Positions 1 to 51,747 of a stretch of DNA of 51,747 nt are shown in pieces. The notes under the pieces are model-generated. The model made no database searches. It worked only from the letters and a program-made list of their open reading frames with translations, and was not told the origin of the DNA. This DNA comes from Blastocatellia bacterium (GTDB taxonomy: Bacteria > Acidobacteriota > Blastocatellia > UBA7656 > JADIYM01), in assembly GCA_021463145.1 (NCBI GenBank), contig JAJTWZ010000029.1, forward strand, positions 1 to 51,747. The letters run 5' to 3'. Both the position numbers and the translations under genes were made by a program. Numbering within the stretch: the first letter of the stretch is position 1; the number at the start of each line of letters is the position of its first letter.

Positions 1-302
1 TAGACAGGATTACAGGATTGAAGAGGATTCACAGGATCATCTTCGGGTTGACCATACGTCGTGCGATTCACCGGGAAGTAATCCTGTCAATCCTGAATAA
101 TCCTGGAATCCTGTCAACTCTCCCGTCTATGACCTTATTCGCTTAAAGATGGAGAGAGAGGGGGAGTAGACAGGATTACAGGATTGAAGAGGATTCACAG
201 GATCATCTTCGGGTTGACCATACGTCGTCCGATTCACCGGGAAGTAATCCTGTCAATCCTGAATAATCCTGGAATCCTGTCAACTCTCTCGTCTTTGACC
301 TT
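1..302. repeat. Two direct copies of a 136-bp hairpin-rich repeat
   Basis: Copies lie at 1-136 and 167-302 (period 166) and differ at only a few positions. Each copy has ACAGGATT-type motifs at its left end and the complementary AATCCTGT-type motifs at its right end, so each can fold into a long imperfect hairpin around a central 40-50 nt core. The 18-nt piece AATCCTGTCAATCCTGAA (80-97 and 246-263) recurs at 47121-47138, so it is an interspersed element of this genome. The 30 bp between copies is purine-rich. No gene is supported here. Confidence 0.85.
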
Positions 303-324
303 CGAACAGGGCCGCTGCTACACT
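295..324 (+). promoter_or_regulatory. Sigma70-type promoter of tRNA-Leu
   Basis: A TTGACC -35 box (295-300), an 18-nt spacer and a TACACT -10 box (319-324) precede the tRNA by about 30 nt. The -35 lies inside the last bases of the second repeat copy; the first copy reads TATGACC at the equivalent place, so it has lost this -35. Read from sequence only. Confidence 0.6.
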
Positions 325-353
325 GCCCGGCACCTGTATCGGGTTCTTTTCAA

Positions 354-438
<85 letters not shown>

Positions 439-505
439 TTTCGCGCCTGTTCGCTTCTTCGACTCGCCGTAGAACAGCACCATTCGAGTGCTGGAGGCCC
501 GCTCC

Positions 506-3340
506 ATGCCGATCGACTTCAATCTGCTCAAGACCCTCGCCGGCCACAGTTACGACGTCAACGCCGTGGCCTTTTCCCGTGACGGGTCACTGCTCGCGTC
601 TGGCGGTGGCGACGGAACTGTCCGCCTCTGGAATGTCGCGGATCCAGGCCCTGCCGGTACTGCAGAACATGGCGAGTGGATCAATTCCGTCTGCTTCGCG
701 CCTTCCGGGCAGCACATCGCCTCGGGTTCGCGCGACGGTTCCGCGAAGCTTTACACCGTCGACACGGGACAGGTTCTGGGCACGATCCAGGCGCACCCGG
801 GAAAGAACGTAAGTACGGTCGTGTTTTCGCCGGATGGCCGGCGGCTCGCCACCGCTGGCGGCGACGGACACGTAAGGATCTTCGATCTGAAGGAGAAGAA
901 GATCGAGCGCGACCTTTCGGCCCACACCGGATGGGTATGGTCCGCATCGTTCTCTTCGCTCGGCGACAGGCTGCTCACGAGCGGATCCGACGGCGCGGCG
1001 CGCGTGTGGTCGGCGGAAACGGGCCAGATGCTCGTTGCATTCGATGGGCACGCGGACGACGTGCTTTCGGCCGCTTTCTCGCCCGACGACCATTTCGCCG
1101 TGACGGCCTGCAAGGACGGCGGCGTTTCGTTCTGGGAAGTCGATTCCGGGAGAATGCTCTTCAGAGTCGTGGCTCACCAGGGCGCCGCAAACTCGGTGAA
1201 CTACGCTCCCGACGGGCTTCACATCGCTACGGCGGGCGCCGACCACCTCATCAACGTCTGGTCCATCGAGACGATGCAGAAGGTCCGCGAGCTCTCGGGC
1301 CACCAGGACTACGTCGCGGCCGCGGTCTTTTCGCGCGACGGTCTGCGGATGGCGTCGTGCGGTGGCGACGGTACCGTGAAGATCTGGGAAGTCACCGACA
1401 AGGCAGCGTATTCGAGTTCGTCGAGCTTCGACCCCGAGCTCGAGATCGAGCACGAAGAAACCAGTCGGCCCGAAGTCGTTTCATCGGTATACGCCGCCGG
1501 GAAAATCGTGGCGGAATCTTCGTTGAAGTCCGGGATCCGGATCGCGCTGCTCGCCTCAGCCCGCGACAAGTTTTCAATAGCGGTTGGAGAGAGCCAACGG
1601 ACGTGCGTGACCATTGCGGGCGACCAGGTGAACGTCATCAGCGGTACTGGAACGGTGCTGCTCAAGTACGATCTGACGCAAAGCACTATCGTCTACGATC
1701 GCACCGACGGCGCCTCGGCGCCCTGGTCGGACGAGGGCGACAGGGAACCCGCGCGGGCGATGGACCCGAACCTCGAGAACTTCGGTGGCGGTGGGTCTGG
1801 AGGCCTCGGGGTGCCGTTCGAACTCGAACGCGCAGCCGGTGGGGGCTACCAGTCGTTCGAACGTCACGGCAGGTCGCTCGCCCGCGAGCGGATGATGAGC
1901 GGACACACACTTCGGCTGGTGCAGTTTGACGCCGACACGGTTTACGTTCTTTTCGATCAGAGCGAGGAACCGACGGTCGTTCTGCGTGGTGAGAACCTCG
2001 ACGTGCGCGACGTGTACGGCAAGGCCGCGTTTCGCATGAACCTGAGGTCGTTCGAGCCTGTCGTCAGCCGGCGGGGTCCGTCCGGACTGGCGGGAGAGGC
2101 TCACGTCATGGGAGACGGCTCGGTGGTGCAGACCGGGTTTGCCGGATCGCCGGAACTCGAACCTCTGACTCCTGCGCGCGATCCGCTGCTCGTGCACGGA
2201 CTCACCGAGATGGCCGGAGAAGAATCGGGCGGCCGCATTCACAAAATCATCGAGAAGGCAGTCTGGCAGAGCGCGTCGGACGTGCACGTGCCGTCGGGCG
2301 CACAGGTGCAGATGCGGCGCCATGGCCAACTTCAACCGCTTGGCGGCCGGACGTATTCGGCCGACGAGATCGAGTCGATGATCCTCGAGATCCTCACTCC
2401 GGAGCAGCGGAAGCGCTTCCTTGAAACCAACGATCTCGACTTCAGCTACGAGATCAAGGGGGTCGGCCGCTTCCGGGCAAACGTATGCCGTCAGCATCGC
2501 GGCGTCGACGCTACGTTTCGCGTGGTTCCGGATTCGATTCCGTCATTCGAGCAGCTAGGGCTGCCGCAGTCGATCCTTCCTCTCACACGACAGCACAACG
2601 GTCTTGTGCTCATCACCGGCCCGGCGGGACAGGGAAAGTCGACGACGATCGCCTGCCTCGTCGATCTCATCAACAGCGAGAAGCCGCACCATATCATCAC
2701 GGTCGAGGATCCGATCGAGTTCGTGCACCCGGTCAAGGTCGCCGTCGTCAACCAACGCGAGGTCGGCCGGCACACGAAGTCGTTCGCAAACGCGTTGCGC
2801 GCGTCGTTGCGCGAGGATCCCGACGTCATCGTGGTTGGCGAAATGCGAGACCTCGAGACCATATCGCTCGCCATTACGGCATCGGAAACGGGCCACCTCG
2901 TTTTCGGAACGCTGATGACGTCGAGCGCGGCACAGACGATCGACCGCGTGCTCGACTCGTTTCCGGCCGGGCAACAGGCTCAGATCCGAACGATGCTCTC
3001 GGAGTCGCTGCGGGGCGTCATCTCGCAGCAGCTCGTGCCGACGACGGACGGTGAGGGACGCGTTCTCGCGTGTGAAGTGTTGCTTGGAACCCCGGCGGTC
3101 GCGAACCTGATCCGTGAGCGAAAGACGTTCCAGCTCATGTCCGTCATGCAGACCAGCCGAAACATTGGAATGCAGCGAATGGACGACGCGCTCTTCGACC
3201 TCTACACGGCCGGCAGGATCGGCCGTGACAATGCGCTGCGTTATTCGCAGGACCAGAAGAACATGGAACTCAGGTTGGCGCCGAAGACAGGTGGCGCCCC
3301 AGGCGGCGAGTTCCCCACGCCGGGGGGCCGGAGGGTGTAG
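506..3340 (+). CDS. WD40 beta-propeller fused to a PilT-family retraction ATPase
   Basis: The protein has 944 residues. ATG 506 is preceded by GGAGG at 492-496; an in-frame GTG at 488 would place that motif inside the gene. Residues about 1-300 hold seven WD40 repeats (GH...DG...LW/IW pattern), enough for one closed propeller. Residues about 300-570 are a linker with a Gly-rich stretch and no fold I recognise. Residues about 570-930 are a full PilT/GspE-type ATPase with its N-terminal PAS-like subdomain, Walker A GPAGQGKST (705-713), Asp box VEDPIEF, Walker B DVIVVGE with catalytic Glu779, and a His box reading GHLVFGTLMT. The second His-box histidine is Met804 here. PilT hexamers power type IV pilus retraction at the inner membrane. 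The propeller is probably a protein-docking platform. A second PilT follows 48 bp downstream and is probably co-transcribed. Confidence 0.9.
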   Translation: MPIDFNLLKTLAGHSYDVNAVAFSRDGSLLASGGGDGTVRLWNVADPGPAGTAEHGEWINSVCFAPSGQHIASGSRDGSAKLYTVDTGQVLGTIQAHPGKNVSTVVFSPDGRRLATAGGDGHVRIFDLKEKKIERDLSAHTGWVWSASFSSLGDRLLTSGSDGAARVWSAETGQMLVAFDGHADDVLSAAFSPDDHFAVTACKDGGVSFWEVDSGRMLFRVVAHQGAANSVNYAPDGLHIATAGADHLINVWSIETMQKVRELSGHQDYVAAAVFSRDGLRMASCGGDGTVKIWEVTDKAAYSSSSSFDPELEIEHEETSRPEVVSSVYAAGKIVAESSLKSGIRIALLASARDKFSIAVGESQRTCVTIAGDQVNVISGTGTVLLKYDLTQSTIVYDRTDGASAPWSDEGDREPARAMDPNLENFGGGGSGGLGVPFELERAAGGGYQSFERHGRSLARERMMSGHTLRLVQFDADTVYVLFDQSEEPTVVLRGENLDVRDVYGKAAFRMNLRSFEPVVSRRGPSGLAGEAHVMGDGSVVQTGFAGSPELEPLTPARDPLLVHGLTEMAGEESGGRIHKIIEKAVWQSASDVHVPSGAQVQMRRHGQLQPLGGRTYSADEIESMILEILTPEQRKRFLETNDLDFSYEIKGVGRFRANVCRQHRGVDATFRVVPDSIPSFEQLGLPQSILPLTRQHNGLVLITGPAGQGKSTTIACLVDLINSEKPHHIITVEDPIEFVHPVKVAVVNQREVGRHTKSFANALRASLREDPDVIVVGEMRDLETISLAITASETGHLVFGTLMTSSAAQTIDRVLDSFPAGQQAQIRTMLSESLRGVISQQLVPTTDGEGRVLACEVLLGTPAVANLIRERKTFQLMSVMQTSRNIGMQRMDDALFDLYTAGRIGRDNALRYSQDQKNMELRLAPKTGGAPGGEFPTPGGRRV

Positions 3341-3388
3341 CACTGTTTCGGTCTTCTTTTCCGGGTTCCGTTCATTCGTGAGGCACAG

Positions 3389-4591
3389 ATGGCCCGAATC
3401 GATTCTCTCTTCAATGAAATGCAGGAACGGGGCGCGTCGGATCTGCACATCGTCGTAGGCCGGCCGCCGATGCTGCGGATGCGTGGCGATCTGGTCGAGA
3501 CGGCTCACGAGCGTGTGACTGCATCGTCGGCCGACGCTCTCATCCGCGAGATATTGACGCCCGCGCAACAGGAGCAGATCGAGGAGCACCTGGACCTCGA
3601 CTTCGCGTACGAACTGCCCGGTCAGGCGAGGTTTCGCGCGAACATCCTCCACCAGCATCGGGGGCTCGGCGCAGTTTTCCGGATCATTCCTACGGACATT
3701 CTGACGCTCGAGCAACTGGGAATGCCGCCGTCGGTCCGGCGACTTGCCGAGATGCCTGCGGGCCTGGTGCTCGTCACGGGGCCGACTGGATCGGGAAAGT
3801 CGACGACCCTTGCCGGCATGATCGACCACATCAACGAGACGCGCGCCGCGCACATCCTCACGATCGAAGATCCTCTCGAGTTCATCCACCAGCCGAAGAA
3901 GTGCCTGATCACACAGCGCGAGGTCGGCGCGCACACCGAGAACTTCGCGAGCGCGCTTCGAGTTGCGGGCAGGCAGGATCCTGACATCATCCTGGTGGGC
4001 GAGATGCGCGATCTGGAGACAATTTCGCTGGCATTGACATCGGCGGCGTGCGGCCTGCTCGTGTTCGGAACGCTCCACACGAACAGCGCTATCAAGACGG
4101 TCGATCGAATCATCGATGCATACCCGCCCGAGGAGCAGAATCAGGTCCGTGCGATGCTCGCCGACTCGTTGAGCGGCGTCGTTGCGCAGCAACTGGTGAA
4201 GACGACCGACGGCAAGCGCTGTGCGGCTGTCGAGATTCTGATCGGTGGGCGCGCACTGGGTAACATCATTCGTGAGGGCAAGACGTCGATGATTCCTTCC
4301 TACATGCAGTCGGGCACGGGCGAAGGAATGCAGACGATGGATCAGGCGCTCATGGCGCTCGTGCAGTCCGGCCGCATCACGGCGGAGGACGCGGCCGTAA
4401 AAGCGACGGACAAGACAGCATTCGAGCGCATGGCGGCCGGCGGGCCGGCGCCGCCGGGCGGAATCCCCCCGATCGGCGGCGTACAACCCGGAGGAATGCC
4501 TCGGCAAGGTCCCCCGCCCGGAGCCGTCCCGCGCCCGCACGGCACTGGCGGCTTCCCGCCGCCGCAGCGGCCGCCCACGGGTCGAAGGTAG
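3389..4591 (+). CDS. PilT-family type IV pilus retraction ATPase
   Basis: The protein has 400 residues and a stand-alone PilT layout: N-terminal subdomain (SDLHIVVGRPP), Walker A GPTGSGKST (131-139), Asp box IEDPLEF, Walker B DIILVGEMRD and GNIIREGKT near the C-terminus. In the His box the usual ETGHLVFGTLHT reads AACGLLVFGTLHT, so the first His is Leu223 and the second, His230, is kept. Arg-Glu of the usual LREDPD is GRQDPD. The last 50 residues are a Pro/Gly-rich tail (PPGG, GGIPPIGG) absent from classical PilT. GTGAGG lies about 10 nt before ATG 3389. It sits directly after the WD40-PilT fusion, and the two are clear paralogues. Which of the two is the main retraction motor cannot be told from sequence. 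Confidence 0.92.
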   Translation: MARIDSLFNEMQERGASDLHIVVGRPPMLRMRGDLVETAHERVTASSADALIREILTPAQQEQIEEHLDLDFAYELPGQARFRANILHQHRGLGAVFRIIPTDILTLEQLGMPPSVRRLAEMPAGLVLVTGPTGSGKSTTLAGMIDHINETRAAHILTIEDPLEFIHQPKKCLITQREVGAHTENFASALRVAGRQDPDIILVGEMRDLETISLALTSAACGLLVFGTLHTNSAIKTVDRIIDAYPPEEQNQVRAMLADSLSGVVAQQLVKTTDGKRCAAVEILIGGRALGNIIREGKTSMIPSYMQSGTGEGMQTMDQALMALVQSGRITAEDAAVKATDKTAFERMAAGGPAPPGGIPPIGGVQPGGMPRQGPPPGAVPRPHGTGGFPPPQRPPTGRR

Positions 4592-4832
4592 GGTAGGCGG
4601 CGACGGTCTGCGCTAGTAGTCGTCGAGGTGATGACCGATTATGATCGCAGGCCACTGACGGGTGCGGACGAGTACGGAGTGTCCGAGGTCGTGGAAGTAC
4701 TGGGGCGATACGGCTCTACGACCTCGTGGTCGTGGTGTGGTCCTGAAGGGCAGCCGTATTGAGCAGCCCAGGCCCGGCCGTTGCCTTCAATTGCATTTCA
4801 CCATTCGGCAGTTGACTTGCGAATGACGCCTG
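4592..4832. other. Intergenic gap between convergent genes
   Basis: No ORF with a credible start, no recognisable RNA and no clear rho-independent terminator was seen between the PilT gene and the convergent HEAT-like gene. Confidence 0.5.
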
Positions 4833-5399
4833 TTACTTCTTCCTGCCGACCAGATCCGCATACTCGGGTATCGGCTCACGATCGATGTAAGAAAGGAGTT
4901 TGTTTCCACCATCCGTTACCGACAGGACCTGGTGAATGTTGCGGCCCTTGAGTTGCGCCTGGTTGTAGACCGCGCAGACGCCCCACATCGTCATCGGGTC
5001 GGCCGGTCCAGCTACTGTATTGAGCATATCCGCGTCGGCATACTCGTCCATCTTGACGAGCGCCTCAACGGCAGCCACTCGTACCAGCGCGTCGCCATCC
5101 CTGAGCAGGCCGATCAAAGCCGGAGCCATTGGCGCAACGCACTTTCCGCCCGTAACGCGATCGTGAAGTGACATCAATCCCCACCTGGGCCCCTTGACGT
5201 TGTCGAACTCCGTGCGGCCAATCTGGCCAAGCGCCCTTGCGGCCGTTGCCCGCTCGACGGGATTCCTGCTCTTCGTCGCCTCAATCCATTGGGTCGTCGA
5301 CCGGCCGTCGGCCTCGCCTTCGGCGGGCGGGATGGTAAACCAGAGCCCCGCCGGAAGGATCAACAGCAGTAGAAGTATCGCGGTTACTTTCGCATTCAT
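4833..5399 (-). CDS. Exported HEAT-repeat-like protein of unknown function
   Basis: The protein has 188 residues. The first 28 form a signal peptide or anchor: a short basic start, then LLLLLILPAGLWF. The mature part has two or three alpha-helical HEAT-like units (PVERATAARALGQIG, DGDALVRVAAVEALVKM), the pattern found in PBS-lyase/HEAT proteins that bind other proteins. No catalytic motif is visible. GAAGGAG lies about 10 nt upstream of ATG 5399. It is transcribed alone, convergent with the PilT pair and divergent from perR. Its function is not inferable beyond a periplasmic or membrane-tethered scaffold. Confidence 0.7.
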   Translation of the reverse strand: MNAKVTAILLLLLILPAGLWFTIPPAEGEADGRSTTQWIEATKSRNPVERATAARALGQIGRTEFDNVKGPRWGLMSLHDRVTGGKCVAPMAPALIGLLRDGDALVRVAAVEALVKMDEYADADMLNTVAGPADPMTMWGVCAVYNQAQLKGRNIHQVLSVTDGGNKLLSYIDREPIPEYADLVGRKK

Positions 5400-5592
5400 A
5401 TGTGGCTGGCTCCTTCAGGCTGGGAACTCGTGAAGCGAAGGCCGGAATCGGGTGGCCACGTGGATGAGGTAACGATTCGCATTCGATTCCGTCGGCACGG
5501 CCCCAACTAATATCACACCCAGGCGAGGAGCACTACCTGCCCACCAAATCACCCCTCGAGAACCTGGAACACAACCCCCCGGAAATTTTTTC

Positions 5593-5625
5593 TTGACGGA
5601 TTCTAAAATTAGATCTATTCTAAAA
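5593..5625 (+). promoter_or_regulatory. perR promoter with overlapping Per/Fur-type operator
   Basis: TTGACG (5593-5598), 17 nt, TATTCT (5616-5621) form a near-consensus promoter. Over the -10 lies TTAGATCTATTCTAA (5609-5623), a 15-nt imperfect palindrome laid out like the PerR box TTATAATnATTATAA. The perfect TCTAA-AA-TTAGA (5602-5613) overlaps it, and ATTCTAAAA is repeated at 5600 and 5617. Binding there would block RNA polymerase, so the gene is probably autoregulated. Confidence 0.7.
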
Positions 5626-5628
5626 ACC

Positions 5629-6054
5629 GTGTCCAGACTAAGCAAGGAAGCCGTAGAGGCGATGACCCGGGCGCGCGGTCTGAAGATGACGCCACAGCGC
5701 CGCCTGATCGTCGAATATCTGCGCGGAGCCGTGAATCATCCGACGGCTGACGAGGTCTTCTCGGCTGTGAACGAACAGTTGCCGATCACGTCACGAGCGA
5801 CGGTCTACAACACTCTCAACTGGCTCAAGGCAGCCGGCATGATTCGTGAGGTGTTCGAAGCGGGTAATGTCCGTTTCGATCCGAACACGACCAACCATCA
5901 TCATTTCGTCTGTCGGGCGTGCGGGCGCATCGACGACGTGGACTTCGATTCCGTCGGCGACGTGGCGTTTTGTGCGTTGCCCGGCCGACAGGAAATCGAG
6001 AGTTACGATGTGACCCTGCGGGGGCTTTGCGCCGCCTGCCAACCGGTCGCGTAA
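5629..6054 (+). CDS. perR: Fur-family regulator, PerR-like peroxide sensor
   Basis: The protein has 141 residues from GTG 5629, or 130 from ATG 5662. GTG is preferred because VSRLSKEAV... matches the usual length before the GLKMTPQR winged-helix start. It lies about 8 nt from the -10, so the mRNA may be leaderless; ATG 5662 has the better upstream AGGAAG. The N-terminal DNA-binding domain is followed by a metal-binding dimerisation domain with VRFDPN, NHHHFVC and CGRIDDVDFD. The Asp of RFD aligns with the regulatory Asp85 of PerR. Two CxxC motifs (CRAC, CAAC) would hold structural zinc. The next two genes are ahpC and ahpD, classic PerR targets. A Zur or Fur role is less likely. Confidence 0.85.
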   Translation: MSRLSKEAVEAMTRARGLKMTPQRRLIVEYLRGAVNHPTADEVFSAVNEQLPITSRATVYNTLNWLKAAGMIREVFEAGNVRFDPNTTNHHHFVCRACGRIDDVDFDSVGDVAFCALPGRQEIESYDVTLRGLCAACQPVA

Positions 6055-6131
6055 CTCTTTGTCTTGTAGTTACTAAATCAAGGCGATGCGGCCCCGGTTG
6101 ATGGGCCGGTCGCAAAAGAGGAGCAAGCAAC

Positions 6132-6674
6132 ATGCTGACGATTGGAGACAGGTTCCCGGAGTTCTCTCTGCAGTCCGTGGTCGGGTTGGAGGCAGGCAAG
6201 GAATTCGCGACGATCACGAACGATTCGCACCCCGGAAAATGGCGTGTCGTGTTTTTCTGGCCGATGGACTTCACTTTCATCTGTCCGACGGAAATTGCGG
6301 AGTTCGGGCGCCGCAACCAGGATTTCCTCGACCGTGACGCGCAGGTGCTCGGCGCCTCGACGGACACGCACTACGTCCACCTCGCATGGCGACAGAATCA
6401 CGACGATCTGCGCGACCTTCCGTACCCAATGCTCGCCGACACTAAGAAGGATCTCTCCGCGGCGCTCGGAATCCTGCACAAGGAGGCTGGAGTTGCACTG
6501 CGCGCGACGTTCATCGTCGATCCGGAGAACGTGATTCGCTGGGCGTCGGCGAACGACCTTTCTGTCGGCCGCAGCGTCGATGAGGTTATTCGGGTTCTCG
6601 ACGCGCTTCAGACTGAAGAACTTTGCCCGTGCAACTGGACGAAGGGCGGAGAGACGCTCGGGAAGGCGGCGTGA
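6132..6674 (+). CDS. ahpC: Alkyl hydroperoxide reductase AhpC (2-Cys peroxiredoxin)
   Basis: The protein has 180 residues and the AhpC/TSA thioredoxin fold. The peroxidatic cysteine is Cys51 in FTFICPTE. The resolving side ends in ELCPCNW (Cys165, Cys167), the three-cysteine arrangement of actinobacterial-type AhpC that is recycled by AhpD rather than AhpF. It reduces hydrogen and alkyl peroxides in the cytoplasm. GAGGAG precedes ATG 6132. The stop overlaps the ahpD start by one base, so the two are translationally coupled. Regulation by the PerR-like gene just upstream is inferred. Confidence 0.93.
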   Translation: MLTIGDRFPEFSLQSVVGLEAGKEFATITNDSHPGKWRVVFFWPMDFTFICPTEIAEFGRRNQDFLDRDAQVLGASTDTHYVHLAWRQNHDDLRDLPYPMLADTKKDLSAALGILHKEAGVALRATFIVDPENVIRWASANDLSVGRSVDEVIRVLDALQTEELCPCNWTKGGETLGKAA

Positions 6675-7189
6675 TGGAACACGTCGACAAACTGCGTAAC
6701 GCGCTGCCGGACAGTGCGCGCGACATCAAACTCAACCTTCAGTCCGTGCTTCAACCGGGCACGCTCTCGGCTGAGCAGACGTGGGGAACGGCTGTCGCGA
6801 CGGCAATGGCAACGCGGCATCCCGACCTGGTCGAAGCGGTCCTCGCGGACGCTCGCGCGCACGCTGGCGATGCTTCCATCCAGGACGCGCAGGCGGCAGC
6901 GGCACTGATGGGGATGAACAACGTCTACTACCGGTTCCGCCACGTGGTTGGGAAGGGCGCCTACAGCCAGAAGCCCGCACGGCTGCGGATGGGATGGATG
7001 GGCAAGCCGGCTGGTAACAAGGCCGACTTCGAACTCTATTGCCTGGCCGTGAGCGCTATCAACGGTTGCGAAGCGTGCGTCAAGTCGCACGAGGAGGCAA
7101 TTATCGGAAGCGGCCTCTCGGACGAACACGTACACGACGCGGTGCGGATAGCGGCCGTGATGCAGGCCGCCGCCGTCGCGCTCGGATAG
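6674..7189 (+). CDS. ahpD: Alkyl hydroperoxidase AhpD
   Basis: The protein has 171 residues. ATG 6674 overlaps the ahpC stop (TGATG); an in-frame start 51 nt earlier lies inside ahpC and is not credible. The catalytic CxxC with the following His is CEACVKSH (Cys132, Cys135, His139), the AhpD signature. In mycobacteria AhpD passes electrons from lipoyl proteins to AhpC and also has weak peroxidase activity. The pairing with a three-cysteine AhpC supports the same role here. It is the last gene of the perR cluster. Confidence 0.93.
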   Translation: MEHVDKLRNALPDSARDIKLNLQSVLQPGTLSAEQTWGTAVATAMATRHPDLVEAVLADARAHAGDASIQDAQAAAALMGMNNVYYRFRHVVGKGAYSQKPARLRMGWMGKPAGNKADFELYCLAVSAINGCEACVKSHEEAIIGSGLSDEHVHDAVRIAAVMQAAAVALG

Positions 7190-7194
7190 GCAGT

Positions 7195-7266
7195 CCACAG
7201 ATCAACACGGACGAGCGTGGATTCCGAGTGTCGCTTGGATCTGAGTTCGTCCGTGGGCGTCTGTGG
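7195..7266. repeat. 72-bp imperfect inverted repeat after ahpD
   Basis: Arms CCACAGA...CACGGACGA (7195-7214) and TCGTCCGTG...TCTGTGG (7247-7266) are complementary except for a 4-nt internal mismatch in each arm. No T-run follows. It may serve as a terminator or mRNA 3' stabiliser for ahpCD, and it resembles interspersed REP-like elements. Confidence 0.6.
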
Positions 7267-7679
7267 TCGCTGCTTCACCATCGCGACCGAACGATTGCTC
7301 GCCCGCTCTCACCGAAATCAAAGCTGCGCGTCGTGGCTTTGTGAAAAAGCGTCTTCGAGGCCAGCGAATCACTGTCGGCTCGTCCGTTCTCATCACTACT
7401 TTGGGTGAACGACGAGAAGTCGAGTGTCGGCGACGAACTCGAACTGACATTCCTGGAGTACGCCGCGCACCGATCTCTCGAGAAACTCCCCGCTGAGTTG
7501 TTGATTCCGGGCCCGGCGGATTCGGAATTTCAGCCTGCGCTGTCGGCGCGAAGCACTGAGGTGAACTCCGCATTCGAAATTGACGCCGCCGAAGTGTGGA
7601 CCGCGATTGACGCGGGGCGCCGAACCGGACTCAGCGCGATCCGCGGTCGCAGAGGATCGCCGAACCTGACTCCGCGCGC
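7267..7679. other. Non-coding stretch, possible degenerate sequence
   Basis: Open frames exist (for example 7405-7689 on plus), but none has an RBS, a recognisable family or GC-skewed codon use like the neighbours. Part of it (7518-7580) is a diverged copy of 8309-8371. Confidence 0.4.
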
Positions 7680-8205
7680 TTCGCGGTAGCGGACGATGGC
7701 CGGGGCGCGTTGAACGCTCCGCGGTCGCAGAGCATGGCCATGGCGCGTTGACCGCGAAGCGGTCACAGACGATAGCCGGGGGTCACGGCGGTGAGCGAAG
7801 CGATCCGCCGTGACCCCCGGTCTGCCCACACAAATCGACCCGACCGCGGAGCGGTCGCACCCAACGGCGAATGCGTGCGCATTGCTGGCAAATCGAAACG
7901 ATCCTGGTGTGCTTGACCGGAGCTACGGTGCGACCGCTCCGCGGTCGGCGCGATGGGGCGGGCTATTCCGCGGGTCGCGCCGCGACTCGTTGCACTCGCC
8001 GCGCGCGACCCACGGCTATTTTATCGACCGCTCCGCGGTCGCAGAAGATGGCCGTGGCGAGGTGACGCTCCGCGGTCGCAGAGGATGGCCGTGGCGAGGT
8101 GACGCTCCGCGGTCGCAGAGGATGGCCGTGGCGCGTTGAACGCTCCGCGGCCGCTGAGGATGGCCGGGCGCGGTGACGCTCCGCGGCCGCAAAGGATGGC
8201 CGATT
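7680..8205. repeat. GC-rich tandem and palindromic repeat cluster
   Basis: Between about 8027 and 8200 a 35-38 bp unit (core GCTCCGCGGTCGCAGAGGAT) is repeated about five times, with unit starts at 8064, 8101, 8139 and 8174. Diverged copies lie at 7681-7790. The core contains the palindrome GACCGCTCCGCGGTC or its complement, which also occurs alone near 7840, 7930 and 8025 and again at 51620-51634. Open frames crossing it are artefacts of the repeat. Confidence 0.8.
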
Positions 8206-8413
8206 GTACGGGGACAGAGTGTGCAGGGAAGTGTACGGTAAAAGGCTGTGCGGCCGAGACGGTCGTCTTTCGACGATCGCCTCTCTAATCTGTTGATTGC
8301 AGGTCTACGGATTCCAAGTTTCGGGCTGGCCTGTCCGTGCGAAGCAATGAGACGAACTCCGCTGAACGAATGCCCTTCGTGCCGGTCGCAGAAATCCCCG
8401 TGCGTCGGTGTGG
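8206..8413. other. Gene-free spacer downstream of the DUF4097 gene
   Basis: Contains 8309-8371, a diverged copy of 7518-7580. I see no gene, RNA or clear terminator. Confidence 0.4.
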
Positions 8414-9274
8414 TCAGTGGAGAGTGATACTGCTGCTGCGAGTGCGTGTCCTGATCGTCGGACCGCCGCCGCGCACCGTACCCTCTATGCGGTGATTGCC
8501 GCCGGTCGTGCCGACGACCGGAAGATCCGACGACACCTGGCCCGATCGGCTTGCGGCGTCTACCGAAAATGCCGTCGTACCACGAACCCGAAGCGTGATG
8601 CTTCCGGATCCCGATTCCACGGACCACGTTCCGCCAGGCGAACCGTCTACTTCGATACGGCTGCTCTGGGTCCTCACTTCGAGTGCCGACTCTGCTCCTT
8701 CGATGCGCACGTCGCCGGATTGCGTCGACACGGCGACGTCGCCGGGTCCGCGAAGCCGGAGAACGATCGCACCGCTCCCCGTTCGCGCAGTGACCGGCCC
8801 TGACACGTCGCGAAATTCGATCGCGGATGAGTGCGTCGTCGCCGAGACTCCCGAGAGGATATCCTCGACGAAGACTCGACCGGATTCGGTCCTGATCCGT
8901 ACTTGCGCCGCGCGCGGAAGTTCGATCTCGTAGTCGATGGCCGCGCCTTTCCACGTCCGTTCGTCGGCGATACGCTCGAGGCGGATGGTGGAGCCGTCGA
9001 GTCGAACCGGTGGATGCTCCTGCAGGCGGCGCAACTCGCTCTCCGACAGATTGAAGCCTCCCCAACTTGGTCTGCGCTTCACTTGGCCACGAATACGAGC
9101 ACGATCCGCGAGTCCGCTTCGGATCGTGATCCGTCCGGCGAGCGTTTCGGCTTCGAGTGCCACGGTTGACGGCACGACGAACGACATTTCGAACGGCCGA
9201 GCCTCGGCCTGTGCCACGACCGGGCAACTCGCCAGCAAGATCAAGGCGCTCAGAGCGAGGAGAAGGTCTCTCAC
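8414..9274 (-). CDS. Exported DUF4097-type beta-strand repeat protein
   Basis: The protein has 286 residues from GTG 9274, which has GAGGA six nt upstream; a longer frame would run into dnaN. The N-terminus RDLLLALSALILLASCPVVAQA is a secretion signal. LASC fits a lipobox, and VAQA-EA would fit signal peptidase I. The mature part is built of short repeated strands (VRIRTESGRVFVEDI, IEFRDVSGPVTARTGSG, STQSGDVRIEGAESAL), the right-handed beta pattern of the DUF4097/DUF4098 family. These are envelope proteins of uncertain function, often near envelope-stress regulators. It follows dnaN by 70 bp on the same strand. Confidence 0.75.
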   Translation of the reverse strand: MRDLLLALSALILLASCPVVAQAEARPFEMSFVVPSTVALEAETLAGRITIRSGLADRARIRGQVKRRPSWGGFNLSESELRRLQEHPPVRLDGSTIRLERIADERTWKGAAIDYEIELPRAAQVRIRTESGRVFVEDILSGVSATTHSSAIEFRDVSGPVTARTGSGAIVLRLRGPGDVAVSTQSGDVRIEGAESALEVRTQSSRIEVDGSPGGTWSVESGSGSITLRVRGTTAFSVDAASRSGQVSSDLPVVGTTGGNHRIEGTVRGGGPTIRTRTRSSSITLH

Positions 9275-9344
9275 CGATTGTCCTCGTATAGCGACGACCA
9301 CACACGAGAAAGTCGAAATCCGCGTGCGACGGCGGTCGGCGGTC

Positions 9345-10463
9345 TCATAACCGCATCGGCATGATGACGTACTTGTAGTCGTAGTCGTCGCTTTTGGATG
9401 GGCGCATCTGGGCCTGGCTCTGCCCATCCTTGAATTCGAAGGCGATCTGCCCTTCACCAGCGACGTTGAGAAAATCGGTCAAATATTGAGCGTTGAAGCC
9501 AATCTGCACGTCCGATCCGTCATAGTCCGTTACGAGCATCTCGCGAGCTTCGCCGACTTCCGAAGACTGCGACATGATCTCGAGCCGCTCCATTCCGAAG
9601 TTCAACTTGATGGCACGTGAACGTTCGTCAGCCATCAACGCGGCGCGACGGATCGCTCCGTGCATTTCGGAGCCTTCCATTCGAACCGAATTCGGCGTTT
9701 CTTTTGGCATCACGAGTTCATAGTTCGGAAACTGACCTGAGAGCATCCTCGAGACGAGCACGCGGCCCCCAATGCGGAAGAAGATGTGGTTCTCGTCGCG
9801 AGCAAACTCGACGACATCGTCAACTTCTGTTGTCAACCGCAGCAATTCCGCCAGAGTCTTTCTCGGGATGAGCACCTTGACTTCATCGCCGTCAATTGGC
9901 GCACCGGTATCCAATCCCGAGCGTTCCACGAACGCCAGCCGATGGCCATCCGTCGCCACCATCCTCGCCGATTCGCCTTCGAGGCGAAAGAAGGCACCGT
10001 TCAACGTATAGCGCGACTCCTCCTGCGTGATCGCGAAAATCGTGCGGTTGATGAGCGTCTTGAGTACTTCGGACGGGATTCGAAACTGGGAAACTGTCCA
10101 GGAAGGAACGACGGGAAAGTGCTCCTTTCCCTGACCTACGACCTTGAACTTCGATCGCGCACAATCGATGACGATCCATTCGTTCGAATCCTGAGTCAAT
10201 CGGATTGGCGCTTCAGGCAGATTACGCACGATGTCGAAGAGTTTGCGAGCGCTGACTACCATCGATCCTTCGGTCTTGACGGAAGCCGGCGCACCGGTTC
10301 GAAGACTGACGTCGAGGTCAGTGCCCAGAATTGCGATTCGACCAGTGCCGTCCGACTCGATTAGCAAATTCGAAAGGATCGGAATCGTATTCTTCTTCTC
10401 GACGACCCCCTGAACGAGATTCAACTCCTTCAAAAGTTCGTTCTTCTCGATCGTGAACTCCAT
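9345..10463 (-). CDS. dnaN: DNA polymerase III beta subunit (sliding clamp)
   Basis: The protein has 372 residues, the normal clamp length. The start is at MEFTIEKNELLKELNLVQG; upstream in-frame codons are spacer DNA. All three clamp domains are present, ending in YVIMPMRL, the typical C-terminus that lines the partner-binding pocket. The clamp encircles DNA and tethers the replicative polymerase. It lies downstream of dnaA on the same strand, the conserved origin order, with 456 bp of DnaA-box-bearing DNA between them. Confidence 0.97.
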   Translation of the reverse strand: MEFTIEKNELLKELNLVQGVVEKKNTIPILSNLLIESDGTGRIAILGTDLDVSLRTGAPASVKTEGSMVVSARKLFDIVRNLPEAPIRLTQDSNEWIVIDCARSKFKVVGQGKEHFPVVPSWTVSQFRIPSEVLKTLINRTIFAITQEESRYTLNGAFFRLEGESARMVATDGHRLAFVERSGLDTGAPIDGDEVKVLIPRKTLAELLRLTTEVDDVVEFARDENHIFFRIGGRVLVSRMLSGQFPNYELVMPKETPNSVRMEGSEMHGAIRRAALMADERSRAIKLNFGMERLEIMSQSSEVGEAREMLVTDYDGSDVQIGFNAQYLTDFLNVAGEGQIAFEFKDGQSQAQMRPSKSDDYDYKYVIMPMRL

Positions 10464-10919
10464 TTGTGGACAACCTCTGGTTTCGAGATTCAACCGCCGA
10501 CTACCTGCGGGCCGCGATGATACACCGACGAATCCAGCTTGCCTACCGATGCTTTCGAAGTCACAGGACGTCAAAGCGCGCCAAGTTCTGCCTCTACAGG
10601 ATTCCTGAATCGAAGCAGTGGTCGGTGTGTCGGCAATAGGGGTTGATGCCGAACCGGTTCTGGCGCTTTTCACTGCTGGTTTTCAAGAGAGAAGACATGG
10701 ATTAAGAACCAGTAGAAGAGATAGGTGCTGTGGGAAAGTTGACCGTCCGCAGTAAGTCATTCATATCAAATACTTTGGATACGATCTTAACCTGTGGAAA
10801 ACCCTGTTGGAATCGACATCTTCTGTAACGACCTTTGTGGAAATCCTGGCAACGCCGGTCGATTTCCACACGATTCACACCCAATCCACAGCCAGTGATT
10901 GTTGAAAACATTCATAAGT
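10464..10919. other. dnaA-dnaN spacer with DnaA-box-like 9-mers
   Basis: No gene. Near-consensus DnaA boxes (TTATCCACA family) are at 10465-10473 (TGTGGACAA), 10793-10801 (TGTGGAAAA), 10836-10844 (TGTGGAAAT), 10862-10870 (ATTTCCACA) and 10882-10890 (CAATCCACA). In many bacteria a second origin sub-region lies in this spacer, or DnaA represses dnaN there. The dnaN promoter should lie here, but I could not fix it. Confidence 0.55.
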
Positions 10920-12401
10920 CTATTTAAGACTTGCAATTAGGCTGTTGATAAGCCTGTGGAAATCTGATTCCCTTTCGTAGAGATCAGTGATCTTGTTTAC
11001 CGAGTGAATGACGGTTGTGTGGTGCTTTCCACCGAATTCACGGCCAATTTCCGGAAGGCTCGCCTTTGTCATGTGCTTACAGAGGTACATTGCGACCTGG
11101 CGAGGAACGGCGACCGAACGCGCGTTGTTCTTGCTTTTCAAGTCGGCTACACGCAGGCCGTAATGATCGGCCACGGCGCGTTGGATGACTTCGATCGTGA
11201 TCGTCTTGTCGTCGTCCTCCATGAAGTTCTTGAGAACCTCCTGAGCCAGATCCATGTCCAGGTCACGGCCGTTCAGCGACGCGTATGCGACCAGGCGCAC
11301 GAGGGAACCCTCGAGTTCACGGATGTTCGATTTGATCTTGGAAGCAATGAACAGGGCGACGTTGTCAGGGAGTTTGATCCGCTCAATTTCGGCTTTGCGC
11401 TTGAGAATGGCGACCTTTGTCTCGAGATCAGGGGGTTGGATGTCGGCGATGAGACCCCACTCGAACCGCGAATGCAGTCGCTCTTCAAGTGTCGGGATCT
11501 CTCGTGGCGGACAGTCCGAACTGATCACGATCTGTTTCTGCGCGTCGTAAAGCGCATTGAACGTATGGAAGAACTCCTCTTGCGTGCGTTCTTTTCCAGC
11601 GAGGAATTGAACGTCGTCCATCAGCAGGATGTCGATTGAGCGGTACTTCTCGCGGAAACTCAGCGTCTTGTCGTAGCGGATCGCGTTGATCAGTTCGTTC
11701 ATGAACTTCTCCGACGAGATGTAACTGAGTTTGAGATGACGGTTGCGACTCTTGATCGCGTGTCCTATCGCATGCATGAGGTGCGTCTTTCCGAGGCCCA
11801 CTCCACCATAAATAAACAATGGGTTGTAGGTCTTGGCCGGTGCTTCGGCGACCGCCAGGCTTGCGGCGTGAGCGAATTGGTTGCAGGAACCGACTACGAA
11901 CGTATCGAACGAATACTTGGTATTGAGCGACAATTCGGCGGGTTCCAGGTCAATCAGTTTGATGGACGGCAATGGTCCGCTCGGCCGCTCCGTCAACGGA
12001 TCCCCGGTTCGCGCGGCCGAGGTCTGCTGAGTGGATACAGCCGCGGATCCCGTCGAATGCGCCACAGTTTGCGCGGTTCCGGCTTCAAGCGGTACCGCCG
12101 GCGAGTACGAGGCCGGTGTTGCACTGCCGTTTCCTGAACCAACCACAGGAGTGCCATCGTCGATCTGAAATGAGATCGAATAGTCCTTGAGGTCAAGTTC
12201 CTCGAGAGACTCCTCCAGGACGTCGGCGTAGTTCGTAGAGATCCAGTGACGGTACGTTTCGTTTGGCACCTGGACCACTAACGTCCTCTCGTCGTCGCGC
12301 GTGAGTGATACCGGCCCGAACCACGTCGCGAAACTGAGTGGATTCACGCGACGCTCGACAGCGTGCAGGATCGATGAGAACAACTGGCTGCTTTCCGTCA
12401 T
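10920..12401 (-). CDS. dnaA: Chromosomal replication initiator DnaA
   Basis: The protein has 493 residues. Domain I ([10 protein letters not shown]) binds helicase or regulators. A Pro/Ala/Ser/Thr-rich domain II linker spans about residues 90-145. Domain III is AAA+, with [10 protein letters not shown], Walker [11 protein letters not shown], Walker B LLMDDVQF and the sensor and Arg-finger region [12 protein letters not shown]. Domain IV carries the DnaA signature ([16 protein letters not shown]) that reads DnaA boxes. Boxes lie on both sides of the gene, and one TGTGGAAAT lies in its 3' end. ATG 12401 is preceded by a weak AGAG. Autoregulation through upstream boxes is likely. Confidence 0.97.
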
Positions 12402-13324
12402 CTCTTATGAGTTCTCTATTCGTTTGTTCTTGATTGGGAGCGGCTCAACTGACCGATTGTCGCAGTCGTTAAGGTAGAGTCTTCACTGTCACCCACTAGA
12501 CAACTCTTCATAAGCAGCGTCGAAGTACTTGCGAAATCTGCCCGTACAGTGTTTTTCCACAGGAAATTCACATATACGAAAACACCCCGACATATACTAC
12601 CTAAACCGTGTCTGCTGAGTGGTTTACCTTGTTGAAAAAGAACCGCGACGACCGGACCGTAGCACAGGAAAACCGCTCTCACAAGCGAAAAACTGAAGGG
12701 CTTTGTGGAAAAAGATAATGCCTGGTTTTTGGGGGCAATTGGAGTGGCAATCAGTCGGCGACACCGCGTGATTTCGGGTTCGATCTGACGGGAGTTGGTC
12801 CGGTGCGGTCGACCCGGGACCGGCAACTCTGAAGCAATCGAGCAACAGGGCGGTGCGCGGTAGCGGTCGCCTACGCCAGCGATACAAGTCGCCGATCTGA
12901 CTGGAGGTCCCGCTCGCTGCGAGGCGTGTGGGAAGGTATAGGGCGAAGAGACATGCGGGACTAAAGCGTCGAAATGGGCCTGAGACACGGATTTCCACAC
13001 GGAATTCGGGCCTTACCAACGTTTTTTCCACAGAAACTGTGGAAAAAACTGGGGAAAAGTGGAAAAGTCGCGCAGATTCGATGGGTTTTCGGTGAGGTCA
13101 GGCCGGGGCGTCGCCGTGTGGGCTCAGATACCTCGAGTGCACGGATTAGAGTTGAAGGTAGAATCCTTATCCAGGCTTTCGGAGGTGAAACGACGATCAT
13201 AGTTTTTCGTCGGTGCCGGCCCACCATCGAGACGTTCTAAATCAAACGAGGCGATTCTGGAAAGCACGGTCCGCCGGCGAGCGAAACTTCTTCGCAATCA
13301 TGATGTTGGCCGTCCGCACATGAC
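12402..13324. other. Probable oriC region between dnaA and rpmH
   Basis: About 0.9 kb with no credible gene. DnaA-box-like 9-mers occur at 12553-12561 (TTTTCCACA), 12704-12712 (TGTGGAAAA), 12991-12999 (ATTTCCACA), 13024-13032 (TTTTCCACA) and 13038-13046 (TGTGGAAAA), followed by GTGGAAAAGT near 13060. An A/T-richer patch with CATATAC and CATATACTAC lies at 12570-12600. Position between divergent dnaA and rpmH is the commonest bacterial oriC location. Exact unwinding element and GC-skew switch were not computed. Confidence 0.65.
13022..13048. repeat. Perfect 12-bp inverted repeat made of two DnaA boxes
   Basis: TTTTTTCCACAG and CTGTGGAAAAAA (13022-13033 and 13037-13048) are separated by 3 nt. 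Head-to-head boxes suggest cooperative DnaA binding. The hairpin could alternatively stop transcription toward dnaA. Confidence 0.75.
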
Positions 13325-13353
13325 TTGACGAGTGAGCTTCCGGCGGGTATGGT
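13325..13353 (+). promoter_or_regulatory. Promoter of the rpmH-rnpA operon
   Basis: TTGACG (13325-13330), 17-nt spacer, TATGGT (13348-13353). The start of transcription would fall near 13360, about 35 nt before rpmH. Confidence 0.65.
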
Positions 13354-13395
13354 CCCTCGTTTGCGACTCTATTCACGTAGCGAGGCGACATAGCA

Positions 13396-13539
13396 ATGAA
13401 GCGCACTTTTCAACCGAACAACCGTCGACGGGCCAAGACGCACGGCTTCAGGCTCCGAATGAGCACGAAGGCCGGTCGCCTTGTGCTCAAGCGCCGCCGC
13501 GACAAGGGCCGGAAGCGTCTGACACCGGCGCACTACTAG
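13396..13539 (+). CDS. rpmH: 50S ribosomal protein L34
   Basis: The protein has 47 residues, a short basic protein starting [18 protein letters not shown] and ending KRLTPAHY. It matches L34 along its whole length (TFQP-N-RR, HGFR-RM-T, GR-VL--RR-KGRK). It is part of the large ribosomal subunit and the first gene of the origin-proximal operon. The gene is too short for usual ORF cut-offs and is hidden inside a longer open frame that belongs to rnpA. GAGGCG lies about 10 nt before ATG. Confidence 0.97.
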
Positions 13540-13553
13540 ACATCGGCACGGGC

Positions 13554-13925
13554 GTGGACGGATCGCGGCCGATCGAGCCGCCGGACGAACGGTTTCCAAA
13601 GTCCGGGAGGATTCTCAAGCGCCCACACTTTCGGCTGATCTACGCTTCCGGCCGGAAGATTCATACGCCGTTGTTTACTGCGTTCTACGTAGAGTCATAC
13701 CGGCCGGGACTTCGAATCGGCCTTACGGTCACTCGCAAGGTCGGTTCGTCGGTTGAACGCAATAGGTGCCGAAGGCTTTTGCGAGAGGCTTTTCGCCGAA
13801 ACAAGGCTCTCGGTCTCGGACTTGGAGTGGACCTCGTGATCAACGCGAAGCGCGATCTGGTTGCAGCGCCGTATGCCGGGGTCGAGGCAGAAGTGAAGCG
13901 CTTGCTCGCAAGGATTCGGTCGTGA
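13554..13925 (+). CDS. rnpA: Ribonuclease P protein component
   Basis: The protein has 123 residues from GTG 13554, 14 nt after the rpmH stop. Conserved parts are [14 protein letters not shown] at the N-terminus and the RNR-type motif [15 protein letters not shown], with a basic helix that binds the 5' leader and P RNA. It matures tRNA 5' ends with the RNA subunit. The same frame stays open upstream through all of rpmH to 13332, but has no start codon between there and 13554. The stop overlaps the yidD start by 4 nt (GTGA). Confidence 0.92.
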
Positions 13926-14131
13926 GAGGTCTCGCTAGTGGCGTGATCCGCGTCTACCAGCGCTGGGTATCGCCGATATTACCCAAGGCTTGCCGTTTCG
14001 AGCCGACGTGCTCGGAATACACACGGCAGGCGATCGTTCGCTACGGCGTCGCGCGCGGCGCCTTTCTCGGTTTCTGCCGGTTGATGAAATGCCATCCATT
14101 TCATCCGGGTGGTTACGATCCGGTTCGATAA
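13922..14131 (+). CDS. yidD: Membrane protein insertion efficiency factor YidD
   Basis: The protein has 69 residues. It starts at GTG 13922 overlapping the rnpA stop. It carries the family core [25 protein letters not shown] and the C-terminal [12 protein letters not shown], with the conserved cysteines. Family members assist YidC-dependent membrane insertion. Here it sits between rnpA and yidC, the standard order. Confidence 0.95.
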
Positions 14132-14158
14132 CGTCTAGCAGGACACAAGAAGCAGTTC

Positions 14159-16027
14159 ATGGAAAAGCGACTTCTCGCGGCGATACTTCTCTCGATGGGC
14201 ATCCTCTTCGGCTGGCAGTACTTCATGCGGACTTTCTACCCGCAGAAGCCTCCAGCGCCTCCCGCGACGCAGACGGCCGTGCCGTCTCCGGAGCCTGCGC
14301 CTGTTACTGCCCCAGTTGTATCGACCACGGGTTCGAGCACGGCCCCAGTAGATCCGGCCGCTGCTGCAGGCGTTGCTGCGGTAGCTGAACCGGAACGCAC
14401 CGTAACCGTGCAGACAACGCACTGGACGGCCAGGTTCACCAACCGTGGAGCGGTCCCGGTGTCCTGGGTACTAACTGCCGGTCCGGACGACAAGCCGATT
14501 CAGTCGTCGGACGGCACGGCGCTCGAATTGATACCTGAGGTAGGCGTCCGCGAAGTTGGTGCACCGCTGCGGCTCGGCGTTCCAGGTGACGATGCGGCGA
14601 CCGCGCGGTTCAACTCCTCGACGTATCGCGTCGAGTTGAAAGACGGGAACGGCGCGGTCGTTCAACTCCCGGCCGATGAACCGATCGTCGTAGCGGACGA
14701 CCAGACGATAGAACTTGCGTTCACGCTCGTCGATGCGGCGACGCACCAGACCCTGACGAAGCGATTCACTATCGTCGGCGGCCTGTTCGACCTGGGCCTC
14801 GTCGTCGAGGGGTCACCAGTGCCGCCATCGATGGCGGTCGTCGTGGGGCCACGCATAGGCGACCAGACGATTCGCACGGAAGGCACATATGCCTATTCAC
14901 CTCCCCTCGCTGCGATCGGTGGCGAGGACGGCAAGGCGAAGTACGTGCACGGGGGAGAAGTCGCCAGCGGCGGTAACCACACCGTCGAGTCCGTACCGCA
15001 CTGGGCAGGGATAACCGACAACTACTTCGCAATGGCGGTCGCGGCGACGAACGAATCCCGGTCTCCATCGGTCGTGTCGAACGTGAAGCTCAAATACGAC
15101 GAGAAGGACACGAAGGAACACGACTTCCTCTCGGTTTCGATTCCGGTGTCGAACGGCAAGTTGATGCGCGTGTTCGTGGGGCCAAAGGATCCGCACGTCT
15201 TCGACGCGGTGAACGCCCGCGCCAAGACGGAACTGGGAGCGGCGATCGACCTTTCGGGCTTGATCAACTACGGATGGTTCGGCTTTCTCGTTCGCCCGAT
15301 AATTCCCATCATCGACTGGGCTCTTCAGTTGACGAACCGGCTGACGGGCAATTACGGATGGTCGATTATCGTCGTGACTGCGATCTTCAACCTGTTGTTC
15401 TTCCCCCTCCGATACAAGAGTTCGGTCTCGATGAAGAGGGCGGCGAAGTTGCAGCCGCGCATGAAGGACCTGCAGGAGCGGATGAAGAAGGTGAAGCCGA
15501 CGGATCCGGCTTTCAAAGAGTTGCAGTCGGAGCAGTTCGCTCTGATGAAGGAAGGAAATCCGCTGGGCGGATGCCTGCCGCTGCTTCTGCAGTTCCCGTT
15601 CTTCTGGGCCTTCTTCGTGTACTTCACGACCTCGTTTGTAGTGCGGAAGCAGCCGTGGGTCGGTTGGGTGCACGATCTTACTGCGCCGGACCCTCACTAC
15701 GTTCTGCCGGTTCTAATGTGTGCCGCTCAGATCGGATCGATGCTCGTGATGCCGATGCCAAACTCCGACGATCCAGTGATGAAGATGCAGCGCCGTCTCA
15801 TGACGTGGGTGATGCCGATCGTCTTCACATACTTCTTCTTTGTGGCTGCGCCAAGCGGACTCATGCTCTACTGGATGACGCTGAACCTCGCGGGTATCGG
15901 GATCCAGTTCGCAATCAACAAGATGATGCCGCCCGATCTGAAAGACGTGCCAGTGCCGGTTCCCGCGGCCTCGGGCAAGAAATCGAAGAAGGGCGGTAGC
16001 CGGGAACTTGTAGGAAGCGAGAAGTAG
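14159..16027 (+). CDS. yidC: Membrane protein insertase YidC
   Basis: The protein has 622 residues. The N-terminal membrane anchor (LLAAILLSMGILFGWQYF) is followed by an Ala/Pro/Thr-rich linker and a large periplasmic beta-sandwich up to about residue 360. This long periplasmic domain is the Gram-negative form. The conserved insertase core follows: amphipathic region, NYGWSIIVVTAIFNLLFFPL, MKRAAKLQPRMKDLQ cytoplasmic hairpin, GNPLGGCLPLLLQFPFFWAFF, and two more membrane segments. A basic C-terminal tail (KKSKKGG) may contact ribosomes. It inserts proteins with or without SecYEG. It is 27 nt after yidD and 2 nt before jag. Confidence 0.97.
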   Translation: MEKRLLAAILLSMGILFGWQYFMRTFYPQKPPAPPATQTAVPSPEPAPVTAPVVSTTGSSTAPVDPAAAAGVAAVAEPERTVTVQTTHWTARFTNRGAVPVSWVLTAGPDDKPIQSSDGTALELIPEVGVREVGAPLRLGVPGDDAATARFNSSTYRVELKDGNGAVVQLPADEPIVVADDQTIELAFTLVDAATHQTLTKRFTIVGGLFDLGLVVEGSPVPPSMAVVVGPRIGDQTIRTEGTYAYSPPLAAIGGEDGKAKYVHGGEVASGGNHTVESVPHWAGITDNYFAMAVAATNESRSPSVVSNVKLKYDEKDTKEHDFLSVSIPVSNGKLMRVFVGPKDPHVFDAVNARAKTELGAAIDLSGLINYGWFGFLVRPIIPIIDWALQLTNRLTGNYGWSIIVVTAIFNLLFFPLRYKSSVSMKRAAKLQPRMKDLQERMKKVKPTDPAFKELQSEQFALMKEGNPLGGCLPLLLQFPFFWAFFVYFTTSFVVRKQPWVGWVHDLTAPDPHYVLPVLMCAAQIGSMLVMPMPNSDDPVMKMQRRLMTWVMPIVFTYFFFVAAPSGLMLYWMTLNLAGIGIQFAINKMMPPDLKDVPVPVPAASGKKSKKGGSRELVGSEK

Positions 16028-16029
16028 CA

Positions 16030-16476
16030 ATGAGGGACGAGATTCAGGCGTTCGTCGACAAGATGACTGCGGCGGCAGGCTTCGAGGTCTCAATCGTCGT
16101 CGAAGAGACCGGCGTGGCGGGTGACTATCGCGTCGTACTCTCGGGCACCGATCGCGGAATGTTGCTCAGCCGGGGCGCTGAACTGCTCGACGCACTCGAG
16201 TACGTCACGAATCGCGCATTCGGCAAGCAAATGAAACACGACGGGAAGATTATTTTCGACAGCAACAACTATCGTCGGATGCGGGAGCAGGAGTTGCACC
16301 TCATGGCGCGGAAAGCCGCGGAACGCGTTCGTGAAACGCGTCAGCCATTTGTCTTCGAGGCCATGTCGCCAAGCGAGCGTCGCATCATCCACGTAGCACT
16401 GACAGATGACGCGACCGTCCGCACGGAGTCGATAGGGGACGGTTCCGAGCGCAAGATTCGCGTTGTGAGAGCTTGA
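16030..16476 (+). CDS. jag: Jag/KhpB-like KH-R3H RNA-binding protein
   Basis: The protein has 148 residues. A KH domain (about 20-75, with GTDRGMLLSRGAELLDALEYV) and an R3H domain (about 85-145, RKAAERVRETRQP...MSPSERRIIH) are present, but the N-terminal Jag_N domain of Bacillus and Streptococcus Jag is missing. The arrangement directly after yidC is conserved across bacteria. Gram-positive relatives bind RNA and influence cell elongation. The role here is inferred from neighbourhood only. Confidence 0.9.
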   Translation: MRDEIQAFVDKMTAAAGFEVSIVVEETGVAGDYRVVLSGTDRGMLLSRGAELLDALEYVTNRAFGKQMKHDGKIIFDSNNYRRMREQELHLMARKAAERVRETRQPFVFEAMSPSERRIIHVALTDDATVRTESIGDGSERKIRVVRA

Positions 16477-16522
16477 TCGGTTCTAGGTGTGGGGGATTGT
16501 CCCTTCGCCTGGGCAGCGAGAA

Positions 16523-17899
16523 ATGTTCGAGGACACGATCGTCGCAGTCGCGACGCCTCCCGGACGCGGCGGCATTGCCATCGTTCGAATGAGCGGGCCA
16601 GATGCCCTGCGGATCGCAAACGTATGTCTGGGGGGAGGAGACCGGCTTGCGGCCTCGCCGCGGCGGGCGATCCTCGTCGACGTGTCCGACCCGGCACACG
16701 AATGTCCCGCGATCGATCGTGGCCTGGCCACCTTGTTCCGCGCCCCGGCCTCGTACACCGGGGAAGACGTTGTCGAGATTTCAGTCCACGGTTCGCCGGT
16801 GATAGTGGACACCACACTGCGCGCACTGCTGGCGGCGGGAGCGCGTGTGGCAACTCCGGGAGAGTTCACGCTGCGCGCTTTTCTGAACGGTCGTATCGAC
16901 CTTACGCAGGCCGAGGCCGTTCGAGATATCGTCGAAGCTCAGACTGGCCACCAGGCGCGTCACGCACAGCGGCAGTTGCGGGGAGAGCTGTCGAACCGGC
17001 TTCGGCCGCTCAGGGACAGGCTGCTCGCGGTGATCGTACAACTCGAGTCCACGGTCGAGTTCGTCGAGGATGACATTGCACCTGAGGAACGATCGACTCT
17101 TTCGGCTGAACTCGAGTCGGCCGCCAACGAGTTGTCGGCTCTGACGTCGACGTACGCTGTTGGCCGCCTGATTGCGGACGGACTTGGCGTCACGCTCGCC
17201 GGCCGGCCGAACGCCGGGAAGTCGAGCCTGTTCAACAGACTCGTTCGGTCGGAGCGGGCGATCGTGACGCCGACCCCGGGCACCACGCGCGACCTCGTCA
17301 GCGAATCCATAGAAATTGATGGCGTTCCAATTCGGCTCGTCGACACGGCGGGATTGCGCGAGACGGATGACGAGATAGAGAGGATCGGCGTTGGACGAAC
17401 GCGCAGTTCCATCGCAGACGCCGACGTCGTGATAGTTGTCATAGATGGACAGGCGGATTCCGCGGATACGTTGGGCCCGCTTCTCGATGAAAGTCGTGAC
17501 TCCAGGCGCGTGGTGGTGGTCAACAAGACCGATCTTGGATCGCCAGCGGCGGGTATAGTGGAGCAAATTCGTGCTGCAGGTGTGGATCCGATCCTCGTGT
17601 CAGCTCTTTCGGGTGATGGCCTTGAGGACGTCCGCGGCGCTATTCTGAGCGCTGTCGGCGGTCTGCCGGTCGTGGAAACGGACAGCTTGCTCGTGACGAA
17701 CGCGCGACACCACGAACTACTCCGACGAGCGTCAGCGGCATTGTCGTCGGCGTCGGAAGCGTTGTCGGCCGGGTTTTCCGAGGAGATCGCTCTGGCTGGC
17801 CTTCACGAGGCGCTTCAGACGCTTGGGGAATTGACCGGCGAAACCGTCATCGACGACGTGCTCGGCATGATCTTCTCGACATTCTGCATCGGCAAGTAG
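16523..17899 (+). CDS. mnmE: tRNA-U34 modification GTPase MnmE
   Basis: The protein has 458 residues from ATG 16523; a GTG 36 nt upstream is possible but less typical. The N-terminal formyl-THF-binding domain starts DTIVAVATPPGRGGIAIVR. An inserted Ras-like GTPase domain has GRPNAGKSSLFN, DTAGLRETDDEIERIG and NKTD. The C-terminus is CIGK, the cysteine-containing motif of the family. With MnmG it builds the cmnm5 group on wobble uridine 34 of certain tRNAs. Its partner mnmG is 14 nt downstream, so the pair is co-transcribed. Confidence 0.97.
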   Translation: MFEDTIVAVATPPGRGGIAIVRMSGPDALRIANVCLGGGDRLAASPRRAILVDVSDPAHECPAIDRGLATLFRAPASYTGEDVVEISVHGSPVIVDTTLRALLAAGARVATPGEFTLRAFLNGRIDLTQAEAVRDIVEAQTGHQARHAQRQLRGELSNRLRPLRDRLLAVIVQLESTVEFVEDDIAPEERSTLSAELESAANELSALTSTYAVGRLIADGLGVTLAGRPNAGKSSLFNRLVRSERAIVTPTPGTTRDLVSESIEIDGVPIRLVDTAGLRETDDEIERIGVGRTRSSIADADVVIVVIDGQADSADTLGPLLDESRDSRRVVVVNKTDLGSPAAGIVEQIRAAGVDPILVSALSGDGLEDVRGAILSAVGGLPVVETDSLLVTNARHHELLRRASAALSSASEALSAGFSEEIALAGLHEALQTLGELTGETVIDDVLGMIFSTFCIGK

Positions 17900-17913
17900 G
17901 GAGAGACTGAACT

Positions 17914-19839
17914 ATGGTGAGTGGAATGGGCACCCCGAGTTCAGCGGGCGATCGTCGTTATGACGAGCAATATGACGTGCTCGTGATTGGCGCTGGCCAC
18001 GCAGGTTGCGAGGCTGCGCACGCTGCGGCGCGCCTTGGCGCTAAGACTGCACTCGTTACCATCAATCTGGACCTGATTGGCCAGATGTCGTGCAATCCGG
18101 CAATCGGTGGAGTGGCCAAGGGTCACATGGTTCGCGAGATTGACGCACTCGGCGGGGCGATGGGTGTAATCGCGGACAGAACGGGCATTCAGTTTCGACT
18201 TCTCAACCGAAGCCGGGGGCCAGCTGTGCAGTCCCCGCGATGCCAATCCGATCGGGCTCTTTACCGGACGGAGATGCGATCATTTCTCGAGAAGACGCCG
18301 GATCTTCACCTGCAGCAGGCGGAAGTTGTCGAACTGCTTATCGAGAACGGCCGAATAGTTGGCGTTGAACTCATCGACTCGAGACGGTTCGCAGCGCGGA
18401 CCGTAGTCCTGACGACCGGGACCTTTCTGAATGGCCTGGTTCACATAGGCGATCACACGTATTCAGCCGGGCGATCGGGAGAGGCACCCGCAATCCGGCT
18501 TGCCGCGTCGGTTCGACGGATAGGCTTCAGAATGGGACGGCTCAAGACCGGAACGCCGCCCAGGCTCGACTCTCGCACTATCGACTTCTCCCAGATGGAA
18601 AGGCAATTTGGCGACACGCCGCCGGTGCCCTTCTCGTTCCGTACTACCTCGATCGATCAACCCCAGCTCCATTGCCACATTGCATTTACGAATCAACAAG
18701 TTCACGACTCAATCCGCGGAAATCTGGAGAGGTCGCCCCTGTATTCGGGAAAGATCGAAGGCACTGGCCCCCGGTATTGTCCGTCGATAGAGGACAAAGT
18801 CGTCAAGTTCCCGCATAAGGACAGGCACCAACTGTTTCTAGAGCCCGAGGGTTACGATACTTACGAGACGTATATAAACGGGCTCTCGACGTCGCTGCCG
18901 GTAGACGCACAGCAAGAAATGCTCGTGCGGATCCGGGGACTCGAGAACGTGAAAATGCTGCGACCTGGCTACGCGATCGAGTATGACTTTGTCGATCCTA
19001 CCGAGCTCCGGCATACGCTCGAGACAAAGCGTGTCGCTGGGCTTTTTCACGCGGGCCAGATCAACGGAACGTCTGGTTATGAAGAGGCCGCTGGTCAGGG
19101 GATCGTTGCGGGAATTAACGCCGCTCTCCAGGCGCTGGGCCACGAACCGTGGGTCTTCAATAGGAGCGATGGCTACGTGGGGGTCATGATAGACGACCTG
19201 GTCAGTCGCGGCGCGGACGAGCCATACAGGATGTTTACGTCGCGCTCGGAGTCGAGGCTCTTGTTGCGGATGGACACGGCAGACCGGCGGTTGACGGAGT
19301 CCGGCCGCCAACTCGGACTCGTACAAGACGACCATTGGGATATGTTCAATGCGAAGACGCGCAGGCTGGAGTCGGTCGTTGGAGCCATCGACGGTCTGCG
19401 TGTTGCTATGTCGTCCTCAACCGCGACCAGCCTTGGAGAAGCGGGACTGGATGTTGCATCTACGACAACTGTTGCTGCACTTATGAAGCGGCCGGAGTTC
19501 CACGTGGAGCATTTGCGAATGCTGCTTCCTGCTGCCATTTCTGAAAGTGTTTCCGACGAGGAATTGGGGGTAGTCCTGAGCGACGTCAAGTACTCAGGTT
19601 ATGTTGCCAATCAGGTGGCGGCCTCTGCGAGGGTACAGGCGTCTCGCGCGCGGCGTATTCCGGCAGACTTCGATTTTTCGTCCGTGTCGGGCCTGTCGAC
19701 GGAGCAAATCGAGAAACTTTCTCGCCGTCGGCCGGAAACGCTCTACGAGGCCGAAGGTGTATCAGGGATGACGCCAGCGGCTGTGAACCTATTGTCGGTA
19801 TACCTCGAGCTTGGCAAGCGACGGGCCGCCCGTGTCTGA
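17914..19839 (+). CDS. mnmG: tRNA-U34 carboxymethylaminomethyl transferase MnmG (GidA)
   Basis: The protein has 641 residues, normal length. The FAD-binding motif [12 protein letters not shown] is near residue 25. [23 protein letters not shown] and [21 protein letters not shown] carry the GidA signatures, and the C-terminal helical domain binds MnmE and tRNA. GGGAGAG precedes ATG 17914. A parS-like palindrome with one mismatch lies inside the gene at 19497-19510. It overlaps rsmG. Confidence 0.97.
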
Positions 19840-20452
19840 TTCCGAGTTTCAGGACGCAATCGCGTCGATGGCGCCCGACTTCGGCCTGACGATCGACCCA
19901 GAGGTTCTGGATCGATTCTGTCGGCACTTCGACCTGCTCAGGACGTGGAATCGAAAGCTCAACCTCACACGCGTCTTTGCCCCCGCCGAGGCGGCCCGGT
20001 TTCATTTCCTGGAGTCGGCATTTCTCACGACAGTCGTGCGCGGCACGGATGTGTCGGCGTGCCGGATCGTCGATGTGGGCTCCGGAGCGGGGTTTCCTGG
20101 GATCCCGCTCGCGTGCATGTGGCTCGATTCGGAGTTCGTGCTCGTCGAGCCAAACGAGAAGCGGGCGGTGTTTCTAAAGGAAGCTGTGCGGCGTCTGGAG
20201 TTGACAAGGGTGACGGTAGAAATCCGGCGGTACGACGCCGAGCGGGTCCGGAGCTCGGATTTTCTTGTCAGCCGTGCGCTCGAGGGTCTCGAGCAGTTGT
20301 TGGACCCAATTGTTCGCAGCCCAGCTGAATACATCGCCCTGTTCACGACTTCTGACGTGTTGTCGCGGGCGCGAGGTCTTTCCCGACGTACAGTTACCGA
20401 GGTTGCCATACCGGGAACTTCAAATCGGCGTATTGGCGTGCTGAGGGCCTGA
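19832..20452 (+). CDS. rsmG: 16S rRNA (guanine-N7) methyltransferase RsmG
   Basis: The protein has 206 residues from GTG 19832, overlapping the mnmG stop by 8 nt; a TTG at 19811 is an alternative. The SAM-binding motif is [15 protein letters not shown] with [13 protein letters not shown], and [12 protein letters not shown] follows. It methylates G527 (E. coli numbering) of 16S rRNA. Loss of the enzyme gives low-level streptomycin resistance in other bacteria. The order mnmG-rsmG-parA-parB is the classic gid-par layout. Confidence 0.93.
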
Positions 20453-20478
20453 GCCGCCAGCGCTGAAAAGATGAGGCG

Positions 20479-20494
20479 GGTTCCACGTGGAACG
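20479..20494. promoter_or_regulatory. parS partition site
   Basis: GGTTCCACGTGGAACG contains a perfect 14-bp palindrome and fits the bacterial parS pattern GTTnCACGTGnAAC at every fixed base. It lies 208 bp before parA. ParB nucleates here and spreads, using CTP in studied homologues. Confidence 0.88.
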
Positions 20495-20702
20495 GGCCAG
20501 GGTGTCAGGGTCGGGCGGACCAGGCAAAAAGACACGCAACATCTTTCCCGAATTCTCGATCATGGGGCGCGGGAAGACACGCAGCGCGTTACCCGTGCGG
20601 CGGGAATCCTCTGTCGGAGCGGATCTCCGATGCATGCTGTCACTATTTGAATGGAGTCTGTGGTACGCTTCGCGCTCTTCCGTCGGGCCTCCACTGAATC
20701 GT

Positions 20703-21476
20703 ATGGGACGAGTAATAGCCATCGCCAATCAGAAGGGTGGGGTTGGCAAAACGACGACGGCAATCAACCTTGCCGCCTGTCTCGCCGTTGCCGGTAGCCG
20801 GGTCTTGTTGGTCGATGCAGATCCGCAGGCCAACAGCACGAGCGGACTGGGTCTTCGGGGCCAGCATCAGCGCACGCTCTACCACGCATTGGCGATGAAC
20901 GAGCCTGTTGAAAAGATCGAAATACCCACAGGCCTCGACGGACTCTCTCTCGTTCCGTCCGAGCGTAACCTCGCTGGAGCCGAGATCGAGCTTGTCGAGG
21001 TCGATCGCCGCGAATACCGCTTGCGCGAAGTACTTGAAGCCACTCGCAACCGCTTCGACTTCATACTAATCGACTGTCCCCCTAGTCTGGGACTCTTGAC
21101 GCTAAACGCCCTGACGGCCGCCGATTCGGTCCTCGTTCCGATTCAGTGCGAGTATTTCGCGCTCGAGGGAGTTTCGGAGCTCTGGGACACGCTGATTCGA
21201 ATCCGCCGAAGCCTTAATCCGACACTGGCCGTCGAAGGCTTCCTGTTGACGATGTTCGATGAGCGAACGAATCTATCTAATCAGGTAATGGCGGATCTGC
21301 GAGACTTTCTCGGCAGCCAGGTCTTCGAGACGTCCATACCGAGAAACGTCCGACTTGCAGAAGCGCCGAGCCACGGACAACCCATCATCCTCTACGACCC
21401 TAAGTGCCGCGGATCGGAGAGCTACGTAAACCTCGCAAAGGAGGTCCTCGCCAATGGCAAAAAGAGCGCTCGGTAG
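20703..21476 (+). CDS. parA: Chromosome-partitioning ATPase ParA (Soj)
   Basis: The protein has 257 residues from ATG 20703 (MGRVIAIANQKGGVGKTTT). A longer in-frame reading back to 20487 would cross the parS region and is rejected. The deviant Walker A KGGVGKTT, switch LLVDADPQANSTSGLG and LIDCPPSLGLLTLNAL are intact, and the short N-terminus is the chromosomal Soj type. ATP-dependent ParA dimers coat the nucleoid and move ParB-parS. The end of the gene contains the AAAGGAGGT ribosome site for parB, which overlaps by 23 nt. Confidence 0.96.
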   Translation: MGRVIAIANQKGGVGKTTTAINLAACLAVAGSRVLLVDADPQANSTSGLGLRGQHQRTLYHALAMNEPVEKIEIPTGLDGLSLVPSERNLAGAEIELVEVDRREYRLREVLEATRNRFDFILIDCPPSLGLLTLNALTAADSVLVPIQCEYFALEGVSELWDTLIRIRRSLNPTLAVEGFLLTMFDERTNLSNQVMADLRDFLGSQVFETSIPRNVRLAEAPSHGQPIILYDPKCRGSESYVNLAKEVLANGKKSAR

Positions 21477-22329
21477 AGGGATCAACGCACTCTTTCAGGC
21501 AACCGAAGTGCGAGAGCCCGGTGAGGTCCTAAGCGAGATAGATCTTGACTTGCTCGAGCCAAGCGCCGATCAACCAAGAACAGTCTTTCGCGAGCGCCAA
21601 CTCGACGAACTTGCCGCGTCAATTCGGGCAAATGGAATCGTCCAGCCTTTGCTCGCCAGGCGGCGTGGTGACCGATATCAAATCATCGCAGGCGAACGCC
21701 GGTGGCGGGCAGCGCAGCGCGCTGGATTGACCAAGGTGCCCGTGGTCGTTCGAGATATCCCCGACGAACGGGTCCTGGAACTCTCGCTCATCGAGAACAT
21801 TCAACGCGAAGAGTTGAACCCGATCGAAGAGGCCAATGCCTATCGCCGGCTCATCGAAGGTTTAGGAATTACACAGGAAGAGGTCGCCCAGCGCGTAGGA
21901 CGCGATCGTTCGTCTGTAACCAACTACCTTCGTCTCCTGAAGCTGCCGGAAGAACTACAGCAGTGGGTAGAGGAAGATCGACTGTCGATGGGGCACGCCC
22001 GCGCCATTCTCGGACTGGATAGCCCTGAGGCCCAGCGCAATCTCGCGATCGAGGTCATTGCCAGGCGGCTTTCAGTTCGCGAGACCGAGAGAGCCGTTAA
22101 GCGGCTGCTCGCGGAAACCGTCAAGCGTGTGGGGGGCACGGATTCTACAGCCGGGCGTGCGTCCGCGCTTTCCTCCGATGCCAATCAGCGTGCGGCTGAG
22201 GAGAAACTGAGCCGCCGGCTCGGCACCAAGGTCCGAATCACCCCAATGAAGATCGGCGGAAAGATAGAGATCGTCTTCTACTCGGACGCCGAACTTGACA
22301 ACATCTATTCCCTCATAATGGGAGCCTGA
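21454..22329 (+). CDS. parB: Chromosome-partitioning protein ParB (Spo0J)
   Basis: The protein has 291 residues. It starts MAKRALGRGINALF like other chromosomal ParB proteins; this N-terminal basic segment stimulates ParA. The CTPase/sulfiredoxin-like domain carries GERRWRAAQRAG and ENIQREELNPIEEA. The helix-turn-helix for parS recognition follows (TQEEVAQRVGRDRSSVTNYLRLL), then a linker and a C-terminal dimer domain ending VFYSDAELDNIYSLIMG. A strong Shine-Dalgarno within parA suggests coupled translation. Confidence 0.97.
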   Translation: MAKRALGRGINALFQATEVREPGEVLSEIDLDLLEPSADQPRTVFRERQLDELAASIRANGIVQPLLARRRGDRYQIIAGERRWRAAQRAGLTKVPVVVRDIPDERVLELSLIENIQREELNPIEEANAYRRLIEGLGITQEEVAQRVGRDRSSVTNYLRLLKLPEELQQWVEEDRLSMGHARAILGLDSPEAQRNLAIEVIARRLSVRETERAVKRLLAETVKRVGGTDSTAGRASALSSDANQRAAEEKLSRRLGTKVRITPMKIGGKIEIVFYSDAELDNIYSLIMGA

Positions 22330-22420
22330 AGGAGTTCAAGAAGGAACCGAAATGGCAGTCGCCGTATGACGGCCCCTGACAACGAAATCCACGACGGACA
22401 AGTTTGAGGAGAGGTAGGCC

Positions 22421-22864
22421 ATGCTTTTAAGAAAAAAGAGCCACGGGGGCGGTGGGGGTTTTGGCGGCATTCTCTCGGAAGGTACCGAGATCGACGGTGA
22501 AGTTCGGTTCGCCGACGAGCTTCGAGTAGACGGACGCATAAGCGGAAGGGTTCTATCCGAGCAGGGACGGTTAATGGTCGGCGAGACCGGATACGTGGAA
22601 GCCGAAGTCCTAGTAGCAATCGCATCGATCAGTGGAACCCTGAGTGGGACACTCGTAGCTACGTCGAAAGTCGAGATCCACGCCACGGGACGCGTCTACG
22701 GTTCGATCCACGCCCCGGCGCTGATTATCGAGGAGGGCGCGGTATTCGAAGGCAGTTGTGAAATGGCATCAGTTGCAGTTGCGGAGAAACCGCCAGGAAT
22801 ACGGGTTGAATCGAGGAATATCGAGGGCGAGAAGCCGGAGATAGCCGGCGCGGCGACGGGTTGA
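22421..22864 (+). CDS. Bactofilin (polymer-forming cytoskeletal protein)
   Basis: The protein has 147 residues. A Gly-rich, basic N-terminus (KKSHGGGGGFGG) is followed by the bactofilin beta-helix (about residues 18-110: ILSEGTEIDGEVRFADELRVDG, GRLMVGETGYVEAEV, ISGTLSGTLVATSKVEI, GRVYGSIHAPALIIEEG) and a disordered tail. Bactofilins polymerise without nucleotides and position wall enzymes or other proteins. GAGGAGAGG precedes ATG. It lies 91 bp after parB on the same strand. In Myxococcus bactofilins scaffold ParABS, so the linkage may be functional. Confidence 0.92.
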   Translation: MLLRKKSHGGGGGFGGILSEGTEIDGEVRFADELRVDGRISGRVLSEQGRLMVGETGYVEAEVLVAIASISGTLSGTLVATSKVEIHATGRVYGSIHAPALIIEEGAVFEGSCEMASVAVAEKPPGIRVESRNIEGEKPEIAGAATG

Positions 22865-22919
22865 ATACCTGGCGGCGAATCCAGAACCATAGTTACCAAT
22901 CAACATTAATGGAGGTTCA

Positions 22920-23969
22920 GTGGTCAAACGTTTGACCGAGATGGTGTCGTGCGCGGGTTGAGCGTCTAAGATCGCGCCCCGCGATCTGGCTCGGGTTCTG
23001 AGCCGCTTACCCAAACAGCCACCAAATCCACGATTGCTCGTCGGGTTCGAGACGGCAGACGATGCCGGCGTGTACCTTGTCAGGGACGATCTAGCCTTGG
23101 TGCAGACGGTCGACTTCTTCACGCCGATCGTTGATAACCCCTTTATTTATGGCCAGATAGCTGCACTTAACTCATTGAACGATGTCTGGGCGATGGGAGG
23201 CGAAGCCATCACGGCGCTCTCGGTAGCCGCATTTCCCCGCAAGGATGTGCCATATGAGATCCTGGAGGAGATATTCGCCGGCGGTCTCGACATACTTGTT
23301 TCCAACGATGTTGCATTACTCGGTGGACACACTGTCGACGATCCCGAGATCAAGTTCGGGTACGCCGTCACCGGGACGATCGATCCCAATCGAATCCTTC
23401 GCAACGGGGGCGCTCGACCTGGAGACGCGGTCGTACTGACCAAGCCTATTGGAACAGGCATTGTCAGCACGGCGATAAAGTTCGCGCGAGCGCCGCAGGA
23501 TGCAGTCGACGCCTCCCTTTCGACGATGCTTCAGTCGGGACGGCGAGCCGGAGAGTTGGCGCTGACCCACGGCGCAACCGGCGCAACGGATGTCACGGGG
23601 TTCGGTCTGGCCGGGCACGCTTTCGAAATGGCCGTTGCGAGTGGCGTGAGGCTGGAGATTGCAGCCTCGAGTGTCCCGTTGCTCCCGTACGCTCTGGAAC
23701 TGGTGCGCCAGAAGAATGTGACGCGCGGAAACGTGACCAATCGGGAGTACGTCCAGGACCATTGCGAGATTCTCGATGGTGTGGACGATGACCTCCAGAA
23801 GGTGCTCTTCGATCCTCAGACAGCAGGAGGCCTGCTGGTCGCAATGCGACCCGATGACGCGAGCGCCTACGTTGAAGCCCTTCGCGCCGAAGGATACATC
23901 GCAGCGGCGGTGATTGGCTCCTGCGCCCAGGCTGAAGAGGAACAAGGTTCGATAGTAATCGCTCCGTGA
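22920..23969 (+). CDS. selD: Selenide, water dikinase SelD, itself a selenoprotein (UGA = Sec14)
   Basis: The protein has 349 residues if the in-frame TGA at 22959-22961 is read as selenocysteine. The frame reads VSCAG-U-ASKIAP, placing Sec at the catalytic position with the essential Lys three residues later, as in the CxxK/UxxK motif of SelD. Downstream, VGFETADDAGVY, VDFFTPIVDNPF, NDVWAMGG and LLGGHTVDDPEIKFG are the ATP and metal-binding parts. GTG 22920 has GGAGG only 4 nt away; TTG 22932 or ATG 22941 are alternatives. A TTG start after the TGA (23034) has no ribosome site and would delete the active site. SelD makes selenophosphate from selenide and ATP for Sec-tRNA and selenouridine. 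Confidence 0.9.
22959..23004 (+). promoter_or_regulatory. Candidate bacterial SECIS element
   Basis: Directly after the UGA a perfect stem GATCGCG-CCC-CGCGATC (22970-22986) forms, with one further A-T pair. A second hairpin GGCTC-GGGTTCT-GAGCC (22988-23004) follows, whose loop resembles the GGUCU loop read by E. coli SelB. Which of the two is used is unknown. Confidence 0.55.
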
Positions 23970-24108
23970 CGACTACCGTCTTGTAACCGGACAGGCTGGA
24001 CTTGCTGGAAACGCGAATCCGTTGCCCGAGGACGACCGTAGAAGGCAACACTCGCGCGATTTACTTGTGTATCCCTGATTAGGGTGCTAATTATTCGGAT
24101 GGGGTATT

Positions 24109-24906
24109 ATGGCGGTTCTGTTCACACATGTCTCCGGCGCGCATAAGGGCCGCGTAGATCGGTTCAATGATGCGGTCGAACGCATTCGAATCGGGCGAGC
24201 CGCCGACTGCGAAGTACGGCTTTCACCTGCTGACACCGTTGTCTCTTCGCACCACGCCGTCGTCAATCTCACGCCACGCGGTTACGTGATCCAGGACCTC
24301 GCGAGCCGGAACGGCACTTTGGTCAACGGACAGGCAATCGAACGAGCACCGGTCTCGGGCAACGATCTCGTTCAACTCGGATTCGGTGGACCTCAAGTCA
24401 GATTCGATGTCGTCGACGAACCGAGCCGGGCGAGGGCCGAAGCAGACTTTTCGATCCTCAGCGCCGTGCTCGAGGCCAGCGACGTAATCTCGAAGTACAT
24501 GGCGAATTATTTGAACGAGTTCGGCCTTACAGCAAGTAAATTCAATACGTTACAGGTATTGCGCGACGAGCCGAAGCGTTCCGTGACCCAGAACGACCTG
24601 AGTACCAGGCTGACCGTCACCGGCGCCAGCATCACCGGCGTGCTCGATCGGCTCGAACGCGACAATCTAGTCGCCCGCGAGTCTCACCCGACAGATCGCC
24701 GCGCCAACCTGGTGCGGCTCACGGACGAAGGCGAACAGCTCGTCCAGAACGCCTCAGATCTTCACGCCATTCGCACCCACGAGCTAATTTCGGCCCTCTC
24801 GGAGAACGAGAAAGCCCTTCTCTGTCAGCTACTCGGAAAGCTCGTCGAAGCAGCCAGAAAAAAATCTTCGGAGCTCGGGCAACCTCGACACTCGATCGGC
24901 GTCTAA
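24109..24906 (+). CDS. FHA domain-MarR family transcriptional regulator fusion
   Basis: The protein has 265 residues. Residues about 20-100 are an FHA domain, a phosphothreonine reader: RIRIGRAADCEVRL, VSSHHAVV, LASRNGTLVNG with the usual Arg, Ser-His and Asn-Gly positions. Residues about 110-250 are a MarR winged helix: TQNDLSTRLTVTGASITGVLDRLERDNLV, then the MarR signature HPTDRRANLVRLTDEGEQ. The gene stands alone and ends in a strong terminator. A kinase-controlled repressor is the natural reading, but its target and kinase are unknown; no Ser/Thr kinase lies in the window. MarR proteins bind small ligands in the same C-terminal fold, so ligand control is possible too. Confidence 0.9.
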   Translation: MAVLFTHVSGAHKGRVDRFNDAVERIRIGRAADCEVRLSPADTVVSSHHAVVNLTPRGYVIQDLASRNGTLVNGQAIERAPVSGNDLVQLGFGGPQVRFDVVDEPSRARAEADFSILSAVLEASDVISKYMANYLNEFGLTASKFNTLQVLRDEPKRSVTQNDLSTRLTVTGASITGVLDRLERDNLVARESHPTDRRANLVRLTDEGEQLVQNASDLHAIRTHELISALSENEKALLCQLLGKLVEAARKKSSELGQPRHSIGV

Positions 24907-24918
24907 GGCCACGAAGAC

Positions 24919-24958
24919 GGTCGGGAACTGATGAGTTCAGTATCCCGACCTTGTTTTT
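24919..24958 (+). terminator. Rho-independent terminator of the FHA-MarR gene
   Basis: Stem GGTCGGGA...TCCCGACC extends inward with ACTGA...TCAGT and is followed by TTGTTTTT. This is the clearest intrinsic terminator in the window. Confidence 0.9.
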
Positions 24959-25267
24959 GACCAGATCGTTAAGTAGTTAATAGTTTGAGAGTTGATTTGT
25001 GATCGACACACCTGAAATTCCCACCCCGCGCTCGACGTCGCAGACGGACGATATGGCGCCGAGCTGAAAGCGGAGATTGCCCTTCGCATCCGTACCCACC
25101 CGAGAAAAGCACCCTCACTTGCCTGGCCTTTCTGGGACCTACTTACCAGAAAGGCCGGGCTCCTGCCTTTTCAGGCTAAGAACTTCGAGACCGTCGGCCG
25201 GAAGCGCCCATCGACGAACTGCCCGCAACTTGACTTCACCGGCGACGGACCGTTCAAATGCGCGCGC
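24959..25267. other. Gene-free spacer with a second strong stem-loop
   Basis: Contains an A/T-rich patch with TTAAGTAGTTAA (24969-24980) and a 15-bp stem (25121-25135 with 25146-25160, one T-G pair) around a 10-nt loop. No T-run touches the stem on the plus strand, and the nearest (TTTT) is about 8 nt downstream. It could be a terminator, a processing site or part of an RNA. No open frame here has a credible start. Confidence 0.5.
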
Positions 25268-26083
25268 ATGCCACTCTCACACGAGCAATCCGTCGCCGTC
25301 GACCTTGCCCGCAAGGCGGGAGCGGTCCTCCTGCAATTCTATAGCGGTGAAACCGGCGTGGAGTGGAAGCACGAGCGCGAACCCGTCACCGCCGCGGATC
25401 GAGCCGCCAACGCGCTGATCGTCGAAGAACTCGCCTCTGTCTTTCCAGACGATGGAATTCTGGCGGAGGAGACGCCGGATTCGACCGGACGACTGCGTCA
25501 CGATCGTCTCTGGGTGATCGATCCGATGGACGGCACAAAGGAGTTCATCAAGAAGAACGGCGAGTTTTCAGTGATGATTGGTCTGGCGATAGATGGTATT
25601 GCGAAGGTGGGCGCCGTCTACCAACCAACCCGCGACAGGCTTTTCTACGGAACCGTTGGGACTGGTGCATTTGTTATCCAGGACGGGACCGAACCTGTCC
25701 ATCTGGAGGTCAGCGATATTACCGACACCTCGGCGATGTCGGTCGCAGTCAGCCGATCACACCGGAGTCCGGAGATCGACGCCGTCCGCTCTGCACTGGG
25801 CATCGAGCGCGAAGTCCGCTCAGGAAGCGTGGGACTGAAGGTCGGCCTCATCTGCGAGCGGCATTGCGACCTTTATATCCACCCGAGCCCGCAAACGAAG
25901 CAGTGGGACTCGTGCGCTCCGGAAGCAATCCTTGCCGCAGCTGGCGGCCGGATGACGGACCTCCGGGGGAATCCCTTCGTCTATAACCGCACCGATCTCT
26001 ACAACCGCCACGGAATTCTCGCTACGAACGGACGCGTGCACGATCGCATTCTCGAACGCGTGGCGGAGGTCTTCCGCGCCTGA
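25268..26083 (+). CDS. cysQ: 3'(2'),5'-bisphosphate nucleotidase CysQ, inositol monophosphatase family
   Basis: The protein has 271 residues. The lithium-sensitive phosphatase motifs are present: AEETPDS (metal Glu), WVIDPMDGTKEFI (DPxDGT) and QWDSCAPEAILAAAGG (WDxxAP). TKEFI after the DGT is typical of CysQ rather than inositol phosphatases. It hydrolyses PAP to AMP, relieving a by-product of sulfate assimilation and of acyl-carrier loading. It stands 39 bp before the winged-helix gene. Some relatives act on other phosphorylated substrates. Confidence 0.9.
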   Translation: MPLSHEQSVAVDLARKAGAVLLQFYSGETGVEWKHEREPVTAADRAANALIVEELASVFPDDGILAEETPDSTGRLRHDRLWVIDPMDGTKEFIKKNGEFSVMIGLAIDGIAKVGAVYQPTRDRLFYGTVGTGAFVIQDGTEPVHLEVSDITDTSAMSVAVSRSHRSPEIDAVRSALGIEREVRSGSVGLKVGLICERHCDLYIHPSPQTKQWDSCAPEAILAAAGGRMTDLRGNPFVYNRTDLYNRHGILATNGRVHDRILERVAEVFRA

Positions 26084-26122
26084 TCGCGGGGATCGGCCGC
26101 CGCCGATGGAGGCTTTCGCAAC

Positions 26123-26959
26123 ATGACGCGTCGAGCCACCCGCGAACTGATGCCAGAAGCCGTCGAGGCCCATCGCGACATTGCGTGGCGCCGCCTGCCC
26201 GAACTCGCCGTCGATACGATCGAGGAAGCCGAACGATTCGTGACATCCGTCGGCATTGCCTGGACGCTTACGGACGCCCGTACCGCAGGTCCGTCTCTTT
26301 ACATCGCCGTTTGTGGCCGTCGCGACGCGCACATGCCGCCAAACGTCCAGAAGGACCCGGAAGCATCGGCGGCGTGGGTACTCAAGGATGACCTGGCGCG
26401 CCGCGGCCGCGTTTTCTACGGAAAGGTCCTTCGCAAGCGATCGACTCTCCTTGCCCGCGAGCTCATCACGCCGGCACACGCACTGCTCGGCATACCACGC
26501 CGTGAGGAAAGGGCTCAGCTATCGCCCGCAGCCCTTGCGATCCTCGCCGTTCTGCGGAAGGAATGGGAGATGGCGTCGTCAGACCTTCGCAAAGACTCGG
26601 GTGTAGTTGATCGGGCGCAATTCAACAAAGCGATGGACGAGCTACAGTCGTGCATGAAGGTGATTCCCGCCGAGGTGCTCTACGTCCCTAAGTTCACCTA
26701 CATCTGGGCACTTGCCGAAGGGCGGTTCGTCGACGAACTGCGAGGCAGGATGAAGCGGACGGACGCGATCCTGCGACTCGCCCGCGCATACCTCGGCGCG
26801 GCGGGACAAACCGCTCGCGGAGAGCTTGCAAGCGTCCTCGGGATCGGTCGCGCCGAAGCAGGTGAGGCGAATCATCGTCTCGTCGACGAAGGCTTCGCGG
26901 TCCGCGTGGCGGACGGTGTGTATCGACTCGAGTCGCTCGATCAGGGCCGGCAGCGGTAA
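26123..26959 (+). CDS. Winged-helix protein, possibly AlkZ-related
   Basis: The protein has 278 residues. The sequence looks like tandem winged-helix units: [27 protein letters not shown], then [14 protein letters not shown], and near the end [51 protein letters not shown] recalls a group often labelled AlkZ-related, distant from the YcaQ/AlkZ DNA glycosylases. I could not identify the catalytic Gln-x-Gln of AlkZ. No signal peptide or membrane segment is present. A DNA repair or regulatory role is inference. Confidence 0.55.
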
Positions 26960-27067
26960 CGACAAGGTGGGCTTCCGGTTCAATTCGCGTTGTCGAACCG
27001 CACGTAAGTCCGGGTTCCGGCTCGTTGATTCGAAGCATCGCAGCACGCTGCTATACTCCGCGCCTCT

Positions 27068-28153
27068 ATGAAACGCTTCGCCGCCTTCGATCCGCCCGAA
27101 TACCTGAACTGGACGCCAGATCCGGCGCTCGTCTCCGCATTCGCCGAAACCGTAGCGCGCGACCCGCAGCGTCAATCAGCCGTCGCTGCGCTCTCTGTCG
27201 AGCAACTTCTGGCGCTCTACACCGGGATGGTGCGCAACCGTCTGCACGACGTTGCCCTGAAACGCTGGGTGCGCAACGGCGTCATCTCCAAAGCGTGGCT
27301 CGGGACCGGCGAGGAAGCCACTACGATCGGAAGCGTCCACGCACTCGCTCCCGACGACGTCGTCGCGCCGATGATCCGCAACGCAGGCGCCTGCCACGAG
27401 AAGGGAATGCCGGTCGCCTCGATGCTGCGCGGATACCTGGCCACGGCCGACTCGCCCAACGCCGGCCGCGACCTGCACATTGGCGACATGGGAAACCACG
27501 TCGTAGGTCCGATCAGCCACGTCGGAGCGATGGTTCCGGTGATGACCGGAATCACCCTCACATTCAAGCTGTCGGGAGCGCCGAGAGTTGGCCTTACCTG
27601 GGTTGGCGATGGTTCAGCGAAGACCGGAGAGTTCTACGAGGGCATGAACCTGGCGGCTCAGCAACGCGTGCCCCTCGTCGTCGTCATCCAGAACAACCAG
27701 GTCGCGCTCGGAACCAAACTCGACCAGCATCATCGCGGCGACTTCGGCGACTGGCCGCGCGCGTTCGGCGTCCTGGGCGCGGTTTTCGACGGAAACAACG
27801 TGCTCGACTCCTATGCCGCAACGAAACTGGCTGCCGACGCGTGCCGCGAAGGCCGCGGACCAGTCCTGCTGATCGCGAACACTTTCCGAATGGGAGGCCA
27901 CGCCACCCACGACGAGCGCGAAGCGCGCGCCACTTTCCCGGCCGAGTGGTTCGCCGAATGGGGTCGCCGCGATCCGATCGGCCTCTACGAAGAGCATCTG
28001 GTCGCACTGGGCATCGATCGCGGCCGGTTGGCCGAGCTGGAAGCCGACGTCGAACGGGAGATCGACGCGGCAGAAGTCGAGGCGCTTGCGAGTCGCGACC
28101 TCGGGATGCCGGCACCCGAATCTGCCGCCCGCGGGGTCTTCTTCGAAGGTTGA
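27068..28153 (+). CDS. Thiamine-diphosphate dehydrogenase E1 alpha subunit (PDH/BCKDH type)
   Basis: The protein has 361 residues. The ThDP-Mg motif [17 protein letters not shown]...IQNNQ is complete. [25 protein letters not shown] and [11 protein letters not shown] are typical E1-alpha segments. It should decarboxylate a 2-oxo acid, but no beta subunit, E2 or E3 is next to it, so its partner must be encoded elsewhere. The substrate (pyruvate, branched 2-oxo acid or acetoin) cannot be told. TATACT at 27052-27057 is a possible -10 only about 10 nt before ATG, so the mRNA may have almost no leader. The DUF255 gene follows after 53 bp. Confidence 0.85.
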
Positions 28154-28206
28154 TCGCGCGCGATCGAATCGCAACAACCGGATCCGCAGTCCGGAGGAGC
28201 ACAACC

Positions 28207-30291
28207 ATGTCCGATAAGCCCGATGCGGCCGAGCCGATGTTCACGAATCGACTCGCCTCCGAGACCAGTCCGTACCTTCTGCAGCACGCGCACAACCCCG
28301 TCGACTGGTTCCCGTGGGGCGACGAAGCAATTGCCGAGGCGCGCGCCGCCGACAAGCCCATTCTGCTCAGCATCGGGTACTCGGCGTGCCACTGGTGTCA
28401 CGTCATGGCGCACGAGTCGTTCGAGGACGAATCGACTGCCGCACTTATGAACTCGCTGTTCGTGAACGTGAAGGTCGACCGCGAGGAACGCCCAGACATC
28501 GACTCGATCTACATGCACGCCGTGCAGATGATGACCGGCCACGGCGGCTGGCCGCTCACGATGTTCCTGCGCCCCGACGGTGCGCCGTTTTTCGGTGGCA
28601 CGTATTTTCCACCGGAAGACCGCCACGGCATGACTGGCTTCCCGACGCTTCTCGAGCGTGTCGCCGAGATATACCGGACCCGGCGCGATGAGATCGACAG
28701 GCAGGCCTCGACAATGGTCGAGTCGTTGCGCGCGTCGACTCGACTTCCCGCGCGCGAGGGCGATCTGTCGTTTGCAATCCTCGATGAAGCGTTCCGCTCG
28801 GCGTCGCGTACGTTCGATCCGAAGGACGGTGGATTCGGCCGCGCGCCAAAGTTCCCGGCCCCGATGCTCATGGATTTCCTTCTTCGTTATCACGCCAGGA
28901 CCGAGCGGCCCGACGCACTATTCATGGTCGAGCACTCGCTCGAGAAGATGGCGTACGGCGGAATCTATGACCAGATCGGAGGCGGCTTTGCCCGCTATGC
29001 GACGGACGATCGCTGGCTCGTCCCGCATTTCGAGAAAATGCTATACGACAACGCGCAACTCGCTCGCGTGTACGCCGACGCCTACCGCCTGACGGGCAAG
29101 CCGCTTTACCGCCGCGTCGTGGAAGAGACACTCGACTACGTTCTTCGCGAGATGACGGCGGACGTCGGCGCGTTTTACTCCGCCCAGGACGCGGATAGCG
29201 AGGGCGTTGAAGGCAAGTTCTACGTCTGGACGGCCGACGAGGTGAAGTCGGTGCTCGGCGAAGAAGACGGCCGCCTATTCGCCTCGGCGTTCGACGTCAC
29301 GAAGGCGGGAAACTGGGAGCACACGAACATCCTTCACGTGCCGAAGGAGCTGAGCGCCGTGGCCCGCATCGAAGGCGTTTCGCCCGAGCGGCTGCAAGCC
29401 GCAGTCGAACGCGGACGGCGCGAGCTCTACGAAGTCCGCGCGAAGCGTGTGTGGCCCGGCCTCGACGACAAGTCGCTCACATCGTGGAATGGTCTGACGA
29501 TGAGAGCCTTTGCCGAAGCCGGAGTCGCGCTCGACCGCGAGGACTACGTCGACGCTGCGCGGCGCAACGCCGAGTTCGTGCTGGAGCACCTGAAGCGCGA
29601 CGGACTCCTGCTGCGCACCTACAAGAACGGGGTGTCGAAGCTTAACGGCTACCTCGAGGACTACGCGTTCGTCATCGAGGGATTGGTATCGATCTACGAA
29701 GCGACGTTCGAGTTGAGGTGGCTGCAGGAAGCGACCTCGCTTGCGGACACGATGATCGAAGAGTTCTGGGACGAGCGCGACGGCGGGTTCTATTTCACGG
29801 GAACCGCCCACGAAGAGCTGATCCGGCGAACGAAGGAATTCGAAGACAACGCAACGCCGTCCGGGAATTCTTCGGCAGCTTGGGGCCTGCTGCGGCTCGC
29901 GGCGCTCACCGGAAGGACCGTCTATCGCGATCGTGCCGAGACGGTGATCGAGGCCGTGGGCGGGGCGCTCGGTCAGTACTCTAGAGCATTCGGCCACGCC
30001 CTGTGCGCCCTCGACACAATGCTGTCCACGTCCGTCGAGGTCGCCATCATCGGAGATCCAGCGGACGAGGCCGCTCGCTCACTCGCACGAGTGGCGCGAC
30101 TCCACTACGGCCCAGGTGTCGTCATTGCTGGCGCGGCCCCCGGGGACGCGGCCGCTGCGGCTCTCGTGCCGGTATTGGCCGATCGCGGGCTCGTGGACGG
30201 AGAACCCGCCGCCTACGTTTGCCAGAACCGCACTTGCTCGCTTCCGGTTACCAAGGTCGAAGAACTTGCCGAACAGCTCGCAGCCCTCTGA
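28207..30291 (+). CDS. DUF255/YyaL thioredoxin-domain protein
   Basis: The protein has 694 residues from ATG 28207, preceded by GGAGGAG. The frame is open a further 1.2 kb upstream, but that part is the shadow of the E1-alpha gene. The N-terminal thioredoxin-like domain starts [21 protein letters not shown] and has the family CxxC (CHWC, Cys61/Cys64). The remainder is an alpha/alpha toroid like N-acylglucosamine epimerases ([45 protein letters not shown]). The family reaches from bacteria to the human SPATA20 protein. Its reaction is unknown. No signal peptide was seen. Confidence 0.9.
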
Positions 30292-30312
30292 CAGTCCTGA
30301 TTCGCGGTGGAC

Positions 30313-30804
30313 CTAGCGCTTACCTGTGCGCAGGCGCTTTAGCAGCTGGATCTGTCCGGCGTGGTATATATCGTGCGCCGCGACACCGGTCACGAGCGCG
30401 ATCCGCGTCGTCGTTCCGCCCGGTGCAGTCGCGTGCAGTTCAGCGGGCTTGAGCTTCGCGACGGCGTGCCGTAATGCGACGTGCATAGTGACGAGCAGCG
30501 CGATATCGGCCTTCAGTTCTCCTTCCGACCCAGGCGATGTCGTCGGACGCACCCAGAAATTGGATCCCTTGAGCGGAAACGACCGGCGCGGCAGATCCGT
30601 CAGCCGTCGCGTTACCGCGTATTTCCAATATGCGGAGTGCAGAATGAGCTCCCAGACGTTCCGGCGATCGGGAGCGGGACGCCACTCCGCTTCGTCGACG
30701 GTAAGGCCGCGCAAGGAGCCACGAAGGTTGGTTCCGTGCCACGATTTCCGGTCGAAGCTCTGGTCAATGAGGTCGAGGAGGAGTCCAATCTCGGCGTTTC
30801 GCAT
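30313..30804 (-). CDS. DinB/YfiT-like metal-binding protein
   Basis: The protein has 163 residues from ATG 30804; GTG 30822 would add six residues. It is a four-helix DinB fold: RNVWELILHSAYWKYAV carries the first metal His, and GVAAHDIYHAGQIQLLKR carries the HxxxH pair. Family members are thiol-transferases or metal-dependent enzymes of mostly unknown substrate; the name comes from a damage-inducible Bacillus gene. It converges with the DUF255 gene and diverges from the AlkD-like gene. Confidence 0.85.
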   Translation of the reverse strand: MRNAEIGLLLDLIDQSFDRKSWHGTNLRGSLRGLTVDEAEWRPAPDRRNVWELILHSAYWKYAVTRRLTDLPRRSFPLKGSNFWVRPTTSPGSEGELKADIALLVTMHVALRHAVAKLKPAELHATAPGGTTTRIALVTGVAAHDIYHAGQIQLLKRLRTGKR

Positions 30805-30900
30805 AAAGGCGGAATGTATCACTCGACGCCGGGTGTAGCATCGTCCCTGGAAACCCTGGCACTGCGACTGGTGTCGAATTCAGTGCAATGAGGAGAGACC

Positions 30901-31608
30901 ATGACTGCTGCCGAAGTGTTGAAGGAGCTCAAGGCGCTCGGTACCGGCTCTTACGCCGACACGATGCGCCGTCATCTCGCCGTCGACCCGGTTTACGGCG
31001 TGAAGGTCGAGGACTTGAAGAAGATCCAGAAAAGGATAAAGAAGGACTACAAGCTGGCGCTCGAACTCTACGAATCGGGTGTATACGACGCGATGTACCT
31101 CGCCGGCCTGATCGCGGACGACGAGGCCATGACCAGGAAGGATCTGGAAAACTGGGTTTCGAAAGCTAAGAGTCCCGGCATCGCCGAATACACCGTGCCG
31201 TGGGTGGCGTCGGAAGGCCGCTTTGGAATGGAAGTCGGTGTGAAATGGATCGATTCGAAGAAGGAGTCAATCGCGTCGTCGGGATGGCAGACCCTGGCTT
31301 GTCTCGTTGCGGTTCGCGAAGACTCCGACCTCGACGTGAAGAAACTCGATGCGCTGCTCGACCGCGTGGCCAGTACCATCCACGACCAGCCGAACCGCGT
31401 GAAGTACACGATGAACGGCTTTGTGATTGCAGTTGGCGGCTACGTCGAGCCGCTTGCGAAGAAGGCGTCCGCAGTCGCGAAGTCGATCGGAAAAGTGTCC
31501 GTCGACATGCACGGGACCGCCTGCAAGGTGCCGTTTGCGCCCGAGTACATCGAGAAGATGCACGCGCGCGGCACGCTGGGCCGCAAGCGCAAGACAGCGA
31601 AATGTTGA
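30901..31608 (+). CDS. AlkD-like DNA alkylation repair (HEAT-like) protein
   Basis: The protein has 235 residues. A HEAT-like helical protein starting TAAEVLKELKALGTGSYADTMRRHLA..YGVKVEDLKKI, the usual beginning of the PF08713 DNA alkylation repair family. AlkD itself excises 3-methyladenine and 7-methylguanine by capturing flipped-out strands without a base pocket. The catalytic Asp/Trp set of AlkD was not clearly located, so activity is uncertain. GAGGAGAG precedes ATG. The C-terminus is basic (RKRKTAK). Confidence 0.8.
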   Translation: MTAAEVLKELKALGTGSYADTMRRHLAVDPVYGVKVEDLKKIQKRIKKDYKLALELYESGVYDAMYLAGLIADDEAMTRKDLENWVSKAKSPGIAEYTVPWVASEGRFGMEVGVKWIDSKKESIASSGWQTLACLVAVREDSDLDVKKLDALLDRVASTIHDQPNRVKYTMNGFVIAVGGYVEPLAKKASAVAKSIGKVSVDMHGTACKVPFAPEYIEKMHARGTLGRKRKTAKC

Positions 31609-31723
31609 GTGGGCGGACAGGATGTTCCGGACTTGCCGACGATTCACACGAGCGTGAAAGAGAGAATATTCGGGAGACTCCCGTGACCCCACGCCACTTT
31701 CCGTTCGCGCTGCCAATTCATCC

Positions 31724-32824
31724 ATGAGACTGGGACCGCCGGTATCTGTTGGACGGGTACTTGGCATACCAGTCCGTCTCGACTGGAGCTGGATGCCGAT
31801 GCTTCCGCTATACGCGTGGGCGATTGCGGGTGTCTACCTTCCATCGCACGCGCCGGGACTGTCGGTTGTCACGCTGTGGGCTTACGGGGCAGCGACGGCG
31901 CTTCTGCTCGTCGCCTCGGTGCTCGTCCACGAGTTCGCACACGCGATCGTGGCCCGCACCGAAGGCCTCGTCGTCGAGGACATCACGCTCCATTTCTTCG
32001 GCGGCCTGGCGCGAATGTCGGGCGAGCCCCCGACTCCGCGATCCGAGTTCCGGATCGCCGTCGTCGGACCGGGCGCGAGCTTCGCGCTAGGTGTGCTCTT
32101 TCTTCTCCTCGATTCGGTCTTCGTTTACGGGACGACGTTAGTCGCGGAAGGGCGTGTGCTTCGCCACCTTGGAATCGTGAACCTCGTTCTCGCGACGTTC
32201 AATCTGCTGCCAGGGTATCCGCTCGACGGCGGCCACGTGCTCCGAGCCTTTCTCTGGAGGAAGACGGGCGATCCCCTGCGCGCGATGCGGACGGCGCGCG
32301 GCGCCGGGCGGTCGATCGCAATCGCGCTCGTCGCCGTCGGCGCGTATGTCTTTCTCTTCACGGATCGAATGACGGGGCTGTGGGCCTTTTCATTCGGTGT
32401 AGTGCTTCTTCTGATCCTCGGCCTGAGCGACAACGCGTGGGCGCACGGTGCTCAGGCGATCGCGCGGGTGATGAGACGTCCGGCAGTCACGCTCGAGCCG
32501 TCTACGACCGTGCACGCGCTCGTCCACGACGTACTGCCGGATCACAGGCAGACGGAGTTCCTAGTGGCGGCCGGAGGGCGGCTGCTCGGCTTCGTCTCGC
32601 TCGACGCATTGCGAGCGGTCGACCGCGACCTTTGGAAAGAGACGACTGTAGGCAGTTTCATGCATCCGGTCGACGAGACGATTTTCGTCGGGCAACTCGA
32701 TACCGTGGCAAACGCCCTCGCGCAGGCCAGGTCGAACGGAATCGGTCAGGTTGCCGTGATAGATCGCGACGGACTGATAGTCGGCAGCGCCGATCGCTCT
32801 TCCCTGGAGAGGCGGGATCGGTAA
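31724..32824 (+). CDS. Site-2-type M50 metalloprotease with CBS domains
   Basis: The protein has 366 residues and about six membrane segments. Zinc-binding VHEFAH (His69, Glu70, His73) and the third ligand motif LLPGYPLDGGHVL are present. Residues about 245-360 form two CBS domains that may bind adenylates and gate the protease. It matches the SpoIVFB-like/Rip3 branch of intramembrane proteases, which cleave membrane-bound regulators. No substrate is evident nearby. Confidence 0.92.
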   Translation: MRLGPPVSVGRVLGIPVRLDWSWMPMLPLYAWAIAGVYLPSHAPGLSVVTLWAYGAATALLLVASVLVHEFAHAIVARTEGLVVEDITLHFFGGLARMSGEPPTPRSEFRIAVVGPGASFALGVLFLLLDSVFVYGTTLVAEGRVLRHLGIVNLVLATFNLLPGYPLDGGHVLRAFLWRKTGDPLRAMRTARGAGRSIAIALVAVGAYVFLFTDRMTGLWAFSFGVVLLLILGLSDNAWAHGAQAIARVMRRPAVTLEPSTTVHALVHDVLPDHRQTEFLVAAGGRLLGFVSLDALRAVDRDLWKETTVGSFMHPVDETIFVGQLDTVANALAQARSNGIGQVAVIDRDGLIVGSADRSSLERRDR

Positions 32825-32951
32825 CGCAAGAGGCGCCATCTGAACAGGTCCGGTCGATCGGTACCTCAAGCGTCAGCGAGCGGGTAAGCAGTTGCACGGG
32901 ACTTCGAATACTCGCACGGCTCATCCGCTCGCCATCTGCAAGCGGCGCCGG

Positions 32952-34358
32952 CTACTCCGGCTCGCGCGAAGCGAAGACTTTCGACCAGTCGAGGCGCCCC
33001 GTCATCTGCATCACTACGAATAGCGTCACGACGCACATTATCGTCACCGACAGGCCCGTGAACCGCTCGAGAAAGAACGTGTACGAGAAGGCCACGAGAT
33101 AGATCAACTGCGAGATTCCCACCTGAAGAATCGCGAACCGGTTCCCCACGACGAGCCGCATGTAAGTGATCACGAGGAACAGCGATACGACCGAGCATAT
33201 CGCGAACGCGACGTGGATCGAGATGTGATCCACGAGATACGTCAGAAGCAGGTGGAAGCTGAAAAACCCCGTGCCAATGAAGAAGTAGTTCATCGGATGA
33301 ATCCGCACCGGTCCCATCGACGAAAAGATGAAGAGCAGGAAGAAGAAGAAGAAGAGCGATACGGGCGCGAAGAACGTTATCGCCGCGACCCACGGCCCGG
33401 GGTTGAGCTTCTGCGGCATCTTCATACCGATCTGGACGCCCGAAAGCAGGTTTTCGTAGCGCCAGAGCAGTTTCGTTCCATCGCCGTCCGCTTCGCGCCC
33501 GGTCGGGGAAATACCGTTGACGGGGAAGTCGACGTCCGGGAACGACGTGCGCATCCTCAGTTCGAAATTGCGCACCTGGGTGACGTTCTCGCCAAAGTCG
33601 TACCACCACTCGTCGAGTCCCTGCGAGTTGTAGGAGATCGACACGACCTTCGACTCGCCCGGAGCGAGCACGAACTGCCCGACGGCTTTCGACGTGTCGA
33701 TCTCGACGCTCTCCATATCCTTCCCATCGATGGCGAAGTGGAAGTTGTCGTATACCGCGTCCTCGCCCGGTAGTCCGAAAGCAACCGTCAAGCGCCGCGC
33801 GACCGTGTCGTGGTTCGTCATCCGATAGTCGCCTGCAAACGCTACGCGGTACGTCGAGTACCAGATCAAGCCGCGGTTGCGATGTTCGAGGTCGATGTTC
33901 ACGTCGATCGAGCTCGAGTCGAGCGGAACGCCGAGCGTCGTTCCGGAGTAGTCGCTCGCCGGAGGGGATGAGACGGTCGCCGGCGCCGGGCCGGCAGCTG
34001 CGGCGGCACCCGGCGTCGCGGCGCCGGAAGCAGGTGACGGTGCCGCCGCTGCCGAGCCAGGCACGGCCGCCGTCGGCGGAAGCGCCTGCGCTCCTTGTGC
34101 GGGAGCCGGTGCGGGAGACGCAGCGGCCGTCTCCACCCTCGCCGTCTTCACTGCCTTCGCCGGCTTCGCCGCCGCGGCCGGAATCGAGGTGACCACCGGG
34201 GCACGCTGGCGCTGCGGCGTCCCCCAGAGTTTCGCGACTTCCGGCCTGAGGGTGCCGTCCTGCTGCGCGGTGCGTACCGTGACGGTCGCGCCGAGGATGA
34301 CCCAGGCGAAGGAGGTGACGACGAAGACGAAGACGATACCGGCTATATGCTTGATCAT
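32952..34358 (-). CDS. CreD-like inner membrane protein
   Basis: The protein has 468 residues. One N-terminal membrane segment (HIAGIVFVFVVTSFAWVILG) is followed by an Ala/Pro-rich linker of about 80 residues, a periplasmic beta domain (about 140-320), then five or six membrane segments with FFAPVSLFFFFFLLFIFSS, PMNYFFIGTGFFSFHLLLTYLVDHI, FLVITYMRLVVG and WSKVF. The C-terminal half matches CreD-family inner membrane proteins, which are linked to envelope stress and beta-lactam response in gamma-proteobacteria. The long linker is unusual. GAGGTA precedes ATG. It is divergent from trmFO. Confidence 0.75.
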   Translation of the reverse strand: MIKHIAGIVFVFVVTSFAWVILGATVTVRTAQQDGTLRPEVAKLWGTPQRQRAPVVTSIPAAAAKPAKAVKTARVETAAASPAPAPAQGAQALPPTAAVPGSAAAAPSPASGAATPGAAAAAGPAPATVSSPPASDYSGTTLGVPLDSSSIDVNIDLEHRNRGLIWYSTYRVAFAGDYRMTNHDTVARRLTVAFGLPGEDAVYDNFHFAIDGKDMESVEIDTSKAVGQFVLAPGESKVVSISYNSQGLDEWWYDFGENVTQVRNFELRMRTSFPDVDFPVNGISPTGREADGDGTKLLWRYENLLSGVQIGMKMPQKLNPGPWVAAITFFAPVSLFFFFFLLFIFSSMGPVRIHPMNYFFIGTGFFSFHLLLTYLVDHISIHVAFAICSVVSLFLVITYMRLVVGNRFAILQVGISQLIYLVAFSYTFFLERFTGLSVTIMCVVTLFVVMQMTGRLDWSKVFASREPE

Positions 34359-34582
34359 GGATTGGCTACCTCGACGAATGGCGTGGACGTTGTGCGCTGG
34401 AGTGCATGGCCGCGAAGCGGGACGCTCGCCGTTCCCGTACGGGCTCGACGCTCTATATTACAAAGTACTTGCCGCCTTCGTTGCAGGAGTAGGGCGCGAG
34501 GTTGCCTTGGAGGCTCAACGGAACGACCTTCGGATGTGATGCGAAGCCGCGGAGCCGCCCTGTGCTACATTTCCCGTGCCTC

Positions 34583-35932
34583 ATGTCCTCGCCCATCACC
34601 ATCGTCGGAGGCGGTCTGGCTGGCTCCGAAGCCGCGTGGCAGGTCGCCGAGCGGGGCGCGCGCGTCCGGCTTTTCGAGATGCGGCCCACTGTCCCGACTG
34701 CGGCCCACCAGACCGGCCGGCTCGGCGAGATCGTCTGCTCGAACTCGCTCAAGACTGACGAGCCAGGCTCCGCTCCGTACTTGCTCAAAGAAGAACTTCG
34801 CCGGGCGGGCTCCCTGCTGATCTCGATAGCGCACGAAGTGTCGGTACCCGCGGGCTCCGCCCTGGCCGTCGACCGTGAACTTTTCTCGGCGCGCGTCACG
34901 GAGCGGCTGGAAGCTCACCCGAACGTCGAGATCGTCCGCGAAGAGGTTCGTCACATCGCGCCCGACCAGATCACCATCGTCGCGACCGGCCCACTGACGA
35001 GTCCGGCGCTCTCCGAAGCGGTCGCGGGGCTCACCGGCTCCGACCATCTCTATTTCTATGACGCCATCTCGCCGGTCGTCGAAGCGGACACGATCGACGA
35101 ATCGATCGCATATCGGGCGGCGCGCTACGGCAAGGGCGGCGACGATTACCTGAACTGTCCATTCACGCCGGAGCAGTACGATGCCTTCTACGACGCACTG
35201 CTGGGGGCCGAGTCCGTTCCGCTGCACGAGTTCGAGAAGACGATGTACTTCGAGGCCTGCCTGCCGATCGAGGAACTCGCCCGCCGCGGCCGCGACACCC
35301 TCCGCTACGGCCCGATGAAGCCAGTTGGGCTGCCAGATCCGAGAACCGGGGCGATACCCTGGGCCGTCGTTCAGCTACGGCAGGAAAATCTGCTCGCCGA
35401 CAGCTACAACCTCGTCGGCTTTCAGAACCATTTGAAGTTCGGCGATCAGAAACGCGTGCTTCGGATGATTCCCGGTCTGGAAAACGCCGAGTTCGTCAAG
35501 ATGGGCCAGGTGCATCGCAACACGTTCATAAACGGACCTGCGACGCTCACCGAAACGCTGCAGATGAAACGGAACCCGAAAGTGCTCTTCGCCGGGCAGA
35601 TCTCGGGTGTGGAAGGTTACATTGAAGCGATGGCCACGGGACTGATGGCCGGCGTGCACGCGGCCGCGCTCGCAAATGGGCTCGCGCCGGTCGCGCCGCC
35701 GCGTGCCAGTGCGATGGGAAGTCTCGTGAACTACGTCGCGAATGCCGACGTGAAGGGATTCCAACCGGCAAACATCACCTTCGCTCTTCTGCCGCCGGTC
35801 GAGCCGGAGGTGCGCCGCAGATTGCGGCAGAAGCGCGCGCGACATGAGCACCAGGTCGCGATCGGGCTCGAAGCGTTCGGCACGTGGCTGAGCGAAATGG
35901 CACGGGTTCCAGATTCGGCGGCAAGCGCCTGA
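34583..35932 (+). CDS. trmFO: Folate/FAD-dependent tRNA U54 methyltransferase TrmFO
   Basis: The protein has 449 residues from ATG 34583. FAD motif [13 protein letters not shown] is at the N-terminus. [23 protein letters not shown] holds the conserved cysteine region. [25 protein letters not shown] and [19 protein letters not shown] are TrmFO-specific and separate it from the related MnmG. It makes m5U54 in the T loop using methylene-THF. It is followed after 19 nt by xerC, a pairing seen in Bacillus and other TrmFO-bearing genomes. Confidence 0.96.
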
Positions 35933-35951
35933 AGGCGCATTTGGAGATCGA

Positions 35952-36869
35952 GTGCAGGAATATCTCGACCAGTTCTCGGATCACATGACCTACGAGCGCA
36001 ACGTGTCGCCGCACACGCTGCGCAACTACATGAGCGACCTGCAGCAGTTCCACGACTTCCTCGCTCCGGCGGACGAGGACGGCAACCGCCGCCACATCGA
36101 CATCCAGCAGGTCGACAACATCACGATTCGCGAATACCTGGCGACGCTATACGAAAAGAAAAAGAAGAAGACGTCGATCGCGCGCAAGCTCGCGACGCTG
36201 AGGACCTTCTTCAAGTTCCTCTGCCGCGAGGAAGTGCTGAAGCTGAACCCGGCGCGGCTCGTGACGAGTCCGCGGCTCGACAAGAAACTGCCGGTGACGC
36301 TCTCGGTCGACGACGTCATCCGCTTCATCGAGTCGCCCGATACGGACACGCCGCTAGGCCGTCGCGACCGCGCGATCCTCGAACTGCTCTACGGAACGGG
36401 CGTGCGCGTTTCAGAGCTTTGTGGCCTGAACGTCGACGACATCGACTTCAAGAACCAGTCGATCCGGGTGCGCGGGAAGGGGCGAAAGGAACGCATCGTG
36501 CCATACGGCGGGAAGGCGCAGGAGGCGATGGAGGCGTACCTCGGCGTGCGAGGACAGTTCCTTTCGGAGGCGGACGAGGACTCGCGCGAGCCGCAGGTGA
36601 TGTTCCTCAACTATCAGGGCACGCGGATATCGACGCGTTCGGTGGGCAGGCTGATCGACAAGTACGTCGCAATAGTCGCCGACATGCGGAACATCAGTCC
36701 GCACGCGTTGCGGCATTCGTTCGCGACTCACCTGCTCAACGCCGGCGCGGACCTGCGATCGATCCAGGAGTTGCTCGGGCACGCGAGGCTCTCGACGACG
36801 CAGAAGTACACGCACGTCTCGCACGAGCGGATGATCGAGGTTTACGACAAATCGCACCCGAAGGCTTGA
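35952..36869 (+). CDS. xerC: Tyrosine recombinase XerC/XerD
   Basis: The protein has 305 residues from GTG 35952, with GGAG upstream. The SAM-like core-binding domain is N-terminal. The catalytic set is complete: Arg in [12 protein letters not shown], Lys in [36 protein letters not shown] with the nucleophilic Tyr. Xer recombinases resolve chromosome dimers at dif. The trmFO-xerC linkage argues for a chromosomal Xer, not a phage integrase. Naming XerC versus XerD from sequence is tentative. Confidence 0.93.
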
Positions 36870-37043
36870 CGGTCCAAGGATGAACCCTGACGAACACGGA
36901 TTGATTGGGATGAGCACGGACCGGCTGCGGCCGTCCGGGATCTGCTGCCTGCGTGCGCGGAACGCATGCTCTTCTTCTTCTCGTCCGAGGCCGGGAACTT
37001 TCACAACCCGATCGCGACGATAGGCGCAGGAGGGAACTGTCAC
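36870..37043. other. Intergenic spacer
   Basis: 174 bp with no gene. GAACACGGATTGATTGGGAT near 36893 resembles the arms of the inverted repeat after ahpD, perhaps a decayed copy of the same dispersed element. Confidence 0.35.
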
Positions 37044-38045
37044 ATGAGATTCACGCCGATCCTGATTCTGGTTCTGGTGCTTCTGGCCTCGGCCTGCGGC
37101 GCAGCCAACTCTGACAGGGCTTCAGGCCCGCCGGCTGCCGCAAGCACCCCGGAGGCACAGGTAGACAAGTCAGCGGCCGGTTCGGGTGCTGCTCCGAAGC
37201 CCGTGGCTGCCCCTGCACAGGCTCGAGACGCGACGGCGCAGGCGACCACCGAATCCACCGTGCCGCTCTCGGACGCCGACGGCTCGCGAGCCGCCGGCGA
37301 AGCCTTCGACCGCAAGATCATTCGCAACGCAGAGATCGCCCTTGAGGTCGAAGAGCCCGCTCCCGCGCAGCAACGCATCTCGTCGATCGCCGAACAGAAT
37401 GGCGGTTTCGTCGTGACGTCGGAGATCCGGCAAGCCGGGTCGAGTTCGACGAGCGTGACGATCGTAATGCGCGTTCCGGCGACCAGGTTCGGCGACGCGG
37501 TCGAGGCGATCCGCACCGGTGGCGGGAAGGTGCAGCGCGAGAAGATAACCGGACAGGACGTGACCGAGGAGTTCATCGACCTCGAGGCGCGGATCCGCAC
37601 CAAGGTTGCGCTCGAGCAACAGTTCCTCGAGATCATGAAGCAGGCGAAGAGCGTCTCGGATGCGCTCGAGGTTCAGACCCAGATAGCGAACGTCAGGACC
37701 GAGATCGAGCGACTCGAGGGGCGCAAGAGATTCCTCGAGAATCAGTCGAGCCTTTCGACGATCACCGTCATCGTCTCGTCTCCATCGCCCGTCGTGCGGA
37801 CGGAATCCAGCGGTTTCTGGACGGCTATCAAGAGAGCATTCGGGGATGCGATCGACGTCGGGTCGAGCATCATAATCGGGTTCATCCGCTTCGCGGGTGT
37901 TGCGATCCCGGTGTTCATCCTCATCATCCTTCCGATCCTGATCGTCCTCAGAATCGCGTGGAAGATCGCGAGGCGGCGGTGGCGCGAACGGCAGGCCGCC
38001 GCGGAACCGCCGGCCCCGCCGTCGGTGGCGCAGCCTCCGCAATAG
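37044..38045 (+). CDS. DUF4349 lipoprotein
   Basis: The protein has 333 residues from ATG 37044 with AGGAGGGA upstream; a longer in-frame reading lacks a ribosome site. A lipoprotein signal ends LLASAC (Cys16). A low-complexity Ala/Pro region is followed by the DUF4349 core (FDRKIIRNAEIALEVEE, NGGFVVTSE, FGDAVEAIRTGGGKVQREKI, EFIDLEARIRTKVALEQQF), a coiled coil (EVQTQIANVRTEIERLEGRKRF) and one C-terminal membrane segment with an arginine-rich cytoplasmic tail. The domain resembles subunits that report envelope or membrane state, but no function is established. Confidence 0.88.
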   Translation: MRFTPILILVLVLLASACGAANSDRASGPPAAASTPEAQVDKSAAGSGAAPKPVAAPAQARDATAQATTESTVPLSDADGSRAAGEAFDRKIIRNAEIALEVEEPAPAQQRISSIAEQNGGFVVTSEIRQAGSSSTSVTIVMRVPATRFGDAVEAIRTGGGKVQREKITGQDVTEEFIDLEARIRTKVALEQQFLEIMKQAKSVSDALEVQTQIANVRTEIERLEGRKRFLENQSSLSTITVIVSSPSPVVRTESSGFWTAIKRAFGDAIDVGSSIIIGFIRFAGVAIPVFILIILPILIVLRIAWKIARRRWRERQAAAEPPAPPSVAQPPQ

Positions 38046-38568
38046 GATCGATCGGCAGGTGGGTTCACGACACAGCCCGCTTCGGCGCCAAATGCGGCAC
38101 GGGGCGGGCTGAGTCCGCCCGCGTGCCCCCACCGCCGTTCCGGGCGGCGCCTCGCGACACGGATGCCCTTCCCTCGTGCCGCGCCGTCCCGGACTGGCGA
38201 ACTGCCGCGGCGGCATCGTACGGAGTTGGCGGGCGTCCCGAACAGCCTGGAACTGGATGAGAAGATCGTCGTGCGGCCCCTGTCAGTCCTCCCAATCCTC
38301 GCCGGCGCCGTGAGCATCGCCGTTCCGGCGCTTCACAAGCTCACTCCCAATCTGTCGAAACAGGGAACGGTTGCGACGGCCGGTGCGTTGCCCTGGGTCC
38401 CGGCTTGCCCGCATTGCGGAAAAGAACTTTCCCGATCCTGTCTTGCCGCACTGCGCAGCGCGCCGCACCGACCTGGCCGCGTGGAGTGCTGCCCGGAATC
38501 GAACTCTCCTGTTCGTGTGTGACCTATGTCATCGTCAGGCGATGCTCGCTCGCGGCAGAGTGTCGCGC
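38046..38568. other. Long spacer upstream of tryptophanase
   Basis: 523 bp without a credible gene or RNA. It would hold the tryptophanase promoter and leader. I found no TnaC-like leader peptide with a Trp-Pro spacing, and no clear terminator. Confidence 0.4.
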
Positions 38569-39942
38569 ATGAAAACGATCATCGAACCATTTCGCGTCAA
38601 GGTCGTCGAGCCGATCCGGCTGACGACAGCGGAGGAGCGCGAGGCCGCCCTCGCCGCCGCCGGTTACAACCTTTTCCTGCTGCAGTCCCGCGACGTCATC
38701 ATCGACCTGCTCACCGATTCCGGCACGTCCGCGATGAGCGCCGAGCAGTGGGCGGCCTTGATGCGCGGCGACGAGTCGTACGCCGGCAGCCCCAGCTTCG
38801 ACAGGTTCGAAGAGAGCGTCCGCGACATTTTTGGCTTCAAACATGTGATTCCCACGCATCAGGGACGCGCTGCCGAGAGGATTCTGTTCTCGACGTTGTG
38901 CCAGCGAGGGCACGTCGTGCCGAACAACACGCACTTCGACACGACTCGGGCGAACCTCGAGTACGCAGGCGCCGAAGCCATCGACATTCCGTGCGTCGAA
39001 AGCCGGGTTCTCTCCGATCCGCACCCGTTCAAGGGAAACATGGATGTCGCTGCGCTCGAGACGATCGTCGAGAGGCACGGAGCCAGGAAGATCCCGCTCG
39101 TGATGATCACGATCACGAACAATTCGGGTGGCGGTCAGCCGGTTTCGATGGCGAACGTCCGGGCGGTCAAGGATGTCTGTGCGCGAAATGGCATCCCGCT
39201 CTACATCGACGCGTGCAGGTTTGCAGAGAACGCCTGGTTCATCCGCGAGCGAGAGCCTGGATACGCCGGCCGGTCCGTCAAGTCGATTGCGCAGGAGCTG
39301 TTCGCACTCGCCGACGGCTGCACGATGTCGGCAAAGAAGGACGGCCTCGCAAACATCGGAGGATTTCTCTGCACGAACGACGACGTCCTCGCCCGGCAGG
39401 AGCGGGACCTTCTCATCCTGACGGAGGGATTTCCGACGTATGGCGGGCTGGCGGGACGCGACCTCGAAGCGATCGCCGTCGGGCTGCAGGAGGCCCTTCA
39501 CGAGGACTACCTTGCCTATCGGGCCGCCTCGACCGCCTATCTAGGCGACCACGTCTCGAGCGCCGGGATTCCTATAGTTCAGCCGCCGGGCGGCCACGCG
39601 ATATACGTGGACGCTGCGTCGATGCTGCCGCACATCCCGCGCCTCGAGTACCCCGCGCAGGCGCTGGCCGTCGAGCTCTACCGCGAGGCCGGCATCCGGA
39701 CGGTTGAAATCGGCTCGGTCATGTTCGCGCGGAAGGATCCGATCACGGGCAGCGAACTGCCGGCGCCGAACGAGCTCGTGCGGCTGGCGATACCCCGGCG
39801 CGCGTACACTCAGAGCCACGTGGACTATGTGATCGAGGCGATGCTCGGTGTCTACGCGCGGCGAGAGTCGATTCGTGGATTGCGTATCGTCGATCAGGCG
39901 CCGTTCCTTCGACACTTCACCGCTCGCTTCGAGCTCTGTTGA
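38569..39942 (+). CDS. tnaA: Tryptophanase (PLP beta-eliminating lyase)
   Basis: The protein has 457 residues. The whole chain matches the tryptophanase/tyrosine phenol-lyase family: DLLTDSGTSAMS, PTHQGRAAE, NNSGGGQPVSMAN, MSAKKDGLANIGG with PLP Lys257, and EGFPTYGGLAGRDLEA. The specificity positions favour tryptophan: Asp124 in HFDTTR (Thr in the phenol-lyase) and VEIGS (phenol-lyase has MERG). Stretches such as YADGCTMS-like FALADGCTMSAKKD are closer to the phenol-lyase, so it is an intermediate form. The product would be indole, pyruvate and ammonia. It is a single gene with no tnaB permease beside it. Confidence 0.88.
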   Translation: MKTIIEPFRVKVVEPIRLTTAEEREAALAAAGYNLFLLQSRDVIIDLLTDSGTSAMSAEQWAALMRGDESYAGSPSFDRFEESVRDIFGFKHVIPTHQGRAAERILFSTLCQRGHVVPNNTHFDTTRANLEYAGAEAIDIPCVESRVLSDPHPFKGNMDVAALETIVERHGARKIPLVMITITNNSGGGQPVSMANVRAVKDVCARNGIPLYIDACRFAENAWFIREREPGYAGRSVKSIAQELFALADGCTMSAKKDGLANIGGFLCTNDDVLARQERDLLILTEGFPTYGGLAGRDLEAIAVGLQEALHEDYLAYRAASTAYLGDHVSSAGIPIVQPPGGHAIYVDAASMLPHIPRLEYPAQALAVELYREAGIRTVEIGSVMFARKDPITGSELPAPNELVRLAIPRRAYTQSHVDYVIEAMLGVYARRESIRGLRIVDQAPFLRHFTARFELC

Positions 39943-39975
39943 GCCGGCCCGTCGCGGACTGGGCAACCGGAAAAT

Positions 39976-40617
39976 TCAACCGGAAGGTCCGGGTACCTCG
40001 GGTGTGGCGACGGGGCCGAAGATCGCTCCAGCGACTTCGGCCCCCGCCAGGCTGGTTTCATCGAGCACGGCGCCGGTGAAGTCGGCACCGGTGAAATCGG
40101 CTCCGTGGAGCTTGGCTTCGCGCAGTATGGCGCACCGCAGGCTCGCTTCTCTCAAGTCCGAGCCTTTCAGGCACGCGCGGTCCAGATTGGCGCCGTCGAG
40201 CACCGCACGCGCAAGCGTGGCGCGCATGACGGCAGCCCCCTGCAGATTGGACCGCGTCAGGTCAGCCTCCGTCAGATCGGCCTCTACGAGCCGGACCTTC
40301 GCGAGGTTGCCGTCGCTCAGGCACGTCCGGCACAACCACGCGAGCTTCATTCGCGACTTGTAGAGACAGGCGCCTGTCAGGTTCGCTCCCGACAGGTTGG
40401 CTTCCTCGAGGTGAGCCTCCGCAAGGTTTGCCCCGGTCATGTCGGCGTGCTGCAGCGATACGCCGGCAAGACTCGCGGCCCGCAGATCAGCACCGCGCAG
40501 GTCCAGCCCGTCGAGAACGATTCGCGATCTGGCGGCACTCTCGACGGCCGCGGCCAGCGACTCGGCCGGCCCGCGCCAGACAGTCACCCCGGCCCGTGTT
40601 CGCAGTTCGTATTCCAT
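39976..40617 (-). CDS. Pentapeptide-repeat protein
   Basis: The protein has 213 residues. From about residue 33 onward there are roughly thirty A(D/N)LxX pentapeptides (LRGADL, MTGANLAEAHLEEANLSGANL, GADFTGADFTGAVL), forming a right-handed square beta-helix. Some members mimic DNA and protect gyrase (Qnr, MfpA). Nothing here identifies that activity. The first 30 residues are non-repeat. It is transcribed with the hemerythrin gene, 10 bp downstream of it. Confidence 0.92.
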   Translation of the reverse strand: MEYELRTRAGVTVWRGPAESLAAAVESAARSRIVLDGLDLRGADLRAASLAGVSLQHADMTGANLAEAHLEEANLSGANLTGACLYKSRMKLAWLCRTCLSDGNLAKVRLVEADLTEADLTRSNLQGAAVMRATLARAVLDGANLDRACLKGSDLREASLRCAILREAKLHGADFTGADFTGAVLDETSLAGAEVAGAIFGPVATPEVPGPSG

Positions 40618-40627
40618 GTTTCGACCG

Positions 40628-41131
40628 TCATTGACCCTCCGTTGCGGACAACAGGAGGCGAGATTTCTCTTCCGGCGATGCGACGCGGTCGAGCGTGGGG
40701 TACAGAATGTTGCGCTCGCGAAGGTCGTGGTGCTTGAGCAGGTTCTTGAACTTCGCCTCGAAGTCGAGCAACTCGATGACGCGCGCAGGGCCGCCGCTTT
40801 CTCGCGGACTCAAGGATTCGAAAGACTGACGGATGCCCCTGACATACCGCAGGAGCTTCTCGTGCTCCTTGAGGTACAGATCGAGACCGCCGCCGGCAAT
40901 CGGCAGGGCGCGCTCATAGATCGGAAAAAGGCCGACTTCCTCGAACCGGATGTGATCGACGAGTTCGCGCTCGAAATCGTCGAGCGTCGACCTCGAGAGA
41001 TCGACGTCGAGCAGCAGTACTGCTTCCTGATGACGCAGAAAGAGCCAGTCGAGGCGTCCATGGACTTCGAGGAGCGACAGAAAGCTCGTTCTGTCAGCAC
41101 TTGCGCTCGGGCTGGGCTCAGTCTGGCTCAC
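40628..41131 (-). CDS. Hemerythrin-like HHE domain protein
   Basis: The protein has 167 residues from GTG 41131. The four-helix HHE domain carries the di-iron ligands: HGRLDWLFLRHQE, ELVDHIRFEEVGLFPI, YLKEHEKLLRY and LKHHDLRERNILYP. Bacterial members bind or detoxify O2 or NO, or protect iron-sulfur clusters (Ric-like). The upstream CRP/FNR-type boxes shared with the cytochrome gene support a redox or NO connection. The pentapeptide gene follows immediately. Confidence 0.88.
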   Translation of the reverse strand: MSQTEPSPSASADRTSFLSLLEVHGRLDWLFLRHQEAVLLLDVDLSRSTLDDFERELVDHIRFEEVGLFPIYERALPIAGGGLDLYLKEHEKLLRYVRGIRQSFESLSPRESGGPARVIELLDFEAKFKNLLKHHDLRERNILYPTLDRVASPEEKSRLLLSATEGQ

Positions 41132-41165
41132 GGGCTACACCCTACGCCGAGGGTACGACAGCTTC

Positions 41166-41181
41166 TGTGATTCACGTCACG
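41166..41181. promoter_or_regulatory. CRP/FNR-type operator, site 1
   Basis: TGTGATTCACGTCACG fits TGTGA-N6-TCAC(A) with one mismatch at the last base. It is 35 bp upstream of the hemerythrin start codon. Confidence 0.65.
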
Positions 41182-41224
41182 ACGAACCATCCTAGTGCAG
41201 CACGACACAAAGCAGACCAGTATT

Positions 41225-41240
41225 TGTGATCCCGGTCACA
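41225..41240. promoter_or_regulatory. CRP/FNR-type operator, site 2
   Basis: TGTGATCCCGGTCACA is a full TGTGA-N6-TCACA palindrome, and with the preceding T it also fits the HcpR/DNR-style TTGTGA-N6-TCACA(A). It lies 25 bp before the cytochrome start and 59 bp centre-to-centre from site 1. Confidence 0.78.
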
Positions 41241-41265
41241 GACGCCACGTGCAAAATCCGCGAAA

Positions 41266-43242
41266 GTGCCTCCTGTGTTGCTCCCCACGACAAAGCGCGT
41301 CCTTCTGCTCTCGATTGCCGTCATTGCGGCAGCAGTCGCGCTGTCCGGAATAGCGCCGCCGCTTCGGGCGGCTGGCGTGCCGGTGCGGGGAACCGTCGTC
41401 GACGAACTGACGGGCGAGCCTGTCGCGGGTGTCGACGTCAGAGTGCAGGCAAGCCTGACGGACGTTACCGAAACGGCGGCAGATGGATCATTCGATCTCG
41501 TTGTTTCCCGCGAGCCTGGTGAGGTTGTCATCGTCGCGGCGACGAAAGCAGGATACTTCGGACGCGCGCTGTCGGTGCTGGCCGGCGACGAAGGCATTTC
41601 GTTCCAGCTTGATGCAGTGCCGACCGATGACGATCCGCAGTACGAGTTCCGGTCGCCGGAGGACTGCCGGCTGTGCCACCAGCGTTACTACGACGAGTGG
41701 CAGGACGCGGGGCACCGGAACGCCGCCAAGAACACCTGGGTGAAGGACCTCTACGACGGCAGCGGGACTCCGGGCACCGGCGGCAACGGCTTCACGTTCA
41801 AGGGTGTGCATCCGGAGCTTCACGGCGACTGCGCCGAGTGCCACGCCCCGGTGGCTGCCGCGCCGAATCCAGGCGACAACACGGACTTCGCGGCCGTGTC
41901 GGGAGTGGCTTACGAGTACGGTGTCAGCTGCGATCTGTGCCACAAGGCGTCGGGGATCATTCATCCGGATCTTCCCGGTGTGCTCGCGATGACGATGACG
42001 CGCGGAACCCGGGACCTCGAGTTCGGAGCGCTGCCGGATGCCGCGCCTCATTTCCCCGGCCAGATGCGGGCGAGCCGGTCACAACTGCACGCATCAAGTC
42101 TCCTCTGTTCGGCGTGCCACGAGGACAACAGCGACCACGACTTCGACGGCGATTACCTGGAGGAGGGTTCGGTAGAGAGCGAGGCGACGTACTCGGAATG
42201 GGCCGACAGCCCGTACGCCCAGCCGGGTCCGGGATACAGGACCTGCCAGTCCTGCCATATGGGTCCGAATGGAGCGACGACGGCCGCCGAGACTTTCGGA
42301 GCGGTCGTTCGCAATCCGTCTCAGCTGCACGCTCACGAGTTCCAGGGGACGACAGACGATTACGTTCGAAATGCTGCCACGGTCCGCGTCATCGCGATGC
42401 GCCGTGAGGGCCGGATCGAGATCCACGCCGCAGTTACGAACGACCGCACGGGGCACAAGGTCCCAAGCGGTGTCACGACACGCAATTTGATACTTCTCGT
42501 TGATGCTACGAGCTCGAACGGCACTGGTCTGGCGTTCGACCTTGCTGCGTCCGAGACGGTGCCGGAGTGGGGAGGCACCGGCGATCCGGCGGCCGGATAT
42601 TATTCCGGCCTGCCGGGTCGTGGTTTTGCGAAGGTGTTGACGGACGGCGTGTCCGACAACGTCTTCTTCACGGAAGCGTCGGCCGTGAAATCGGACAACC
42701 GGATACCGGCGGGCGCGACGGACTGGTCCCGCTACGTCGCCGTCCTTCCGGAGGCGGACGCTGCGGCTCGCGTCGGCGTCCGCCTTATCTACCGCCGTGC
42801 ATTTCGGGCTCTCGTGGACCTGAAGGGTTGGGTGCTGACGGGACAGGGACGGACGAACCCGGATCTGGTCGGACCCGACTTCGGCGTGCGCATGAGCGAT
42901 GCGACGCTGGACGTGCCGGTCAACGCGGTAGACCTCGAGGGCGCCAGGTACAAGCTGGGCTCCAAGCTCCAGATCGATGCGGATCGGGCCGCGGCCCTGC
43001 GCTTCCCCGCTGGATCGAGGCTCGAAGTGACCGACGCGACAGGCGCCTGGGTCGCGCTTGACGTCGCGCCCAAGGTGAAGCGCAACGGACTGCGGCTTAG
43101 TCAGAAAGGCAGAGTCGCGGGAGTCCGCCTCGTGGACTTCTGGCCGGACGGGGCCGTCAGGTTCGTGCGCGTCTCCGAGCCGTCCGGACGGGCATCGGTC
43201 GCAAGGCTGCTACGAACGGGATCGTCTCTCGACGCGGTGTGA
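41266..43242 (+). CDS. Secreted pentahaem cytochrome c with N-terminal carboxypeptidase-regulatory-like domain
   Basis: The protein has 658 residues from GTG 41266. A signal peptide (RVLLLSIAVIAAAVALSGIAPPLRAA) is followed by a beta-sandwich of the carboxypeptidase regulatory type (about 37-118: VRGTVVDELTGEPVAGVDV). Five CxxCH haem sites follow: CRLCH (134-138), CAECH (189-193), CDLCH, CSACH and CQSCH. The last 270 residues contain further beta-rich segments without haem. The haem spacing with distal His suggests a cytochrome c554-like electron carrier of the periplasm or outer surface. The electron partner is unknown. Two CRP/FNR-type boxes precede it. Confidence 0.88.
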   Translation: MPPVLLPTTKRVLLLSIAVIAAAVALSGIAPPLRAAGVPVRGTVVDELTGEPVAGVDVRVQASLTDVTETAADGSFDLVVSREPGEVVIVAATKAGYFGRALSVLAGDEGISFQLDAVPTDDDPQYEFRSPEDCRLCHQRYYDEWQDAGHRNAAKNTWVKDLYDGSGTPGTGGNGFTFKGVHPELHGDCAECHAPVAAAPNPGDNTDFAAVSGVAYEYGVSCDLCHKASGIIHPDLPGVLAMTMTRGTRDLEFGALPDAAPHFPGQMRASRSQLHASSLLCSACHEDNSDHDFDGDYLEEGSVESEATYSEWADSPYAQPGPGYRTCQSCHMGPNGATTAAETFGAVVRNPSQLHAHEFQGTTDDYVRNAATVRVIAMRREGRIEIHAAVTNDRTGHKVPSGVTTRNLILLVDATSSNGTGLAFDLAASETVPEWGGTGDPAAGYYSGLPGRGFAKVLTDGVSDNVFFTEASAVKSDNRIPAGATDWSRYVAVLPEADAAARVGVRLIYRRAFRALVDLKGWVLTGQGRTNPDLVGPDFGVRMSDATLDVPVNAVDLEGARYKLGSKLQIDADRAAALRFPAGSRLEVTDATGAWVALDVAPKVKRNGLRLSQKGRVAGVRLVDFWPDGAVRFVRVSEPSGRASVARLLRTGSSLDAV

Positions 43243-43267
43243 AGCCGGGAAGGCCGTCGGTTGGACG

Positions 43268-44896
43268 TCACTCGCCACTTCGAGAACGTTCGCTGAAGTC
43301 CAGCGCGCGCCTTGCGCTCGCAAGCCAGGTGTAGCTTTCGAGGACGCGAGCGCGGGCCGCGAGGCCCAGCCGGGCACGGAGTTTGGAGTCACCCGCAAGC
43401 CGCTCGATCGCTTCGACCAGCGCGTCGACGGATCCAGGCTCGAGCAGCACGCCGGAGATGCCGTCCTCGAGGACGTCTGCGATCTGTCCGAGCCGGCTGG
43501 CGGCGATCGCCTTCCCCATCGCCATGTACTCGAAGAGCTTGGTGGGAGAGCCGAAAAAGGCGCTGCCGTCCGGCATCGGCACGTGCGGCGAAAGGAGGAT
43601 GTCGCACGAATCGAGGTATCCCGGAACTTCGTCGTGCGCAATACGGCCCGCGAACACCACCCGGTCCGACGCCCCGCCGTCCGCAATTCGCCGCTCGACC
43701 GCCGTCCTCCGGTCGCCGTCGCCCACAAGAAGGAATCGCACCGGTACCTCGCGAGGCAGCCGCACGATCGCGTCCGCAAGGACGTCCACGCCGTGCCAGG
43801 GTCCGAAAGTGCCGACGAATCCCGCAACCAGCCCGTCGCCCGGAAACAATCGCGAGCGGATCGCGCCTCCGCCGGTGCCGGGCCGAAATCGCTCCGTGTC
43901 GGCGCCGTTCGGATTCACGACGATGCGGCCGGGATCCGCGCCCGCGCGAATGCACGCATCCGCAAGCACATCCGAAACGACGACGATCCGGTCGGCGGCC
44001 AACAGGTTCAGACGCTCGATTGCGGCGAGCAGCCGTCGCTGGCCGACCGGATCCCAGTTCCGGGCGACCCAGACTTCCGATCCATTGAATTCGAGACAGA
44101 GCGGCCGGTCGAGCGAGAGCGCGAGCCAGACACCTGCGGCATTGAACCGGCTGTAGCGCTGGTACAGGAGATCGGGCGCTGGCCGCGTGCGCGCGATGGC
44201 GCGCGCACACCAAGCGAATCGCAGACTGTTCCACACCTCGAACACCGCCCGGACGGTCCTGAACCCGGAGTCCGGAGGCACCACGTCGACAGGCATGCGC
44301 TCGTGATCGACCGCAAGAAGCCGGTCATTGGCAATGAATCGCACGCTGTGTCCGAGCTCGGCGAACGAACTCACCGTCCCCGCCACGTGGCTCGTTGACC
44401 CACCGACAGCCGACGTCGCAGCCTGTGTGGCTCGAAGGAACAGGATGTCGAGCGGCCCCGCCGGTGGAGCGCGCCGAATGCGGCGTGTGGACCGGAACCC
44501 GAGCCACCACGTCACGAGCCAGGCGAGCGGAATTACGACGCCGTACCCGATGGCGAGTTCGGCGGCCAGCCGCGGTAATTCGACGAGCGCGACACCGATC
44601 CAGCCACGCTCGACAGACTCGCCCTCCGCGTCGCCGACGCGCACCCGTCGCGCTCCAGCGAGCAGGCCGAAAAACATCATTGGCGCCAGCGACGGCTGCA
44701 CGTCGAGGCGATGGCAGAATATGGCGAAACGATCCGCCCGGCCCCGCGCGCGGAGTCGCGAGAGAACTGCACGTTTGCCGCCCCCCTTGAGCTCGGCCTT
44801 GTCGAGCAACTCGATGTTGGCGACCGGAGCCCACGAATCCATCCAGTCGCGCGCGCGGCCTGCGTCGCCCGCAAGGTCGAGCAGTACGACGTTCAC
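43268..44896 (-). CDS. GT4 family glycosyltransferase with N-terminal membrane-anchored domain
   Basis: The protein has 542 residues from GTG 44896. Residues about 150-530 are a GT-B glycosyltransferase of family 4: VGGSTSHVAGTVSSF, GRIVVNPNGADTERF, VGTFGPWHGVDVL, FAGRIAHDEVPGYL, SPTKLFEYMAMGKAI with the donor-binding Glu. Residues 1-125 form a separate domain starting VVLLDLAGDAGRARDW, and residues about 115-137 form a membrane segment (AIGYGVVIPLAWLVTWWLGF). It probably adds a sugar to a lipid-linked glycan. It is the last gene of a methyltransferase-flippase cluster. Confidence 0.88.
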   Translation of the reverse strand: MNVVLLDLAGDAGRARDWMDSWAPVANIELLDKAELKGGGKRAVLSRLRARGRADRFAIFCHRLDVQPSLAPMMFFGLLAGARRVRVGDAEGESVERGWIGVALVELPRLAAELAIGYGVVIPLAWLVTWWLGFRSTRRIRRAPPAGPLDILFLRATQAATSAVGGSTSHVAGTVSSFAELGHSVRFIANDRLLAVDHERMPVDVVPPDSGFRTVRAVFEVWNSLRFAWCARAIARTRPAPDLLYQRYSRFNAAGVWLALSLDRPLCLEFNGSEVWVARNWDPVGQRRLLAAIERLNLLAADRIVVVSDVLADACIRAGADPGRIVVNPNGADTERFRPGTGGGAIRSRLFPGDGLVAGFVGTFGPWHGVDVLADAIVRLPREVPVRFLLVGDGDRRTAVERRIADGGASDRVVFAGRIAHDEVPGYLDSCDILLSPHVPMPDGSAFFGSPTKLFEYMAMGKAIAASRLGQIADVLEDGISGVLLEPGSVDALVEAIERLAGDSKLRARLGLAARARVLESYTWLASARRALDFSERSRSGE

Positions 44897-44909
44897 GCGC
44901 GATCCGCCG

Positions 44910-45722
44910 TCATTTTCGAGCCGTCATGATGACGTTCCACCCGAATCGCCTGCCCAGAGCGCCGATGACGGAATCCGGCACGAGGTTCGGAAGGCGGAGC
45001 TCGAGTCGCGTCAGCTGACGGACTACGGTCCCACGCTCGGAGAACTTCGAGAACATCCGGTCAACCTCGTCGCGCGAGTATGCGCGCACGAGCGGTAGCG
45101 CACCCGTCTCGCTGTACTCGACGTACCGGCTCATGATCTCCTCCGGCGTCGACCGCGCGAGCTCTCCGCGCAGAATGCCGAAACGGAACATGATCACGAC
45201 CCAGTAGTAGAGCGAACGCCGGTGGTAGAGCATCACCTTGGCGATGCCGCCGGGCCTGAGCACGCGAAAGACCTCGTCTATCGCCCGTTGGGTGTCGGGA
45301 GTGTGGTGGAGCACGCCGTTCGAGTAGACGACGTCGAACGAAGCGTCTGGAAACGGCAGGTTCTCGGCGTCGCCGATGAGGAACTCGCCCGGCATTTCGT
45401 AGACACGGAACCTTCGCCGCGAGATCTCCGCCGAGCGCGGCGTGTAGTCGAGGCCGGTGACGATTGCGCCTCCCCGGGCGAACTGCAGAAGGTCCGAGCC
45501 CATGCCGCACCCGACCTCGAGCAGTTTCTTGCCGGCAAATCCGTCGAACTCCATTACCTCGCGCATCCACGGCGCGTAGGTCTCGTAGCGGTGCGACTCG
45601 ACGTTGTCGAAAAACTCGCGCGAGCCGATTTCGTAGCCATCGCCGTGGATGGCGCCGCACGGATCGTTGCCCCACTGTTCGCGGGTGCGCCGTTTGATTT
45701 CAGACACCGTCGTAGTCGTCAT
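44910..45722 (-). CDS. SAM-dependent methyltransferase (class I)
   Basis: The protein has 270 residues from ATG 45722; an upstream in-frame reading lies inside the flippase gene. SAM motif LLEVGCGMGSDLLQFARGGA, acidic GLDYTPRSAEI, GDAENLPFPDASFDVVYSNGVLHHTPD and LRPGGIAKVMLYH are typical. The N-terminal TREQWGNDPCGA and the long C-terminal region resemble enzymes of lipid or sugar modification. It overlaps the flippase gene by 23 nt and precedes the GT4 gene by 13 nt, so it probably methylates a glycan intermediate. Confidence 0.9.
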   Translation of the reverse strand: MTTTTVSEIKRRTREQWGNDPCGAIHGDGYEIGSREFFDNVESHRYETYAPWMREVMEFDGFAGKKLLEVGCGMGSDLLQFARGGAIVTGLDYTPRSAEISRRRFRVYEMPGEFLIGDAENLPFPDASFDVVYSNGVLHHTPDTQRAIDEVFRVLRPGGIAKVMLYHRRSLYYWVVIMFRFGILRGELARSTPEEIMSRYVEYSETGALPLVRAYSRDEVDRMFSKFSERGTVVRQLTRLELRLPNLVPDSVIGALGRRFGWNVIMTARK

Positions 45723-47085
45723 TGGCTGCGGCCTCCGCACCGTTCCGTGCAGTTGAAGCGATGCGCTCGGAAACGCCTGATTGTCGCAGAAGCCGCCGAT
45801 AGGCGTACAGATGCAAAAGGAAATTGACGGCCATCGATGCGACGGCAAACCACGCCGCGCCCGCAAGGCCATAGCGCCGCGTGAAAACGAAAAGCCCTGC
45901 GAGATTCAACACGCCGATTACCAGCGAGAGATCGCGAAGCGAGCGTCCCGCGCCGTGCGCCGCAAGGAAAAGGTTGTACGGCTGCAACAACCCGCCGAAG
46001 AGCGCGGCAATGGCGAACGGAAGCAATAGTGGCAGCGCGTTCATGAACTTGCCGGGAAACGCGAAGATGATGAGCCACGGACCTGCCGTTGCGAGAGAAA
46101 GCGATGCTCCCGCAAGAAGTGCGATATTCCAGCGCACGAGAGACACGCGAACTTCGGGTTCGCCGGCGAAGGCCTTGAACCTGGTTGTCGCAAGCGCGCG
46201 TGCGAGGCCCGAGACGGGCTCGGAGATGCGCTGCGCGATGCTGAATGCGCCGAATCGGCGGGGGCCTACGAAATAGGGAATGAGAAGTTGGTCGAGCCTG
46301 ACGGACATGATCGTGACGACGCGGCCAACGTAGAGGTCGAAGCCGTATTCGCGCACCGCCGCCGCGATTCGCGCGAAGTCGTCGCGACGGACGGCGAATG
46401 CTGGCCGCAACGAAAACCCGACGGTGACCGCCGAGGCGAGCAATCCTCCGAGGTACGCCGCGACCCCGGCTCGAACCGACACCGCTCCTGTTGCGGCGTG
46501 AAGAATCGAGATGGCCGAGATGCTCGCAGTGGGCAGCGCCAGGCGCAGCACGGCGAGCAATCCGATCCGGTTGGTGCCGAGACACGCATTCTCGACCAGC
46601 AGTTGCAGCGGAACCCCCATTGCCAGCGGCGCGACAACGACCAGCACGGATGCGACCGAAGTGTCCGAGTATCCGAAGCGCGCCAGAGCGAAATCGACGA
46701 GCGGTCCGAGCAGCGCAACGAGAATCGCGAAGGCCGCGGCAATAGCGACGCCCAGTATCGCGAGCGCTCCGAGGAGGCGGCGTTCTTCGTCGCGGTTCGG
46801 AGCGATGGCGAGCAGGCGCGCGCCGGCTGCAAACACTCCGAATTCGAACAGGTAGCCGGGAAACAGGATGATCGAGAATACGCAGAACGAGAAGATGCCG
46901 AAGTCGTCCTGGGTCATCGCGCGGCCCACGACGATCGTGAACGCAAAGTTCAGCGCCATGGAGACGAGTTGCGCGCCGTACAGGACGACCGTCTGACGAC
47001 CGGTTTCTGAAGACAACCGCGCCATCAGACCGCGCCAGAGAGCAGGCAGTGTGCCTGGACTACCGGGATTCACGTGATTGACCAT
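45700..47085 (-). CDS. Polysaccharide flippase (Wzx/MATE-like)
   Basis: The protein has 461 residues with about 12 to 14 membrane segments (for example VVLYGAQLVSMALNFAFTIVVG, SIILFPGYLFEFGVFAAG, LLASAVTVGFSLRP). The architecture and the DDFG-FSF N-terminal pattern are those of the polysaccharide-biosynthesis/MATE superfamily that flip lipid-linked oligosaccharides. It overlaps the methyltransferase by 23 nt, so they are one operon. No Wzy polymerase was found in the window. Confidence 0.9.
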   Translation of the reverse strand: MVNHVNPGSPGTLPALWRGLMARLSSETGRQTVVLYGAQLVSMALNFAFTIVVGRAMTQDDFGIFSFCVFSIILFPGYLFEFGVFAAGARLLAIAPNRDEERRLLGALAILGVAIAAAFAILVALLGPLVDFALARFGYSDTSVASVLVVVAPLAMGVPLQLLVENACLGTNRIGLLAVLRLALPTASISAISILHAATGAVSVRAGVAAYLGGLLASAVTVGFSLRPAFAVRRDDFARIAAAVREYGFDLYVGRVVTIMSVRLDQLLIPYFVGPRRFGAFSIAQRISEPVSGLARALATTRFKAFAGEPEVRVSLVRWNIALLAGASLSLATAGPWLIIFAFPGKFMNALPLLLPFAIAALFGGLLQPYNLFLAAHGAGRSLRDLSLVIGVLNLAGLFVFTRRYGLAGAAWFAVASMAVNFLLHLYAYRRLLRQSGVSERIASTARNGAEAAANDDYDGV

Positions 47086-47120
47086 CGAGCGTGTCGAAGG
47101 ATCGTTTCATTCCTTCAGGC

Positions 47121-47138
47121 AATCCTGTCAATCCTGAA
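47121..47138. repeat. Fragment of the AATCCTGT repeat
   Basis: AATCCTGTCAATCCTGAA is identical to positions 80-97 and 246-263, in the spacer between the flippase and the TPR gene. Only this 18-nt piece is shared. Confidence 0.75.
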
Positions 47139-47156
47139 ATTCCGCGGTCCCGTCCA

Positions 47157-48806
47157 TTATCGTTTCAGGAAGTTCCACCAGCGTGACCGGCGCTCACGCG
47201 TCTTCGCATCGTCGGCTGGGGCGGCAGCCGCCTGGTCGGACGAAGCCGCCGGCTCGAATGCCTCCTCCAGCCTGTCCTCGCCCGTCACAAGCGGCAGGTC
47301 GAGGTCCCGCCGTTGCGCCGCCTGCAGCCAGTGGTCGGCGAGTCCGGTCTCGCCGCGGCCCCGATGAATGAGGATGAGGCCTTCGTAGGCGTGCGCGTTG
47401 AGCGGATCCGCCTCGATTGCGCGCTCGTAGCCTGAAATTGCCGCCGTTTCGTCGCGCAGGAGGTGAAAGAGCGTCGCGATTTCGTCGGCGCGTTCGGCCT
47501 CGCCAAGCGTAGGGTCGATCTCCGTCAGGGCGATACAGTGGCGCAGGATCTCGCCGCCGCGATCCCTGTGCCCCGCGATGTACAGATCGGCGCCGAGCAT
47601 CCTGTTCAGCAGACGATGGTGAGGGTCGTCCTCGAGCAATTCCTCGCCAATGCGCGCGGCGCGTTCGAACTCGCCAAGATCCGACAGATAGCGCGCCATC
47701 TCGAGCTTCGAGGGACGGTCTTCGTCCGTGAGCCGGTAAGGAAAATCCGAGCGCATCAGGTCCTCGCACGGAGGGCCTGGATGGTCGAGTTGGCTGAGGT
47801 AGGCCTGGACGAGAAGGTTCGCGTCCCAATTCCGCTCTCGCTCGTAACGGCCGATCGTGGCGTACGCATCGCGTTTCCGGCGCGGTTCGTGATCCATGTC
47901 CAGCACCGCAGCCAGCGCGGGAACACCGGCCGTCCAGAGCCGGGGCGTGAACTGCGGTGCGCACAGCGCGAGCCAGTCGATCGATCGAATCTGTGCGTCG
48001 GACGCCAGCGCTTCGTCGATCGGCGTGGCGCTGACCGTGCGGCCAACCGACCGGCCGGCCGGGAAGTTGCCGGAAAGCCGCCCGTTCTCCTCGCCGTGAA
48101 GTCGCAGGAGGGCACGCAGCAGGTGCACGACCTCGGTCCCGTCCTCGCCATCGATCCAGACCGTTGTGTCGAACGGGCTCGAGGACGGCCGGTCGACGTC
48201 GGCGTGCTGCTCGAAGGGCTCCGGGTAGTCAGGCAGGGAGAAGTAGGTCTGTTCGAGGTCCGAGAGCACGTGGGCGAGCGGCAGGTCCGTCTCGAGCTCA
48301 GGCGGGCGGCGAGGCGCGACGAGAAAGCGAAGCACCAGCGGCAGCGCACCGCACCGGCGGTAGAAGAGCGCCTGTGCATCGAGCGGCAACTCGCCGAGCA
48401 GCGCAGCTTCGACCGGGGTCCGGGGAGCGCCCACGAAAAGCAGTACTGACCGGTCCTGCTGCCGGTCGTCGGCCCACGACTTGAAGGCCGTCCGCAGAGC
48501 GTGCATGAGGGCCGGACGGTGAAGGCGGTATGTAGCCCGGGCCCACGGATATGGATCGCTCAGGTCGATCGAGGTGAGTTCCGGCATCATCCTGATCATC
48601 TGCGCCTCGTTGATCTCGGCGATCCGGACGGAGGCGTTTTCGCCCTCGTGGGCGTGCAGGATCGTGACGCCGAATGCGGGAAGAAACGCCGCCATTTCCT
48701 CGATGGCGTCGTGCAGACGCGAGTCGAGGTTCACCACGATCAGGTGCGTCGGAAGGGCCTCCGACGTGTGGCGCAGCAGGACGGATCCGTTGGGGCCGTT
48801 TTGCAT
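47157..48806 (-). CDS. TPR-like repeat protein of unknown function
   Basis: The protein has 549 residues. There is no signal peptide. Residues about 370-500 contain tetratricopeptide-like helical repeats (FERAARIGEELLEDDPHHRLLNRMLGADLYIAG, AISGYERAIEADPLNAHAYEGLILIH). The first 330 residues are an alpha/beta-like region (THLIVVNLDSRLHDAIEEM, SVLLFVGAPRTPVEAALLG) that I do not recognise. The C-terminus is basic (RERRSRWWNFLKR). It follows on the same strand as the glycan cluster, but 72 bp and a repeat fragment separate them. Confidence 0.6.
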   Translation of the reverse strand: MQNGPNGSVLLRHTSEALPTHLIVVNLDSRLHDAIEEMAAFLPAFGVTILHAHEGENASVRIAEINEAQMIRMMPELTSIDLSDPYPWARATYRLHRPALMHALRTAFKSWADDRQQDRSVLLFVGAPRTPVEAALLGELPLDAQALFYRRCGALPLVLRFLVAPRRPPELETDLPLAHVLSDLEQTYFSLPDYPEPFEQHADVDRPSSSPFDTTVWIDGEDGTEVVHLLRALLRLHGEENGRLSGNFPAGRSVGRTVSATPIDEALASDAQIRSIDWLALCAPQFTPRLWTAGVPALAAVLDMDHEPRRKRDAYATIGRYERERNWDANLLVQAYLSQLDHPGPPCEDLMRSDFPYRLTDEDRPSKLEMARYLSDLGEFERAARIGEELLEDDPHHRLLNRMLGADLYIAGHRDRGGEILRHCIALTEIDPTLGEAERADEIATLFHLLRDETAAISGYERAIEADPLNAHAYEGLILIHRGRGETGLADHWLQAAQRRDLDLPLVTGEDRLEEAFEPAASSDQAAAAPADDAKTRERRSRWWNFLKR

Positions 48807-49060
48807 GGATTGGGGCTGACGGAGGTAACAAAAGTAGTCGCTTCGGCGCGGCGGTGCAAGATTGTGGAGTGGGAGAGCGGGCAGGACTCGCGAACTCGAG
48901 GGGGCCGGCCTGCGGGAATCCGGCCGAAGGTGCGTCCGGCGGCCTCACGGTCCGGAGTCGATTCGAGGTCGCGCGAAAGGCTGCAATCGTACATGCGGCT
49001 TGGCGTCAGATCGGGTCCGCGCATAGACTCAGCCGTCGAATCCGCCCTTCCGGAGTGATA

Positions 49061-49531
49061 ATGCCGCGAACGTACCGAAACGGACCCCTTGGCGCATTGA
49101 TGGACGAGTACGAACGGGCAGCTGCCGAGCTGCTCTCGGTCATAGGCAGCATCGACGACGCCGAGTTCGAAGCAATACGCGACACCGAGACCCAGGATCC
49201 GAACTGCCATTCGATCCAGACGATTTCCAAGCACGTGGTGGTCGCAGGATATGGGTACGCCGGAATGTTGCGAAACATCTGGGCGGTCGAACATCGCGCG
49301 AAGCGTCAGACGAAGCTGAAGCGGCGCGAAGTTGCGCCACGAATGAACGAGATGCTCGCATACACGGTCGACACGTTCGAGGGGCGCTGGAATACGCCGA
49401 TCCACAAGCTGCTGTCGACGAATATCCAAACCGGGTGGGGGCAGACCTTCGACGTGGACCAGCTCATGGAGCACGCCGTGATGCACGTTCACCGGCACCG
49501 CCGCCAGATCGAGCGCTTCCTGGGCAGGTAG
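49061..49531 (+). CDS. DinB-like protein
   Basis: The protein has 156 residues from ATG 49061, preceded by GGAG. Helical DinB/DUF664-type bundle: LMDEYERAAAELLSVI, SIQTISKHVVVAGYGYAGML with metal His, and HAVMHVHRHRRQIERFLG with the C-terminal HxxxH set. Function is unknown beyond the family's metal-dependent chemistry. Distinct in sequence from the DinB protein at 30 kb. Confidence 0.8.
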   Translation: MPRTYRNGPLGALMDEYERAAAELLSVIGSIDDAEFEAIRDTETQDPNCHSIQTISKHVVVAGYGYAGMLRNIWAVEHRAKRQTKLKRREVAPRMNEMLAYTVDTFEGRWNTPIHKLLSTNIQTGWGQTFDVDQLMEHAVMHVHRHRRQIERFLGR

Positions 49532-49595
49532 CCGCACTCGGCCTGCCGGTTCGCGATTTCCCCGTCACCAATAGCGCGAGTCTTTCGGCCGCGGT

Positions 49596-50126
49596 CTATC
49601 CGTTAGACTCTGCGAAGCGCTCGCGCCGTATGCCGTAGATGTGGACGGGCTTGCCGAAAAGTTCCGACTCGCGTTCGAACGTCTCGCCGAGCCGCGTGGC
49701 TACCGCAATCGACGCCGCGTTGTCTGGATGAATCAGGCTGATGACGTGGTCGCGCTTCATCTCGTCGAACGCGTATGCAAGCGCGCGCCTGGCGCCCTCC
49801 GTGGCAAAGCCCTTTCCCCAATGTTCTCGATCCAGCGTCCAACCGATTTCGAATGCGGGCCAGCCTTCGGGATACAGGAATCCGAGCCGTCCGACGAAAC
49901 GGCCAGTGGCCCGCTCCTCGACGGCCCAGTGGCTGTAACCACGCAAAGTCCAATGCCCGACCATGACCGCCATGGATCGCCAGGCCTCCGCGCGGGACAT
50001 CGGGTCGCCCATGAGATACCGGACCACGTCCGGGTCGGCCATCATCCGAGCGTAAGTGTCGAAGTCGGTCGATTCGCGCCATTCCCTGAGAATGAGGCGC
50101 TCGGTTTCGAGTCGCGGAACGATCAT
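49596..50126 (-). CDS. GNAT acetyltransferase, RimJ/RimL type
   Basis: The protein has 176 residues. Starts PRLETERLILREWRESD-like, then WAVEERATGRFVGRLGFL, EIGWTLDREHWGKGFATEGARRALAYAF (acetyl-CoA pyrophosphate loop Gln/Arg-x-x-Gly-x-Gly/Ala region) and HPDNAASIAVATRLGE. It should acetylate an N-terminal or side-chain amine. GGAGGT precedes ATG. Substrate is unknown. Confidence 0.9.
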   Translation of the reverse strand: MIVPRLETERLILREWRESTDFDTYARMMADPDVVRYLMGDPMSRAEAWRSMAVMVGHWTLRGYSHWAVEERATGRFVGRLGFLYPEGWPAFEIGWTLDREHWGKGFATEGARRALAYAFDEMKRDHVISLIHPDNAASIAVATRLGETFERESELFGKPVHIYGIRRERFAESNG

Positions 50127-50310
50127 CTATACCTCCAGAAGTTCGGGGACAGTTACCACGGAAGCCTGAAGCTGTCATCCTAGATACTGCATCGCCGGAG
50201 AGGTCTGACAGCTTGAACCTGATTCTCGCGGCAACTACCCTTCATCGCTCCGCCAATAGAGCTCGCCGGAACCCGGCGGCTTGGTACGTCGGCCATCACC
50301 AGGAGTTCAG

Positions 50311-51534
50311 ATGATCCGTCCAGTCCCCCAGCGCGTGTTCGTTCTCGCCTTCCTTCTATTCGCTGTTGTCGTCCCGGTCAGTTTCGCGCGGGCCCAGGCG
50401 CCTGCTCGTCCGGAGTCCGATCCCGCGCGAGAGGCGTGGCGTCTCGATGTCGAACCCTACGCCGTGCTTGGCAGCGGCCATCCCGGCGTCCGTCCGTCCG
50501 ACATCAATCAACCTGACGGACTCGAGTTCACTTCGTCCGGGCTGCTTCTCATCACCGACTCGCAGAACCAGCGCGTGCAGATATGGAACGTCGAGCGCGC
50601 CGAGCGCGTCGCCGAGTTCGGCCGCAGGCAGCTGGGCGGCGAGGTAACCAACGTCGCCGTATCGCGCACGGGCACGGTCTACATTGCGGACAGCGTCCTG
50701 AATCTAGTCTACGTGTTCGTGCCGGGTGAACCGGGCAAGCCTGCCTACAAGTTCGCCGGCACTCGATTTGGCGACATGGGATTTCGCAAGCTTGGGGGCA
50801 TGGTCGTCGATGCTAAAGACCGGCTTTACATCGCGGATGGAAAGAAGTGGGAGGTGCGGCGGTTCCTCCCGGACGGGACTCCCGATCCTTCATGGAAGTT
50901 CGAGCGGACGCTGCCCGACGGCGACACGGTGCTGCATCGGTGCGAAGGGATGGCGATCGACGACCGTCGCGGTCTGCTGATCGTCGCCAGCGAGTCGGAT
51001 TCGGTGCTCAAGGTCTTCGACCTCGAGACCGGAGCCTTCACCAGACGTCTCGTAGGTGCGAAGCCCGACGCTGCCGGGAGGCAAACGGGAACCAGCGTCT
51101 TTGCCGGCGTCGTCGAAGGGCTCGCGACGACTCCTCAGTTCCTGTTCGCGGTTGACGAGACGGCGGGCCACATCCACGTCTTCGATCGAACGATGGACGA
51201 TCTCTACGACACGGACCTGCCCGGATACGCGGCCGCCAGGGCGACGAGGCCCACTTCATATCGCGGTTTTTTCGGTCGCGCCCCGAAGTTCGATTTCGAC
51301 GTCGACGACAATCCGAATCCCGACTTCGAGATGCGGAAGCGGGTGGACGCCGGCGAGGTGAATCCGGGAATGATCAACCCGCCAGGATACTTCTGCTCGC
51401 CCGACGAGATCGCAACGCACTTCGATTCGGCAACGGGAGAGACCTGGGTGGCGATTGCCGATCAGTGCAACTTCCGGGTCGTCGTCTACAGGGGCTCCGA
51501 CATCCTGAAGGCAATAAAGGCAGCCAATCGCTGA
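50311..51534 (+). CDS. Secreted NHL-repeat beta-propeller protein
   Basis: The protein has 407 residues from ATG 50311 with AGGAG upstream. A signal peptide (FVLAFLLFAVVVPVSFARAQA) precedes NHL-type repeats: INQPDGLEFTSSGLLLITDSQNQRVQIW, VTNVAVSRTGTVYIADSVLNLVYVF, LGGMVVDAKDRLYIADGKKWEVRRF, CEGMAIDDRRGLLIVASE, VEGLATTPQFLFAVDE and VAIADQCNFRVVVY, about six blades. These are extracellular or periplasmic binding proteins. It is the last complete gene of the window. Confidence 0.88.
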   Translation: MIRPVPQRVFVLAFLLFAVVVPVSFARAQAPARPESDPAREAWRLDVEPYAVLGSGHPGVRPSDINQPDGLEFTSSGLLLITDSQNQRVQIWNVERAERVAEFGRRQLGGEVTNVAVSRTGTVYIADSVLNLVYVFVPGEPGKPAYKFAGTRFGDMGFRKLGGMVVDAKDRLYIADGKKWEVRRFLPDGTPDPSWKFERTLPDGDTVLHRCEGMAIDDRRGLLIVASESDSVLKVFDLETGAFTRRLVGAKPDAAGRQTGTSVFAGVVEGLATTPQFLFAVDETAGHIHVFDRTMDDLYDTDLPGYAAARATRPTSYRGFFGRAPKFDFDVDDNPNPDFEMRKRVDAGEVNPGMINPPGYFCSPDEIATHFDSATGETWVAIADQCNFRVVVYRGSDILKAIKAANR

Positions 51535-51619
51535 AGACAGACTAGTCCACTGTCTCGAGAAAGTGGCGCCCATAATGTGACGCAGGACCATTCAAGAACT
51601 CTTCGCGCTCGTGGGGGAC

Positions 51620-51747
51620 GACCGCGGAGCGGTCGAAGAAAGTAGTTCCCCACACGCCTGCGGCGCACCCCCTGGAATGAAACGGGCGGAGTGCAGGCGT
51701 CAGCGCACGGCCGTGTTTCATAGCAGCCGTGGGTCGCGCGCGGCGAG
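51620..51747. repeat. Start of a second dispersed repeat block
   Basis: GACCGCGGAGCGGTC (51620-51634) is the palindrome found in the 7.7-8.2 kb cluster. The last 21 bases (51727-51747) are the exact reverse complement of 7995-8015. An inverted copy of the same element appears to begin here and runs out of the window. Confidence 0.75.

Follow-up and report, generated by a model that had tools for sequence, protein, structure and literature searches.

A WD40–PilT fusion in a Blastocatellia bacterium belongs to a tandem pair of PilT-type ATPases with complementary His-box histidine losses

Is an open frame that joins a WD40 propeller to a PilT-type ATPase a genuine fusion gene, and if so, what kind of motor would its product belong to? 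We examined this question in a 51,747-nucleotide stretch of DNA from a Blastocatellia bacterium (hereafter the window), in which the fusion gene (506-3340) is the first member of a pair and a second PilT-type gene (3389-4591) the second. We refer to these two genes and their proteins as A and B, respectively, and use the same letters for the first and second members of related pairs; the features of both are collected in Table 1.

Table 1. Positions of the two genes of the pair and of their domains and motifs in the window
Feature	Coordinates	Strand	Basis
A, WD40-linker-PilT fusion gene, 944 aa	506..3340	+	open frame, ATG 506, GGAGG 493-497
Seven-bladed WD40 propeller, residues 1-300 of A	506..1405	+	PF00400, predicted structure, 5yzv match
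Linker, residues 301-576 of A (276 aa), no known family	1406..2233	+	Pfam, model, composition
PilT-family ATPase domain, residues 577-921 of A	2234..3268	+	TIGR01420 446.6 bits; pLDDT >90
Variant Walker A of A, GPAGQGKST (canonical GPTGSGKST)	2618..2644	+	sequence alignment
Walker B and catalytic Glu779 of A, VIVVGEMRD, conserved	2825..2851	+	sequence alignment
His box of A, GHLVFGTLMTSSA: His797 kept, Met804 for His229 (codon 2915-2917)	2891..2929	+	alignment with 3jvu
B, PilT-family ATPase, 400 aa, canonical Walker A	3389..4591	+	TIGR01420 455.2 bits
His box of B, GLLVFGTLHTNSA: first His lost (Leu223, 4055-4057), second His kept (4076-4078)		+	alignment with 3jvu

The frame of A is open without interruption from 473 to 3337 and closes with a stop codon at 3338-3340. 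Its likely start is the ATG at 506, with a GGAGG sequence eight bases upstream, and a GTG at 488 offers an alternative. G+C content at the three codon positions is 0.64/0.50/0.79 in the propeller, 0.67/0.49/0.75 in the linker and 0.64/0.43/0.80 in the PilT part, and because this composition changes little across the linker, a frameshift, a missed stop or a non-coding stretch is unlikely; the window contains no N letters. The initial annotation had placed WD40 repeats, a linker and a PilT ATPase in a single frame and had named a frameshift or missed stop within the linker as one finding that would overturn this reading; we find one open frame of 944 codons and, from codon-position G+C, no sign of either defect, which confirms that the WD40–PilT fusion is real.

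The seven WD40 repeats that had been noted from the sequence alone are borne out both by the Pfam model PF00400, which matches seven stretches of A (205 bits, against a cut-off of 27), and by structure prediction. Given an alignment of seven WD40 homologue sequences, AlphaFold models residues 2-300 with pLDDT mostly above 90 as a closed seven-bladed fold, whose top match in the PDB is the WD40 domain of PkwA (5yzv; TM 0.97 on the target), such that A qualifies as a WD40 repeat protein with seven repeats in a closed propeller. PkwA resembles A in joining a bacterial seven-bladed WD40 propeller to an enzyme, but its enzyme is a Ser/Thr kinase, and the two WD40 domains are 32% identical. The nearest relative of the propeller within the same genome is also only 32% identical to it, which argues against a recent local copy. 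The linker, described beforehand as some 270 residues of unknown fold, fits that description at 276 residues: nothing in Pfam matches it even at E 10, and its AlphaFold model is of low confidence, with two short, weak beta-rich patches (residues about 333-398 and 459-512). No relatives of it were found in the 7 other genomes of the order, and a search for internal repeats yielded none.

The TIGR01420 model places the C-terminal part of A (residues 578-918) in the PilT family at a score well above its cut-off of 319.1 bits, which B exceeds as well, whereas extension-ATPase profiles reject A (PilB, 123.5 bits against a cut-off of 675.65; GspE, 127 against 630.25) and score B similarly low. About half of the residues in the ATPase part of A are identical to those of Pseudomonas aeruginosa PilT (3jvu/3jvv), and the same motifs are present; A differs in its 576-residue N-terminal extension, in a Gln that replaces the usual Ser of Walker A, and in Met804 at the position of His229. 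Using the alignment with Pseudomonas PilT (3jvu), we designate the equivalents of His222 and His229 as His1 and His2, of which A retains His1 only and B retains His2 only, while control proteins keep both. The counterpart of His229 in PilB touches the gamma-phosphate (PMC5424180). The Walker A lysine, the Asp-box Glu, the catalytic Glu and the arginine-finger positions are all present in both A and B, and B retains the residues known to be needed for ATP binding and splitting, with the exception of the first His-box histidine. The PilT ATPase of A had been called complete, which holds for its length but not for its catalytic residues, given a methionine at the gamma-phosphate histidine and the variant Walker A. 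Similarly, the label of PilT motor is correct as to family but not as to a standard lone motor: B follows directly on the same strand after a gap of 48 bp, A, altered in its catalytic residues, forms the first half of a tandem pair, and the genome has a canonical pilB-pilT-pilC locus elsewhere.

This complementary pattern extends well beyond the window. Across 245 distinct PilT-type domains, His1 is missing from all 37 B members (a count that taken alone is partly circular, as the B seeds were initially chosen by motif) and from none of the 208 others, while His2 is missing from 15 of the 36 A members and from none of the remaining 209. Less circular evidence comes from these all-domain counts, from a tree computed without the motif columns, in which A falls on one side at 0.97 and B forms no clean clade (low support), and from a later Planctomycetota set, in which 19 further His1-less domains grouped with B. 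Mapped onto the tree, His1 loss amounts to one change and His2 loss to five. The usual Walker A serine is likewise absent from 28 of 36 A members, and the catalytic Glu is replaced by Asp in three; together with the changes at His2, these substitutions indicate that A has been drifting catalytically while B has been held constant. A members are not uniformly degenerate, since His2 is retained by those of Planctomycetota and by all but three of those with a short extension or none.

In a maximum-likelihood tree of 113 PilT-type domains, the 37 second members fall on one side of a branch (support 93) and the 36 first members on one side of another (60), and the addition of 30 Planctomycetota members changes these supports to 86 (B) and 80 (A); all are SH-aLRT values from a quick search, and hence moderate. 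The PilT and PilU rows lie apart from both groups, with neither A nor B clustering with PilU or with the PilT of PilT-PilU pairs. Distance matrices of A and B correlate (r 0.86, 35 pairs, permutation p 0.0001). The A/B pair is ancient and distinct from PilT/PilU, and probably stems from a tandem duplication of its own. The PilT-PilU pairs of Pseudomonas, Vibrio and Neisseria are also tandem PilT-type ATPase genes of the same domain family, where one member may need its partner, but in addition to forming separate groups in the trees they retain both His-box histidines (24/24 here) and carry no N-terminal scaffold domains.

A/B pairs are present in Acidobacteriota, Planctomycetota (locus L024 and eleven more), Thermodesulfobacteriota (L014, L019) and CSSED10-310 (L020). 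Within Acidobacteriota, a profile search detected a B-type gene in about 29 of 396 sampled genomes, the first members being read from the loci. Some Planctomycetota (L263, L265, L267, L268) carry a B-type gene, with the His box GNLVFGTLHTNSA, and no PilT-type gene upstream, and in one acidobacteriotal genome (G077) A and B are on different contigs, such that B may work alone in these four loci and in this genome. Other arrangements in Planctomycetota include two consecutive A-type genes followed by one B-type gene (L277, 1381-5432, minus strand) and very degenerate PilT-type open reading frames (L253 and L254, with His boxes YLVLSTYQSSSI and YLVLATFQASNI) beside a PilT that keeps His1.

First members also differ in what precedes their ATPase. 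A domain scan of 35 of them found HEAT repeats in 15 (E down to 3e-41) and WD40 repeats only in the A of the window. The HEAT-PilT proteins of other Acidobacteriota (e.g., L162, L170, L173) share with this A the position in the tandem pair, the side of the tree and a bulky N-terminal protein-binding scaffold, but their scaffold is a HEAT solenoid rather than a WD40 propeller, and their His2 is either retained or has given way to Ser, Asn or Asp, compared with Met in A. The nearest relatives of A (G029, G033, G418) are free of WD40 and begin with roughly 100 residues that lead into a proline/glutamine-rich stretch, the first members of Planctomycetota carry a short region, probably helical, and a low-complexity arm, and those of Thermodesulfobacteriota have no N-terminal extension; the tree requires three changes to account for the HEAT, WD40 and G029-type N-termini. 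A-type genes of this group occur in 4 of 162 genomes of the class, WD40 in 1 of them, and no second WD40–PilT fusion was found in these 162 genomes or in the other first members, from two phyla. The literature searched likewise gave nothing on point for a WD40- or HEAT-fused PilT, in keeping with the initial statement that no pilus-retraction ATPase with a fused propeller is known. A 745-residue open frame in the same genome (C143), considered as a further fusion, was rejected, as its likely start is internal and it has no extra domain. Taken alone, the WD40 fusion is a variant seen in one genome; the interesting finding, in our view, is the pairing of tandem genes whose histidine losses are complementary and whose scaffolds differ by lineage, of which we found no description in the literature searched.

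The check for pilus genes elsewhere in the genome that the initial annotation had called for revealed a canonical pilB-pilT-pilC locus on another contig (C35), together with a response regulator and pilin-type genes, and the A/B pair is therefore additional to the main pilus set; other PilT-type genes exist in this genome as well. Within the window, the pair sits between a tRNA-Leu gene and ordinary genes, with dnaN about 5 kb and dnaA about 6 kb away, and no pilus genes near it. The dnaN, dnaA, yidC, mnmE and mnmG genes (9345-19839) probably mark the neighbourhood of a replication origin, and a 136-nt direct repeat (1-136 and 167-302, 98% identical, rich in inverted repeats) lies just upstream of the tRNA-Leu gene (355-438). 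We found no gene neighbourhood conserved across all A/B pairs. In five HEAT-lineage genomes (L163, L167, L168, L218, L156) a sensor kinase adjoins the pair, and several of these pairs have divergent prepilin-like genes alongside, whose products weakly match models for pseudopilin, ComG and the 'Verru_Chthon cassette'; such neighbours support a pilus-like role.

What might such a pair do? We consider the chances about even that A and B together make up a single motor of the retraction type for a type IV pilus, with A the coupling or regulatory subunit and B the powering one. B would split ATP and be the most likely power source, while A would bind ATP and, with its catalytic glutamate kept but its gamma-phosphate histidine lost, probably hydrolyze it poorly, acting as a coupling or regulatory subunit in the way that inactive PilT does for PilU. 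PilU pulls only via PilT, for which a catalytically dead PilT suffices (PMC6762196), and Pseudomonas PilT H229A together with PilU allows slight motility when the pilin background is permissive (PMC12607626). Arguing against a joint motor are the evidence of Adams et al. against PilT-PilU heterohexamers (PMC6762196), the B genes that occur without A, the non-uniform loss of His2, the lack of pilus genes near the pair in the window and the other PilT-type genes in the genome.

As to the propeller, it may, on its probably flexible 276-residue arm, bring a partner from the cytoplasm to the base of the pilus, or alternatively keep the motor near such a partner, with the HEAT solenoid occupying its place in other lineages. 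A tether to a signalling or cell-surface partner had been suggested; binding a partner is what a WD40 domain most naturally suggests, and this agrees with HEAT modules at the same place in relatives, but a partner at the cell surface is unlikely, since PilT-type ATPases are cytoplasmic. The suggested ring of six propellers presupposes a homohexamer, which the A/B pairing makes doubtful.

Three other explanations were weighed against the two-subunit motor. A could be an ordinary active retraction ATPase that carries an accessory propeller and tolerates Met for His, with B a second, independent motor, as the intact Walker A lysine, Asp-box Glu, catalytic Glu and arginine-finger positions and a TIGR01420 score well over the cut-off would allow. 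We nonetheless find this improbable, given that Pseudomonas PilT requires the lost histidine, His229, for twitching (PMC6858323), that none of the 209 other PilT-type domains lacks His2, and that it was lost repeatedly and independently in A alone, which points to relaxed or altered catalysis. Similarly low is the likelihood we assign to a pilus-related machine other than twitching (pseudopilus secretion, DNA uptake or a Verrucomicrobia-style pilin cassette) that the pair would drive and whose cargo or regulator the scaffold would recruit: the family score is that of PilT/PilU and not of GspE or PilB, and such genes are absent near the pair in the window, although the model matches of the HEAT-lineage prepilin-like neighbours and the pilT already present in the pilB-pilC locus fit this explanation. 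Least probable by far is an assembly chimaera, or else a recent, functionless dead-end fusion, as the origin of the WD40 part. Its occurrence in a single genome and a linker without relatives in the order would be in line with such an origin, but the 944-codon frame, the uniform codon-position composition, the ribosome-binding site and the closed fold in the model all speak against it, as does the presence of long modules at the corresponding N-terminal position in the closest first members.

A stronger form of the two-subunit motor, which we put forward tentatively and rate as distinctly less probable than the motor itself, makes both proteins obligate components of the retraction motor: the roles of the His box would be divided between them, and the degenerate partner would serve as a socket for WD40, HEAT or other scaffolds that, lineage by lineage, link pilus retraction to different partners in the cell. 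The pair bears on how PilU, or any second retraction ATPase, is coupled to PilT: a diverged pair in which one histidine is always missing from one partner and the second histidine sometimes from the other offers a natural dissection of the role of each histidine and of whether motors can be mixed. Interchangeable scaffolds point to a route by which pilus retraction may be tied to other cell functions, in phyla whose pilus biology has been little studied.

Follow-up and report, generated by a model that had tools for sequence, protein, structure and literature searches.

A 265-residue protein in which an N-terminal FHA domain is joined to a MarR-type winged helix was found to be encoded in a stretch of 51,747 nucleotides from a Blastocatellia bacterium (the window, which is one whole contig of a 5.28 Mb draft genome in 173 contigs). 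The FHA-MarR pairing is the unusual feature, FHA transcription factors and kinase-controlled relatives of MarR being already known. Judged from its sequence, the protein is a putative autoregulated MarR-type regulator whose DNA binding would depend on whether its FHA domain has captured a phosphothreonine protein, a reading in which our confidence is evenly balanced. It is favoured because both domains lie far above their Pfam cut-offs in one frame, because the phosphothreonine triad is kept relative to EmbR and in 11 of 11 modules, and because the MarR topology was modelled, with Foldseek matches to DNA-bound MarR proteins and an invariant Asp-Arg-Arg in the wing. It is further favoured because the rare TTAG-N4-CTAA is placed as the SlyA box is before E. 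coli slyA, because the genome is rich in kinase and FHA matches, and because OhrR-type oxidation sensing is unlikely. The features concerned are as follows.

24109-24906, plus strand: FHA-MarR fusion gene, a single uninterrupted frame of 798 bp with an ATG start, 265 aa
24184-24381, plus strand: FHA domain, residues 26-91, by Pfam
24418-24873, plus strand: MarR part, from the AlphaFold model, Foldseek and alignment
24079-24090: candidate operator TTAGGGTGCTAA, a SlyA-type palindrome with its centre 24.5 bp before the ATG
24919-24958, plus strand: intrinsic terminator, a hairpin at 24919-24950 followed by TTGTTTTT

The frame, its coordinates and both Pfam domains agree with the preliminary description, made from the DNA letters, which had claimed one chain of 265 residues with FHA and MarR domains. 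The same description took the gene to stand alone and to terminate cleanly, and both points hold. The gene is separated by 139 bp from selD upstream and by 361 bp from the next gene downstream (start at 25268), which belongs to the inositol-monophosphatase family by Pfam, and it looks monocistronic. A strong intrinsic hairpin with TTGTTTTT lies directly 3' of it; the fold of 24905-24965 reaches -28.1 kcal/mol (z -5.0), and 0 of 200 shuffles were equally stable. Another strong hairpin (25121-25160, plus strand, 15-nt arms, 93% complementary) is situated between the terminator and the next gene. That two genes were wrongly joined in assembly, or that the ORF is spurious, is very improbable: the draft state of the genome with its 173 contigs and the failure to find an orthologue among the genomes searched would fit such an artefact, but both domains lie in one uninterrupted frame far from the contig ends, and the gene has its own terminator, its own promoter palindrome and a gene-like codon composition (GC of 0.66, 0.42 and 0.68 at the three codon positions).

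Neighbouring genes were named from their Pfam matches. Upstream of the fusion gene, dnaN and dnaA are followed by yidC, jag, mnmE, mnmG, rsmG, parA, parB, a bactofilin gene and selD; the region 9345-22329 is an origin-type neighbourhood, with dnaN and dnaA on the minus strand and yidC to parB on the plus strand. Upstream of its listed start codon, TTG, the frame of selD (22920-23969, plus strand) continues past an in-frame TGA (22959), whose context is SCAG-U, which we take to be typical of SelD; if the TGA is read as selenocysteine, the SelD N-terminus resembles that of selenoprotein SelD, and the predicted fold of the stretch after this TGA was no better than that of shuffles. Elsewhere in the window, a 950-aa frame (488-3337, plus strand) combines WD40-type repeats with an ATPase domain of type II/IV secretion, and another T2SSE ATPase gene comes after it (3389-4591).

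The FHA domain was matched by Pfam with an E value of 8.7e-15 (55.3 bits against a cut-off of 20.7), and by the FhaB-type FHA model of NCBIfam below its equivalog cut-off; a sequence search of the PDB returned FHA chains over residues 25-91, EmbR included. The phosphothreonine triad Arg30, Ser46 and Asn68 is kept and aligns to residues 312, 326 and 348 of EmbR, which we take to be the phosphate contacts of that protein. Loss of these contact residues had been named beforehand as the finding that would overturn the proposal; on alignment all three are intact. For archaeal ArnA, the excerpt of PMC10470591 names an Arg, a Ser and an Asn as the three conserved residues for phosphothreonine and superposes them on EmbR. 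When 11 FHA modules of the same genome and its class are aligned, Arg30, Ser46, His49, Asn68 and Gly69 are invariant, and residue 67 is Arg here against Thr in the other 10, which counts against FHA-gated autoregulation. The AlphaFold model, one prediction from a 5-row alignment, likewise counts against it, since pLDDT is below 50 over residues 1-121; this part is not usable, and in it the 11-strand beta sandwich expected of an FHA domain and the FHA/MarR junction are structurally uncertain.

The alignment of the FHA domain to that of EmbR, a transcription factor of Mycobacterium tuberculosis, also bears on a different order of events, in which the FHA domain would bind a phosphorylated kinase, the kinase would then phosphorylate the MarR part, and the covalent phosphate would alter DNA affinity. 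The excerpt of PMC4601284 describes this order for EmbR and PknH, with the effect abolished by truncation or mutation of the FHA domain, and describes MgrA and SarA as phosphorylated directly with a change in their DNA binding. According to the same excerpt, however, EmbR is a SARP activator with an OmpR-type DNA-binding domain, a BTA domain and a C-terminal FHA domain, an arrangement that differs from the N-terminal FHA domain and MarR output found here. The FHA-MarR protein has no SARP or BTA match in Pfam and does not belong with EmbR, and we regard EmbR-like docking as rather unlikely.

For the MarR part, the Pfam MarR_2 model matches residues 138-199 with an E value of 5.8e-13 (49.2 bits against a cut-off of 27), and the MarR model reaches 42.5 bits against 24.6. 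HpaR- and BilQ-type MarR models of NCBIfam match as well, all below their equivalog cut-offs, and the best matches of a PDB sequence search were MarR proteins over residues 110-247. The AlphaFold model has pLDDT of 73-93 in a block over residues 131-220 and shows a MarR topology, with helices at 142-153, 161-168 and 172-184, wing strands at 188-192 and 200-204 carrying Asp196-Arg197-Arg198, and predicted dimerisation helices on both sides of the winged helix, at 104-136 (first half of low confidence), 206-229 and 232-255. Foldseek matched the model to the MarR-operator complexes of MftR, PecS, MepR, MarR and SlyA (E from 1.1e-9), and the Asp-Arg-Arg of the wing is invariant when 9 MarR sequences, that of E. 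coli SlyA among them, are aligned. In the model, whose confidence is low before residue 122, the single helix 104-136 would connect the FHA domain directly with the dimerisation helix of the MarR part, so that a partner bound by the FHA domain would lie at the interface between the two subunits. Redox-sensing MarR proteins of the OhrR type are defined by a reactive cysteine in the N-terminal helix. The only cysteines of the whole protein are Cys34 in the FHA domain and Cys239 in the last helix; oxidation sensing of the OhrR type is thus unlikely, because the N-terminal helix of the MarR part has none.

In common with the SlyA/RovA branch, the protein has the MarR fold and the wing Asp-Arg-Arg, and a TTAG-N4-CTAA box precedes the start codon of its gene by 22-25 bp. 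SlyA, at 144 aa, lacks an FHA domain and is 29% identical to the FHA-MarR protein over 114 residues (E. coli sequence). The SlyA equivalog model of NCBIfam gives 42.0 bits against a cut-off of 120; the FHA-MarR protein may act on DNA as SlyA does, yet it is not classed as SlyA.

The candidate operator was examined against the published SlyA motif. The excerpt of PMC5797941 gives the SlyA consensus as TTAN6TAA and reports a SlyA box 22 bp upstream of slyA in E. coli; TTAGGGTGCTAA fits this consensus and, with reference to that excerpt, matches TTAGCAAGCTAA at 9 of its 12 positions. The slyA box was also seen at this distance in the sequence of E. coli MG1655, and when the two promoters are aligned on the box, 23 of 40 bases are common, among them GCTAATTAT, followed after two other bases by GGA. 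The window contains one TTAG-N4-CTAA, where 0.02 would be expected, and the 5.28 Mb genome has it at only 2 places, compared with 54 for the reversed pattern; the extended palindrome (24076-24093) has its own promoter as its only match without mismatch in the genome. Among 20,000 shuffles of the 139-bp intergenic region, TTAG-N4-CTAA appeared in 27, TTA-N6-TAA in 701 and the extended palindrome in 0, figures that are post hoc because the site was picked after the upstream region had been read, the motif itself being published (excerpt of PMC5797941). Both the 701 shuffles and this choice of site weigh against FHA-gated autoregulation.

A look for target promoters with matching palindromes had been proposed in the preliminary description; a candidate palindrome was found in the gene's own promoter, but no close copy was found at further promoters of the genome. 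With up to 2 mismatches, the extended motif occurs at 5 places in the genome against 15 for the reversed-pattern control, so there is no enrichment, and the sole site with 1 mismatch lies inside a membrane-protein-like coding frame; a regulon beyond the FHA-MarR gene is accordingly unsupported. TTAG-N4-CTAA is also absent from the MarR-only loci retrieved from the class, and this absence and the want of further copies again speak against the autoregulatory reading. The other genomic TTAG-N4-CTAA (locus L041, 1501-1512) lies about 214 bp before a gene whose small product is predicted to be secreted and has a tail rich in Arg and Asp; the case is too weak for this site to be claimed as part of a regulon.

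At the genome level, Pkinase matches were found at 73 places (72 above cut-off, some in the same frame), FHA matches at 31 places (31 of 31 above cut-off) and MarR_2 matches at 11 places (7 above cut-off). A look for a Ser/Thr kinase had also been proposed in the preliminary description; the genome is rich in kinase matches, but the contig that carries the fusion gene has none. A linked kinase was rejected, with 0 of the 73 Pkinase places on this contig and none by Pfam among the 30 other window frames (of 43 listed), a result that is unfavourable to FHA-gated autoregulation.

The FHA modules most similar to this one, in the genome and the class, have the same N-terminal pattern as far as a Gly-x-x-Gly-Pro motif at about residue 95. 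In 8 such FHA proteins, the remaining part was a trypsin-like protease in 6, a bacterial PH-domain match in 1 and nothing else in 1. In the own genome this module is attached to a trypsin-like protease at locus L003, and at locus L002 to a protein of membrane type that has a PH-domain match; fusions to trypsin-like proteases recur in the class, where the module is carried by loci L011, L014, L017, L018 and L022. Shuffling of the FHA module onto a MarR gene would be the simplest history. This distribution also fits an ordinary ligand-gated MarR repressor whose FHA domain merely tethers it to a phosphoprotein complex with no gating, since a module that also occurs with a protease or with a membrane segment may serve generally as an anchor, and the MarR part matches many MarR structures, some of them ligand-bound. 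However, Pfam analysis of the window frames revealed no catabolic or efflux operon adjoining the gene and no neighbour pointing to a ligand, and we consider such tethering unlikely.

A second chain with both domains was sought widely, and one-domain matches only were obtained among 58 relatives, in 162 genomes of the class (best 16 candidates per genome scored) and in 396 genomes of the phylum (best 6 candidates per genome scored); these sets overlap, and the nearest relatives listed are of the same order. A pattern-based scan of genome contigs, other phyla included, returned 2 MarR-only loci and no fusion. Among plasmids, 6 of 355 matching records cover at least 80% of the query; the two examined are plain MarR genes in which the alignment ran into upstream DNA, and 3 of the 4 remaining records come from the same species as one of these two. 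None of 6 matching phage records covers 80% of the query. A literature search of open-licence papers found no report of an FHA-MarR protein, co-mentions of the two terms being unrelated. No orthologue was thus available among the genomes searched for a comparison of conservation, which counts against the FHA-gated reading.

The preliminary description had called phosphorylation control of a MarR protein rare. The FHA-MarR pairing is itself unusual, but the wider statement has to be qualified, as kinase-controlled MgrA and SarA and the FHA regulators EmbR and FHA-LuxR have been described. MgrA and SarA of Staphylococcus aureus are MarR-type proteins under Ser/Thr kinase control (excerpt of PMC4601284); unlike the present protein, they are phosphorylated directly and have no phosphothreonine-reading domain. 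FHA-LuxR of Nocardia and Rhodococcus joins an FHA domain to a DNA-binding regulator, as here, with LuxR and not MarR output (excerpt of PMC3466318), and the FHA enhancer-binding proteins of Myxococcus do so with sigma-54 output. ArnA of Sulfolobales combines an FHA domain with a small N-terminal domain and represses genes with a phosphorylated partner, but it is archaeal, has a zinc ribbon in place of MarR and has ArnB as its partner (excerpt of PMC10470591).

Taken as an FHA-gated autoregulator, the protein would work in three steps. The MarR dimer would bind its own promoter at TTAGGGTGCTAA and limit its own expression. A Ser/Thr kinase, or a kinase substrate, would become phosphorylated on threonine and the phosphothreonine would be captured by the FHA domain, which immediately precedes the N-terminal of the MarR part's dimerisation helices. 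The bound partner might then pull on or block the dimer and change the spacing of the two DNA-binding heads, whereby the operator would be released or, less likely, tightened. In this way phosphorylation would gate DNA binding, and the evidence suggests a regulator listening to protein kinases instead of small molecules. In its fullest form, which we put forward tentatively and would hold a little short of even, the proposal describes a lineage-born MarR repressor that would read phosphothreonine through an FHA domain at the dimerisation helix, with a module shuffled from protease fusions, self-regulation through a SlyA-type box and a kinase-to-promoter switch without a response regulator.

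To our knowledge, few direct kinase-to-promoter routes are known in bacteria rich in Ser/Thr kinases. A compact phosphothreonine reader, a MarR head and a predicted operator together would make up a kinase-to-promoter route that is testable in vitro. Such a route would extend MarR signalling past small ligands, oxidation and direct phosphorylation.
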